A DNA stretch of 41,850 nucleotides, taken from positions 1 through 41,850 of the IMG/VR virus record IMGVR_UViG_3300004463_001175. One strand, 5' to 3'. Within the stretch, counting starts at the first letter, position 1. Every line of letters starts with the position of its first letter. Shown one piece after another: positions 1-41,850 of this stretch. Made by a program: the position numbers and the translations under genes. This DNA is from a virus. The notes under the pieces were generated by a model. The model saw only the letters and a program-made list of their open reading frames with translations. It had not been told where the DNA came from and made no database searches.

Positions 1-1269
1 TTCGCAGCCCGCATGGCAATGGAGCAGGACGGTGCCGTCGTCGCCCTGGCCGACGCTCAAGCTCGGGCGCCGATCGTCGTGGTTCGGGCAGCGGGCGCTG
101 ATCTCGCCCTTCGCGTCCGCCTTCGGACGACAGTCTCGCGCCTCTAGGGCCGCTGTGACGCGCTCGATCGGCGGGCGGGGATCAGGTGGCAGGTCAGGGG
201 GTGGGAGCCGCAGGACGGCGCTGCCGCGCAGTCTGGCGATGGTTCTCGCCGCCTCCTCCGGACCCTTGTCGAGCAGCAGGTCGTTGACGTCGTAGCCGTC
301 GTCGCGATCGGGGTCGAGATCGGGGACATCGACCTTGGCGACGTCGGATAGCTGCGCCGAGCGCGCGTGAGCGGCCTTGCGGCCCTCCTCGTCGCAGTCG
401 AAGATGATCTTGACCCGGTCGAAGCGGGCGAACCGATCGGCCCAGCCGTCTTTCCACGTATTGACGCCGGGGACGCCGATCGTCGGGTAGCCCATCGACG
501 TCATCGCGACGACGTCCGGCTCGCCCTCGACCAACCAGACGTGCGGGGTCGGGAACTCCTCCGGCGGCGGGAATAGCTCGCGACTGCCCTCGGCGATGTT
601 CTTCGACGAGCCGTTACGACGATCCTTGTTCGGCTGGTAGCGGCTCAGGCCGACGAGCGCCCCGTCGCCGTTGCGGGCCGGGAAGACGACCCGCCCGTAG
701 GAGGGATCGAAGCCGACGCCGAGCCTGCCGATCGCCTCCGACGTCCAGCCGCGAAGCTCGCCGAGCCGGGCGCTGATCTTCGGGGTCATCGCCTTGACCA
801 TCATCGGGTAGAGACGCTCAAGCGCGGGGTCGCCGCCGGTCTTCGCCCGCTTCGCCCGCTCGCCGAAGTCGATGAACATGAGCAGGTTCGGCTCGTTCAG
901 GCAGATCGTCTTGAGGTCGGTCTTGCCGCCCTTGTAGGGCCGCGCCTTGGCGCCGTCGATCGCGAGCTTGATCTCCTCGACGGTGTGCCCGGCCTTGAGC
1001 CGGGCGCAGACGTGGTCGAAGCGCTCGCCGTTGAACTCGCGCGCCCTCGGGCTGATCTGCGCCTTCCAGTAAAGAAAGCACTCCTCGGCATCCTCGGCGT
1101 GGGGGTTGAACTGCTGCTGGTCGTTGATCTCCGACTCGGCTCGGGATCGCTGCGAGCGGGCGATGCGGAGATCCTTCTCAAGCAACTGCAACGCCTCCTC
1201 CTTGTCGGCGAGTAACTGAGTCGCCTCCTCGTGGACGGCGCCACATGCCTTGCAGAAGATCGTCTCCAC
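1..1269 (-). CDS. DNA primase-like protein, TOPRIM domain followed by CHC2-like zinc domain (partial, 3' end outside window)
   Basis: A single open frame of 423 codons runs from a GTG at 1269 to the left edge without a stop, so the C-terminus is missing. Residues 244-252 (LVEGEPD) and 288-296 (IIFDCDEEG) match the two acidic motifs of the TOPRIM fold of primases. Residues 394-422 carry C-x2-H, then CHAGC (C394, H397, C418, C422), resembling the zinc-binding domain of phage and plasmid primases. The start carries a CxxC (C6, C9). The expected role is primer synthesis at the phage fork. The order is odd: DnaG places the zinc domain before TOPRIM, here it follows. The start codon lies 3 bases after the upstream stop with no clear Shine-Dalgarno, so translation is probably coupled. 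The continuation could be a polymerase or helicase domain; that is not visible. Confidence 0.85.
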
Positions 1270-1272
1270 GGC

Positions 1273-1497
1273 TCAACGGATCGCGGCCTGACGCCGTCGA
1301 ACTTCGTCCTGCAGCCGATGGACCGACTGCTCGATCGCCCAATCGAACTGGTCGGCAGGCATGTTCTGCCAGCGCTCCTGTCCGTGGACGACGACGGCGG
1401 GCCAGAGGTCGGGGAAGCGCCGGATCAGCTTCTTGACCTTGCGGTCGTAGCGCTTCGACCCGGTCAGCTTCGTGTTGTGCCCGAGCAGCCCCTTCAT
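1273..1497 (-). CDS. Hypothetical small basic protein (74 aa)
   Basis: The ATG at 1497 overlaps the stop of the preceding gene (ATGA), a typical translationally coupled pair. The product is basic and tryptophan-rich, with no cysteines, membrane segment or motif I recognise. The stretch RYDRKVKKLIRRFPDLWPAV suggests a helical, possibly nucleic-acid-binding protein. It lies directly before the primase gene and after another small protein, so a role in replication is a guess from context only. Confidence 0.75.
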   Translation of the reverse strand: MKGLLGHNTKLTGSKRYDRKVKKLIRRFPDLWPAVVVHGQERWQNMPADQFDWAIEQSVHRLQDEVRRRQAAIR

Positions 1498-1739
1498 GTC
1501 ATCGACAACTGCTTCTTCTTCTTCGGGTCGAGCAGGTAGTCGTCGAGATGCGAAAGCGCCCACAGGACGTTCTCGACGTCGGCCTTGTTGACGTTCGCCT
1601 TGTGGCGGACGAGCAAGACGAGCGTCTCGTGGGTGAGGCCGCTGGCGAGTAGTTGCAGCGCCGCCTTCTGAATCGCCTTGAGCGACTCGGCGATCTCCTC
1701 GACCTCCTCGGCCGCGTCAACGATTGCTTCGGGTTCCAT
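1494..1739 (-). CDS. Hypothetical small acidic helical protein (81 aa)
   Basis: The ATG at 1739 shares one base with the stop of the upstream gene (TAATG) and the gene ends in an ATGA overlap with the next, placing it firmly inside the replication operon. The N-terminal third is acidic (EAIVDAAEEVEEIAESL) and the rest looks alpha-helical, ending in a lysine run (KKKK). No known domain is recognised. Longer starts upstream would lie within the neighbouring coding sequence and are less likely. Confidence 0.75.
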   Translation of the reverse strand: MEPEAIVDAAEEVEEIAESLKAIQKAALQLLASGLTHETLVLLVRHKANVNKADVENVLWALSHLDDYLLDPKKKKQLSMT

Positions 1740-2329
1740 TAGATCTCCTTCCGGTACTTGGCTGGTATCTCGGCCTCGGTCGTCCATTGCCGACAGCACG
1801 GACAGCGGACCCGCTCCGGCTCGGCGTCGGCGTCGAGCTTGGAATTGCTCGGGTCTTGGCCTGTGAGGTTGCGCTTCGACGGCCGGTACTTCTCGGCGAG
1901 ATCGCGGAAGCTCAGCGACTCGGCGTCGCTCAGCGCCTGCTCAGCGTTGACGTCGCCGGACATGATCGCCGGGCGGACCTCCATCGCCTTCGTCGGCTCG
2001 ATCTGCTTGAGCCGGTCGATCTCGATCTGCCGCACTCCGGCGAGGTCGCGGTAGGTCTGCGACATCTTGAAAAACCATCGGCGGCTCATGCCGAGATCCG
2101 GCTGCGCGAGAAACTCCTCAAGCGTGTCGTGGCCGAGAAGCTCCCACGACTTCTTCTCGTGCATCTCGTGCGTGACCTTGGCGGTCTCCCACCACGCCGC
2201 CCAGCCGACCGCGACGCTGTACTTGAGACGGCGTTCAAGGGCGAAAGCCTCGTCTACCCGCTTCTGCTCCTCCTTGGTCAGAGCCTTGGAAGAAGTGTCG
2301 GCGCCGACACTTTCGCCCTCGTCAGCCAT
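1739..2329 (-). CDS. Putative DNA-binding protein with C-terminal zinc knuckle (196 aa)
   Basis: The start at 2329 follows a strong GGAGGAGG site. The middle of the protein (about residues 45-130) resembles phage proteins in which a short helical domain recognises DNA (WELLGHDTLEEFLAQPDLGMSRRWFFKM, then a second helical block around AEQALSDAESLSFRDLAEKYR). The C-terminus has RCPCCRQWTTEAEIP, probably half of a zinc site. I cannot name the family with certainty; ParB/KorB-like or DUF3102-like adaptors are the nearest ideas. A perfect 20-base palindrome (2293-2312) lies inside codons 6-13, and an identical copy sits upstream of the ATPase gene at 15817, so this protein could be the factor that binds it. 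That link is inference. Confidence 0.8.
   Translation of the reverse strand: MADEGESVGADTSSKALTKEEQKRVDEAFALERRLKYSVAVGWAAWWETAKVTHEMHEKKSWELLGHDTLEEFLAQPDLGMSRRWFFKMSQTYRDLAGVRQIEIDRLKQIEPTKAMEVRPAIMSGDVNAEQALSDAESLSFRDLAEKYRPSKRNLTGQDPSNSKLDADAEPERVRCPCCRQWTTEAEIPAKYRKEI
2293..2312. promoter_or_regulatory. Perfect 20-bp palindrome, copy 1 (candidate operator)
   Basis: AAGTGTCGGCGCCGACACTT reads identically on both strands. It lies 17 bases inside the gene that starts at 2329. An identical copy, with one extra matching base on each side (22 identical bases), lies at 15891-15910. A perfect 20-base dyad repeated exactly at two loci is what a dimeric regulator or partition-type protein would bind. 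The regulator is not known from this window. Confidence 0.6.
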
Positions 2330-2345
2330 GTCTCTCTCCTCCTCC

Positions 2346-2684
2346 TTACGGACGGCCGGTCCAAGTGAACCCGGCCGCAGTCTCAGGGGTCCAGCCGGGG
2401 CAGGTGGGATCGGGGATGACGATGATCGTGTCGCTTGACGTGACGTAGATCCGGTGCCCGGCCCCTCCCCCCTCGTCGGTCGTCTGTCCCTCCTGGCGGG
2501 TGATCTGGAAGTCGCACTTCGACTGCACGTTCGGGTACTCGTTGTTGAACGCGATCACCGACGGCTGGGTCTTCTCGATCGCGCCGTCGGGGACGTCGTC
2601 GGCGTCTTCCCGGCTCTCGTCGGACCCACAGCCCGCCGCCACAAGGGCGATCGCCGTGAGTCCGATGACGACGAGCTTCCGCAT
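2346..2684 (-). CDS. Small predicted lipoprotein (112 aa)
   Basis: The ATG at 2684 overlaps the stop of the SSB-like gene by one base (TAATG). The N-terminus is a classic lipoprotein signal: MRK, a hydrophobic run of about 13 residues, then AAGCGS with the acceptor cysteine at 19. The mature part starts with an acidic linker (DESREDADDVPDG), contains two more cysteines near the middle and end, and has no enzyme motif I recognise. It should be anchored on the outer face of the cytoplasmic membrane. Phage lipoproteins made early sometimes block superinfection; its place between replication genes fits early expression, but the role is inferred. Confidence 0.8.
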   Translation of the reverse strand: MRKLVVIGLTAIALVAAGCGSDESREDADDVPDGAIEKTQPSVIAFNNEYPNVQSKCDFQITRQEGQTTDEGGGAGHRIYVTSSDTIIVIPDPTCPGWTPETAAGFTWTGRP

Positions 2685-3145
2685 TAGAACGGAAGGTCGT
2701 CGGGGTTGGCGGCGCCGAAGCCGGACGTATCGGCGGGGACGTCGCTCTGATCGAGCGGCGAGAAGCCCTTGACCTTGGAGACCTTCTTGGTCGGGTCGTT
2801 GAACTTCGGCTCCTCCATCACCGTGATCTCCAACTTCTTGCCGACAAGCTCGTTGGTCGGGAACGTCCACTTGCCGGACTTGCTCTCGATCCCAATGGCT
2901 TCCAGCAACATCTTCGCCCGGCCCTTCGCCGACTCGCGAGCGACCGGGTCGGTCGGGAAGGTCAGCCAGTCGCGGATCTCGCCGAGACCCTCGGTCGAGA
3001 CGAACTGGATCTCGACCTGCGGGTTGCCCGCCTTCGACTGCCCTTCGTCAGCCCGGTCGATGATCACCGAGTGCTTGCCGGGTCCAAGGATGACGGTCCC
3101 AGACCACGCCTCGACCTCGTCCATTCCCTCTACTTCGATTGCCAT
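2684..3145 (-). CDS. Single-stranded DNA-binding-like protein with SSB-type acidic tail (153 aa)
   Basis: A strong AAAGGAG site precedes the ATG at 3145. The protein is about the size of phage DUF669/SSB-like proteins and ends in NPDDLPF, the acidic-hydrophobic tip by which SSBs recruit partners. The beta-rich body (SVIIDRADEG, VEIQFVSTEG, KLEITVMEEPKF) fits an OB fold. It follows the Sak4-like ATPase and Cas4-like nuclease genes, the usual company of a phage recombination SSB. Expected role: coating of single-stranded DNA in phage replication and annealing. Confidence 0.82.
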   Translation of the reverse strand: MAIEVEGMDEVEAWSGTVILGPGKHSVIIDRADEGQSKAGNPQVEIQFVSTEGLGEIRDWLTFPTDPVARESAKGRAKMLLEAIGIESKSGKWTFPTNELVGKKLEITVMEEPKFNDPTKKVSKVKGFSPLDQSDVPADTSGFGAANPDDLPF

Positions 3146-3180
3146 TGTGCTGCTCCTTTCCTGAGCATTTCGCGTTTCGC

Positions 3181-3900
3181 TTACTTCGCCTTCGTGATCG
3201 CTTCAACCCACTCGCCAAGGTCGATCTCGCGGCTCGGCTGCAGGACTTCCCAGCGGGAACCTCCTCGCCGTCCGCCGCCGTTGACCGTCTGGGCGACGTA
3301 GCTGACCTCCTTCGTTTCGCTGTCGCGGACGACGCCGGTATATCCGATGACGTCAACCATCGCGACGAGCTTTTCCGCAAGTGCCGGGTTTTTCGTGCCG
3401 GTGTACGGCATCCGCTCGATCTGCCCCGAGTCCTCGTCCTTGACCGGATGCTCGTGGAGGATGAAGGCGACGTGAACAGGCTCCTCGACGAGCGCGCGGG
3501 CGAACCGCTCGATGTGGGTGCCGGTGTTCCCGTAGTCCTGAATCCTCGGGCTGAGCGCCCGGCCGGAGAGGTCTTCCAAGACGATCCGGTAAAGCTCGCC
3601 GACGGTGTCGATGACGATCGAGTCGTAGCTGCCTGCCTTCGCCGCCGCCATGACGTCGATCAGCGTCTGCAGCCCGGTCGCGTGGATCTCGTCGAGCTTG
3701 TCGCCGTGGCGCTCGTGGGCGAAGCGGCTCGCGTTCGGCAGGTCGGCGTTGACGAGCAGCACCTTGCCGGGCAGCGACGTCGCGCCGGTCGTCTTGCCGG
3801 TCTTCGCCGGGCCGTAAAGGACGACCGACATCGTCGGGTCGCCGGTCGGCGGGGTGACGAGTTGCAGGGTCGGTTGCTCGGGCTTCGTGGCGGTCGTCAT
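3181..3900 (-). CDS. Sak4-like RecA-fold ATPase (239 aa)
   Basis: The Walker A loop is GPAKTGKTT at residues 30-38 and the Walker B strand SIVID at 94-98, both as in the short single-domain Sak4 recombinases of phages (RecA fold without the RecA C-terminal domain). The ATG overlaps the end of the nuclease gene (ATGA). With the nuclease before it and the SSB-like gene after it, the likely function is annealing or strand exchange at phage DNA ends. A general AAA_24 ATPase call is the fallback. Confidence 0.88.
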   Translation of the reverse strand: MTTATKPEQPTLQLVTPPTGDPTMSVVLYGPAKTGKTTGATSLPGKVLLVNADLPNASRFAHERHGDKLDEIHATGLQTLIDVMAAAKAGSYDSIVIDTVGELYRIVLEDLSGRALSPRIQDYGNTGTHIERFARALVEEPVHVAFILHEHPVKDEDSGQIERMPYTGTKNPALAEKLVAMVDVIGYTGVVRDSETKEVSYVAQTVNGGGRRGGSRWEVLQPSREIDLGEWVEAITKAK

Positions 3901-4946
3901 CGCTGCTCCTTCGGGATCGGTATCTCGCGAGCGGCCAAGATGACCTCTCGCAGGCGCTTCGGTGGTCGGCGGTCGAACAGCACATCGACGGCGCTGCTCG
4001 CCGGGTCATCGCAGATCTCGGTGAACGGGCAACCCGAGCAGATCGCCGGGCGCGCGTTGCGGAGCGGGTAGAGGTCGCCGGAGTCGAGATCACGGATCAG
4101 CTTCGCCGCCGAGATCAGGCTCCGGGCGGTCTCCTCAAGCTCGTCGTCGCGGAAGACGACCGGCACCCGCTGCTGCCATTGCCGGGTCCGGAGATGATCG
4201 GCGGTCTCCTCGCTCGGCTCCTCCTCGTATTCTTCGCAGGCTGCGAGATAGGCGTCGAGGGTGCATAGCTGGTTCTTCGCATGAGACAGCTTGCCGCCCT
4301 TGAGGATGCGGGGCGGCTTCGGGATCTCGCGGAGCCGCTCCGTCACGTTGACGCCCGCCGGGCGGATGCCGGTCGCCTGCCAGAAGGCCCATGCGTACAT
4401 GCGAATCTGCGGCGAGCGAATGATCAGCCGGACGTCGGAGAGACGGCCTCGGAGCTTGAACTCCTCGATCCAGACCCGGCCGTCCGGCGTCGTCGAGGTC
4501 GCGTCGAGATAGCAGAGCAGCTTGTAGCGGTTCGATCGCCGGACGCCGCCCCGGCTCGGGATCGAGACGAGTAGCTTGCGCTCGGTGACGGGGTCCATCT
4601 CGATCGGCTCGGCGATCTCCGTGTAGTGGAGGATCAGCCCGAGCAGGTCGGTCCGCATCTGCTTGTGGGTCTCCTCGTCGAAGACGCCCGCCTCCTCCTG
4701 CTTGGCGATGTCGGTGGCGAAGCTCGCGTCCATCGCCTCGATCGCCTCCTGACCGGGATCAAACTGGCCGAGACTCGTATGCCAAGCAGCGACCGCCGCC
4801 CCCCATGCTCGCCCTTCGGAAAGGTGGGGGACGACGGTCTTCTCGCGGAGGCTGCTGCCTGCCAACTGGTCTCCGTAGCGGAAGTCGTGCCGCGCTTGGC
4901 AGTCGAGCGCGGTGCTGATCTCCGAGAAGGAAAGCGTCCGCATCAT
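3897..4946 (-). CDS. Cas4/AddB-like Fe-S PD-(D/E)XK nuclease (349 aa)
   Basis: The start chosen is the first of two adjacent ATGs at 4946; the open frame extends upstream to about 5114, but that part is not protein-like and coincides with a large inverted repeat. The catalytic core fits PD-(D/E)XK: an acidic residue near 146 and E162-x-K164 (IEEFKLR). Four cysteines are placed as in Cas4 and AddB iron-sulfur nucleases: C16 near the N-terminus, then C303-x2-C306-x5-C312. The protein should resect DNA ends and hand single strands to the Sak4-like ATPase encoded next (ATGA overlap). No CRISPR genes are nearby, so an adaptation role is unlikely. The Shine-Dalgarno is poor and may be buried in RNA structure. 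Confidence 0.87.
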   Translation of the reverse strand: MMRTLSFSEISTALDCQARHDFRYGDQLAGSSLREKTVVPHLSEGRAWGAAVAAWHTSLGQFDPGQEAIEAMDASFATDIAKQEEAGVFDEETHKQMRTDLLGLILHYTEIAEPIEMDPVTERKLLVSIPSRGGVRRSNRYKLLCYLDATSTTPDGRVWIEEFKLRGRLSDVRLIIRSPQIRMYAWAFWQATGIRPAGVNVTERLREIPKPPRILKGGKLSHAKNQLCTLDAYLAACEEYEEEPSEETADHLRTRQWQQRVPVVFRDDELEETARSLISAAKLIRDLDSGDLYPLRNARPAICSGCPFTEICDDPASSAVDVLFDRRPPKRLREVILAAREIPIPKEQR

Positions 4947-4950
4947 CCGC

Positions 4951-5025
4951 CGTCTCGCCGGACGCTGCGGGGTTGTGCTTCGACCCACCCATTTGTGTTC
5001 GACCCGCACAGCGTCCGGCGAGACG
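4951..5025 (-). promoter_or_regulatory. 17-bp perfect inverted repeat adjoining the nuclease start codon
   Basis: Bases 4951-4967 (CGTCTCGCCGGACGCTG) and 5009-5025 are exact reverse complements, separated by 41 bases. A CGGG/CCCG pairing just inside could extend the stem past a two-base bulge. In the minus-strand transcript the 3' arm ends four bases before the ATG at 4946 and would occlude the initiation region. The loop holds an imperfect direct repeat with the core TTCGACCC. It could be a translational switch, or two operator sites facing each other, since each arm is itself partly palindromic (CGTC...GACG). Confidence 0.65.
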
Positions 5026-5113
5026 TCGAATCCGATAGGGCTGAATGAAGCACGGCGGGACCGTATATCCGCCGTCGGATGGAAAAGGCGAGGGGCAGGA
5101 CTGGCTACCTGCA

Positions 5114-5190
5114 ACCGGGACCAGAGACGTCGCCTAGCTTGGTCTCCCCGGTGCCCGTCGTTGGCTCCTCAGCCACGCTGCCCGACCGGG
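5114..5190 (-). ncRNA. Candidate structured leader with alternative stems
   Basis: On the minus strand CCCGGT at 5190-5185 can pair with ACCGGG at 5152-5147, enclosing a small TGGCT/AGCCA hairpin. The same ACCGGG can instead pair with a second CCCGGT at 5119-5114, enclosing a GAGAC/GTCTC stem. The two folds exclude each other, the layout of attenuators and riboswitches. I do not recognise a known riboswitch class. The stems are short and the DNA is GC-rich, so chance pairing is possible. Confidence 0.3.
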
Positions 5191-5300
5191 TGGAAGGGCC
5201 AGAGCAACACTTCCGCAGACTGCTCTCGGTGCTGCTCCTTTGATACGCCGACGGCACGTTACGGCCCTCGCTCTGGACAGCCGTTTTTCCGTCACCCTCA

Positions 5301-5334
5301 GATCAGGGTGCCCCCTGATCGACCGGGGCACCCT
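5301..5334 (-). terminator. Strong nested hairpins after the structural block
   Basis: AGGGTGCCCC at 5305-5314 and its exact complement at 5325-5334 form a 10-bp stem. GATCAGGG at 5301-5308 and CCCTGATC at 5313-5320 form an alternative 8-bp stem with a four-base loop. A third pairing, ACCCT...AGGGT, lies at 5294-5309. The cluster lies 5 bases beyond the stop of the last structural gene. There is no good U-run on either strand, so it may be a weak or factor-dependent terminator, or an RNA-processing or protecting structure. Confidence 0.5.
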
Positions 5335-5339
5335 AGCAG

Positions 5340-5552
5340 CTACTCGACGGTGTCGCCAATCTCCGGCTTGCGGGTCCACGTGACCGTGTAATCGAGCGCC
5401 GCGACGTCGCGGAGGATCGTCTTGATCAGGTCGTTGACGCCGCGCTCGGCGTCGGCGTGGCTCGTGTAGGACTCGCCCGACGCCTGGATCTCGCCGTTCG
5501 CGCCCTTGACGCGGAAGCGCCAGCCGTCGTCGGCCTTGAAGACCTCGATCAC
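5340..5552 (-). CDS. YegP-like DUF1508 protein (70 aa)
   Basis: The GTG start at 5552 overlaps the stop of the upstream gene (GTGA). The N-terminal 45 residues match the DUF1508/YegP pattern: IEVFKADDGWRFRVKGANGEI, then a serine/tyrosine turn (SGESYTSHADAERGV) and a final helix. This is a small beta-alpha fold whose molecular function is not established. It is the last gene of the structural block, directly before the hairpin cluster. A structural or host-stress role cannot be told apart from the sequence. Confidence 0.75.
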   Translation of the reverse strand: MIEVFKADDGWRFRVKGANGEIQASGESYTSHADAERGVNDLIKTILRDVAALDYTVTWTRKPEIGDTVE

Positions 5553-5827
5553 GTGACGCGCTGACGACGGACCGAGAAGACGCCCTCCTCGGCCGCTTCG
5601 TAGTTGCCGACGCCCTGGAAGCGGTAGTACCACGTGCCCTTGACGTCTGGCTCGACGATCGCCGTGTAGGTGCCCTGCTCCTCGTGGAACTCGACGTTGG
5701 CCGTCTCCGAGTCGCGGCCGGGCGGCTTGACGCTGCAGGTGACTTCGTTCGGGAAGACGATCTCGCCGTTGTCGGTGAAGATCGCCTGCATCGTCACCAC
5801 GTCGCCGATGTCATAGGTCGCGCTCAC
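5549..5827 (-). CDS. Ig-like small virion-associated protein (92 aa)
   Basis: The ATG at 5827 overlaps the stop of the fiber gene (ATGA). The protein is short and beta-rich with alternating polar and hydrophobic stretches (VVTMQAIFTDNGEIVFPNEVTCSV, GTYTAIVEPDVKGTWYYRFQG), the look of one immunoglobulin-type domain as in phage decoration or fiber-accessory proteins. There is no signal peptide. Its coupling to the long fiber gene suggests it binds that fiber or decorates the particle. The family is not certain. Confidence 0.7.
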   Translation of the reverse strand: MSATYDIGDVVTMQAIFTDNGEIVFPNEVTCSVKPPGRDSETANVEFHEEQGTYTAIVEPDVKGTWYYRFQGVGNYEAAEEGVFSVRRQRVT

Positions 5828-8800
5828 GTCGAACTACTAGACAGGCTGACGTCGGCGGCGGACGTCTCAAGCTCGATCTCGGCTTCGGCCCACGTCGTCA
5901 GCCAGACCTCGACGGCGGAGTCGGTGATCTCGATGTCGGCGGGGTCGAACGCCTCGCGTATGTACTGGCGGTGGATCTCGTCGCTGAGCGTCGCCTCGTC
6001 GGCGATCCCGAGACCCTGAACCGGGCCGATCGAGTCGTCGGCTTCGGCCGCGTCGGCGATCTGCTTGACGAGCCGGACGCTGATCGCCTCGGCGATCGCG
6101 ACGGTGTCGTCGAGGCGCTCGTAGCGCTGGCTTTGGGTCGCCGCGTCGGTCAGGCTCGCGGTGTCGCCCTGGGTCTTGGCGATCGCCTTCGCCCGCGCGT
6201 CGTCGATCGTCATCGCCTCGGCTTCGGCATGCCTGGGCTTCTTCGCGGCGACGTCGGTCAGCGGCGCCGTGTCGTCGATCGTCAGCAGGTGGTGGGCGAC
6301 GTGGACGGTCGTGACGTCGTCGGCCAGTTGCGCGGTGTCGTCGATCCCGACCCGATCGCCCTCCGACGTCTGGATCGTGTCGCCGATCGCAGCGGTGTCG
6401 GCGATCGTGCGGACGTAGCTCGCGGCCTCGCTGGCGCTGTCGGTGAGGCTCGCGGTGTCGGCGAGCGGACGGGTCGCTGCCGCGCTGGCGGCATCGGTGG
6501 CGGTCGGCGTCTCGGCGAGACCCTTGCCGACGCTGGCGATCTCGGCATCGGTCGCCGCAGCGGTGTCGGCGGCGCCCTTGCCCGACTTCGCGCTGGTCGC
6601 GTCGGTGACGCTCGCCGTGTCGGCCTGCGGCGACGTCGTCGCCTTCGTCGCCGCATCGGTCAGCGCGGCGGTGTCGTCGGCAGTCTCGCGAAGCGGCAGC
6701 CGGATCTCGTCGCTCGCCGCGACCGTGTCGTCGATCGCGACATTGACGCCGGAGGCGACGGTGATCGAGTCGGTGAAGTTGGCCGAGTCGTCAAGCTCCT
6801 GCTCGGTCAGCAGCCGGGGGTCGATCTCGTCGCTGAGCGCAGCGGTGTCGGCCAGCGCGCTCGTCGCCGCGTTCGTATCGGCGTCGGTGAGCGCTCCGGT
6901 GTCGGCGAGCGGGTGCGTGGCCGTCTTCGCCTGCGCGTCGCTGATCGACGGCGCTTCGGAGAGGCCGACACCCGGCTTCCGAGTCGAGGCATCGGTGACG
7001 CTCGGCGTCTCCGCCAGTCCGACGCCGGGCTTTCGCGTCGAAGCATCCGTTGCCGTCGGCGCCTCGCTGAGTCCGACGCCGGGCTTGCGGGTCGAGGCAT
7101 CGGTGATCGACGCGGTGTCATCGACGGGCTGCGTCCAGGCGGTTGCCGCCGAGCCGCCACCGAACTCGGTCAGCGAGTCGCCGTAGGGGCTGCCGATCCC
7201 AATCTTGCCGCTGGAATAGGTGGAATCGACGACTTGGCCGACCTGCTTCCAGACGCTGTCGGCAGCCCGCTTGACGAACAGGTCGAAGGTCGTCCCGGTG
7301 GCTCGGACGCCGACCTTGTCGCCGCTCGCGATCGGCGTCGTCGCCTGCGGGAACAGGGTGGTCCCGGCCCCGAAACCGGAGAACTTCTGCAACGTCAGCC
7401 CTGTCGCCGTGGTCAGCAGCAGATAGCCGTTGCCGCTTGTCGTGTCGGTTCGCAGATACAGGACCGGCGTCAGCAGCGTCCCGGTCGTCGTCGCCCAGAC
7501 CTCGCAGTCGGTCAGGGTGCCGAGATCGCCACGGAACGCCCGGCCTCCGGCCGTAATATCGACGTCGTGACCGTCGGTCTGGACGGTGCCGTTGATATTC
7601 GTCCAGTTGCCGTCCTGGCTGAGTGGGTTCTCGGTCCGCTCGAAGTCGTCCTTGACGCTGGTGGCCGGGAAGCCCGGCTGCGGAGTAGCCGGAACGTCGC
7701 GCAGGACTGCCGTGTCGTCGATGTTCTTCGTGTGATCGGTCGGCGTCCACTCGACCATCAGACCCATCGCATCGACCATGTGGGCGCGGGTCGAGCCGGT
7801 GAGGATCTTCGTCGCCTCGACAACTGGGACCGTCGTCGGGGTCAGCGACGGGCTGTAGGTCGGCGCCGTCCGAAACGACTTCCAGCCGGTCGGCTCGGTG
7901 CCAGCGACACCGGCCGTCTCGACGGTGACGGTCGCCGCCGTGTCGCTCGGCGTCTGCCCCTGGATCTCCATGTCGTTCGTGCCGGTCGTCGAGTCGCACG
8001 AGAGCCGGGCATACGTCTGGCTGAGCGCGATCGTCGAGCCAGCCCCGGCCGCGTTCAGCGTCTGGCAGTTGGCCCGGTAGTCGGACCAAGTGCCCCCCGC
8101 CAAGTTCGCCGCGTTGAAGATGTACTTGAGGTTGTTCGCATCGACGTCGGAGTGGGCGACGCCGACCGGCGGACGGTTGTTGATCGCGTCGTAGAGGTTG
8201 GTCGTGTCGGAGCCGGTCGTCTGCGGCGCCTCCCAGCCGGTCCCGGCGGCGTTGTCGGAGGTTGGGATCAGCAGCGAGACATTGCCTGCGCCGGGGTAGC
8301 CATTCTGCGCGGAGCCGGTGTGGTCGTTGAAGGCGATGTCGTCGGTGTAGACGGTCGTCTGCGACTCGCCGCTATTCAGGTGGCCCCAGCGGTGCGTGGT
8401 CGTCGTGACGCTGCTGCCGGTGTTGCAGGCCGACGAGGTCGCAACAACCGAGCCGTCGATCTTCAACTCAAGGGTGCCGCTGGTCGCGCCGCCGCCGGTC
8501 GGGACGATGATCTTCGACTCAAGCCGATACCACGTGTTCGGCGAGATTGCCGCCGACGAGCCGATCACGGTGCCGCTGGCCCGCAGCGAGATCGTCCCGT
8601 TCGTATTCAGGACAATGTCGCCGACGATGACTGCGTTGATCCGCCACGTGAACAACTGCAATAGCTGGCTCGGCGTCTCGTCGTCCACGCGGACGTAAGC
8701 CCGCGTGTACATCGGCTGATCGAACGTGTGGTTGCCGATCGTGAACTGGTGATAGTTGCCGCCCGACGGGTTGCATTGAGCAGCCCAGCCGCTGTTGCGG

Positions 8801-8937
8801 GCAACGGTGGTCTGGACCGATGCCGTGCCGACGGCGGAGATCGTGTTCGCCGACCAGCCAAGCTCGGACTCCCCATGCAGGGTCGTCGTCGTCGAAGCAA
8901 TCGCCGACTCAAACCCTGCTGTGAATAGGCGGGCCAT
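5824..8937 (-). CDS. Long repeat-rich appendage/tail-fiber-like protein with two lectin-like domains (1037 aa)
   Basis: Residues about 1-215 form a concanavalin/LamG-like module (NTWYRLESKIIV, LELKIDGSVV, TTVYTDDIAFND). A second jelly-roll-like module spans about 428-595 (DDFERTENPLSQDGNW ... SSGKIGIGSP). From about residue 606 to 1005 the protein is built of degenerate repeats with the core D-T-A-x-[LIV]-[TS]-D-A, including three near-identical 18-residue copies of ASTRKPGVGL-x8 at residues 614-667. The repeats contain no cysteine and look like a rigid stalk. The protein is probably an external virion fiber that binds surface glycans. It follows a 161-residue structural-like gene preceded by a late-promoter-like element. 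It lies 13 kb from the tail module. Confidence 0.78.
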   Translation of the reverse strand: MARLFTAGFESAIASTTTTLHGESELGWSANTISAVGTASVQTTVARNSGWAAQCNPSGGNYHQFTIGNHTFDQPMYTRAYVRVDDETPSQLLQLFTWRINAVIVGDIVLNTNGTISLRASGTVIGSSAAISPNTWYRLESKIIVPTGGGATSGTLELKIDGSVVATSSACNTGSSVTTTTHRWGHLNSGESQTTVYTDDIAFNDHTGSAQNGYPGAGNVSLLIPTSDNAAGTGWEAPQTTGSDTTNLYDAINNRPPVGVAHSDVDANNLKYIFNAANLAGGTWSDYRANCQTLNAAGAGSTIALSQTYARLSCDSTTGTNDMEIQGQTPSDTAATVTVETAGVAGTEPTGWKSFRTAPTYSPSLTPTTVPVVEATKILTGSTRAHMVDAMGLMVEWTPTDHTKNIDDTAVLRDVPATPQPGFPATSVKDDFERTENPLSQDGNWTNINGTVQTDGHDVDITAGGRAFRGDLGTLTDCEVWATTTGTLLTPVLYLRTDTTSGNGYLLLTTATGLTLQKFSGFGAGTTLFPQATTPIASGDKVGVRATGTTFDLFVKRAADSVWKQVGQVVDSTYSSGKIGIGSPYGDSLTEFGGGSAATAWTQPVDDTASITDASTRKPGVGLSEAPTATDASTRKPGVGLAETPSVTDASTRKPGVGLSEAPSISDAQAKTATHPLADTGALTDADTNAATSALADTAALSDEIDPRLLTEQELDDSANFTDSITVASGVNVAIDDTVAASDEIRLPLRETADDTAALTDAATKATTSPQADTASVTDATSAKSGKGAADTAAATDAEIASVGKGLAETPTATDAASAAATRPLADTASLTDSASEAASYVRTIADTAAIGDTIQTSEGDRVGIDDTAQLADDVTTVHVAHHLLTIDDTAPLTDVAAKKPRHAEAEAMTIDDARAKAIAKTQGDTASLTDAATQSQRYERLDDTVAIAEAISVRLVKQIADAAEADDSIGPVQGLGIADEATLSDEIHRQYIREAFDPADIEITDSAVEVWLTTWAEAEIELETSAADVSLSSSST
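6937..7098 (-). repeat. Three 54-bp tandem repeats inside the fiber gene
   Basis: Three consecutive 54-base units encode 18-residue copies that differ mainly in the SEAP/AETP segment (SEAPTATD, AETPSVTD, SEAPSISD) while ASTRKPGVGL is kept in all three. They begin the wider DTA-x-x-TDA repeat field, which extends to about base 5925. Such exact DNA-level repeats favour length change by slippage or recombination. Confidence 0.85.
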
Positions 8938-8957
8938 TCAGGCTGGCCCTTTCCGGA

Positions 8958-9443
8958 TCAGGTCGCGCTAAGCGTCCACGTCCACGTGATCTGCAACGTG
9001 TCGCCAGCGGCCTTGTTGATCGTCGAGAACAGCGCCCGGCTGTGCATGTTGCCCGACGACGAAGCGTCGAAGACGCCTGCCTCGGTGATCGCTCCGGTGC
9101 CGTCGCCAGCCGCCCAATCGCCGACCATCGTCAGGACCGCGCCGGAGCGGTTCTTCGACGTCAGCGCGTTGCGGTCAAGCTCGGTTGTCAGCGACGTCTG
9201 CCCGGCCGCAGGCGACGTGCCTCCGGTGCCGATCGCCATATGGGTCGGCTTGCCGAGCGACGGCGAGGCGACAAGCTGATCGACGATCGCGTTGACGCCG
9301 GTCGTCACGATCAAGTTCGACTTCTCGACCTCCTGCTTGACCTCGCCGTCGGGGCCGCGCAGGACGAGCTTGACGTTCTCGCTGGTCTTGATCTGCTCGA
9401 TCGGCGGCGCCGTGTCGGCAGGCTTCTCGGTCGTCTCGGTCAT
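8958..9443 (-). CDS. Phage structural/appendage-like protein (161 aa)
   Basis: A GGAGGAG site sits 3 bases before the ATG at 9443. The protein has a disordered start (MTETTEKPADTAPPIEQ) followed by a beta-rich domain with a pattern common in phage tail-appendage proteins: a glycine-rich turn (AIGTGGTSPAAGQTSLTTEL), then a GDGTGAITEAGVFD segment, then FSTINKAAGDTLQITWTWTL at the C-terminus. The precise role is unknown. It starts the detached structural block and is the only gene there with a copy of the capsid/tail late element upstream (9470-9493). It may attach the long fiber encoded next. Confidence 0.75.
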   Translation of the reverse strand: MTETTEKPADTAPPIEQIKTSENVKLVLRGPDGEVKQEVEKSNLIVTTGVNAIVDQLVASPSLGKPTHMAIGTGGTSPAAGQTSLTTELDRNALTSKNRSGAVLTMVGDWAAGDGTGAITEAGVFDASSSGNMHSRALFSTINKAAGDTLQITWTWTLSAT

Positions 9444-9456
9444 TGCTCCTCCGGAG

Positions 9457-9473
9457 ATCGGTTTGAGACCGAT
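9457..9473 (-). promoter_or_regulatory. 6-bp hairpin in the 5' leader of the structural-like gene
   Basis: ATCGGT at 9457-9462 and ACCGAT at 9468-9473 are exact complements around a five-base loop. The hairpin lies between the late-promoter-like element and the ribosome-binding site of the gene at 9443, overlapping the element by four bases. It could stabilise the transcript's 5' end or be an operator half-site pair. Confidence 0.35.
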
Positions 9474-9493
9474 TCTGCGAGAGGGGTCGGACG
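9470..9493 (-). promoter_or_regulatory. Late-element family, copy 3 (diverged)
   Basis: Read on the minus strand, this 24-base stretch matches the element upstream of the major capsid gene at 19 of 24 positions without gaps, keeping CGTCCGA at the left and TCGCAGA at the right. It ends 26 bases before the ATG at 9443, compared with 57 bases for the two closer copies. Its place in front of another structural-type gene supports a shared regulatory function. Confidence 0.5.
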
Positions 9494-9495
9494 AC

Positions 9496-9588
9496 TCAGA
9501 CGTGGGCGGCGGCGAGTACCCAGGCGGCGAGCATCCAGAAGGCGATCACGGCGACGAGGACGGCGACGATGGTGGCGGCGCGGAGCAT
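9496..9588 (-). CDS. Possible 30-residue membrane micropeptide
   Basis: An ATG at 9588 opens a 30-codon frame whose product is almost wholly hydrophobic: a short MLRAAT start, then about 22 residues of A, V, I, L, F and W, ending AAAHV. It looks like one transmembrane helix. There is no clear Shine-Dalgarno, and the frame begins just downstream of a strong terminator, so expression would need its own promoter. Alanine- and valine-rich frames arise by chance in GC-rich DNA, hence the modest confidence. Confidence 0.35.
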   Translation of the reverse strand: MLRAATIVAVLVAVIAFWMLAAWVLAAAHV

Positions 9589-9614
9589 GGCGGCGGCAGG
9601 CTACCAGCACGAGA

Positions 9615-9636
9615 AAGCCCCGCCGAAGCGGGGCTT
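9615..9636 (-). terminator. Rho-independent terminator
   Basis: AAGCCCCGC at 9615-9623 and GCGGGGCTT at 9628-9636 form a perfect 9-bp stem with a TTCG loop on the minus strand, followed by CTCGTGC after a short TTTC stretch. It lies 34 bases past the stop of the membrane-anchored protein gene and separates the regulatory block from the detached structural block. Confidence 0.85.
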
Positions 9637-9670
9637 CCAAGGGACCAGGAATGAGGTCGGAATCGGAATG

Positions 9671-10354
9671 CTACTCGAAAGTAGCGTTCCCCCACCACCG
9701 CCCTCCGGCGTGTTGGAGGATGCTGAGCCGGACGCCGATCGTCCGCAGCGTCACGCAGCCGAACAGGACGTTGATACAGCCCCGGAACTTCGCCGTCTTG
9801 TTGACGAAGTGCCCGCCGTGGTACTTGCCGTCGTAGTTCGTCCAGCCGTTCGGCCCGTCGCGCCAGCCGTCGAACTGCCACGGCGACGCCTCTCCGGCGG
9901 TCGTGAATGAGACCTGCTTCTTGAGCCGGTCAACGCGGTAGATATGGCCGTGCGCCCAGCAGAAGTATTGCCACATCTTCGCCTCCCAGAGCTTGATCCC
10001 GGCGAAGTAGCCCGCGCCGGATGCCCTGCTGTTGTCGCAGCCAGCCTCCCGCTCGTAGCCCCCGTTGAGAGTCGTCGGGTCTTGCTGCAACGTCAACCCG
10101 CCGCAGGTGGTCGCGGTATCGCAACCGCCCGCAGTCGTCCGTCGGTCAGTCAGCAGAATCGGCTTCTCGCCCTCGCTCCGCAGCGTGATCCGGCCGCACT
10201 TGTGGTGGTGCCCCCGGCAGTCGGCGGGCTTGACCTCCTTCGTCGTCGCGCCGCTTGAGGTCGATGTCCCCAGGACGACGACGACCATGACGAGGGTGAT
10301 CAGGACGATGATCCCGACCACGATCAGTATCGCTTTTCGCATCGTGTCGCTCAT
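9671..10354 (-). CDS. Membrane-anchored, cysteine-rich extracytoplasmic protein (227 aa)
   Basis: The ATG at 10354 overlaps the stop of the upstream gene (ATGA). Residues 6-29 are one long hydrophobic segment (RKAILIVVGIIVLITLVMVVVVLG), a signal anchor. The remaining 195 residues would lie outside the membrane. They contain at least eight cysteines, a GHHHKCG motif and a C-terminal half rich in tryptophan, glycine and histidine (WQFDGWRDGPNGW, GKYHGGHF). Paired cysteines suggest a disulfide-bonded domain. I do not recognise the family. Exclusion of competing phages or modification of the host envelope are plausible roles for such a non-virion membrane protein, but this is inference. Confidence 0.75.
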   Translation of the reverse strand: MSDTMRKAILIVVGIIVLITLVMVVVVLGTSTSSGATTKEVKPADCRGHHHKCGRITLRSEGEKPILLTDRRTTAGGCDTATTCGGLTLQQDPTTLNGGYEREAGCDNSRASGAGYFAGIKLWEAKMWQYFCWAHGHIYRVDRLKKQVSFTTAGEASPWQFDGWRDGPNGWTNYDGKYHGGHFVNKTAKFRGCINVLFGCVTLRTIGVRLSILQHAGGRWWGNATFE

Positions 10355-10563
10355 TTCGCTATCTCCTCTGGGTCGAGAACTCGGAGCGGTGTGGCCGAGT
10401 TCATCATCCTCACTTCGCGCGGCTCGTCGGTGAAGACGTAGCCCCACTTGAATCCGCCCGGCTCCCAGACCTCAAGGCTGCGACCGCTTCCGGTTGCCCG
10501 GACGGCCCAGCCAGGAGGCAGTTCTTGGAGTCGGCGAACTAGCTCCTCGACTTTCATTGCCAT
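10351..10563 (-). CDS. Hypothetical small protein, MKVEEL-type start (70 aa)
   Basis: GGAGAAACCA precedes the ATG at 10563; an in-frame ATG two codons later (10557) is an alternative. The N-terminal KVEELVRRLQELPPG resembles a widespread family of short phage proteins that begin with a helix ending in a double proline followed by a beta hairpin. Function unknown. It is coupled to the membrane-anchored protein gene by an ATGA overlap. Confidence 0.7.
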   Translation of the reverse strand: MAMKVEELVRRLQELPPGWAVRATGSGRSLEVWEPGGFKWGYVFTDEPREVRMMNSATPLRVLDPEEIAK

Positions 10564-10591
10564 TGGTTTCTCCGTTGTCGATGTCAGCACC

Positions 10592-10632
10592 GGGCGACGA
10601 CGGCGCGTGTAGATCCAGCCGCCGTCGCGCCC
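10592..10632 (-). terminator. Intercistronic hairpin
   Basis: Bases 10592-10605 and 10620-10632 can form a stem of about 12 bp with one interior mismatch around a 14-base loop. It lies just past the stop at 10644 and upstream of the gene starting at 10563. No U-run follows, so attenuation or message protection is as likely as termination. Confidence 0.4.
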
Positions 10633-10643
10633 GATGCAGTTTT

Positions 10644-11141
10644 CTAGCCGTGCAGGGTCGGCGGGCGAGTCGCCTTGACGCCGGGGATCGGCGTCGGCTC
10701 GACCTCGACCCACGTGTCGGCCTGCTTGACCAACTGCGAGCAGGCCCACGCGAAGATCTGCATCGAGGTCGGCACCTTGCCGGGCCACGTTGCGACCATC
10801 ACGTCGAGTTCCGCCGAGATCCGGTTCAGCCGGGTCACGACGTGCCTGACCTTCCACCGGAAGCCCGGTGCGGCCTCGGGCCAACTGTCCGCGATCTTCC
10901 AGGCGTAGGCCCGGTAGTCGTAGGACAGCGGCTCGCCGTTGACGTCGTCGGCGCCGAGCCTGATCAGGTTCAGCGTCGAGCGGACGAGCGGCGCGCTCAT
11001 GCCGGTCTTGACGGCAAGTTGCGCGGCCGTCTGATACTGCGTCCGCGACAGCGCCGCCCAGACCTTCTGGATGCGCTCGACGCGGCGGTCCTTCGACCGT
11101 TGCTCAGCGCGCTCCTCGCGCTCCTCGTCGGTCATTGCCAT
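10644..11141 (-). CDS. Helix-turn-helix-like protein (165 aa)
   Basis: AAGGAG lies seven bases before the ATG at 11141; a second ATG is at 11135. After a charged start (DEEREERAEQRSKDRR), residues about 25-60 read as a helix-turn-helix: IQKVWAALSRTQYQTAAQLAVKTGMSAPLVRSTLNLI. The rest contains two aromatic-rich helices and no enzyme motif. It is probably a small DNA-binding regulator. It follows the ParB-like gene in the same transcription unit. Confidence 0.7.
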   Translation of the reverse strand: MAMTDEEREERAEQRSKDRRVERIQKVWAALSRTQYQTAAQLAVKTGMSAPLVRSTLNLIRLGADDVNGEPLSYDYRAYAWKIADSWPEAAPGFRWKVRHVVTRLNRISAELDVMVATWPGKVPTSMQIFAWACSQLVKQADTWVEVEPTPIPGVKATRPPTLHG

Positions 11142-11166
11142 GTTCACTCTCCTTCCGTCGTTTGCC

Positions 11167-11901
11167 TTACTCCTCGGCGGCGAGCCGGGCCAAGAACTCC
11201 TCGGCCTGATCGCCGACCGTCTCGCCCTTGACGGCAGCCAAGACCAACTCCCAGGCGGCGTCGAGGGTGTCGAGATCGCGGAGAAGCTCCTCGCGGAGAT
11301 CGTCAGCGATCGGTGTGTCGATCGACTGCAACTCCTTGAGCGCCAGCTTCGCCTGATACTTCGCCGAGTCGATCCGGCTGCTCACCTTGAGCCAGCCCTC
11401 AAACGCCCCGGTCGTCTTCGTCTTCTTCGGGTACTTCCGTCCCCCCTGGCGGATCGCAGCCGAGCGGTTGAACGCCTCGGTCGCGACCTCGGTCGCAGCC
11501 TGCTCGTCGGCCGTCTGCTCGATCGCCGCCTTGGCGATCTCGGCAGCGACGCTGGGATCGTCCTTGGCGATCAACTCGATCGCCTGCTTGCGCTTCTCGG
11601 GGTCAGTCAACACCTTGCGAGCGACCGTCCGTTCGTTCTGCTCGTAGCGGAGCGCGTTCTTCGCTTCGCCACCGAACGGGCGCGCGCGATCGCGCGCATC
11701 CCAGCGCAGCACGTCGCGGACCCACGTCTCGCCCTTGCCGATCAGCTTGCCGACCTTGCGGTTGCTGCCGACCTCGGCGTGAAGCTGGCGGACGCGGTCC
11801 TGAATCGCGACCCAGGCTGCATGCTCGGGCTGCCCGGCCTCGACCTCCTTGATCAGCGCCTTGGTCTCCTTGACCAACGCATTGCGTTCCTTCGTGTTCA
11901 T
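11167..11901 (-). CDS. ParB-like helix-turn-helix protein (244 aa)
   Basis: GAGGAG sits before the ATG at 11901. Residues about 35-70 (IQDRVRQLHAEVGSNRKVGKLIGKGETWVRDVLRW) match the ParB/KorB type helix-turn-helix, where a kinase-like glycine turn separates the two helices. No ParB nuclease domain (GERR-type motif) is visible in front of it, so this is a DNA-binding regulator or partition-like protein rather than full ParB. The remainder is helical with many alanines and acidic residues. It is the first gene after a good promoter candidate at 11958-11986, so it is probably early and abundant. Confidence 0.72.
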   Translation of the reverse strand: MNTKERNALVKETKALIKEVEAGQPEHAAWVAIQDRVRQLHAEVGSNRKVGKLIGKGETWVRDVLRWDARDRARPFGGEAKNALRYEQNERTVARKVLTDPEKRKQAIELIAKDDPSVAAEIAKAAIEQTADEQAATEVATEAFNRSAAIRQGGRKYPKKTKTTGAFEGWLKVSSRIDSAKYQAKLALKELQSIDTPIADDLREELLRDLDTLDAAWELVLAAVKGETVGDQAEEFLARLAAEE

Positions 11902-11957
11902 CGTTCTCCTCTCGTTGCTGGGATTCCTGCGGCGCCATTCGGGCAACCGCGCCTTCG

Positions 11958-11986
11958 ACTATACGCCGTGTCGGGGTCAGCTACAA
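11958..11986 (-). promoter_or_regulatory. Sigma70-type promoter TTGTAG-N17-TATAGT
   Basis: On the minus strand TTGTAG (11986-11981) and TATAGT (11963-11958) are separated by exactly 17 bases. The predicted transcript starts about 50 bases before the ATG at 11901. The spacer contains GTGTCGG on the plus strand, a half-site of the 20-bp palindrome found at 2293 and 15891. The -35 overlaps the edge of the upstream terminator, a compact terminator-promoter junction. Confidence 0.7.
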
Positions 11987-12030
11987 GCAAACCGACCCAA
12001 CCCCTAGATCGTGGGGGTGGGTCGGTTTGC
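11987..12030 (-). terminator. Long terminator stem, 18-bp arms with one mismatch
   Basis: Bases 11987-12004 and 12013-12030 are complementary apart from one A-G pair, with an 8-base loop. On the minus strand the arm ends GGTCGGTTTGC followed by TTGTAG. It begins at the stop codon of the gene ending at 12004. Part of its sequence (GACCCAACCCC ... GGGTCGGTT) recurs in the terminator at 15920-15949. Confidence 0.8.
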
Positions 12031-12234
12031 GAACTCGCCGCTGACGGCGTCCTGCTCCCAATCGAAGGGCCGGTCGAGATCGGTCCGGATCGGCCACGTG
12101 AACGGCTCGCGCCGGAAGACGTAAAGCGGCCCGGCGCCCACCGAACGGCGGGTCAGGACGTTGAAGTAGAAGCCCCGCAGCGCGCGGTACTCGCTGATCT
12201 CCTCCGTCCCGACCCGCCACTCGGCGAACGTCAT
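12004..12234 (-). CDS. Hypothetical protein (76 aa)
   Basis: The ATG at 12234 overlaps the stop of the zinc-ribbon gene (ATGA). The product is rich in arginine and aromatic residues (MTFAEWRVGTEEISEYRALRG, FRREPFTWPIRTDLDRPFDW) and has no cysteine pairs or membrane segment. I do not recognise it. Its stop codon lies within the base of the following terminator stem. Confidence 0.7.
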   Translation of the reverse strand: MTFAEWRVGTEEISEYRALRGFYFNVLTRRSVGAGPLYVFRREPFTWPIRTDLDRPFDWEQDAVSGEFANRPTPTI

Positions 12235-12485
12235 TCGGCCTCCGGCTCGATCGGCCACTCGTCCGGCGGGACCGGCGGCGATCCGGCAAAGTCGCGCATC
12301 GCCTCGTCCTGCCCGCACTCGGAGCAGATGTAGATGTCAGCGACCCGGCTCAACGCGGGCGGGAGCGGGAACTCCCGTTGGCGCATCGCCTCGGACTCGT
12401 CGTCGGTGAGATCGAGGCCGTAGGGGGTGTAGCGGCCGGTGTCGCAGCGCGGACACTTGACCGTCTTCTGCATGTTGACCGTCAT
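12231..12485 (-). CDS. Zinc-ribbon protein (84 aa)
   Basis: The ATG at 12485 is preceded by AAGGAGAAGAA and overlaps the upstream stop (ATGA). Two CxxC knuckles, C11-x2-C14 and C54-x2-C57, are spaced as in a rubredoxin-like zinc ribbon. The intervening loop is acidic then proline-rich. The C-terminal tail (SPPVPPDEWPIEPEAE) is probably disordered. The likely role is nucleic-acid or protein binding; common in phage early regions. Confidence 0.8.
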   Translation of the reverse strand: MTVNMQKTVKCPRCDTGRYTPYGLDLTDDESEAMRQREFPLPPALSRVADIYICSECGQDEAMRDFAGSPPVPPDEWPIEPEAE

Positions 12486-12898
12486 TTCTTCTCCTTCCAC
12501 GTGCTTGCCGTCCACTCGCGCCGGAGCATATGTCCGACCGGCTGCTCCGCCCGCTTTTGGCGGCGCCCGAGCAGCCTCGTCAGCGAGTACAACTCGCCCG
12601 GCTCAAGCTCGGCGAACCATTGCTCGGTGTCCTTCGACAACGAGCCGTTCAGGAACACGAGGCCGATCGCCGACAGTCGCCACTTCGTCGGCCCGCCGTT
12701 CTCAATCACGCCGAAGCGCTTGAGCCACGCGAGCCGAATCCCGACCGAGCGGTTGCCGTCGTGCTTCGGCAGTCCGAGCCTGTCGCGAACGTCGCTGGTC
12801 CGCGCGAAGCCGTCGTCCCGAGTCTCGTCGTTGACGACGGCGAGTAGCTCGCGGTCGGAGTAGTCGAGCAGCTTGAGGCTCGTCAGTCCGTCAGCCAT
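12482..12898 (-). CDS. Winged-helix DNA-binding protein (138 aa)
   Basis: The N-terminal half fits a winged helix: a start helix (YSDRELLAVVNDE), then FARTSDVRDRLGLPKHDGNRSVGIRLAWLKRFGVI as the recognition region, then a beta wing (GGPTKWRLSAIG). The C-terminus is basic (RRQKRAEQ, TWKEKK). It overlaps the preceding winged-helix-like gene by 8 bases. Probably a transcription regulator of phage genes. Confidence 0.75.
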   Translation of the reverse strand: MADGLTSLKLLDYSDRELLAVVNDETRDDGFARTSDVRDRLGLPKHDGNRSVGIRLAWLKRFGVIENGGPTKWRLSAIGLVFLNGSLSKDTEQWFAELEPGELYSLTRLLGRRQKRAEQPVGHMLRREWTASTWKEKK

Positions 12899-13301
12899 TG
12901 ATCGTCACCTTCCCTCCGTTGTTGATCGGCTTGTAGATATGCGCCCGGTTCTCGCCGACGCCTGCTTTGCGGATCACTTCCCCGTCGCGGAGAACGCGGA
13001 TCGCGGCGCCGACGGTCGGGTCGCTGTAGCCGGTCACGCCCCTGATCGCGGGGATCGTCTCGTGACCCTCGCGAATCGCGGCCTCGACCTGCCTGACCGC
13101 ATCGTCGCTGACCGGCTTCCACTTGCGCCGGTTCGGCTTCGACTTCGGCGTCGGCGGGTCGAGCGAGCGGATCGCGGCTCGGACTCGCTTGAGCTTGTCC
13201 TTCGTCGCCGCGAGTCGCGCTTCCAACTGCTCGACCTCGCTCGTCAGTTCCTGATCGACTCGCCGCAGCGGCTCGATCAACGTCTTGATCTCGTCTGTCA
13301 T
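12891..13301 (-). CDS. Coiled-coil plus winged-helix protein (136 aa)
   Basis: AAGGAGCAGCGAA precedes the ATG at 13301. Residues about 1-45 form a coiled coil (IKTLIEPLRRVDQELTSEVEQLEARLAATKDKLKRVRAAI). A basic linker (KSKPNRRKWK) follows, and residues 68-130 look like a winged helix (IPAIRGVTGYSDPTVGAAIRVLRDGEVIRKAGVGENRAHIY). It looks like a dimeric DNA-binding protein. No partner is known, but two other DNA-binding-type genes flank it. Confidence 0.75.
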   Translation of the reverse strand: MTDEIKTLIEPLRRVDQELTSEVEQLEARLAATKDKLKRVRAAIRSLDPPTPKSKPNRRKWKPVSDDAVRQVEAAIREGHETIPAIRGVTGYSDPTVGAAIRVLRDGEVIRKAGVGENRAHIYKPINNGGKVTING

Positions 13302-13329
13302 TTCGCTGCTCCTTTCCGTTGTCTGCCGG

Positions 13330-13617
13330 TCATGCGTCCGGCTTCTTCTTTCGCCTCTCTCGGGCGAGGTTCTTGATTGCGTAGGCATGCCAAAGCATGC
13401 CCCGGTCGTAGGTGCCCGCTGGTTTCGGCAGCCCGTCCAGCTTGTAGAGGTTCGGGTGCTTGATCCCGAGTTCCTGCGAGGCGCGACTGACGCCCCAGAG
13501 ATCGGGGTGTAGTAGCTCGCGGTTGACGGCGGCGACGGCCCGGCTGATCTTCGCCGGGTCGCCGCCCTCCATCGCCTCGCGCAGCTTCGTGGTCAGCGGG
13601 TGTTCGGTTCTTGTCAT
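13330..13617 (-). CDS. HTH protein, excisionase/MerR-like (95 aa)
   Basis: The ATG at 13617 overlaps the upstream stop (ATGA). The middle reads as a short helix-turn-helix: WGVSRASQELGIKHPNLYKL followed by a DGLPKPAGTYDRGMLWHA wing, the kind of fold used by excisionases and small MerR-like regulators. The C-terminus is strongly basic (ARERRKKKPDA). Without an integrase in the window an excisionase role cannot be supported; a DNA-binding regulator is the safer call. Confidence 0.7.
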   Translation of the reverse strand: MTRTEHPLTTKLREAMEGGDPAKISRAVAAVNRELLHPDLWGVSRASQELGIKHPNLYKLDGLPKPAGTYDRGMLWHAYAIKNLARERRKKKPDA

Positions 13618-13976
13618 TCGACCTCCTCCTGGGTCAGGTACTCGGCGTAGGCGAGCGTCCGCTCGGCCTCGGTGTCGTAGAAGCGCCACTCCTCGGCGAT
13701 CATCTGATCGAGCGTGACCGGCCGCTGCTCTCGCCCGAACTGAACGAGATACTTCTGCGGCGCGACCTCGCTGACGACGTGCCCGTCTTCGACGATCTCG
13801 CCGTCCACGCAGCGGTGGCAGTAGCTGCCGCTCAGCGACATCGGGTCGAGTTCGACCTCGGCGGCAAGTGCCGCCCTGTTGCGCCCGGCCGACGGCGCCT
13901 CCGGCTTCTCGTCATGGAAGCCCTCGGGCACCGTCAGCCGATCGTCGCCCTCGCCGGGCCGGTCGAGCGGGTTCAT
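13614..13976 (-). CDS. Hypothetical protein with single CxxC (120 aa)
   Basis: The ATG at 13976 overlaps the stop of the small basic gene before it (ATGA), and the gene ends in another ATGA. Residues 1-45 are acidic and proline-rich. A single knuckle, YCHRCVDGEIVEDGHVV, lies near residue 55, and the C-terminus is helical (EEWRFYDTEAERTLAYAEYLTQEEVE). One CxxC is too few for a complete zinc site unless it dimerises. No known family. Confidence 0.68.
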   Translation of the reverse strand: MNPLDRPGEGDDRLTVPEGFHDEKPEAPSAGRNRAALAAEVELDPMSLSGSYCHRCVDGEIVEDGHVVSEVAPQKYLVQFGREQRPVTLDQMIAEEWRFYDTEAERTLAYAEYLTQEEVE

Positions 13977-14140
13977 CGCTTCACCGGCTCTCGGGTCGGC
14001 GCCCGCTCCGGCTTGCTCGGCTCGCGACGCGGAATCCGCTTCGGCTCCGCTGGCGCAGGCTTCTCGGCAGGCTGGCGCTCGGGGATCGGCAGCTTGACCG
14101 GCTCGATCCGCTTCGTCCGTTGTGGTTTTCCGATGTCCAT
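13973..14140 (-). CDS. Small basic proline-rich protein (55 aa)
   Basis: A frame of 55 codons opens at the ATG at 14140, with GAGAGGAG upstream, and closes in an ATGA overlap with the next gene. The product is nearly all P, E, K and R, with recurring [EP]-P-x-[KR] units (KRIEPVKLPIP, EPKRIPRREPSKPERAP). It must be disordered. Such tails bind nucleic acids or partner proteins. The operon position and coupling support it as a real gene, although composition alone proves nothing. Confidence 0.6.
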   Translation of the reverse strand: MDIGKPQRTKRIEPVKLPIPERQPAEKPAPAEPKRIPRREPSKPERAPTREPVKR

Positions 14141-14144
14141 GCTG

Positions 14145-14792
14145 TTACTCCTCTCCTCTCAAGAAGTTCTTGAGGTAGATGGGAACGCCGTATGACTCGC
14201 GGAGGTCGTTGTGCAAGTGCCACGCCTCAAACGGCAGGTATAGCTCGACCGGGTAGCCGTAGGTCGCTTTCCAGCCCTGGCTGCCCTCGATCACCTTCCC
14301 CCAGAGCGCCACCTTGCCCATGACCTTGAACATGTTGTTGCGCTCAAAGTCGTAGTTCAGATAGTGCGGCATCGTCATTAGGTGGTCGAGCGTCTTCGCC
14401 GAGTACAGCCCGCATGAGCAGGTGTCGCCGGGAACCTCATGGTCGTGTTCGCAGACCGCCTCCATCGGAGCGAACGGCTGCCAAAACACCTTCTGGGCGG
14501 CGTTGGCTTTCGCCGACACCGACTGCAGCAGGGTCAGCCCCGCGTCCGTCTCCTTCTTCTTGATCCCCCAGGCTCGCCAGCCGTACTCGACGGCGACCTG
14601 ATCGGGGACGATCAACTCGCGCTCGGCCTGCTCGTCCGCGACGGCCTCGGCCGTCTCGATCTCGCGCTTCGCCGCGAAGACGAAGCCGCAGGTTCCGCAG
14701 CGGGCGAAGCCCGGCAGGGTCGAGGGGGTGATGCCATTCATGCCCTTGCACTCCGGACAGACGGCGTTGATCTTGCCGACGTTGCTTGGCAT
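14145..14792 (-). CDS. Zinc-binding protein of unknown function (215 aa)
   Basis: The ATG at 14792 overlaps the ATPase stop (TGATG) with GGGGAG upstream. Residues 12-35 form a zinc ribbon: C12-x2-C15, then C32-x2-C35. A second cysteine/histidine cluster lies near residue 115 (CEHDHEVPGDTCSCG). The C-terminal region is aromatic (KATYGYPVELYLPFEAWHLH). It resembles neither a primase nor a helicase loader that I can name. Its tight coupling to the DnaB/RepA-type ATPase suggests a replication partner. Confidence 0.72.
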   Translation of the reverse strand: MPSNVGKINAVCPECKGMNGITPSTLPGFARCGTCGFVFAAKREIETAEAVADEQAERELIVPDQVAVEYGWRAWGIKKKETDAGLTLLQSVSAKANAAQKVFWQPFAPMEAVCEHDHEVPGDTCSCGLYSAKTLDHLMTMPHYLNYDFERNNMFKVMGKVALWGKVIEGSQGWKATYGYPVELYLPFEAWHLHNDLRESYGVPIYLKNFLRGEE

Positions 14793-15817
14793 CACGACTC
14801 CCCTTTCACCTTCGCCTCGGCCTCGTCGAGCATCTGGGCGATCTCGGTCGGCAGCGTCCACTTGCAGTTGCGACCGCCGCCGGGCGGATTCTTCTCGATC
14901 TGCATATCCCGCGCGGCTCGCTTCGCGGTCGAGGTTGCGATGCCCGCGATCCGCGCGTCCCGCAGGACGTCGCGACCGAGCATCGTCCCGCCCTGATCAT
15001 GCAGGAGTCGGGCCAACCACTCGGCTGCCTCGGAGCGCTTACTCGGCTTCACCCGAGCCTCGTCGCCGCCGCTGGCAGCTTCGCCCTCCTCAAGGAACTT
15101 CGCCGCGCTCTCCTCCGTCTCCTCGCGGAACAAGAGAAAGGGCGCCGCGTGTTCGATCGTCTCGTCAACGTCGATCTCAAAGGCGAGCGTCTTCGGCTTC
15201 TCGCCGACGTTCATCTTCACCGGAGCGAGCAGCTTCCGATCCGCGTCGTCGGGATCAGACCCGAACAGGTATGCGGCTCGTGCGGCTGCCGGAAGTCCGG
15301 AGCCGGTGCCGCCAATCAACCCGAGCGGGTGCATGTACTTCGTCGCCCGCTTGAGTACGTGTTCGACGATCAGGAACGTGACGCCGGTCGCGTCGGCGAT
15401 CTCGCGGAGCGGATCGGTGACGACTCGGATCGAGTCCGAGTGACGGCTGACGCCGTTCGACAGGTGGGAAGCGAGCGGGTCGATCACGACGAGGTCGATC
15501 TCCTCCTCGACGATCTTGTCGATCATTTCTGCCATATCCTTCGGCAGGCGGAAGTTCCAGAGCGTGACCTTGTCGAGGTCGGCCTTTGCAGCCTGTAGGC
15601 GCGGCACGGTGATCCGTCGCGGATCATCCTCGGCAGCGCTGTAGAGGACGTTGCCTCCGGCCTGCGTGACCTCCCCCGCGACATACGCAGAGAACAGCCC
15701 CTTGCCCTGATCGGGCTTGCCTGCGACAACGCAGATCATGCCCTCCGGTAGATGCTCGCGCCAGCGCCAAGTGATCGGCGCCGTCGTGAGCGAGCTTGCC
15801 TTGACGGCTTCACTCAT
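14792..15817 (-). CDS. RepA/DnaB-type AAA_25 ATPase (341 aa)
   Basis: AAGGAG precedes the ATG at 15817. The Walker A loop is GKPDQGKG at residues 33-40 and the Walker B strand LVVID at 109-113, with DHE/H-type follow-up residues (IVEHVLKR). This is the RecA-fold core of RepA-like helicases. The C-terminal 90 residues look like a winged helix (EWLARLLHDQGGTMLGRDVLRDARIAGIATSTAKRAARDM). It may unwind phage DNA or load the replisome. It is the first gene of a unit with its own -10 element and an upstream palindrome, so it is likely to be regulated separately. Confidence 0.85.
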   Translation of the reverse strand: MSEAVKASSLTTAPITWRWREHLPEGMICVVAGKPDQGKGLFSAYVAGEVTQAGGNVLYSAAEDDPRRITVPRLQAAKADLDKVTLWNFRLPKDMAEMIDKIVEEEIDLVVIDPLASHLSNGVSRHSDSIRVVTDPLREIADATGVTFLIVEHVLKRATKYMHPLGLIGGTGSGLPAAARAAYLFGSDPDDADRKLLAPVKMNVGEKPKTLAFEIDVDETIEHAAPFLLFREETEESAAKFLEEGEAASGGDEARVKPSKRSEAAEWLARLLHDQGGTMLGRDVLRDARIAGIATSTAKRAARDMQIEKNPPGGGRNCKWTLPTEIAQMLDEAEAKVKGES

Positions 15818-15856
15818 GTTCGGCTCCTTCGTGTTCGTGGTCGATGGGATACAGGC

Positions 15857-15862
15857 AGTATA
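15857..15862 (-). promoter_or_regulatory. -10 element TATACT of the ATPase promoter
   Basis: TATACT occurs on the minus strand 39 bases before the ATG at 15817. The position 17 bases further upstream reads ATGCGC, not a -35 box. The 20-bp palindrome at 15891-15910 lies 28 bases upstream of the -10, so its centre would be near -50 from the start of transcription. A promoter without -35 and with a dyad at that place is the pattern of activator dependence. This is inference. Confidence 0.55.
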
Positions 15863-15890
15863 GCAACCCGGCCAGAATCGCGCATCCCCG

Positions 15891-15910
15891 AAGTGTCGGC
15901 GCCGACACTT
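15891..15910. promoter_or_regulatory. Perfect 20-bp palindrome, copy 2 (candidate operator)
   Basis: This copy is identical to the palindrome at 2293-2312. It lies in a true intergenic space, between the glycosyltransferase terminator and the -10 element of the ATPase gene, which makes it the better candidate for a working operator. Confidence 0.65.
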
Positions 15911-15919
15911 TTAGAAAGT

Positions 15920-15949
15920 GACCCAACCCCTCAGTCGGGGATCTGGGTC
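15920..15949 (-). terminator. Hairpin terminator after the glycosyltransferase gene
   Basis: GACCCA (15920-15925) pairs with TGGGTC (15944-15949) and CCCC (15927-15930) with GGGG (15937-15940), with a six-base loop and small bulges. The stretch following on the minus strand is ACTTTCTAAAAG. It lies 10 bases past the gene end. It shares GACCCAACCCC with the terminator at 11987-12030. Confidence 0.7.
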
Positions 15950-15958
15950 GGTTGCTGA

Positions 15959-17005
15959 CTAGGCGGCGACCGGCGCCTTACGGCGAACGTCGATCGCAGC
16001 TTCCCACGCCTCGACCCAGCGCCACGCATGATCCTCAAGCAGGTGCTTGTCGATCACCCCGGCGCGGAACTGCTCGGCGTACTCGTCGCGGTTGCGAAGC
16101 AAGTCGAGCGTCGCCTGCCGCCACTTCTTCGCCTTCCAGTCGGCGAGCAAGCCGATCCCGTCGTCGGCGATCCGCTGATAATCCTCGGTCGGGCTGGCGA
16201 CGAACGGGACGCCGACAGCGGCAAGCTCCAACCCCTTGAGCGCCGACTTCGCCGCGTTGAACTTTGTATCGTCGAGCGGCGCGATCCCGACGTCGAAGGT
16301 GGCGATGTCGTAGGGGTAGTCGCGGAACTCCGAGTAGCCGCGCGCCTCAAACTCGACCCCTTGCAGATCGAGTTGCCTCGGAACCTCCTCGCCGGTCCCG
16401 ATGTTGACGAAGCGGGCGCCGTACTCGCGGCAGGCTTGCCCGACGCCGCCTCGGGTCGCGAGCAGGTCGCGGGGATGGGTGCCGACGTGCCCGGCCCAGC
16501 CGACCGTCTTGCCGTCGCGCTCGGCGCTCGGCAGCACCCCGAGCATCTGCCGGGGAATCCGGTTGGCGAGAATGGCGACGCGGCCGTGGGCGCCGTAGCG
16601 CCGGGCAAGCGCCGGAGTCGTCACGGTGACGAGATCAGCCTGCGCGCAAGCCTTCCGCAGCCAGACCCGGTTCGACTCGCGGTTGTACTTCGGCTGGCTC
16701 CGCTTGAAGGCGATGTGGCGCGGGTCGAGCGCCTCAAAGTCGTCGTCGATGTCCACGACGACGGCGATGCCCTTCGACTGCATGACCGCGATCGACTCGT
16801 AGTTGAGCCGCCGCATCGGCCGCGCCATGACGAAGACGTCGCAGTCCACTTCCATGTCGGTGACGTGCCCGGCCTCGTCGATCGTCATCTTCGCTCGCTC
16901 GATGAAGTCCACGCGGACCTCGTCGCCGTCCACCGCCTGCCCCGGCCACAGCGCCCGGTAATGTCCGCATCCATCCTTGTCGGGCAACGAGACCCAGGCG
17001 CGCAT
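15959..17005 (-). CDS. Glycosyltransferase, GT-B type (348 aa)
   Basis: The ATG at 17005 shares a base with the HNH stop (TAATG). The first half carries DIDDDFEALDP (residues 85-95), a motif frequent in phage-encoded glycosyltransferases. The second half has GWAGHVGTHPRDL (169-181) and the donor-binding region GIAPLDDTKFNAAKSALKGLE (240-260), which place it near GT1/GT4. The target is not evident: modified bases in phage DNA, virion glycoproteins or host surface polymers are all possible. No base-hypermodification gene is in the window. Confidence 0.85.
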   Translation of the reverse strand: MRAWVSLPDKDGCGHYRALWPGQAVDGDEVRVDFIERAKMTIDEAGHVTDMEVDCDVFVMARPMRRLNYESIAVMQSKGIAVVVDIDDDFEALDPRHIAFKRSQPKYNRESNRVWLRKACAQADLVTVTTPALARRYGAHGRVAILANRIPRQMLGVLPSAERDGKTVGWAGHVGTHPRDLLATRGGVGQACREYGARFVNIGTGEEVPRQLDLQGVEFEARGYSEFRDYPYDIATFDVGIAPLDDTKFNAAKSALKGLELAAVGVPFVASPTEDYQRIADDGIGLLADWKAKKWRQATLDLLRNRDEYAEQFRAGVIDKHLLEDHAWRWVEAWEAAIDVRRKAPVAA

Positions 17006-17358
17006 TAGCCGACCGGGACGCGATCGAGCGAGACGTCATGCTCGCTGAGAAAGAACTGCAGCAGCGGCGGCTCCGGCGAACGCAGGTAGCCCTGCTCGAC
17101 AAGGTCGTGATGATCGCGGCAGAGGGTGACGCCGTTGCGGACGTCCTGCTTCGCCTGGATCGTCCTCAGTCGTCGCTTCGGCACGAAGTGGTGCGCGTCG
17201 ATCGTCTTGGAGCAGGGGGTTACTCCGGTGCCGTGGCAGCGCCGACAACCCGGCCCGCCGCAGCGGTGACAGACGGCTCCGGCAAGCTCGCAGCGGTTCT
17301 TGCCGTCGTTAGTGACGGCCCGCCAAAACGCTCGGTAGTTGATCCGCTCCTGTCGCAT
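17005..17358 (-). CDS. HNH endonuclease-like protein with DnaJ-type zinc motifs (117 aa)
   Basis: The ATG at 17358 is preferred, with GGAGGG 13 bases upstream; a GTG at 17382 would add eight arginine-rich residues. The HNH core is AHHFVPKR (H56, H57), N75, and C80-RDHH84. Between the first conserved part and the HNH lies CHRCGGPGCRRCHGTG (residues 30-45), which is two CxxCxGxG units as in the DnaJ zinc domain, followed by C49. It may cut DNA at packaging, act as a homing nuclease, or only bind DNA. The terminator upstream makes it the first gene of a short unit. Confidence 0.8.
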   Translation of the reverse strand: MRQERINYRAFWRAVTNDGKNRCELAGAVCHRCGGPGCRRCHGTGVTPCSKTIDAHHFVPKRRLRTIQAKQDVRNGVTLCRDHHDLVEQGYLRSPEPPLLQFFLSEHDVSLDRVPVG

Positions 17359-17419
17359 ACGCCGTCGTGCCCTCCGGTCCACAAGCGGATCATCGGTGCC
17401 GAGTCGGACGGCAACGACA

Positions 17420-17453
17420 AGCGCCCCCGCCAGTCGAGAGAAACGGGGGCGCT
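17420..17453 (-). terminator. Hairpin terminator, 10-bp stem
   Basis: AGCGCCCCCG at 17420-17429 is the exact complement of 17444-17453, with a 14-base loop. The minus strand continues TTGTCGTTGCC, a weak U-stretch. It lies 58 bases beyond the stop at 17511 and before the HNH gene. A second inverted repeat, GCTGGGT/ACCCAGC at 17480-17500, lies just upstream of it. Confidence 0.65.
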
Positions 17454-17479
17454 CGGCGGCATCGACAACGGAAGGAGAT

Positions 17480-17500
17480 GCTGGGTTGACTCTACCCAGC
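17480..17500. repeat. 7-bp perfect inverted repeat
   Basis: GCTGGGT (17480-17486) and ACCCAGC (17494-17500) are exact complements with a seven-base spacer. The site lies in the 128-base space between the genes ending at 17511 and starting near 17382. With the neighbouring terminator hairpin it may form a double-hairpin end, or serve as an operator for the HNH-glycosyltransferase unit. Confidence 0.4.
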
Positions 17501-17510
17501 CGAGCGGCGC

Positions 17511-17783
17511 TTAGTCGAGCGACCGCATCGGCCGTCGTTTCAGCCGGTCGGTGCCCTCGCGAGTGCCGTCAGCGCGGCCTCGGAGCCGCTCGACGACGTC
17601 GTCTTTCTTCGCCCCCCTGATCTTCAACAACCCCGCCTCGATCTGATCGGCAACGGAGTCGAAGACCGCCGCCTCCATCTGTCGCCGGTTCATCTTCCAG
17701 CGGTCGGCGAGTCCTTGCGGTGGCTCGTCCGCATTGAGATCCGGGTCGGCCTGTAGCCGACTGTCGATCCGGTCTTCCAGCAC
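17511..17783 (-). CDS. Hypothetical protein (90 aa)
   Basis: The GTG start at 17783 directly follows the TAG of the preceding gene. The product is charged and helical with no cysteines: acidic N-terminal third (LEDRIDSRLQADPDLNADE), then WKMNRRQMEAAVFDSVADQIEAGLL, then a very basic tail (ERLRGRADGTREGTDRLKRRP). No family recognised; a nucleic-acid-binding role is possible from the tail only. Confidence 0.65.
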   Translation of the reverse strand: MLEDRIDSRLQADPDLNADEPPQGLADRWKMNRRQMEAAVFDSVADQIEAGLLKIRGAKKDDVVERLRGRADGTREGTDRLKRRPMRSLD

Positions 17784-18014
17784 CTAGTGCAAGTCTGCAC
17801 GATCTCTCGGCTGGACTCCGCGTCGAGCGCTGTCGGCGACCTTCTGCTTCATCACCTTGCCCGTCTTCTCGGACTCACGGCAGCCGCAGCGGCGGCATTG
17901 CGGGACGTCGCCCTCGGCGAGCGGGATGATCGTCATGTGGGCGCCGTCGCAGGTCTCGACCGGCTCAGCTAGGTACGGGTTCGCGGTCGTCGTCGAACTC
18001 CTCGGCGTCTTCAT
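17784..18014 (-). CDS. Small zinc-finger-like protein (76 aa)
   Basis: GAGGAGG lies 13 bases before the ATG at 18014. The gene overlaps the previous one by 50 bases. The product has C21 and H25 (ETCDGAH) followed by C40RRCGC45, a plausible zinc site. The C-terminus is basic. A start at the internal methionine would lose half of the zinc site, so the longer form is preferred. Function unknown. Confidence 0.6.
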   Translation of the reverse strand: MKTPRSSTTTANPYLAEPVETCDGAHMTIIPLAEGDVPQCRRCGCRESEKTGKVMKQKVADSARRGVQPRDRADLH

Positions 18015-18120
18015 GTAGCTCGCGCTCCTCCTCGGTCGTCAACCCTTCGCCGTCCATCACCCAATGCAGGAACTCGGCGAGGATCTGATCGGTCTTGCGA
18101 TGGTGAACCTTGCCTGCCAT
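17965..18120 (-). CDS. Small acidic protein (51 aa)
   Basis: An ATG at 18120 opens a 51-codon frame immediately downstream of the terminator at 18153-18178. No Shine-Dalgarno is visible, so the transcript could be leaderless or the start weak. The product begins with a basic MAGKVHHRKTDQILAEF helix and ends in a strongly acidic stretch (TEEERELHEDAEEFDDD). It is the first gene of a unit with two further small proteins. No known family. Confidence 0.55.
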   Translation of the reverse strand: MAGKVHHRKTDQILAEFLHWVMDGEGLTTEEERELHEDAEEFDDDREPVPS

Positions 18121-18152
18121 GACCGAACATTCGCGCCGCGCCCGGACACGAA

Positions 18153-18178
18153 AACGGCCCCGCCGAAGCGAGGCCGTT
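18153..18178 (-). terminator. Rho-independent terminator of the lysis/late unit
   Basis: AACGGCC (18153-18159) pairs with GGCCGTT (18172-18178), and CGC with GCG inside, around a TTCG loop on the minus strand, followed by a TTTT run. It lies about 40 bases past the last gene of the lysis block and is the best-formed terminator in the window. Confidence 0.9.
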
Positions 18179-18220
18179 CTCTGATCACGACAACCCGACG
18201 AAGGCGTCGTAACCCCCAGC

Positions 18221-18400
18221 TTACTTGTCGAGACCGTCCTCGTCGCGCTGTTCGACGTCGGGCGGACTGTCGTCTTCGCGCTGGATGCGCTTGCGCTCCT
18301 CCTCCTGCGCCTGCATGTCCTCGGCCGGTGCGGTCGAGGGCTTGTCCGGGTCGCTGGGATCGACCGGCGCCTCATTGCGCTCGTCGCGCTCGTCAGCCAT
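18221..18400 (-). CDS. Small highly charged protein (59 aa)
   Basis: AAGGAGCC precedes the ATG at 18400. The 59-residue product is nearly all D, E, R, K, P and Q (MADERDERNEAPVDPSDP, EEERKRIQREDDSPPDVEQ), so it is disordered and acidic. It is the last gene before the late terminator. Function unknown; its good ribosome-binding site and the operon context are the reason to call it. Confidence 0.65.
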   Translation of the reverse strand: MADERDERNEAPVDPSDPDKPSTAPAEDMQAQEEERKRIQREDDSPPDVEQRDEDGLDK

Positions 18401-18431
18401 GTTGGCTCCTTCGGTTGCTTACGAAGGCCGT

Positions 18432-18581
18432 CTACCCATCCTCGTCCGGCTCACTCGCATGGTCGTCGTCGGGCGGCAGCGGCTGCGGTGGCGGCGGCTC
18501 CGTCGGGTCGAGGTTCGGGTCGGGGCGATCCGGTCGCGGGTACGGCTCGACGTAGCCCGGCTCTTTCCCGTCGTCGCCCAT
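18432..18581 (-). CDS. Small proline-rich acidic protein (49 aa)
   Basis: AGGAGGAG sits just before the ATG at 18581, and the gene starts 8 bases after the L,D-transpeptidase stop. The product contains a poly-proline segment (EPPPPPQPLPPDDD) flanked by PDRPDPNLDP and acidic residues. It must be extended and disordered. It may act as a linker or binding tail. The strong Shine-Dalgarno supports translation. Confidence 0.6.
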   Translation of the reverse strand: MGDDGKEPGYVEPYPRPDRPDPNLDPTEPPPPQPLPPDDDHASEPDEDG

Positions 18582-18589
18582 CGCTCCTC

Positions 18590-19051
18590 CTAGTGAACCT
18601 TGACGATCGTGCCCTTCGGCACCCGGTTATAGAGGTCGATGACCTCGTCGGCGTACATGCGAATGCAGCCGTGCGAGGCCGGGGTGCCGATCGAGTAGTC
18701 GGCAGCGGTGCCGTGGATGCCGACGCCGTCCCATAGCTCGATCCAGCGGGCGACGATCGGGTTGCGCGGGTCGCCGCCCTTGATCACGGTGCCGCGATCC
18801 TCGGGCGCCACCCAGGCCGAGTTCGGCATGAGCCAGTCCGGGTTCTTCGCCCGCTTGAGGACGCGATACCAGCCGGGCGGCGTCCGGTAGTCCGGCTCGC
18901 CGCCCTTGCCGTCGTAGAAGCCGATCGCGACCCGGTACGCCTTGACGAACTCCAACTTCGACGACGAACCCTCCGCCTTGAACAGACGGAGGGTTCGGGC
19001 GCCGAGATCGACGTCGATCGCCGTGTCGGGGTATCGCGGCGGTCCGATCAT
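18590..19051 (-). CDS. L,D-transpeptidase (YkuD catalytic domain, 153 aa)
   Basis: The active-site signature is complete: GIHGT with H113, then SHGC129IRM at 126-132 with the nucleophilic cysteine, in the spacing of YkuD enzymes. The domain fills the whole protein (AIDVDLGARTLRLFKAEG at the start, KGTIVKVH at the end). There is no signal peptide, so export would rely on the holin or on incorporation into particles. The enzyme forms or exchanges 3-3 cross-links in peptidoglycan. It overlaps the holin-like gene (ATGA) in a lysis block, an unusual partner for wall-degrading enzymes. It could remodel the wall before lysis or open tetrapeptide links in reverse. Confidence 0.9.
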   Translation of the reverse strand: MIGPPRYPDTAIDVDLGARTLRLFKAEGSSSKLEFVKAYRVAIGFYDGKGGEPDYRTPPGWYRVLKRAKNPDWLMPNSAWVAPEDRGTVIKGGDPRNPIVARWIELWDGVGIHGTAADYSIGTPASHGCIRMYADEVIDLYNRVPKGTIVKVH

Positions 19052-19437
19052 CGAATCCTTCGGCTCGTCAGCGTGTCATCGACGACCGGCTCGATCGGCA
19101 CCGTGTGGTTCTTCGTGACCCAGACCCAGATCGGCGGGATCGCCAAGGCAATGATCGTCAACCACTTCTCGGTGTCTCCGGGGTTGACGGTCGTGAAGAC
19201 GCCGACCACACCGATCACCGACGCGGCAAGCGACTGGATCGCCTTCGACCAGTCGTCGGCGGTCGCGTTCTTCGTCCCGAAGACAGCGGCGACGCCGAGT
19301 ACGGCCGTCGAGCAGGCGATCAACGCCGCTTCCAGGCCGGGATCGAAGACGATGAAGAAGCCGAGCAGCAGCAGCACGGCGCTGATCAACTGCGCGACCG
19401 TCTTCTTCGCCTCGTCGTAGGTGTATCCGAGTATCAC
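19048..19437 (-). CDS. Holin-like membrane protein (129 aa)
   Basis: The GTG start at 19437 follows AGGAGGAGC. Three or four hydrophobic stretches are visible (LISAVLLLLGFFIVF, LIACSTAVLGVAAVFG, SLAASVIGVVGVFTTV, WLTIIALAIPPIWVWV), with a short soluble N-terminus and a charged C-terminus. The central ADDWSKAIQSL segment with TM helices on both sides is like actinophage holins. Its position between endolysin and L,D-transpeptidase genes fits a holin. The other membrane genes upstream are competitors for that role. Confidence 0.72.
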   Translation of the reverse strand: MILGYTYDEAKKTVAQLISAVLLLLGFFIVFDPGLEAALIACSTAVLGVAAVFGTKNATADDWSKAIQSLAASVIGVVGVFTTVNPGDTEKWLTIIALAIPPIWVWVTKNHTVPIEPVVDDTLTSRRIR

Positions 19438-19447
19438 TTTGCTCCTC

Positions 19448-20197
19448 CTATTTCCATTCGACGAACGTCGTCGATTTCGCGATGTAGTTCGTCACCCATT
19501 GACGCGGCGTCGTCATGCCGCCCTTCGACGCGGCGATGATCCACTCCGCCGGTTTGTCGTCGTCGGTCGAAGCTCGTCCGTGATTGCAGATCCCGATCGC
19601 GCCGCCGTAGCCGGTGTCGTAGTTGCCCGGCCAGTTGTGAGCGAGGATCGTCAGCATCCAGCGGAAGCGGTCCTTGTCGCCGAAGGCGAGTTCCTGCAGG
19701 TAGCGGCTATCGACCGGATCGGTCAGGCGACTTCGGGTCTTGACCGCATTCTCAGCCGTCCACGAGGCGCTCGACCTCGCGTCGAACGCGCTCTGAAACC
19801 AGCGCCCGTCGCTCGGGTAGCTGTTGCCGGTCGAGCGCGCGTAGGGGCCGACGTCCCAGCCGCTGTCTTTCGGGTGCGGTGCCGCGTTCGTGATCTGGAA
19901 GCTCGACTCGTTGTAGGCGATCGAGATCAACATCCCCTTCGGCAGGCTGAACTCGGTCGTGAACGGCCGCGCCGCCACCGTGACGATCGAGCGCTGGGTC
20001 GCCAGCCCGGCGATCCCATCGACGACGAGCTTGTGGTCGCGCTGCCACTTGCGGACCCGGCGGACCGTCTTCGTCCCGAAGACGCCGTCAACGTCGTCGC
20101 CCTCCATGCCGACGTTCTGCTGGATGATCCCAACGTCGGTGCCGGTGTCGCCCTTGCGGAGCGCCACCCGATAGTCGGATGCGGGCGGGAACTCCAT
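19448..20197 (-). CDS. Endolysin: peptidoglycan-binding domain plus transglycosylase-like domain (249 aa)
   Basis: Residues about 8-72 are a PG_binding_1 domain (VALRKGDTGTDVGIIQQNVG ... DGVFGTKTVRRVRKWQRDHKLVVDGIAG). From about residue 85 a lysozyme/lytic-transglycosylase-like fold follows: GMLISIAYNESSF with E97 as probable catalytic acid, then GPYARSTGNSYPSDG. It should cleave the glycan strand. There is no signal peptide, so it needs a holin. It starts one base after the M15-like peptidase stop, and the two probably act together. Confidence 0.82.
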   Translation of the reverse strand: MEFPPASDYRVALRKGDTGTDVGIIQQNVGMEGDDVDGVFGTKTVRRVRKWQRDHKLVVDGIAGLATQRSIVTVAARPFTTEFSLPKGMLISIAYNESSFQITNAAPHPKDSGWDVGPYARSTGNSYPSDGRWFQSAFDARSSASWTAENAVKTRSRLTDPVDSRYLQELAFGDKDRFRWMLTILAHNWPGNYDTGYGGAIGICNHGRASTDDDKPAEWIIAASKGGMTTPRQWVTNYIAKSTTFVEWK

Positions 20198-20198
20198 C

Positions 20199-20798
20199 TC
20201 AGTACCCGCTCGCGCTCAGGTGGACGAGGTCGTAGGGCAGGTTGTTCTTGAGCGGCGAGCCGATCTCGTGCATGATCCGCTCGCAGTTCAGGTAGTCGGT
20301 GACGTCGGCAGCGCCGCCGAGATAGCCGGTCCGGGTGTGATTCGACGAGCGGCCCGCGCAGGTGCCAGGACAGGACGTGTGGCCGCACATGCGGATGCAG
20401 AGGCTCTCGCTGTACTCGGGCGAGCGGTAGCCGGAGACGAGGATGCCCTTCCAGCCGTGCTGACGCGCTTTCAGCAGCCAGTAGGCGATCCACTCGACGC
20501 ACGGCTTGCCGTCGAAGGTGACGACGCCGCCGCCGTGCGGGTCGTATGGCCCCTTGTCCTTCTTCTCCTCCTTGCGATCCTCTTTGCGCTCGATCGCATG
20601 CTTGAGGCGAGCTTCCAGATGCTCGTCGATCCGCCGCAGGTTCTTGCGCCGCATCCGGTACTGGTGCTGGCGGCGGTGATAATGCTCCCACGTCTCGTGC
20701 TTCCACGGCTGCAACTCGCGGAGCTTGAAACGACGAAGCCGGTCGTGAGCCTCGCGATGCTCCTTGCGGAGATGCTCGACCGTGGTCAGTTCAGCCAT
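20199..20798 (-). CDS. M15-like peptidase, endolysin component (199 aa)
   Basis: The C-terminal 110 residues match D-Ala-D-Ala carboxypeptidase/endopeptidase M15: VSGYRS (R125), SSNH154 followed by GGAAD165VTD, and DLVH193 near the end; H154, D165 and H193 are the zinc ligands. Five cysteines cluster at 134-172 and may form a second metal site or disulfides. The first 80 residues are a highly charged helix (HLRKEHREAHDRLRRF, ERKEDRKEEKKDK), likely coiled coil. Expected role: cleavage of peptide cross-links. The Shine-Dalgarno is weak. Confidence 0.82.
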   Translation of the reverse strand: MAELTTVEHLRKEHREAHDRLRRFKLRELQPWKHETWEHYHRRQHQYRMRRKNLRRIDEHLEARLKHAIERKEDRKEEKKDKGPYDPHGGGVVTFDGKPCVEWIAYWLLKARQHGWKGILVSGYRSPEYSESLCIRMCGHTSCPGTCAGRSSNHTRTGYLGGAADVTDYLNCERIMHEIGSPLKNNLPYDLVHLSASGY

Positions 20799-21150
20799 TG
20801 CCTAGATTCTTGCCGCGCCATCGGTCGGCTTCGTGGTCGATGAAGATCAGCAGCAGCGACAGCCCAAGGATGCCCGGTACGGCCGCGACGATCAGCGAGC
20901 AGACCACGAACCACGAGACCTCGGTCGGCTTCTCGCCGATCAGGTGGAACTCGGCGTAGGCGAAGGCCATGTTCAGGACGAGGTAGCTGGTCCCGACGAG
21001 AGCAACGCCGCGATTCTCAGGCGGTCGCCAACCCCGGTGGACGAGCCGGAGGCTGCGGATGATCACCGCGACGGTCAGCGCCGCGCCGAACCCGGACAGG
21101 AACGCAGCGACGCCCCGGAACGGATCGAGCAGGTCGGCGCTACCGCTCAT
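20791..21150 (-). CDS. Membrane protein, three or four TM helices (119 aa)
   Basis: The ATG at 21150 overlaps the preceding gene by 11 bases. Hydrophobic segments lie at about 12-34 (FRGVAAFLSGFGAALTVAVII), 50-66 (ALVGTSYLVLNMAFAY), and 80-103 (WFVVCSLIVAAVPGILGLSLLLIF). The layout (ADLLDPFRGV amphipathic start, first TM, basic loop, second and third TM, acidic end) parallels the neighbouring membrane protein at 21140-21511. A lysis-related membrane function is likely but not proven. Confidence 0.72.
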   Translation of the reverse strand: MSGSADLLDPFRGVAAFLSGFGAALTVAVIIRSLRLVHRGWRPPENRGVALVGTSYLVLNMAFAYAEFHLIGEKPTEVSWFVVCSLIVAAVPGILGLSLLLIFIDHEADRWRGKNLGNG

Positions 21151-21511
21151 CGCCCTCGACCATCGACTTCGCCTCGCCGTCGAGCATCGTCTCGTCGTCG
21201 TGGAGGATGCCGCCCATCCCGATGATCAGCAGCGTGAAAGCGACGAAGCCAATCGGCGAACGGAAGGTCAGATCGCCGCTCCCGAGCCGGGTCGCGACGA
21301 CCATCGTCATTCCGATCACAAGGATCGCGATCCCGAGTCGGGTCAGCGCCATGTAGTCGAGCCGGGCCTTGCCGTACCAAGGATCGGTCGGCATCCGCTT
21401 GCGCCGGTAGTAGAGCCACGCCTCCGAGAGCGCCAGCCCGCAGGCAACCCCGCCCTCGACGAGGACGAGGCCCCGGAACAGGTCGGGCAGGACGTCAGCG
21501 AGAAGCGTCAT
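21140..21511 (-). CDS. Membrane protein, three TM helices (123 aa)
   Basis: AAGGAGG precedes the ATG at 21511; the gene overlaps the one before it by 17 bases. TM segments: about 11-30 (LFRGLVLVEGGVACGLALSEAW), 55-73 (LTRLGIAILVIGMTMVVA), 83-103 (PIGFVAFTLLIIGMGGIL). The N-terminal ADVLPDLFRGLV resembles ADLLDPFRGVA of the next gene, which suggests an old duplication. No catalytic motif. A holin, antiholin or membrane-docked regulator are possible. Confidence 0.72.
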   Translation of the reverse strand: MTLLADVLPDLFRGLVLVEGGVACGLALSEAWLYYRRKRMPTDPWYGKARLDYMALTRLGIAILVIGMTMVVATRLGSGDLTFRSPIGFVAFTLLIIGMGGILHDDETMLDGEAKSMVEGDER

Positions 21512-21701
21512 CGGAAGCCTCCTTCTCAGCGGTCCGGCGTCGCTCCAGCGCCTGCGCCCCGACGGTGCCGCCGACGACCGCGCCCATCAGGAAGTGAAGC
21601 TGAGCATCGACGTGAGTGCCTTGGACGAGCGCGACGACGTTGGCGACAACCCAGACAAACGTCACCGACCCCGCGACCAACGTATAGATCCAGCTTGGCA
21701 A
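21495..21701 (-). CDS. Small membrane protein (68 aa)
   Basis: The start is taken as the TTG at 21701, four bases after the upstream stop; no better start is available and the Shine-Dalgarno is weak. Two hydrophobic segments (SWIYTLVAGSVTFVWVVANVVALV and FLMGAVVGGTVGAQAL) are followed by a charged tail (ERRRTAEKEASDD). The two-TM plus charged tail layout is holin-like. Confidence 0.6.
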   Translation of the reverse strand: MPSWIYTLVAGSVTFVWVVANVVALVQGTHVDAQLHFLMGAVVGGTVGAQALERRRTAEKEASDDASR

Positions 21702-21704
21702 GGC

Positions 21705-21968
21705 TCACCGCGCTCGCTTCTCTCGCTCGCGCTCGCGCTCGCGGCGCTGGCGCCGAAGTTCGCCATAGATCAAGACGCCGACGAGCGCGATCACGGCGCT
21801 GGCCGCGAACTGCGCTGCCGAGATCCAGAGGTCGGTGTTCTCGGTTGCCAACGAGGCGATTCCGACTGCGATCACCATGAAAGTCAGCAAGGCTCCAATC
21901 AAGACCATCTCCCAAAGTTTGGCTCGCTCCACGGACACCTTCATCGTCCGGATCAGTTGCTCGGTCAT
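21705..21968 (-). CDS. Small membrane protein with RE-repeat tail (87 aa)
   Basis: Two TM helices are predicted (WEMVLIGALLTFMVIAVGIASLA and ISAAQFAASAVIALVGVLIYG) and the C-terminus is a run of arginine and glutamate (RRQRREREREREKRAR) encoded by a simple repeat near 21717-21745. This is the classical holin layout: two TM helices and a strongly basic end. It is the first gene of the lysis block after the tail-fiber-like genes. Confidence 0.7.
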   Translation of the reverse strand: MTEQLIRTMKVSVERAKLWEMVLIGALLTFMVIAVGIASLATENTDLWISAAQFAASAVIALVGVLIYGELRRQRREREREREKRAR

Positions 21969-21987
21969 TCAGTTTTCCTGCCTTCGG

Positions 21988-23796
21988 CTAGTAGGTGTGC
22001 ATGTACGGGACGGTCGCGAAGTTGGTCGGCGGCGTGATGTTGACCGGCGTCGTATAGCTCGACCCGACGGTGCCGCCGCGCGGCGTCCCGCTAAACGATA
22101 TGTAGCTCGACGAGCCGTTGTTGAAAGCAAGGCCGATGTAGTAGAGGCCCGGCGTGATCTGATAGGCACTTGAGAACGCGACCTGCTGCTGCTGGCCGGT
22201 CGCAGCGCCAGCGAGATTCACGCCGGTCGTCGTCTTCGCCAGGATCGTGCCGCTGCGGTTGTAGAGGATCGCCTTGACTTGGCCGGTCGTGTTCGCGGGC
22301 CGGAACTCGACGCCGCTGACAATCCCGGTGCCGTTGACGAAGACCTCGGCGAAGTAGGCGTTGTTGGCGGTCGGGCTGCTCGTCGTCGTTGTCCCCACGA
22401 ACGGCGGGCACCACCGCTTTATGTTGTGCGGCCCCTCGATCGCTTGCTCGATCGAGAGGTTGGCGCCGCCATAGAGGACGCCGGGACTCGTATCGACGCC
22501 GAGTCCGCTGAGCCGATGCACCTTGAGGTTGCCGTAGATGACGTTGTTGGCATCGAAGACCGTCATCTGCTCGTTGAAGTCGGCGCCCGGCTCAAGCCCG
22601 TCGCCGCGCTCGATGTCGATCCGCATGTCTTGGAACATGATCCGAGCGACGCCGGAGACGGCCGGATAGGTGAGCAGGTCGGTCGGCGTCCATCCGGCGA
22701 TCGCGACGCCGCAATGCTCGACCGACATCGACAGGCCGTTGGCAGCATGGTTGCCGTGAGTCCACGGCGTCTGCAGCCCGAGTCCGATCTTGCACTTGTA
22801 GGCAGCCGGGTTCTCCATCCACAGGTGATCTGTGACCGGGATGACGTAGCCGGTGTGCATCTGCAGCACGTAGCCGCCCCGCAGGTAGTGATGGTTGAAG
22901 CCGTAGGCACCGCAGGTGCGGATGCCGAAGGCGTTGGGATGGGTGTTCGTGTTCGCGGCCGACTTGCCGTCGCCCGCCTGGACGTTGACGTTGTCGATGT
23001 TGAAGCCGCCGAAGCTGAGACCGTCGATCCCGGCGATCGGCGCGTTCTCCAAGAGCAGGATCTTGAAGCCCTTGAGTGTCACCGGCCCGGACCAGTTCCG
23101 CCACAGCCCGCCGTTCTCCTCGGTCGCGCCGCCGATCACGCTCGGCGGGCCGTAGGTGGCCGAGTAGCTATCGACGGTGCGGGCGCAGAGCAAGGTCGCT
23201 TGCGGCGAAGCCCAGCCGACCGGGTCGTAGCTGCCGACGATCGAGATCGGCTTTGTGCTGTCGATCTCGTCGGCGAGCGAGAGGATGCAGTTGCCGTTGC
23301 GATCGCGGCGCGGGTTGGCGCCGACCACGTAGACCTTCGCCGGATCGAGTCGGACGATCCCACCCCGCCCGTAATCCATCGCCGCGTCGATCGCCCCCTG
23401 GATGCCAGCGGTGTCGTCGTGGTTGAAGTCGTTGCCCTTGGCGCCGTAGTTCTCGGGGTAGAACTCAAGCCCTTGCGTGTGGCCGTCTTGCGGATTGCCG
23501 GTCGAGGGTCCGCCGACGAGCGCCGGGCCGATCGCGCCGTGGACGAGAATGTCGGCGCCGCTGCGACTGATCCAGACCCGATCGCCCCGTTGCGGCGAGT
23601 AGCTGCTCAGCGCATACGCCTCAAGCTCAAACGGGACGACCGTGATCGTGCCGTCAGCAGCGGTTGTCGTGTCGCCGCCGCCCACGGCGACCTTCAACGG
23701 CGCCACCGAAGTCACGATTCCGATCGAGCGCTGAATCGAGCGATGCCGGAGACGGCGAAGCTGGCGCTCGATCTTGCGGTCGCTGCGGGCGCTCAC
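21988..23796 (-). CDS. Tail-tip protein with pectate-lyase-like beta-helix (602 aa)
   Basis: The GTG start at 23796 overlaps the previous stop (GTGA). Residues 1-100 are a small beta domain that opens RSIGIVTSVAPLKVAVGGG and resembles tail-tip OB-fold modules. At about 110-135 the motif FYPENYGAKGNDFNHDDTAGIQGAI is the classic start of a Pectate_lyase_3 right-handed beta-helix, which continues to about 430. The last 150 residues are a separate beta-rich module (VFVNGTGIVSGVEFRPANTT). Most probably a receptor-binding or depolymerase protein that attacks a host polysaccharide. Substrate unknown. Confidence 0.82.
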   Translation of the reverse strand: MSARSDRKIERQLRRLRHRSIQRSIGIVTSVAPLKVAVGGGDTTTAADGTITVVPFELEAYALSSYSPQRGDRVWISRSGADILVHGAIGPALVGGPSTGNPQDGHTQGLEFYPENYGAKGNDFNHDDTAGIQGAIDAAMDYGRGGIVRLDPAKVYVVGANPRRDRNGNCILSLADEIDSTKPISIVGSYDPVGWASPQATLLCARTVDSYSATYGPPSVIGGATEENGGLWRNWSGPVTLKGFKILLLENAPIAGIDGLSFGGFNIDNVNVQAGDGKSAANTNTHPNAFGIRTCGAYGFNHHYLRGGYVLQMHTGYVIPVTDHLWMENPAAYKCKIGLGLQTPWTHGNHAANGLSMSVEHCGVAIAGWTPTDLLTYPAVSGVARIMFQDMRIDIERGDGLEPGADFNEQMTVFDANNVIYGNLKVHRLSGLGVDTSPGVLYGGANLSIEQAIEGPHNIKRWCPPFVGTTTTSSPTANNAYFAEVFVNGTGIVSGVEFRPANTTGQVKAILYNRSGTILAKTTTGVNLAGAATGQQQQVAFSSAYQITPGLYYIGLAFNNGSSSYISFSGTPRGGTVGSSYTTPVNITPPTNFATVPYMHTY

Positions 23797-25817
23797 TTGT
23801 ACACCTTCACGTTGCGAATCCGCATCTCCAAGTCAGTCGGCCCGACCCGCTGCGGATACCAGCCGACGCGGAACATCACCGAAGTCGCCTGAGCGCTGCT
23901 GATCCCAAGCCCTCCCGTGTACTGGTCGCCCATCGTCGCGATGTTCGTGTTCTGGCCGTTGGAGAAAGCCGGGTCGATCCCCTTGACGCCGTTCAGGTAG
24001 GCGATTGCGAAGCCGGTCGGATTCTGGTTGGTCGAGCCAGCGGTCAGCCCCATGTAGCGCATGTCCCACTTGACGTGGTAGCCGATCTTGAACCATTGGT
24101 TGCGCGGGATCACGCCGACGTTCCACTCGCGCTCAAACTCGTAGTTGTTGGAGTCCTTCCGATAGCCGCCCTCGACCCGGATCGAGAGCATGTCGGTGCC
24201 GCGCTCGATCCCGAAGCCGCCCGTATAGCCCGCGTTCTGGTTGCCGTGAAACTGGTTCACCGTCGAGCGGTTGTCGCTGTCCTGCGGGAACTCGACGTAG
24301 GCCGGGACGTACATCTCCCACTCGTAGTAGACGGTCGCGCCGGGCATCCCCGGAATCGCGCCGCCCCGGTTGGCCGCTGTGTTGTGTTCCTGAAACTCGG
24401 TGTGGATGCCGCTCGTCTCGGTCGGGTGGGCGATGAACAGCGCGTAGCCAGTCCGGTACTCGGCGATGTTGCCGCCGACGAGCGGATCAACCGGCGCTGC
24501 GCCCCATTGGCTTTCCTGGCCGGGCACCGCATTGATCGCCGCCGACCACGCGAGACTCATGCCTGCGGGCGGCAGGGTGGCGCCGCCGCCACCGCCGACC
24601 TTCGGCACCCTGATCGTCGCGTCGTTGAAGCGCGCCGTGTCGGCGATCGTCCGCGCAAGCGCGCCCGAAGGTGGCGGCGGCGGTTCGGGCGGCGGTGTCT
24701 CGTCCCTCGTCACCGAGTAGCGGCGGGTCGTGCAACTCATTGTCCCGTCGAGCGTCAGCGGGATCGTCAGCGTGTCGATCACGTGGTACTCGTTGATCCC
24801 AAGCTGCGGGCGCGAAACCAAGACGACGTCATTCGGCTCAAGCGCCGGGTGGACGAGCGCCTCAAAGCTGATCTCCTGATGGGTGCCGAGATAGAGCGAG
24901 AGGATGCGCGCGGCGACGTCGTTTGCCTGCCCCTGCTCCGTCACCCACTCCGACGAGTAGACCAACGTCTTCTTGCCGAAGCTGCCGCCGTAGTAGGTCG
25001 GGCTGGCGCGGTTTTGGTCCCGAGCTTCGCCGTAGATCGGATCGCCGTGGCCGTTCTCACCTTCGACGAGAACGCGGTTGACGGCGTCTTCGCGGCTCCA
25101 TCGCTTGCCGACGCCGAGCAGGGTCGCATCTTCGCCCTCGGTGAACTCCCAGACTGGCGGCGGCGCCTTGCGCGTGTCGCGGAGAGCGAGCTTGCCGTCT
25201 TGGTCGAAGAACAACTCGGCGCCGTTCGCGGCTTCGGCGAGTCCGAGCATGAAGTCCCAGCGATCGTCGCCCGCCTCCCAGCCGACGAACGGCGTCGGCA
25301 CCGTCGAGACGAACAGGTCGTCGGAGACCGGCAACGTCTCCGGCGCGTAGCCGAGAACCCCGAGCGCGATGATCCAGAAGTAGACGCTCTGCCCGGCCGG
25401 GATCTGCCCAGCCTTCTCAAAGACGGCGTCGATCAGGACGATCGAGCGGTCCATGCCGCTGATCGACATCTGAACCTGCCCGTCATTCGACTCGGTCACT
25501 TCGACCTCGTCGATCCGGAAGATCCCGAGCGGCACCATCTCCGCTTCGCCGTTGATCTCCAAGCCGCGCTGGATGACGACCTCGTTGCCGTAGGGCGCGA
25601 GCAGGTCTTCGGGCGCATCGGGGATCAGCCCGCCGAACTCAAGATCGTCCTGCGAGACCGCAACGGTCAGCGAGCAGGACGCCCGCGTCGTCGCCGTCGA
25701 GTCGAAGGTGACGCTGCCGTCGATCACGTCGAGCGTCGTGTCGCCGACCGTGACCGTGACGACCGGCGTGTTCGTGCCTTTTAGAGCATCCTCAAACTCG
25801 GCGGTGATGGGCTGCAT
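23793..25817 (-). CDS. Baseplate hub-like protein with C-terminal polysaccharide-lyase-like domain (674 aa)
   Basis: The ATG at 25817 lies one base after the upstream stop; the open frame reaches further upstream but that part overlaps the previous gene. Residues about 1-360 fit the tail-hub domain of siphophages (MQPITAEFEDALKGTNTPV; SISGMDRSIVLIDAVF). A hinge follows (TPPPEPPPPPSG) and one DTA-type repeat, RTIADTARFND. From about 420 onward the sequence is a jelly-roll of heparin/alginate lyase type: NQFHGNQNAGYTGGFGIERG, NQWFKIGYHVKWDMRYMG, and a C-terminal RIRNVKVYK strand. It probably degrades an anionic surface glycan at the tail tip. Confidence 0.78.
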   Translation of the reverse strand: MQPITAEFEDALKGTNTPVVTVTVGDTTLDVIDGSVTFDSTATTRASCSLTVAVSQDDLEFGGLIPDAPEDLLAPYGNEVVIQRGLEINGEAEMVPLGIFRIDEVEVTESNDGQVQMSISGMDRSIVLIDAVFEKAGQIPAGQSVYFWIIALGVLGYAPETLPVSDDLFVSTVPTPFVGWEAGDDRWDFMLGLAEAANGAELFFDQDGKLALRDTRKAPPPVWEFTEGEDATLLGVGKRWSREDAVNRVLVEGENGHGDPIYGEARDQNRASPTYYGGSFGKKTLVYSSEWVTEQGQANDVAARILSLYLGTHQEISFEALVHPALEPNDVVLVSRPQLGINEYHVIDTLTIPLTLDGTMSCTTRRYSVTRDETPPPEPPPPPSGALARTIADTARFNDATIRVPKVGGGGGATLPPAGMSLAWSAAINAVPGQESQWGAAPVDPLVGGNIAEYRTGYALFIAHPTETSGIHTEFQEHNTAANRGGAIPGMPGATVYYEWEMYVPAYVEFPQDSDNRSTVNQFHGNQNAGYTGGFGIERGTDMLSIRVEGGYRKDSNNYEFEREWNVGVIPRNQWFKIGYHVKWDMRYMGLTAGSTNQNPTGFAIAYLNGVKGIDPAFSNGQNTNIATMGDQYTGGLGISSAQATSVMFRVGWYPQRVGPTDLEMRIRNVKVYK

Positions 25818-25818
25818 C

Positions 25819-28800
25819 TCACCCGAGCGCGTTCCAGGCGTTCGCGACGTTGCTGAACACGTCCCGCGACGGCTTCGCGCCGCCAGCGAGGCGATAGACG
25901 CCCTCGTGCCGATCCCAGCTTGGATTGGCGGCGGCGTCGTCCTCGTCGTCCTTGTAGGTGTAGACACACATCGGCCCGGCGAGATCCCAATAGGTGCTGA
26001 CGAGGGTGCCGCTGTTCGTATCGCCCGAGCGCGCCGCCGCGTAGTGCTTCCACTCGGCCATGAACACGGCCTCCATGTAGGCAGCGGTGTTCTCGTCCAC
26101 GACCGAGTTGTTCGTGCCTCGGGTCGGGACGCCGACCTCGCCGATCCAGATCTTCTTCCGGTTCGCGGTGCCGGTCGTGCCGTCGCCGTTTGCCTGCATC
26201 ACCGAGCGGATCGACGGCGTCGGAGACAGGTGGCCGGTCATCTGCCGCCACGCCGACCAGTCGAAGTTCGTCGGTGTGTTGTCGTACTTGTTCGCAAACG
26301 AGGGCGAGTGATACGGATGGTGCGACAGCCCGTCCATGAACGCCTTGCACGAGCGCGGCGACTGGTAGAGCGTCGAGTACCACGTGACCGGGTTGACCGA
26401 GAAGTCCCAGGCCGCGACGCCGACCTGATCCGGGGCAGGCGACGTGCCACCGGGCAGGACAACGCAGTCGGGGTCGCCCTGCTTGAGCTTCGGATACGCC
26501 GCCTTGAGCAGGTTCGCGTAGGCGTTGCCGACCGTTACCCGGTTCGTCTCGTAGTCGTTGACCCAGGCGCCAGCGATGTTGAAGAACCCGGCGATGTTCG
26601 GCTCGTTCCAGACCTCAAACACGTGGCACTTGTTGGTCGCGCCGTAACGCTTCGCGACCTCAAGGCAGAAGTTCGCGTAGGCGTTCACCTGCGTTGTCCC
26701 GATCGGCGCGAACTTGTCCTGCCAGTTGCTGTACTTGGTCGGATCGAGCCATTGCGGCGAGTAGCCGATCATCGCCCACGGCCACAGCCCCTGCGCGGCG
26801 ACGTTGTTCATCATCCGGTCGGTCGTCGTCCAGTTCCAAGTCGTCGGGTCGGTCGAGGACGTCGTCTGGATCGCCGACCAGGGAATATCGACGCGAATCC
26901 ACTTCGCGCCCATCGCCTTCATGTCGGTCATCTGCGTGTTCTGGCTTGACGTCGAGAGACCGGGGAAGCCGCCGCCGGGAGCGAAGCCGTAGGCGAGCCG
27001 ATCATCGACGACGACCTCCGGCTCCTCGATGATCGGCGGCGGCTGGACGACGCCTGCGTTCTTCGTACCAGCGGTGAAGTGCGCGGCGATCCGCTGCTGC
27101 GGGAGGATCTTCTCGTAGACGGCGATGTTGTCCACGAGGCCGTCGTAGACCTCCCAATTCGGGTTGTCGGGGTTGAAGCCCCGGTGGCCGAACTGGAAGT
27201 TGCCGGAGAGCAGCAGCTTGGAATATTCCTGCCGGACACCGGCATAGCCGAGCGGTCCCTGCGCCCCCATGCTGACGCCGTTGATAAACCACTCGCAGAT
27301 GCCGGTCGTGTCGTCGAAGGTGCAAACCACGTGGGTCGCTTCGTTTAGCTGGAAGCTGCTGACCGGGTGCCCGGTGAGGTTGGTTCCCCAATCGACCCAG
27401 CCGACCGGATAGGTGTTCACGTCGGAGTAGAACCGCATCGACGACGGGTTTATGAACTCCCAGGTCGGATACGGCGCCCCGGCGCCGAAGACGACGGCGG
27501 CGCCGTCGGCAGCCTGCGCTTGGAATCCAGGGGTGCTGTTGTTGCCGATCCCCCGGCAAACCGCCGACAAGAATGACGTGTTGGTCTTGCTCGCGTAGGT
27601 GAACGCGGCGGTCCCGCCGTTCGTCGTCAGCCTCAAGTGACCCTTCGTCGCATCCTGGCTGCTCGCCGCAGGGAACGCGGGCTGCCCGCCAGCAGCGAGC
27701 GTCGAGGCGACCGGGAGCGTGTAGCTCGTCCCGACCTGAATCGTCCGCGCGCCGCCGGTCATCGTCGTCGTCGGCGTACTCGCCCGGTGATCGGACGATC
27801 CGGCGAAGATCGTATTGAAGCTGTAGCTGCTGATCTTGTAGAGCCAGACCTCCATCGTCAGCTTCGCGCCGGGCTGGAACGGCTGGTAGTTGTCGGCCTT
27901 GAAGCCGACGCCGGGGTTGTCGCCGACGCCGATCGCGTTGCCGTTCTCATCGACGTCGAAGTGACCGTGCATGTAGATCGAGTGCTTGGTCAGGTCTTCG
28001 GTGATCAGCGGCGAGCCGTCGAAGCTGACGTCGGCGTTGCTGACCACGTCGCCCGAGTAGATCTTCCCGGTCCGGTTGTGGCCGGAGGAGTCGGCGAGCG
28101 TCGTCCCGCCGGTCTCGTTGAGGCGCCACCACAGCGCCGGGCCGTCGGCCTGAACCTCCTCGGTGTAGGTCTTGAGACTGCCGGGGCTGTCGGGCGGCGG
28201 GGTCTGGTGATGCTTGTTCGACGGCCGCTTCACTCGGGTCCATGCGTAGGTCACGTTGCGCCTCTCCATCGCCTTGTTGTCGATCAGCCGCTCGACCGTC
28301 TCGTCGCCGAGAACCACCCAGCGGTCCGGCTCGTCGGTGTCGTAAGCCGCCTGCAGAAGCAGCGGCGTCTTCTCGCTCGCGATCGTCTGGACGCGCTCAA
28401 GCTCGACGCTGTCGTGGGTGCGGATGCCGACCTCGCCGGTCTCGGGGCCGCGTGAGTCCATCGTCGCAACAGCGTCGTCACGACCAAGCGGCTGCTGAAC
28501 ATTGAGCCGTGCCTGCCGCTGCTGGCCGTTGAAGCTCGCGATCCGAAGCGCCGTGTTCAGCAGCGGCAACAGCGGGTGCTTGAGCCACCACCCGGTCTGC
28601 ATCGTGACCGTCCTCGTTGACCACGCCGAGACTGAGGCGGTCGTGAGGTCGAACAGGTGGACGGCCCGGACTCGGTACTGCTGCGGCTCGCCGTTCGGCG
28701 CCTCGTAGTCGTAGAGCGTCGCCGGGTTGTCCGTCACCCAGCCGACGTCGTTGTCGGTCCGCATCGGCTTCCACTCGGACGTCTCCACGTCGAGATACTG

Positions 28801-29742
28801 GAACTCAAACAAGCTCGTCGTCGTCGCCCCCGACGTCGAGGCCGCGACGAGCCGGTTTCGGCCCTCGTCGTTTTCGGCCGACGCTTGCAGGGTCGGCGTT
28901 CCCGGCGAGGGGACGTTCAGCGTGAACTGGTCAAAGGTGTTCGACGACGACCAGTTGCTGTAAAGCTGGGTCGTCTTGACGTAGGCCCGGTAGGTGCCGT
29001 TGGCGAGCGGCTCGGGCAACTGGTGCGAGAACGTCGAGGTCGAGAAGCCGCCGACCTCATAGAGCGGATCGGTGACGTCGGGGTTGAAGCCCGCCGCGCC
29101 GTACTGTGCCGCCGTGAAGATCTTGAGGTTCCAGGCGAACTGCGGCCCGCCGTCAGGGTCGAGGCTGTTCGACCAGACGACCGTCGGCCGGTTCGTCGTC
29201 GCGATCGGATTGTCCGTCGGCGTCACGTCCACGGTCACGACCGGAATCCGCAGATACTTGATCGCGACCCATTCCTTCGCGACCAAGAAGTAGCCGGAGC
29301 CGTCGTCCGCCGCTGAGCCGCGCACCGTCCAAAACGAGATGTTGTTGAGATCGAGGGTGGTCGCGTCGGCGTTGATCGAGAGCGAGACCGGCGAGGACGT
29401 GATGAAGCTCTGCTGGGTGAAGTTGCCGATCTTCTTGCTGGCCGTGTAGGCGCCGCCACCGGCCTTCGGGATCGAGATCGTGATCGTCCCGGTCGCGCTG
29501 ACTGCCACGAGCCGCAGCGAGCCGGTGATGCTGATCACCTTCGCCCCGGCCGGGAGCGTCGGCATCGCGGCGGCGCTGGTCACGAACGGCGCCAAGACGA
29601 GCGCCGAAGCGTTGCCGAAGGTGACCGACGTCCCGTCGTCGTTGTCGGCGAGCCAGACCTCGTAGTTGTCGCCGCCGATGTTGATCGTGACCGGACCTTG
29701 GACGCCTGCGGTCGCCCACGGGTTCAGAGTCAGGGTGGACAT
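25819..29742 (-). CDS. Tail-tip protein with LamG-like and clan-A glycoside hydrolase domains (1307 aa)
   Basis: GAGGAGG precedes the ATG at 29742, which shares a base with the tape-measure stop. The first part (about 1-500) is beta-rich and FN3-like (TNRPTVVWSNSLDPDGGPQFAWNLKI, SHQLPEPLANGTYRAYVKT). A LamG/concanavalin module spans about 525-910 (ALWWRLNETGGTTLADSSGHNRTG). The C-terminal 400 residues are a (beta/alpha)8 glycoside hydrolase: acid/base E1047 in EVWNEPN and nucleophile E1202 in IGEVGVPT, as in GH5/GH39-like clan A. It is an enzyme-armed tail spike that should hydrolyse beta-linked host glycans. Confidence 0.85.
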   Translation of the reverse strand: MSTLTLNPWATAGVQGPVTINIGGDNYEVWLADNDDGTSVTFGNASALVLAPFVTSAAAMPTLPAGAKVISITGSLRLVAVSATGTITISIPKAGGGAYTASKKIGNFTQQSFITSSPVSLSINADATTLDLNNISFWTVRGSAADDGSGYFLVAKEWVAIKYLRIPVVTVDVTPTDNPIATTNRPTVVWSNSLDPDGGPQFAWNLKIFTAAQYGAAGFNPDVTDPLYEVGGFSTSTFSHQLPEPLANGTYRAYVKTTQLYSNWSSSNTFDQFTLNVPSPGTPTLQASAENDEGRNRLVAASTSGATTTSLFEFQYLDVETSEWKPMRTDNDVGWVTDNPATLYDYEAPNGEPQQYRVRAVHLFDLTTASVSAWSTRTVTMQTGWWLKHPLLPLLNTALRIASFNGQQRQARLNVQQPLGRDDAVATMDSRGPETGEVGIRTHDSVELERVQTIASEKTPLLLQAAYDTDEPDRWVVLGDETVERLIDNKAMERRNVTYAWTRVKRPSNKHHQTPPPDSPGSLKTYTEEVQADGPALWWRLNETGGTTLADSSGHNRTGKIYSGDVVSNADVSFDGSPLITEDLTKHSIYMHGHFDVDENGNAIGVGDNPGVGFKADNYQPFQPGAKLTMEVWLYKISSYSFNTIFAGSSDHRASTPTTTMTGGARTIQVGTSYTLPVASTLAAGGQPAFPAASSQDATKGHLRLTTNGGTAAFTYASKTNTSFLSAVCRGIGNNSTPGFQAQAADGAAVVFGAGAPYPTWEFINPSSMRFYSDVNTYPVGWVDWGTNLTGHPVSSFQLNEATHVVCTFDDTTGICEWFINGVSMGAQGPLGYAGVRQEYSKLLLSGNFQFGHRGFNPDNPNWEVYDGLVDNIAVYEKILPQQRIAAHFTAGTKNAGVVQPPPIIEEPEVVVDDRLAYGFAPGGGFPGLSTSSQNTQMTDMKAMGAKWIRVDIPWSAIQTTSSTDPTTWNWTTTDRMMNNVAAQGLWPWAMIGYSPQWLDPTKYSNWQDKFAPIGTTQVNAYANFCLEVAKRYGATNKCHVFEVWNEPNIAGFFNIAGAWVNDYETNRVTVGNAYANLLKAAYPKLKQGDPDCVVLPGGTSPAPDQVGVAAWDFSVNPVTWYSTLYQSPRSCKAFMDGLSHHPYHSPSFANKYDNTPTNFDWSAWRQMTGHLSPTPSIRSVMQANGDGTTGTANRKKIWIGEVGVPTRGTNNSVVDENTAAYMEAVFMAEWKHYAAARSGDTNSGTLVSTYWDLAGPMCVYTYKDDEDDAAANPSWDRHEGVYRLAGGAKPSRDVFSNVANAWNALG

Positions 29743-32700
29743 TAGAACTGCCTCCTCGCGTGGCGCTCGATCCGCTCGCGCTTGGCGAACTGGCCGTTGA
29801 CTTCGGTCTCGATCACGGCGCCGAACTCGTCCCACGAGAAGTTGTTGACGACGGTGACGTCCCCCGCCCCGGTGCTGACAACCTCGCCGCCGCGAGCCAT
29901 GATCGGAACTTCTTGACCAACCGGACCGGGCACGACGCCGCCAGTATGGAACTTGGGGAGGTCGTCAAAGACGCCGAACCGCGCCGCCTCGATCACCCCC
30001 CGGAGATCGTCGATCGACATCGCCTGCGGCGCATTCTCGGCGGCGATGTCACGCAGCGTCGTCTGAATGTCGAGGATCTCGCCGCCGAAGCGGCCGACCT
30101 TGTCGATGACGTCCTTCGGCTTGAGGATCTGCATCCCGCCACCCGTACCGGCGACCGTCTTCAACTCCTCCCTGAGCGTGTCGATCGTGTCCTTGAAGGT
30201 CGCCTCGATCCCGCCGCTGCCCTTGAGCGCGCCCAGCACCGTGCCCTGCAAAAGCGACGTGACCCGCTTCCAGCCCTCGATGTTCGGGAAGAACTTGGGA
30301 TCTGACTCGGGGGTCGCCAGCTTCCCGTTCGGCAGCGCGTAGCGATCACCCGGCAGCGCCCCGCCCATGTGGTCGAACTTGGCGAGCAGGTTCTTGCGTT
30401 TTTTGGCGCTGAGCTTGTTCCACTTCGCGACGTCGATCGTCTGCGGGTTCTCGTCCTTGTCGTCCCAGCCAGACGGCGTCTTGCCCTTCTTGCCGAGATG
30501 CTTCTCGCCGCGCTTGACCTTCTTCTCGTAGTTGTGAAGGCGCTTCGTCGCCGTCCGCTCCAAGTCGGTGATGTCGTCCTCGCGCTCCTCCATCTGCTTG
30601 ATCGCCTTGATCAGGACGTTGCGGAGCCGGAGCAGGGTCGTCAGTTCCTTCTGCAGCCATTCGGTCTCGGTCTTCTGCTTGAACGGACCTTCCAGCGACG
30701 CCGCGTTGTCGGCCCACTCGCCGTAGGTGTTCGCCTGCTCGCGGAGTTCGCCGATCGTGCCCGCGAGTTCGCCGTTGGCATCGACCGGGAAGTCCTTGCC
30801 CTTGACCAGCTTCTTGAGCCGGTCGCGGACGCCCTCGACGATCTTCTTCTGCTTCTCGGCGACGGTGTGCTTCTTGCTGTCGTCGAGACCGACGAGGCGC
30901 TTGATCGTCTTGGAGAGATTGAGGATCTTGCCGCCGCGAGAGCCTCGGCCACCGCCCCTGCCGCCACCGTCGTCGTCGCCCATCCAGCCGGGGTTACTCG
31001 GCAGGACGCTCGGCCGGGCAAGCTCACCCGCCGCCGCTGTGAGCGGGATTACGCCGCCGTCCTGCAAGCCGAGAACGCCGCCCTTGCGGACGTTGTACGA
31101 CGGCAGGTGGCCGAGCGGGAACTTGTGCATGAACCGCGCCCGCTTGTAGAGCTTCCGGTATTGCGGAATGTCGCCCTCCTCGGCCTTGAGCGCCGCGTTG
31201 ACACCGGCCTTGAAGTGCTTGAAGCTCGACCACGGCCTACCCTTGCCAGCGATGTGCAGGAGCTTGCCCTGCTCGTGCTGGCTGATCTTCTGATCCTGGC
31301 GGAAGCCCATGAAGGCATGACCGTCACCGCCGCCCCGCTCCATCGTCAGCTTGTCGAGTTGCGGCCCGACCAGGGAGCCGGTACGAAGCCCGCCGAGCAG
31401 CCCGCCCTTGCGCTTACCGCGCCGCTTGCCGCGACCACCGGCCATGCCGATGTCCACGTCGGCGATGCCCGCCGCCATGAAGCCCGGCAGCCGCTTCGCC
31501 GCGTCCTCCCACAGGTCGATCGCCCGAATGTGGCCGTTCAGCCCCGGACCGCCAGCGCCAACGTCGAGTTTCTCGACGTCGATCGTCCGGCCCCGGTATG
31601 TGACCGAGATGTGGGTGTGGAAGGGCAGCCCGCCGAGCGCGGCGAAGTCGGCGCCGGTCCCGGCGCCCGGATCGTTCGATAGCTCCGCGAAGCTCTGAGT
31701 GCCGCGCAGATCGACTCCGGCAGCGCCAGTCGTTGACGGTGTCGGGCCGTACCACGAGGCCGTGTAGGTGCCCGAGAAGGGAAGCTGCGAGTCGCCGCCG
31801 CCGAAGGCGCCCTTCGGCATGAGCTTCGCCAGAAAGGCGTTTGCCGAGCGCCACGTCTTGTCCATCGCGCCCTGACCTTCGTCGTGCATGGCCGCTTCGC
31901 GACCGCCCTTCTGGTGAAGGATCTGCCGGGCGATCTCCTTGACCATTGCCCCACCCGAGACCGGCATCGTCCGCTTCGCGCCCGGCGCCAGCGAGGCGCC
32001 ACTCGCGCCCTCGATCCAGCCCGCGCCGCCGCCGGGCTGGTTGGAGTTCGACGTGCCGAAGACCTTGCCGTTCAGCGACATGACCGTGTGGTCGGGGTTC
32101 GCGTAGACGACGACCGCCTCGTTGCCCTTCGCGGGCTGCCCCCAACTCATTAGCGCCCCGGAGACCATCGGCGCGCCGTCGAGCAGCCCGCCCGCGTGGA
32201 GAATGTCGGAGACCGCGCCCGAGCAGTCCACCGGCTGCGTCCCGTTCGGGAAGCCGCCGTGACCGCCGCCCCATTGGTAGGGGTAGTGCGCCCGCTCGTA
32301 CTTGTTGGCGAGCGCGATCATCGCCGACATGCCGCCCGCCGCCTCCAACGAGCCGCCCTTGCGGAACCCGCCGAGACTGGCGAGCGCGGCGCCGTCACGC
32401 GGGATCGCGTCGTTTGCCTCCATGAGCCGAGCAGTCGCCCGGCGGTTCGTGACCGAGACAAGCTCGCCCGGCTCGACGTCGGCGACGTGGTGGCCCGCGA
32501 GATGGAGCGGCACCTTGTCGCCGGTCCCGATCCCCGGCACGAGATTGGAAGTGATCCCGCCGGTCCGCTGCGGGTGCCCGGCTTGACTGGTCGGCAGACC
32601 GCCGCGAGTCCGCTTCCACTTCAACTCCTGCTTGAGGCCGAGCGCCTTCATCGCCGCGCCGGTCTTCGACATGAGCCAGTCCATGCCGCCGATCGACGCC

Positions 32701-35700
32701 GTGACCATCCCGTCGTAGGACTTGCTGACCTTGACGGTCATATCGCCGACGTTCTTTTTGATGTCGCGCGTGGACTCGCCGGTCGCCCGCGCCGCCCGCT
32801 TCCACGACTGCTCCTGAACCTCGCCCGCCTTCCGGAACTTGTCGATCAGGCGGTCGTACTCGTTCTCGGTGATCGCGCCGGACTTGAGCGCCTGCTTCGC
32901 CGCGTCCTTGAACGCCTCGCGCTGCTTCTTCGACATGTTCGCGAAACCGACCGCGACCGATCCCGACTCCTGCTTCATCCGATCGAGCAGCCCAAACAGC
33001 TTCCCGGCGCCCTTCTTGCCCAACTGATTGAGGTTCTGGTTTATGTCAACGATCCGGGCGCCGGAAGCCTTCAAGTCAGCCGGGTCGAGACCAGCGGCCT
33101 TGATCAGGTTGCGGGGGATCGCCCGGCCGTTGCGAGCCATTCGCTGCAGGTCGTCGGCGAGATTGCTGAGCGCATCGTGGGAGGCAGCAATCCCGCCCGC
33201 CATTGGCCCGCCGAGAATGATGCTGCCCTTGCTCGCGTTGTCGGTCTCGGTGATCTGCTTTTCGATCCGGCCCATCTGGAAGGCCGTGTCCTTGAGCGAC
33301 GCGGCGAACTTCGGGCCGATCTCCTGTCGCGCCGAGCGGATCGTCGCCTTCAACTCCGCGTTGGCGGTGGCGATCTCCTTCTGCTTCGCCTTCCAGGCAT
33401 CGAGCGCCTCGACCTGCTCCTCGATTGGCGCATCCGACTTCGCCAACTCGATGTAGCGCTGCCGCAGCCCCTTCGCCTCCTCCTTGAGGACGAGAACGTG
33501 GGCAGCCGTCGTCTTCACGGCCTCCTCGGTCGCCTTCTTCGACGTACCTCGGATCAGCGTGTTCGTCTGCTCCGAAGCCGCCAGTCGGGTGCCAGCGACC
33601 CGCGAGTCGAGCTTCGCGCGCCGGACGGCATCCTCAGCCCGGACCACTTCGCGCGAGTTGTCGGGGTACTTCTCGCGCGCCCGCATGAGCCGCTCCTCGG
33701 CGTTGCTGAGCTTGCGGGTCGCGGCCGTGTCCTGCTGGCGGGCGCGCTGGACCCGACGGCTCGACGAACTCAGCGCCGGGATCAGGTTCTGGAAGTTCTC
33801 GATCGCCTTCTTCGACTTCTCGGCAAGCTGCTGCTCGACGTTCGGCTGCTTGAGCGCGTCGCCGAGCGCGTCGCCGAGAACGGTCCCGATCCCGCCACCG
33901 ATCAGCGCGCCGGGCAGACCGCCGATCAGCCCACCGGCCAGCGCTCCGGCAGCGCCGCCGCCCGCCTCAAACGCGGCGCCGCGCATGTCGCCACCGATCG
34001 CGTCGGCTGCGATGTTGGCAACGCCTCCCGCCGCGACAGCCCACGGTCCGGCCTTGAGCGCGAACTTCTTGAAGCCCGCGATCAGCGAAGCGCCCATCGA
34101 CTCCCCGGTCCCCATCGCGGCGGTCGAGAACAACTGCATCTGCCCGCTCGCCGCCATAGTCGCCTCGGCGGCGGAGACCGTCGCCGCCGTGGACTTCGCG
34201 ACGCCGCCGAGAATCCCGAGATGGGTGACGAACGTCTTGATCCCGGTGATCGCCGCGCCGAAGTTGAACGCGGAGGAGATCGCCTTGTAGCCGATCAGGG
34301 TGACGAGGACCGTTTGGAACCCCGGCACATGCTCGATCATCCAGTTCAGCGCCTTCGCGAGCGCGTTCATCGTGTCCACCCAGACGTTCAGCGGACCGCT
34401 CGTCCCGGCGAGATGACCGATCACCTTGGCGACGTTCGTGATCAGGTCGATCAGCCTCGGCCCAAACGCCTTCGTGGTGCTGGTGATCAGGTCGGTCAGG
34501 ACCGGCAGCAACTGAGTCCGAAGCTGCTTGAGCATCGGCGTCAGGACGCCTTGGGTCCGGCTCTGCAGCGAGAAGAACGCCTTGACGACATCGACGAGCA
34601 GCCTGCCCGCTTCCCACAGCGGCGGGCGGATCTGCTTGAAGAACTCGGCGATCGAGTTCTTGCCCCTCGCCGACTCCGTCCATTCCTTGAGCGCCCGCGA
34701 TCCCTCGACGAGCTTGTCGATGATCTGCCGCCCGAGCGGCGCCCCGAGCTTGCCGATGTTGTAGAGCGCGCCCCAGAGGTTCTTGAACAGGCCGACGAGA
34801 TCCTGAGTCACGTCCTTGGTCTGCTCAAAGAACTTGGCGAGATCGCCGTTGCGCCGGTTCAGCGCCGCTGCCGCCTTGATCCCATCGGACCAGCGCGCGA
34901 ACAGCTTTGTGAACCAGAGGGTCAGCGGCCGAGCGACGACGAGGACGTCGGTGAACGCCTTGCTCAGGTTCAGCAGCACACCGCCGAGCCGCCCGAGCGC
35001 CTGATTGTTCGTCTTGCCGATCCTCGCGATGTCGCTGGCGAAGTCCTTGCTGCCGACGAAGACCCCCATCCGCGTCGCGATGTCGCCAAGCTGCTTCGCT
35101 GTGCCCCGGAGAATCTTCTGGAAGGTCGGGAAGGCGCTCCGCGCCTCCTTCAACCCGGCGGTCAGCCCGGAGAACAGCGGCGCTTGAACGGCAGCCTGTA
35201 GCTCCTTGACCGGCTTCTTCATCCGATCGAGCGTGATCGCGAACTTCTGCCCCTCCGGGGAGAGCTTCTTGAAGGCGTCGGCAGACTTGTCGAGCCGCTC
35301 GTTGAGACCGCCGACGGCCGCAGTCACGTCCTTGATCCGAGCCAGCGCAAGCGTCGCCCTCACCTGCCCGAACAGGACGAGACCACTCCCCGCCGAAGCC
35401 AGCGCCCCGCTCAGCGGCCCTAGCGCGGCGGTCAGCGCGACGGCGCCGCCAGCCAGCGCCGCAATCGCCTCCGCAGCCGCCCCGGCGGCGGCGATGTAGG
35501 CGGGCCACTTGAGCAGCGTCATCGCCTTCGTGAGGACGTGGATCGTCGCCGAAGCGGTGATCACGTTCTTGGAGAAGCCCCGGAAGCCGTCGGACGACTT
35601 GCGGACGTGGACGTCGGTGTCGGCGACCTGCTTCCCCATCGCCTTCGACGAGGCGCCGACCTCGTCGTAGGACTTCGCTACCGCCGCCGCGCGGGCAGCG

Positions 35701-35804
35701 GACGAGTAGAGCCGCTTGTCGAACAGACCAAGCTGCGAGGCCGCAGCCTTGGTATCGACGTTGACATCGACCGCCAGCCGGGCAGCCGCGCGACCGATCG
35801 CCAC
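29742..35804 (-). CDS. Tape measure protein with embedded peptidase and double-psi-barrel domains (2020 aa)
   Basis: The GTG start at 35804 immediately follows the frameshift reading frame's stop. Long helical stretches and two glycine/alanine-rich hydrophobic segments (near 125-170 and 590-640) are typical of tape measures. From about 1158 to 1260 a NlpC/P60-like fold appears, with C1194 (VDCSG) and H1239 (PDHTVM). From about 1345 to 1440 a double-psi beta-barrel of RlpA type is seen (YTASWYGPTPSTTG ... IRAIDLWEDAAKRLPG). Long helical regions resume afterwards. At about 0.15 nm per residue the tail would be near 300 nm, by the usual rule. The enzymes could open peptidoglycan during DNA entry. 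Confidence 0.93.
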   Translation of the reverse strand: MAIGRAAARLAVDVNVDTKAAASQLGLFDKRLYSSAARAAAVAKSYDEVGASSKAMGKQVADTDVHVRKSSDGFRGFSKNVITASATIHVLTKAMTLLKWPAYIAAAGAAAEAIAALAGGAVALTAALGPLSGALASAGSGLVLFGQVRATLALARIKDVTAAVGGLNERLDKSADAFKKLSPEGQKFAITLDRMKKPVKELQAAVQAPLFSGLTAGLKEARSAFPTFQKILRGTAKQLGDIATRMGVFVGSKDFASDIARIGKTNNQALGRLGGVLLNLSKAFTDVLVVARPLTLWFTKLFARWSDGIKAAAALNRRNGDLAKFFEQTKDVTQDLVGLFKNLWGALYNIGKLGAPLGRQIIDKLVEGSRALKEWTESARGKNSIAEFFKQIRPPLWEAGRLLVDVVKAFFSLQSRTQGVLTPMLKQLRTQLLPVLTDLITSTTKAFGPRLIDLITNVAKVIGHLAGTSGPLNVWVDTMNALAKALNWMIEHVPGFQTVLVTLIGYKAISSAFNFGAAITGIKTFVTHLGILGGVAKSTAATVSAAEATMAASGQMQLFSTAAMGTGESMGASLIAGFKKFALKAGPWAVAAGGVANIAADAIGGDMRGAAFEAGGGAAGALAGGLIGGLPGALIGGGIGTVLGDALGDALKQPNVEQQLAEKSKKAIENFQNLIPALSSSSRRVQRARQQDTAATRKLSNAEERLMRAREKYPDNSREVVRAEDAVRRAKLDSRVAGTRLAASEQTNTLIRGTSKKATEEAVKTTAAHVLVLKEEAKGLRQRYIELAKSDAPIEEQVEALDAWKAKQKEIATANAELKATIRSARQEIGPKFAASLKDTAFQMGRIEKQITETDNASKGSIILGGPMAGGIAASHDALSNLADDLQRMARNGRAIPRNLIKAAGLDPADLKASGARIVDINQNLNQLGKKGAGKLFGLLDRMKQESGSVAVGFANMSKKQREAFKDAAKQALKSGAITENEYDRLIDKFRKAGEVQEQSWKRAARATGESTRDIKKNVGDMTVKVSKSYDGMVTASIGGMDWLMSKTGAAMKALGLKQELKWKRTRGGLPTSQAGHPQRTGGITSNLVPGIGTGDKVPLHLAGHHVADVEPGELVSVTNRRATARLMEANDAIPRDGAALASLGGFRKGGSLEAAGGMSAMIALANKYERAHYPYQWGGGHGGFPNGTQPVDCSGAVSDILHAGGLLDGAPMVSGALMSWGQPAKGNEAVVVYANPDHTVMSLNGKVFGTSNSNQPGGGAGWIEGASGASLAPGAKRTMPVSGGAMVKEIARQILHQKGGREAAMHDEGQGAMDKTWRSANAFLAKLMPKGAFGGGDSQLPFSGTYTASWYGPTPSTTGAAGVDLRGTQSFAELSNDPGAGTGADFAALGGLPFHTHISVTYRGRTIDVEKLDVGAGGPGLNGHIRAIDLWEDAAKRLPGFMAAGIADVDIGMAGGRGKRRGKRKGGLLGGLRTGSLVGPQLDKLTMERGGGDGHAFMGFRQDQKISQHEQGKLLHIAGKGRPWSSFKHFKAGVNAALKAEEGDIPQYRKLYKRARFMHKFPLGHLPSYNVRKGGVLGLQDGGVIPLTAAAGELARPSVLPSNPGWMGDDDGGGRGGGRGSRGGKILNLSKTIKRLVGLDDSKKHTVAEKQKKIVEGVRDRLKKLVKGKDFPVDANGELAGTIGELREQANTYGEWADNAASLEGPFKQKTETEWLQKELTTLLRLRNVLIKAIKQMEEREDDITDLERTATKRLHNYEKKVKRGEKHLGKKGKTPSGWDDKDENPQTIDVAKWNKLSAKKRKNLLAKFDHMGGALPGDRYALPNGKLATPESDPKFFPNIEGWKRVTSLLQGTVLGALKGSGGIEATFKDTIDTLREELKTVAGTGGGMQILKPKDVIDKVGRFGGEILDIQTTLRDIAAENAPQAMSIDDLRGVIEAARFGVFDDLPKFHTGGVVPGPVGQEVPIMARGGEVVSTGAGDVTVVNNFSWDEFGAVIETEVNGQFAKRERIERHARRQF

Positions 35805-36324
35805 CTACAGGCCCGCCTTCCGCTCCTCAGCTTCTTGCGCGTATAGCTGCGTCCACCACAGGTACTCGACGGTGGTCATCTCCGATTCCATCTGCCTGAC
35901 GGTCATCCCGAGATCGCGGGCAAGCCGGAACCGGAACCGCATGTGACTATTCGCCTGGAAACTCCTGGGCCGCAGCCGACCTCTCAGTCTCGTTCCCGGC
36001 GATCTCGCCGAACTTCTCGATGACGCGATCGAGCGCCGAAGCGGGCCAGCTACCAAGGAAAGCGGCAGCCTCCTCCTGGGTCAGCTTCGGCTCGCTGACA
36101 GCCGCCGCGAAGATCGCCGCGAGCTTGTCGATCGAGACATCGGGTTTCCCGGCGTCGTCGGTCAGTTCGGGGAGGTTGTCTCGCTCCTCGACCGACAGCG
36201 CCTTGAGGACGACGTAGCCGTCCAACTCGGGAAGCTCCAACTCCTCGCTGCGGAACTGGAACCGACTGCGGTCGGCGAGCGCCTCCTTCGTCAGAGGCGC
36301 CCGCCCATTGGTCGTTTCGGTCAT
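35805..36324 (-). CDS. Tail assembly chaperone, frameshifted long form (about 172 aa)
   Basis: Reading shifts from the chaperone frame to the next frame near 35959, giving 122 residues of the short form followed by 50 more ending at 35805 (ANSHMRFRFRLARDLGMT ... WTQLYAQEAEERKAGL). The extension has the usual gpG-T look, with a conserved LGMT and W-x-Q/A-x-Y. The frame relation is +1 (or -2). The most likely slip is UUU-C: tRNA-Phe can re-pair from UUU to UUC. An independent start at the ATG at 35942 is possible but has no Shine-Dalgarno, and fusion is the rule for this gene position. Confidence 0.75.
35947..36324 (-). CDS. Tail assembly chaperone, short form (125 aa)
   Basis: AAAAAGGAG precedes the ATG at 36324. 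The protein is acidic and helical (ALTKEALADRSRFQFRSEELELPELDGYVVLKALSVEERDNL ... VIEKFGEIAGNETERS). Length, composition and location between the major tail protein and the tape measure are those of gpG-type chaperones, which coat the tape measure during tail assembly. It ends with a TAG at 35947-35949, just after the predicted slip site. Confidence 0.87.
   Translation of the reverse strand: MTETTNGRAPLTKEALADRSRFQFRSEELELPELDGYVVLKALSVEERDNLPELTDDAGKPDVSIDKLAAIFAAAVSEPKLTQEEAAAFLGSWPASALDRVIEKFGEIAGNETERSAAAQEFPGE
35955..35964 (-). other. Predicted +1 frameshift site (GAG UUU CCA GG)
   Basis: The short-form frame reads GAG TTT CCA GGC GAA TAG. A +1 slip of the P-site tRNA from UUU to UUC gives TTC, then CAG GCG AAT AGT CAC ATG, entering the extension frame three codons before the stop. 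A -2 slip would reach the same frame. No downstream pseudoknot was checked. Confidence 0.55.
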
Positions 36325-36347
36325 CGCTGCTCCTTTTTGGTTGCTGG

Positions 36348-36770
36348 TTACGCCTCGGCCCGCACGACGCCGGACGACCCGGCGTTGGAGAAGGTGACGT
36401 CGGTCGTCGAGAGGTCGCCGACTCCACCGCTCAGCGGCGTGTAGCCGAGCAACATCGACTCGGGGAGCGTGTAGCGCGGGTTGTTCGCCCCGACGGCGGC
36501 GCCGGTCGGGATGACCTCGACGGTGAACGTCTCGTCTTGGTTGTTGAGCGCGTTCAGCTTCTGATCGACCTTGCCGGACGCGAAGTCCTGCTGGAACGTC
36601 GCGGTGATCTGCGCCGTCCGCAGCCCCTTGACTGCCGACGTGTAGACCGAGCCGAACGCGGTCGAATCGACGTCGGCGGCGCCGTCCTCGACGGTGACTG
36701 ACGTGCAATGGTCCGAGAGATCGAGTCCATCGACCGTGATCTGCACGTCCCTGAGAACTACCTTGCCCAT
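36348..36770 (-). CDS. Major tail protein (140 aa)
   Basis: AAGGAG sits before the ATG at 36770. The protein is small and beta-rich with the opening VVLRDVQITVDGLDLSDHCTSVTVED and an internal KGLRTAQITATFQQDFASGKVDQKLN, as in siphophage major tail (tube) proteins. It should polymerise into the tail tube around the tape measure. Order (neck proteins, tail protein, chaperone, tape measure) agrees. It has its own upstream copy of the 25-base late element at 36828-36852, consistent with the high output it needs. Confidence 0.88.
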   Translation of the reverse strand: MGKVVLRDVQITVDGLDLSDHCTSVTVEDGAADVDSTAFGSVYTSAVKGLRTAQITATFQQDFASGKVDQKLNALNNQDETFTVEVIPTGAAVGANNPRYTLPESMLLGYTPLSGGVGDLSTTDVTFSNAGSSGVVRAEA

Positions 36771-36827
36771 TTAGGGAATCTCCTTGGGGATTCGATGTAT
36801 GCTCAGGGACGCTGTGAGCCGATAGGA

Positions 36828-36852
36828 CAAGTCTGCGAGGGGCATCGGACGG
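36828..36852 (-). promoter_or_regulatory. 25-base late element, copy at the major tail gene
   Basis: The 25 bases differ at only one position from those at 40285-40309. On the minus strand it begins CCGTCCGAT and ends CTCGCAGACTTG. It ends exactly 57 bases before the ATG at 36770. No ordinary -35/-10 pair is seen within or after it. It also holds the last bases before the plus-strand gene's GTG (36852) and may supply that gene's GAGGGG ribosome-binding site. Confidence 0.65.
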
Positions 36853-37169
36853 TGAGAACGCGCAAGGCTCCGTTGAAGGTCTGCGAGGGCTGCGGCGACG
36901 CCTTCACGCCGAAGCAGCCCTACGCGAAGCGGCCCATGCGCTTCTGCTCGCGGCGCTGCTACCACCTGAGCCAAGAGCCGGACCTCTCGATCAAGCTGGC
37001 CGACGGCAGGCGGGTCGCCGCCGTCGAGGTCGAGTGCCAGCAATGCCACAAGCCGTTTCTGGCTGTTCGCGCGCGTGTGCGCGCGGGGCGCGCGCGCTTC
37101 TGCTCGCGCTCGTGCGCGCGACGCTCAGCGGGCCGCGCGCTTGAGCGTCGTCCGGACCTGCCGAACTAG
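36852..37169 (+). CDS. Tandem zinc-finger moron-like protein (105 aa), only plus-strand gene
   Basis: Two copies of the same zinc motif are clear: C11-x2-C14 with FC32-S-R-R-C36, and C62-x2-C65 with FC84-S-R-S-C88. The FCS-x2-C pattern is common in small phage zinc-binding proteins. The GTG at 36852 is preferred (GAGGGG about ten bases upstream); an ATG at 36795 would add 19 residues. Its 3' end overlaps the gp10-like gene by 45 bases on the opposite strand. It interrupts the head-tail operon, points the wrong way and has unusually CG-alternating codons, all signs of an acquired moron. Function unknown: nucleic-acid or protein binding. Confidence 0.75.
   Translation: MRTRKAPLKVCEGCGDAFTPKQPYAKRPMRFCSRRCYHLSQEPDLSIKLADGRRVAAVEVECQQCHKPFLAVRARVRAGRARFCSRSCARRSAGRALERRPDLPN
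37069..37121. other. CG/CA alternating tract (Z-DNA-prone)
   Basis: This stretch is dominated by alternating pyrimidine-purine steps (runs such as CGCGCGTGTGCGCGCG). It encodes the arginine-rich linker and second zinc finger of the plus-strand gene. Such runs are rare elsewhere in the window. They favour left-handed DNA and slippage and mark a compositionally distinct insert. Confidence 0.55.
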
Positions 37170-37526
37170 ATCCGCCTCGTGCATCTCCGCCGCCGGGCGC
37201 AGGTACGGCTGCGGGTTCATGTTCTCGGTCCCGTACTCCTGAAAGATCCCCCAAAAGGCGCCGACGCGGATCGCGTAGCCGCCGTCGGGAACCCTGTCGG
37301 CGTCGATCGACTCGGCCAGCCAGCCCGGCTCGCGGTGGAAGCTCGGGTAAACGATCGAGTGGTTCAGCTTCGGGGCGAGCCGCCGCGCATCGCGGGCGAC
37401 CTCGTTGGCGATCGCTCGCTCGTCGCGCTCGCACTCGTGGACGATCTCGGCGACGATGCCGGGAATCCGATCGTCGAAGTCCACGTCGCTGACGAACTGG
37501 CCGAGATTGCTTCGCCGCAGCGCCAC
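37125..37526 (-). CDS. HK97 gp10-family head-tail joining/tail component (133 aa)
   Basis: The start at 37526 overlaps the previous gene's last base. The protein follows the HK97_gp10 pattern: an N-terminal helix with VARDARRLAPKLNHSI, a beta core (GGYAIRVGAFWGIFQEYGT) and the ending NMNPQPYLRPAAEMHE. It is expected at the neck, helping to close the head or tail tube. It lies between the terminator-like protein and the major tail gene, as in HK97-like phages. Its 3' end overlaps the plus-strand zinc-finger gene. Confidence 0.85.
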   Translation of the reverse strand: MALRRSNLGQFVSDVDFDDRIPGIVAEIVHECERDERAIANEVARDARRLAPKLNHSIVYPSFHREPGWLAESIDADRVPDGGYAIRVGAFWGIFQEYGTENMNPQPYLRPAAEMHEADLVRQVRTTLKRAAR

Positions 37527-37990
37527 TACTGCTCCCGGCCCGAGCCTTCGTACTCGATCTCAAAGTCGCAGCCCAAGACGACCGTGCCGTCCGGCCGTCG
37601 GAAGTTGCGGACCGGGCTGACCCGGTTGACATTGAGGTCGGAGGTCAGCCCGCCGAGCGTCCGCTCGCGCTCGCCGGTCTCGGGGTCGCACTCGACCACC
37701 CGCTTGATCGACTTCGGGCCGTCCGGCGAGCGGAACTGCCGGAGCCGGATCTGAGCGCCGATGTCCATCGACTGCCCGACCGTGACCCGGACGACCGCCT
37801 CGTAGCGGTCGAAGCCGCGAGCGAAGGACTCGTCGAACTCGATCACGCCGGGAAGGATCTCGGCGGTCGGAGCGGTCGCGTTGCCGAGCATGTAGGCCGA
37901 CTGCTGCAGCCCGTCGATCTCGGCGAGACGCGCTGCGATCGCCTGACAGACCCGCTCCTCGTAGGGGCTGTCCTGCGGTAGCTCCGGCAC
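37526..37990 (-). CDS. Tail terminator-like completion protein (154 aa)
   Basis: The GTG at 37990 shares its G with the upstream TAG stop; no earlier start is more convincing and the protein-like sequence begins here (VPELPQDSPYEERVCQAIAARL). The C-terminal half (RTLGGLTSDLNVNRVSPVRNFRRPDGTVVLGCDFEIEYE) resembles tail terminator proteins. Position after the gp6-like connector would also fit a gp7-like stopper. It should cap the tail tube or seal the connector. Identification is by position and fold impression only. Confidence 0.65.
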   Translation of the reverse strand: MPELPQDSPYEERVCQAIAARLAEIDGLQQSAYMLGNATAPTAEILPGVIEFDESFARGFDRYEAVVRVTVGQSMDIGAQIRLRQFRSPDGPKSIKRVVECDPETGERERTLGGLTSDLNVNRVSPVRNFRRPDGTVVLGCDFEIEYEGSGREQ

Positions 37991-38625
37991 TAGCTGAGCC
38001 GCCGTGTGCGCGAGTACGGGCCGACCAGCATCGCGACGTCGGGGTCGCCGGTCGCGATCCGCACGGCGATCCCGTCGGCGCCCATCCCGGCGACGCCGAA
38101 CGGCGCCTCGCGGACGCGCTTGACGAGCCTCGTCGCCAGGATCGACGTCGCCGCCTTGATCGGGTCCGGCACCGTCGCCCAGCCGAATGTGCCGGTGACG
38201 CGGACGACCGGCCACCGCAGGCTCTCGGCATCGGAGAGGCCGTAGTAGCAGTACGGCTCAAAGCTCGGGATGCGACCGCTCTGGCGAAGCTGCAGCCCCT
38301 CGATCGGCTGCTCGTCGTCGGCGTAGTTGTAGGGGAGCAGGTCGTAGTCCTCGCCCTCGGTCAGCGACACCCAATCGCCGGTCCCGCGTTCATCGACCTC
38401 GACGCCCGAGACTGCGGCCATGTCGCCTAGCTCTAGCCAGCCGCGCCGCGATGCCACGTACTCGCGCGTCGCCTCGCCCTCCTCGACGGCGAAGGTGCGG
38501 CCGGTCTGCGCCTCGATAGCCGATGATGCGGCGCTGATCGCCAGTTCTAGGTCGTCGTCGGCGTAGGTCTCGCCGCTGATCTCAAGCGAGCGCTTGAGGT
38601 CTTCCAGATCGACGTAGGCAGCCAT
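37990..38625 (-). CDS. Head-tail connector, gp6-like (211 aa)
   Basis: The ATG at 38625 follows immediately after the preceding stop (TGAATG). The N-terminus is typical of the gp6-like connector family: YVDLEDLKRSLEISGETYADDDLELAISAASSAIEAQTGRTF. A beta-rich middle and a helical end (PIKAATSILATRLVKRVREAPFGVAGMGADGIAVRIA) complete it. It should form the ring beneath the portal, linking head and neck. Gene order (capsid, small protein, connector) agrees. Confidence 0.87.
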   Translation of the reverse strand: MAAYVDLEDLKRSLEISGETYADDDLELAISAASSAIEAQTGRTFAVEEGEATREYVASRRGWLELGDMAAVSGVEVDERGTGDWVSLTEGEDYDLLPYNYADDEQPIEGLQLRQSGRIPSFEPYCYYGLSDAESLRWPVVRVTGTFGWATVPDPIKAATSILATRLVKRVREAPFGVAGMGADGIAVRIATGDPDVAMLVGPYSRTRRLS

Positions 38626-38796
38626 TCACGACTTCGGCTGCTCGTCGGTGATGATCGCGTAGCCGACCGGGATCGGATCGCCCGCGACGACCTTGAAGCA
38701 GTCACCCGAGACGGGATCGACGACGGTGACGTCGGTCTGGGCGATGACTGCGAGCGCCTCCTCCTCGACCTGCGTCTGATCGGTGATCTCCGTCAT
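38626..38796 (-). CDS. Small protein between capsid and connector (56 aa)
   Basis: AAGGAG sits just before the ATG at 38796, and the stop abuts the connector start. The product opens acidic (MTEITDQTQVEEEALAVIAQTDV) and then is hydrophobic-beta (TVVDPVSGDCFKVVAGDPIPVGYAIITDEQPKS). Small proteins at this place often decorate the capsid or help assembly. It is not recognised as a known family. Confidence 0.75.
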   Translation of the reverse strand: MTEITDQTQVEEEALAVIAQTDVTVVDPVSGDCFKVVAGDPIPVGYAIITDEQPKS

Positions 38797-38815
38797 GCCT
38801 CTCCTTGGGTAGTCC

Positions 38816-38863
38816 TGACGGGGACCGGGTGGCGAGCAGCGTCTCTCCGACCCGGCCCCGTCA
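38816..38863 (-). terminator. Strong hairpin after the major capsid gene (attenuator?)
   Basis: Bases 38816-38830 and 38850-38863 pair over 14 bp with one bulged base, around a 19-base loop. It begins about 12 bases past the capsid stop. No U-run follows on the minus strand. Such a hairpin may reduce read-through into the connector genes or protect the capsid message 3' end, so that capsid is made in excess. Confidence 0.55.
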
Positions 38864-38874
38864 AGCCTGCTTGG

Positions 38875-40227
38875 TTACGCGAGTTCGACCTGCTGGAACA
38901 GCGACGGCCTCCACACGAGAAGCGCGGCGCGCATCTCGGCGAGGATCGTCACCCGGTTCCGCAGGAAGTCGTCCTGATCGCTGTCCGAGAACAGCACCTG
39001 AACGCCCTCGCGGATCAGGATCTGGGCACCCATGCCGAAGTCGGCCGTGAGCGCGACGCCCTGATCGAGAACCTGACTCGGGATGACCCGGACGCCCCAC
39101 AGGGACGAGGGGGTCTCGCCGAACGGTCCGCCGCCGTAGTAGGAGTATGACCCGGCGTCATCCGCCGCGTTGTGCGCCTTGGCGACCATCACCTTGAACC
39201 AGTCGAGCGGGTTCATCACGGTCCCGTCGGCCTGACCGTCGTTCAGGTAGACGGCGGTGATACCGGACAGCACCTGCTCGGCGAGCGGGACGCTCGCGGA
39301 GTAGGAGACCGTGCCGATCCCGTCGGTGTTCAGGATGCCCTCGATGTTGACGCCGGACCCGTCACCGTTCAGCACCTGCTCGGCGAGCCGAAGCTGAACC
39401 ATGTAACGGAGCCGCGAGTCGATCGTGGTCCGCAGCGCCGGGAAGTCCGCGAGCGCCTGCTTGCGGGTCTTCATCCAGGCAGCGATCGTCCGCACCGGCG
39501 CGTCCGCGTCGATGTAGTCGTTGATCGTGCCTTCCGGCTTGAGTTCCCCTTCGGGAACCTCTCGCGCGAACGACGATCCCGTCACCGGGCGCTCCTGCGT
39601 GTACGGCACGAGGTTCCCGTCCGTGGTCCCGACAGGGATCAGGTTCAGGAAATCGACCTTGTTGCGCTGAGCGAGCGGATAGACCGGCTCCCGACCCTGC
39701 AGCATCGTGGACTCACGCGGATCGCCCGAAGGCGCCCGGCGAGTCGGCGGCAGAATGTCGGTTCCCATCGGGTCGGCGTAGACCGTCCCGCCGAGATCCG
39801 CGACGATCGTGTCTCGCGACGCGATCGTGCCGAGATCGAGCGAGCCGAACCGGGACTGCGACTTGGAGATCGCCTCCAACTGCGCCTGGATCTGCTCGTC
39901 GCCGAGGATATGGGCGCTGCCCCATCCGAGCGTCGGCTGCCCCTCGGGCTGGCGATGCTCGCGCTGCTCGGCCTCGGAGTCGCCGAGGAGCTTGAGCAGA
40001 TCGACCTGCTTCGCCTGCGCGACCTCGATCTTGTCGAGAACCTCGCCATGCTCCTTGACGGCTGCCATTGCCTGCGCGTGTGCGGCCTCCTCGTCGCCGC
40101 CGTTGGCGAGTGCCTCGGCGTACTCCTTCTTGGCCTCCTCGCGCTTCCGACCCGTCGTGGCCTTGTCCTCACGCAGCCCACGGAGGTCGGTCTCCACCTG
40201 AGAGAGCTTCCTCTTTAGCTCGTCCAT
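38875..40227 (-). CDS. Major capsid protein, HK97 fold (450 aa)
   Basis: AGGAGG sits nine bases before the ATG at 40227. The first 100 residues form a charged coiled coil (MDELKRKLSQVETDLRGLREDK ... KIEVAQAKQVDLLKLLGD), the delta or scaffolding domain that the adjacent S49 protease would remove. The HK97 fold follows: NLIPVGTTDGNLVPYTQERPV, the E-loop region, and the C-terminal DFLRNRVTILAEMRAALLVWRPSLFQ. It polymerises into the procapsid. Its leader carries the 25-base late element. The length is normal for this family including the delta domain. Confidence 0.93.
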   Translation of the reverse strand: MDELKRKLSQVETDLRGLREDKATTGRKREEAKKEYAEALANGGDEEAAHAQAMAAVKEHGEVLDKIEVAQAKQVDLLKLLGDSEAEQREHRQPEGQPTLGWGSAHILGDEQIQAQLEAISKSQSRFGSLDLGTIASRDTIVADLGGTVYADPMGTDILPPTRRAPSGDPRESTMLQGREPVYPLAQRNKVDFLNLIPVGTTDGNLVPYTQERPVTGSSFAREVPEGELKPEGTINDYIDADAPVRTIAAWMKTRKQALADFPALRTTIDSRLRYMVQLRLAEQVLNGDGSGVNIEGILNTDGIGTVSYSASVPLAEQVLSGITAVYLNDGQADGTVMNPLDWFKVMVAKAHNAADDAGSYSYYGGGPFGETPSSLWGVRVIPSQVLDQGVALTADFGMGAQILIREGVQVLFSDSDQDDFLRNRVTILAEMRAALLVWRPSLFQQVELA

Positions 40228-40284
40228 TCTTGGGATTCCTCCTGTTGGTTCCTCCGCGCAGCAGCGCTAGAGCCTTTCTGGAAC

Positions 40285-40309
40285 CAAGTCTGCGAGGGGT
40301 ATCGGACGG
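40285..40309 (-). promoter_or_regulatory. 25-base late element, copy at the major capsid gene
   Basis: It is identical to the copy at 36828-36852 in 24 of 25 bases and, like it, ends exactly 57 bases before the start codon (40227). It begins two bases past the stop of the upstream gene, so it lies wholly in the intergenic space. The 57-base leaders of the two genes are otherwise unlike each other, so the conservation is limited to the element. Confidence 0.7.
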
Positions 40310-40310
40310 C

Positions 40311-40991
40311 TTAGTCGATCAAGGCGTCGGCGGTCCGTTCGGCCTCCCGTTGGGAACGGAACCGAAGCGGTGGCTTCGGCTCCGGCCGATCGGCGTAGAG
40401 GACGAGCAGCGCGTCGTCGTCGCGGCCGGTGATCGGGTTGCCGGGGAGCAGGTTGGCGATCTCGCCGACATGTTCGGTCGCGTAATGCAGGTACTCATAG
40501 GCATGCAGCGGCGTCTCGCCGTACTCCCGCACATCGAGTTCGCGGAGTAGCTCGATCTGGCGAACCGCCTTCGCGTGAAGGCTGCGGAGCGCCTCGGTCG
40601 CGCGCTCGCCGCACAGCTTCGCGATCCGCTCGATCACCGCCAACGCTCGCTCAAAGGCGTTGCCGGTCGAGCGGCCGAAGCCGTAGGCGTCCTCGACCCG
40701 ATCGACCTCGCCAGCAAGGTCGCGCTCGATCTTCGCGACCTGCTCGCGCCGCGCCTTCGCGGTTATCGGGCGCGGCTTCGGGAGCTTCTGGCGGCGCTGG
40801 CCGACGTCGAGATACTGGTTGACCGTCGAGCGGCCCTGCTTCCGCTTCCGCCGCGTCGAGCCGTTGCTCGGCAGATCGACGTCGGGCAGGTTCGGCTTGT
40901 TCGTGAACCGCCCCTTGCGGTCACGCGGATGGAGCCGGTCGAACTTGCTATCCGAGCGCAACGTCGGCGATCCGCGACGCCTGATCTTCAC
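40311..40991 (-). CDS. Hypothetical basic protein between protease and capsid genes (226 aa)
   Basis: The GTG at 40991 overlaps the protease gene by 44 bases; a TTG shortly downstream is possible. The N-terminus is basic with the phrase HPRDRKGRFTNKP, a motif seen in phage structural proteins. The middle is helical (YLDVGQRRQKLPKPRPITAKARREQVAKIERDLAGEVDRVEDAYGFG). The end is mixed (LYADRPEPKPPLRFRSQREAERTADALID). Position suggests a head assembly or minor head factor. No recognised family. Confidence 0.68.
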   Translation of the reverse strand: MKIRRRGSPTLRSDSKFDRLHPRDRKGRFTNKPNLPDVDLPSNGSTRRKRKQGRSTVNQYLDVGQRRQKLPKPRPITAKARREQVAKIERDLAGEVDRVEDAYGFGRSTGNAFERALAVIERIAKLCGERATEALRSLHAKAVRQIELLRELDVREYGETPLHAYEYLHYATEHVGEIANLLPGNPITGRDDDALLVLYADRPEPKPPLRFRSQREAERTADALID

Positions 40992-41850
40992 TCGCGGCGA
41001 TCCGGTCGGTCGTCACCTGACCGCCCGCGTCGATGATCGTCTCCTCCAAGGTCGCGACCCGATCGGCGAGTCCGGCCTCGACGGCTGCCTCGGCGAGCAG
41101 CGTCCGGCCCTCGCCGTACCCCCCGGCGACGTCGGTCGGATCGACGCCCCGGCCTTCGGCCACGTCGCTGACGAACTTGCTGTAGAACAGATCGACCTTG
41201 CGCTGGCGCGCCTCGGCAGCCTCGCTGCTGAGCGGCTGGAAGGCGTTGCCCTCCGTCTTGTACTTGCCTGCGCTCGTGATCGTCACGTTCAGCCCGGCCT
41301 TCTCGTTCGCCTCGGACTTGTCGGTGTGGAGCATGTACGTACCGATCGAGCCGACCTCACCGCTTGGCGCAACGACGACCTCGTCGGCCTGACTGGCGAG
41401 CCAGTAGGCGGCGCTCCCGGCCATTGTGTTCGCGACGGCGGTGATCGGCTTCTCCTTGCGAACCCGGCGGATCAGCGCGGCGGTCTCGGGGATGCGGTCG
41501 GTCAGCCCGCCGGGCGAGTTGACCTCGATGACGATCCGATCGACGGTCTCGTCGGCGACGGCCTTGGCAAGCTCGTTGCGGAAGCTGGCGATGCCGCCGC
41601 CCATCCCGAGCAACTGCCCGATCGCCCCGCCGCCCTGCGGGGTGATGACGCCGGTCAGCGGCACGACGGCGACGCCGCCCTGCTTAGTTGCCGAACGCTC
41701 CGGATCGCCGAATGGCCCGGCGACGACGATCCCCGCCGAGACGGCACCCGCCAGCAGATCCATCGACTCCGGCAGCATCGCCCACGGACGGCTGCCTGTC
41801 GTCAGCAACTCCGCGAGGAGTCGGCCGTCGATCGCGTGATCCTTGCTCAT
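40948..41850 (-). CDS. Capsid maturation protease, S49/SppA-like (300 aa)
   Basis: The ATG falls on the window's last base, so its ribosome-binding site is outside. The fold is of S49 type: VAVVPLTGVITPQGG, VDRIVIEVNSPGG (111-115), then MAGSAAYW with nucleophile S146, and AGKYKTEGNAF with general-base K198. S49 proteases next to HK97 capsid genes cleave the scaffold or delta domain during maturation. Length is normal for the phage form. Gene order protease, unknown protein, capsid is compatible with this role. Confidence 0.93.
   Translation of the reverse strand: MSKDHAIDGRLLAELLTTGSRPWAMLPESMDLLAGAVSAGIVVAGPFGDPERSATKQGGVAVVPLTGVITPQGGGAIGQLLGMGGGIASFRNELAKAVADETVDRIVIEVNSPGGLTDRIPETAALIRRVRKEKPITAVANTMAGSAAYWLASQADEVVVAPSGEVGSIGTYMLHTDKSEANEKAGLNVTITSAGKYKTEGNAFQPLSSEAAEARQRKVDLFYSKFVSDVAEGRGVDPTDVAGGYGEGRTLLAEAAVEAGLADRVATLEETIIDAGGQVTTDRIAASEDQASRIADVALG

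Follow-up and report, generated by a model that had tools for sequence, protein, structure and literature searches.

A 25-nt element occurring three times in the DNA of an uncultured bacterial virus, each time on the minus strand, between genes and ahead of virion genes, is probably the core of a phage-specific late promoter, at which a phage factor would redirect the host RNA polymerase. The window, meaning the whole stretch of DNA analyzed, comprises the 41,850 nt of contig IMGVR_UViG_3300004463_001175, an incomplete record, such that all counts given here are counts within that record. It has a G+C content of ~66%, carries nearly all of its genes on the minus strand and has a non-coding fraction of 6%. 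The main structural genes form one long, densely packed operon, and the contig begins at the head protease, with portal and terminase absent from the record. Rfam and tRNA searches of the record were empty. The element copies, the genes that follow them and the intervening leaders are as follows:

36828-36852, minus strand: element copy 1, CCGTCCGATGCCCCTCGCAGACTTG, preceding the major tail protein (MTP) gene
40285-40309, minus strand: element copy 2, CCGTCCGATACCCCTCGCAGACTTG, preceding the major capsid protein (MCP) gene
9470-9494, minus strand: element copy 3, TCGTCCGACCCCTCTCGCAGAATCG, preceding a fibre-like gene; profile score 18.2 bits, core boxes exact
36348-36770, minus strand: MTP gene (phrog_4574, E 3.2e-24)
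38875-40227, minus strand: MCP gene, HK97-type (PF05065, E 1.8e-26; phrog_10)
8958-9443, minus strand: fibre-like structural gene (phrog_5417, E 1.8e-26; phrog_4176 tail fiber, E 1.1e-7)
5824-8937, minus strand: gene for a 1037-aa repetitive protein, 20 nt 3' of the fibre-like gene
36771-36827, minus strand: MTP leader, 57 nt, containing AAGGAG
40228-40284, minus strand: MCP leader, 57 nt, containing AGGAGG
9444-9469, minus strand: fibre-gene leader, 26 nt, mostly Shine-Dalgarno region

The original prediction had described copies 1 and 2 as 25-mers of one orientation, identical at 24/25 positions and each ending 57 nt before an ATG, and had named the downstream genes as major tail and major capsid genes; both the coordinates, on the minus strand, and the gene identities hold (phrog_4574 for MTP, PF05065 and phrog_10 for MCP). 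It had also proposed a genome-wide profile search, which we carried out on this record with a profile built from copies 1 and 2 and the copy of a sister contig, L031, and which returned one extra site, the intergenic copy 3. The core, CGTCCGA-N5-CTCGCAGA, has exactly three matches in the 41,850 nt, all of them intergenic and on the coding strand, and no further sites with three or fewer mismatches were found in the record, where shuffles expect 0.00. Copy 3 is the weaker one, matching at 19/25 positions, and its score is reached anywhere, on either strand, in 2.3% of 300 order-4 Markov genomes; combined with the non-coding fraction and with its location on the coding strand just ahead of a gene, this gives a chance of roughly 7e-4. 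The gene that it precedes also has a match to the fibre Gp80 family PF23140, weak (E 1.6e-4) and below the cut-off of that family, and lies in a virion block separate from the main structural operon, probably sharing one transcript with the repetitive-protein gene.

Every copy sits at a gene junction, with the first base of copies 2 and 3 one base past the preceding stop codon (TAA G and TGA G, respectively), as might be expected if the element were a conserved gene-boundary sequence aiding recombinational module swaps between related phages. This reading is very unlikely, however, given that the element is absent from the other phage contigs scanned, which leaves no pool of partners sharing it, and that recombination leaves its confinement to virion genes unexplained. 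IMG/VR, scanned with exact and degenerate forms of the element in search of a wider family, returned L031 only, the remaining matches being scattered and of the chance type, while searches with MCP, protease and fibre for relatives carrying the MCP-side copy gave either distant homologues without the element or L031 itself. Among 396 Actinomycetota genomes drawn, only distant MCP homologues were found (best 36%), and none of the fetched loci stood out in the profile scan.

A coding origin of the element was considered and rejected. Its reverse-complement frame reads (Q/R)(V/F)CE(G/R)xRT and resembles a zinc-finger motif, but most of the differences between copies alter the encoded amino acid, a single base is deleted at this point in L031, and at copy 2 the frame is closed after a short distance.

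The evidence on the element is drawn from the three copies and from the one in L031, a contig of 4,648 nt that aligns with window positions 34518-39184 at 79% nucleotide identity and ends inside MCP, such that conservation was compared for the MTP copy only. The L031 MTP, 94% identical to that of the window (91% in the alignment that gave the element and leader figures below), is preceded by ACGTCCGATGGCCCTCGCAGACTTG. Copy 1 agrees with this sequence at 23/25 positions (92%), compared with 31 of 58 alignment columns (53%) in the leader that follows, and the element therefore appears to be constrained apart from its leader, although the start region of an antisense gene abutting copy 1 could account for part of this conservation. 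The claim that the leaders are unrelated needs qualifying across phages, as the MTP leaders of the window and L031 share CTGAGCATAC within their 53% overall identity. Meanwhile, the fixed 57-nt spacing to the start codon, to which weight had been given, was not borne out: the spacing is 57 nt for MTP, 57 for MCP, 58 for L031 MTP and 26 at copy 3, so that the exact value of 57 is a coincidence and carries no weight.

The short leader of copy 3 constrains what the element may be. Since its 26 nt hold the Shine-Dalgarno sequence, a start site, if there is one, would lie at the downstream edge of the element, and since they leave no room for a -10 region downstream of the element, the element would itself be the core of the promoter. 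The original prediction had allowed for either a dedicated late promoter or an activator site. An activator site acting at a distance on a second promoter further downstream fits poorly, there being no room for one at copy 3, and the dedicated late promoter is the best-supported reading, resting on the oriented intergenic copies ahead of virion genes, the conservation in L031 and the missing SigA -10. Being repeated, oriented, intergenic and ahead of late virion genes in all three copies, and conserved apart from the surrounding non-coding sequence in the MTP copy and L031, the element has the attributes of a late promoter.

As regards known signals, the remark that no -35/-10 boxes are evident was confirmed, in that the intergenic regions holding the three copies, and that of L031, contain no TAnnnT -10 hexamer, no -10 of this kind with a -35, as for a host SigA promoter, was found at the element regions, and no sigma-70 promoter was found within 35000-41850. 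Two SigA-like sites in the non-structural part of the window, which are sequence matches only, provide a contrast:

11958-11986, minus strand: SigA-like promoter TTGTAG-N17-TATAGT, non-structural block (gap 11902-12003)
15857-15862, minus strand: -10 hexamer TATACT preceded by TGC (extended -10), non-structural gene (gap 15818-15958)

GCCTTG, considered as an ECF-like or -35-like partner, precedes copies 1 and 2 by 10 nt but is missing at copy 3, and was treated as chance. About 40 proteins of this incomplete genome were scanned for regulators, and none was recognized as a sigma factor, an activator or an RNA polymerase. The last of these bears on the earlier suggestion of a phage-encoded single-subunit RNA polymerase that uses the element as its promoter. 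The block is promoter-sized (~23 to 25 nt) and any start site is forced to its downstream edge, but the proteins scanned include a primase/helicase-type set in place of a polymerase gene, and single-subunit polymerases are, to our knowledge, rare in siphophages of such size. The suggestion thus finds no support among the proteins searched in this incomplete genome, and we regard it as extremely unlikely.

A conserved intergenic sequence at the element sites could act either as RNA or as a binding site. The former would make the element a signal for processing, stability or translation in the 5' leader, raising the yield of MCP, MTP and fibre protein with no new promoter. In line with this, all copies share one orientation and lie upstream of a Shine-Dalgarno sequence, the other structural genes belong to the one long operon, and a role in translation has been proposed for the start-associated sequences (SAS) of cluster K mycobacteriophages (PMC3203893). 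Against it, the element shows no stable or shared RNA fold (z -0.25, -1.0, -1.2 and +0.3), lies off the ribosome site, 26 to 58 nt ahead of the start codon, and at copy 3 stands in front of a block of its own, which is less likely to share a late transcript. On balance, an RNA signal is unlikely. A separate MCP transcript, as the late-promoter reading would have it, fits with a conserved hairpin located just after the gene, which possibly closes the MCP unit as a terminator or mRNA stabilizer:

38810-38872, minus strand: hairpin after MCP, -40.1 kcal/mol, z -3.3, conserved at 62/63 positions in L031

Overlooked in the original prediction, an antisense gene abuts copy 1 within the 354-nt gap that runs from the preceding minus-strand gene to MTP:

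36852-37169, plus strand: gene for a 105-aa protein with two CxxC...FCSxxC zinc fingers

Position 36852 serves both as the first base of copy 1 and as the opening G of the GTG start codon of this gene, giving a one-base overlap. A slightly longer reading of the frame, P0002, matches the HNH endonuclease family phrog_1271 (E 1.2e-11), and the product has the zinc-finger arms of the HNH homing endonuclease family. The L031 counterpart is in frame and keeps all zinc ligands (59% identity, or 65% in the alignment used for the element and leader; dN 0.32, dS 0.45). In two distant phages, L046 and L043 (MTP 41 and 44%), the full gene stands antisense at the same place upstream of MTP and encodes a zinc finger, an HNH domain and one or more further zinc fingers, in that order; the HNH nuclease core, present there, is missing in the window and L031 proteins. 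These full versions at the same place indicate that the window gene is a relic of the homing-endonuclease type without its nuclease core. An occurrence of CTCGCAGA inside the gene (36876-36890) is accounted for by the codons for V-C-E.

This neighborhood raises the alternative that the element belongs to a mobile zinc-finger gene, as its own leader and ribosome site or as the binding site of its protein, the MCP and fibre copies being scars or targets. The reverse complement of copy 1 places GAGGGG 9 nt before the antisense GTG start, the antisense protein is related to HNH homing endonucleases, and autorepression by I-TevI, an endonuclease that represses a late promoter by binding an operator over its own, is a precedent (PMC2988022). 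However, no zinc-finger gene, whole or as a remnant, adjoins copy 2 or copy 3, similarity ends at the element and does not enter the gene, the three copies share one direction ahead of virion genes, and neither a scar nor an empty site was found, all of which makes this origin quite unlikely. We instead take the gene to be an insertion next to the putative promoter, where it borders copy 1 on the upstream side; as copies 2 and 3 lack such a gene, the simplest order would be that the element came first and the gene later. The T4 gene segD, which is of endonuclease type, free-standing and set antisense next to the major capsid gene, is a precedent for such an arrangement at a late structural gene, although segD is of the GIY-YIG type, while the window gene is related to HNH enzymes and no longer has the nuclease domain (PMC2988022).

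Under the late-promoter reading, transcripts would start at three places, just ahead of the MCP, MTP and fibre genes. At about -30, a late activator or sigma-like factor of the phage would bind box A, CGTCCGA, and the -10 region would be replaced by box B, CTCGCAGA(C/A)T (CAGACT/CAGAAT). Transcription would begin a few bases past the element, leaving leaders of ~50 nt for MCP and MTP and ~20 nt for the fibre gene, each carrying its own Shine-Dalgarno sequence, and the conserved hairpin would close the MCP unit. Given the lack of SigA boxes, the host enzyme alone would not be expected to use the element, such that expression of these genes would have to await production of the phage factor. The HNH homing-endonuclease gene would have been inserted later, in antisense orientation and directly upstream of copy 1, leaving the copy unbroken.

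Phage T4 offers an analogy. Its late class uses gp55 promoters and its middle class MotA-box promoters, with known factors and AT-rich signals, and at the middle promoters MotA replaces -35 recognition, which we invoke as an analogy for box A and not as a claim of membership. The element would resemble both classes in that a phage-specific sequence replaces the -35 or the -10 and the host polymerase works with a phage factor, and it resembles the late class in its placement before virion genes. Unlike the T4 signals, it is GC-rich and its factor is putative.

Among phages with repeated intergenic motifs, the original prediction had pointed to cluster K, a comparison that is apt in kind and not in position. 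The SAS of cluster K are 13 bp, lie at the ribosome site itself and number 11 to 19 copies (PMC3203893). Like these and the related ESAS, the element is a short conserved repeat linked to gene starts within one phage group; unlike the SAS, it stands clear of the ribosome site of the downstream gene, 26 to 58 nt ahead of the start (PMC3203893), and its sequence differs from the 13-bp GGGATAGGAGCCC. Closer is the motif of Microbacterium cluster EC, 18 bp long, intergenic and present in 12 copies, with a 30-bp counterpart of 5 copies in cluster EI; the function of the EC motif is unknown, regulation has been suggested, and the EC and EI phages encode a sigma factor (PMC7302621). As with these motifs, the element is asymmetric, holds one orientation and lies ahead of the ribosome site in short intergenic regions, and the EC copies, 21-30 bp before the start codon, compare with copy 3. 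The EC copies, however, are mostly among non-structural genes, compared with three copies here, all before virion genes, and no sigma factor was seen among the proteins scanned in our record (PMC7302621). By inspection, the EC consensus TAGaCTATaGGTgTaAgC is unrelated to the element.

Oriented, asymmetric and mostly intergenic sites are likewise described for the stoperators of cluster A mycobacteriophages, which are 13-14 bp, distributed genome-wide and bound by the repressor (PMC9262239), and the element could by that likeness be a repressor or silencing site that halts prophage transcription. Stoperators are not confined in this way, though, the element having just three sites, all ahead of virion genes, and no repressor or integrase gene was seen among the proteins scanned of the incomplete genome; a silencing role is accordingly quite improbable.

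According to a 2022 review, the late promoters of mycobacteriophages are highly active and deserve study, and few have been characterized (PMC9262239). In this sense, the element would add to a known kind of signal and is unusual in being confined to virion genes. Its two fixed boxes, defined by three copies and a sister copy, are directly testable in a reporter, and, if the reading is true, the element would provide a strong phage-dependent promoter for GC-rich hosts as well as bait for the late factor. Besides, the homing-gene relic would illustrate how a gene of this type becomes established next to an essential promoter and leaves it unbroken.

At most 45 MCP-bearing relatives were examined for repeats upstream of MCP, and a single one stood out, the 44.9-kb record L127 (MCP 37% identity). 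It carries three same-strand copies of TTCTCATyCnTGAGAAA..., a sequence wholly unlike the window element. One follows closely on the terminase stop and precedes the head-tail-joining and portal genes, another precedes the protease-capsid gene, and the remaining one an additional gene that lies behind an endonuclease VII-like gene. This layout, matching that of the window, speaks for the late-promoter reading and suggests that phage-specific late elements arise repeatedly at such places. A bolder and rather doubtful proposition is that the element represents a GC-rich two-box promoter class without a SigA -10, served by a new type of phage factor and reserved for virion genes, and that unrelated phages such as L127 evolved the same layout with elements and factors of their own. 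The new factor would then be neither a sigma of a known family nor a single-subunit polymerase.

The major tail protein gene is directly preceded by a small antisense gene:
36852-37169, + strand, antisense zinc-finger gene, with a counterpart in the sister phage contig L031.
This gene is a relic of an HNH homing-endonuclease gene without the nuclease; two distant phages, L043 and L046, carry complete HNH versions, likewise antisense and at the same position relative to the major tail gene. A second HNH-type gene lies elsewhere:
17005-17382, - strand, HNH-type endonuclease gene (phrog_8048, E 1.1e-6).

The major capsid protein gene is followed by a strong hairpin:
38810-38872, - strand, hairpin (-40 kcal/mol).
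Its stem and loop are identical to those of L031 at 62 of 63 positions, exceeding the conservation of the surrounding coding sequence. In another contig, L117, the capsid gene is likewise followed by a strong hairpin.

L127, a phage with a distantly related capsid protein, has its own repeated element (TTCTCATyCnTGAGAAA...TTGAGA), different from that of the window and probably late-type, with copies at L127:1619, L127:4592 and L127:10908 preceding head-tail-joining/portal, protease-capsid, and one other gene.

Two further features were recorded:
18590-19051, - strand, L,D-transpeptidase gene (YkuD; PF03734, E 3.8e-23), with an endolysin gene nearby.
5967-7132, - strand, repeats of 54-nt periodicity within the gene of the 1037-aa protein, encoding an 18-residue repeat of a kind typical of fibre or decoration proteins.
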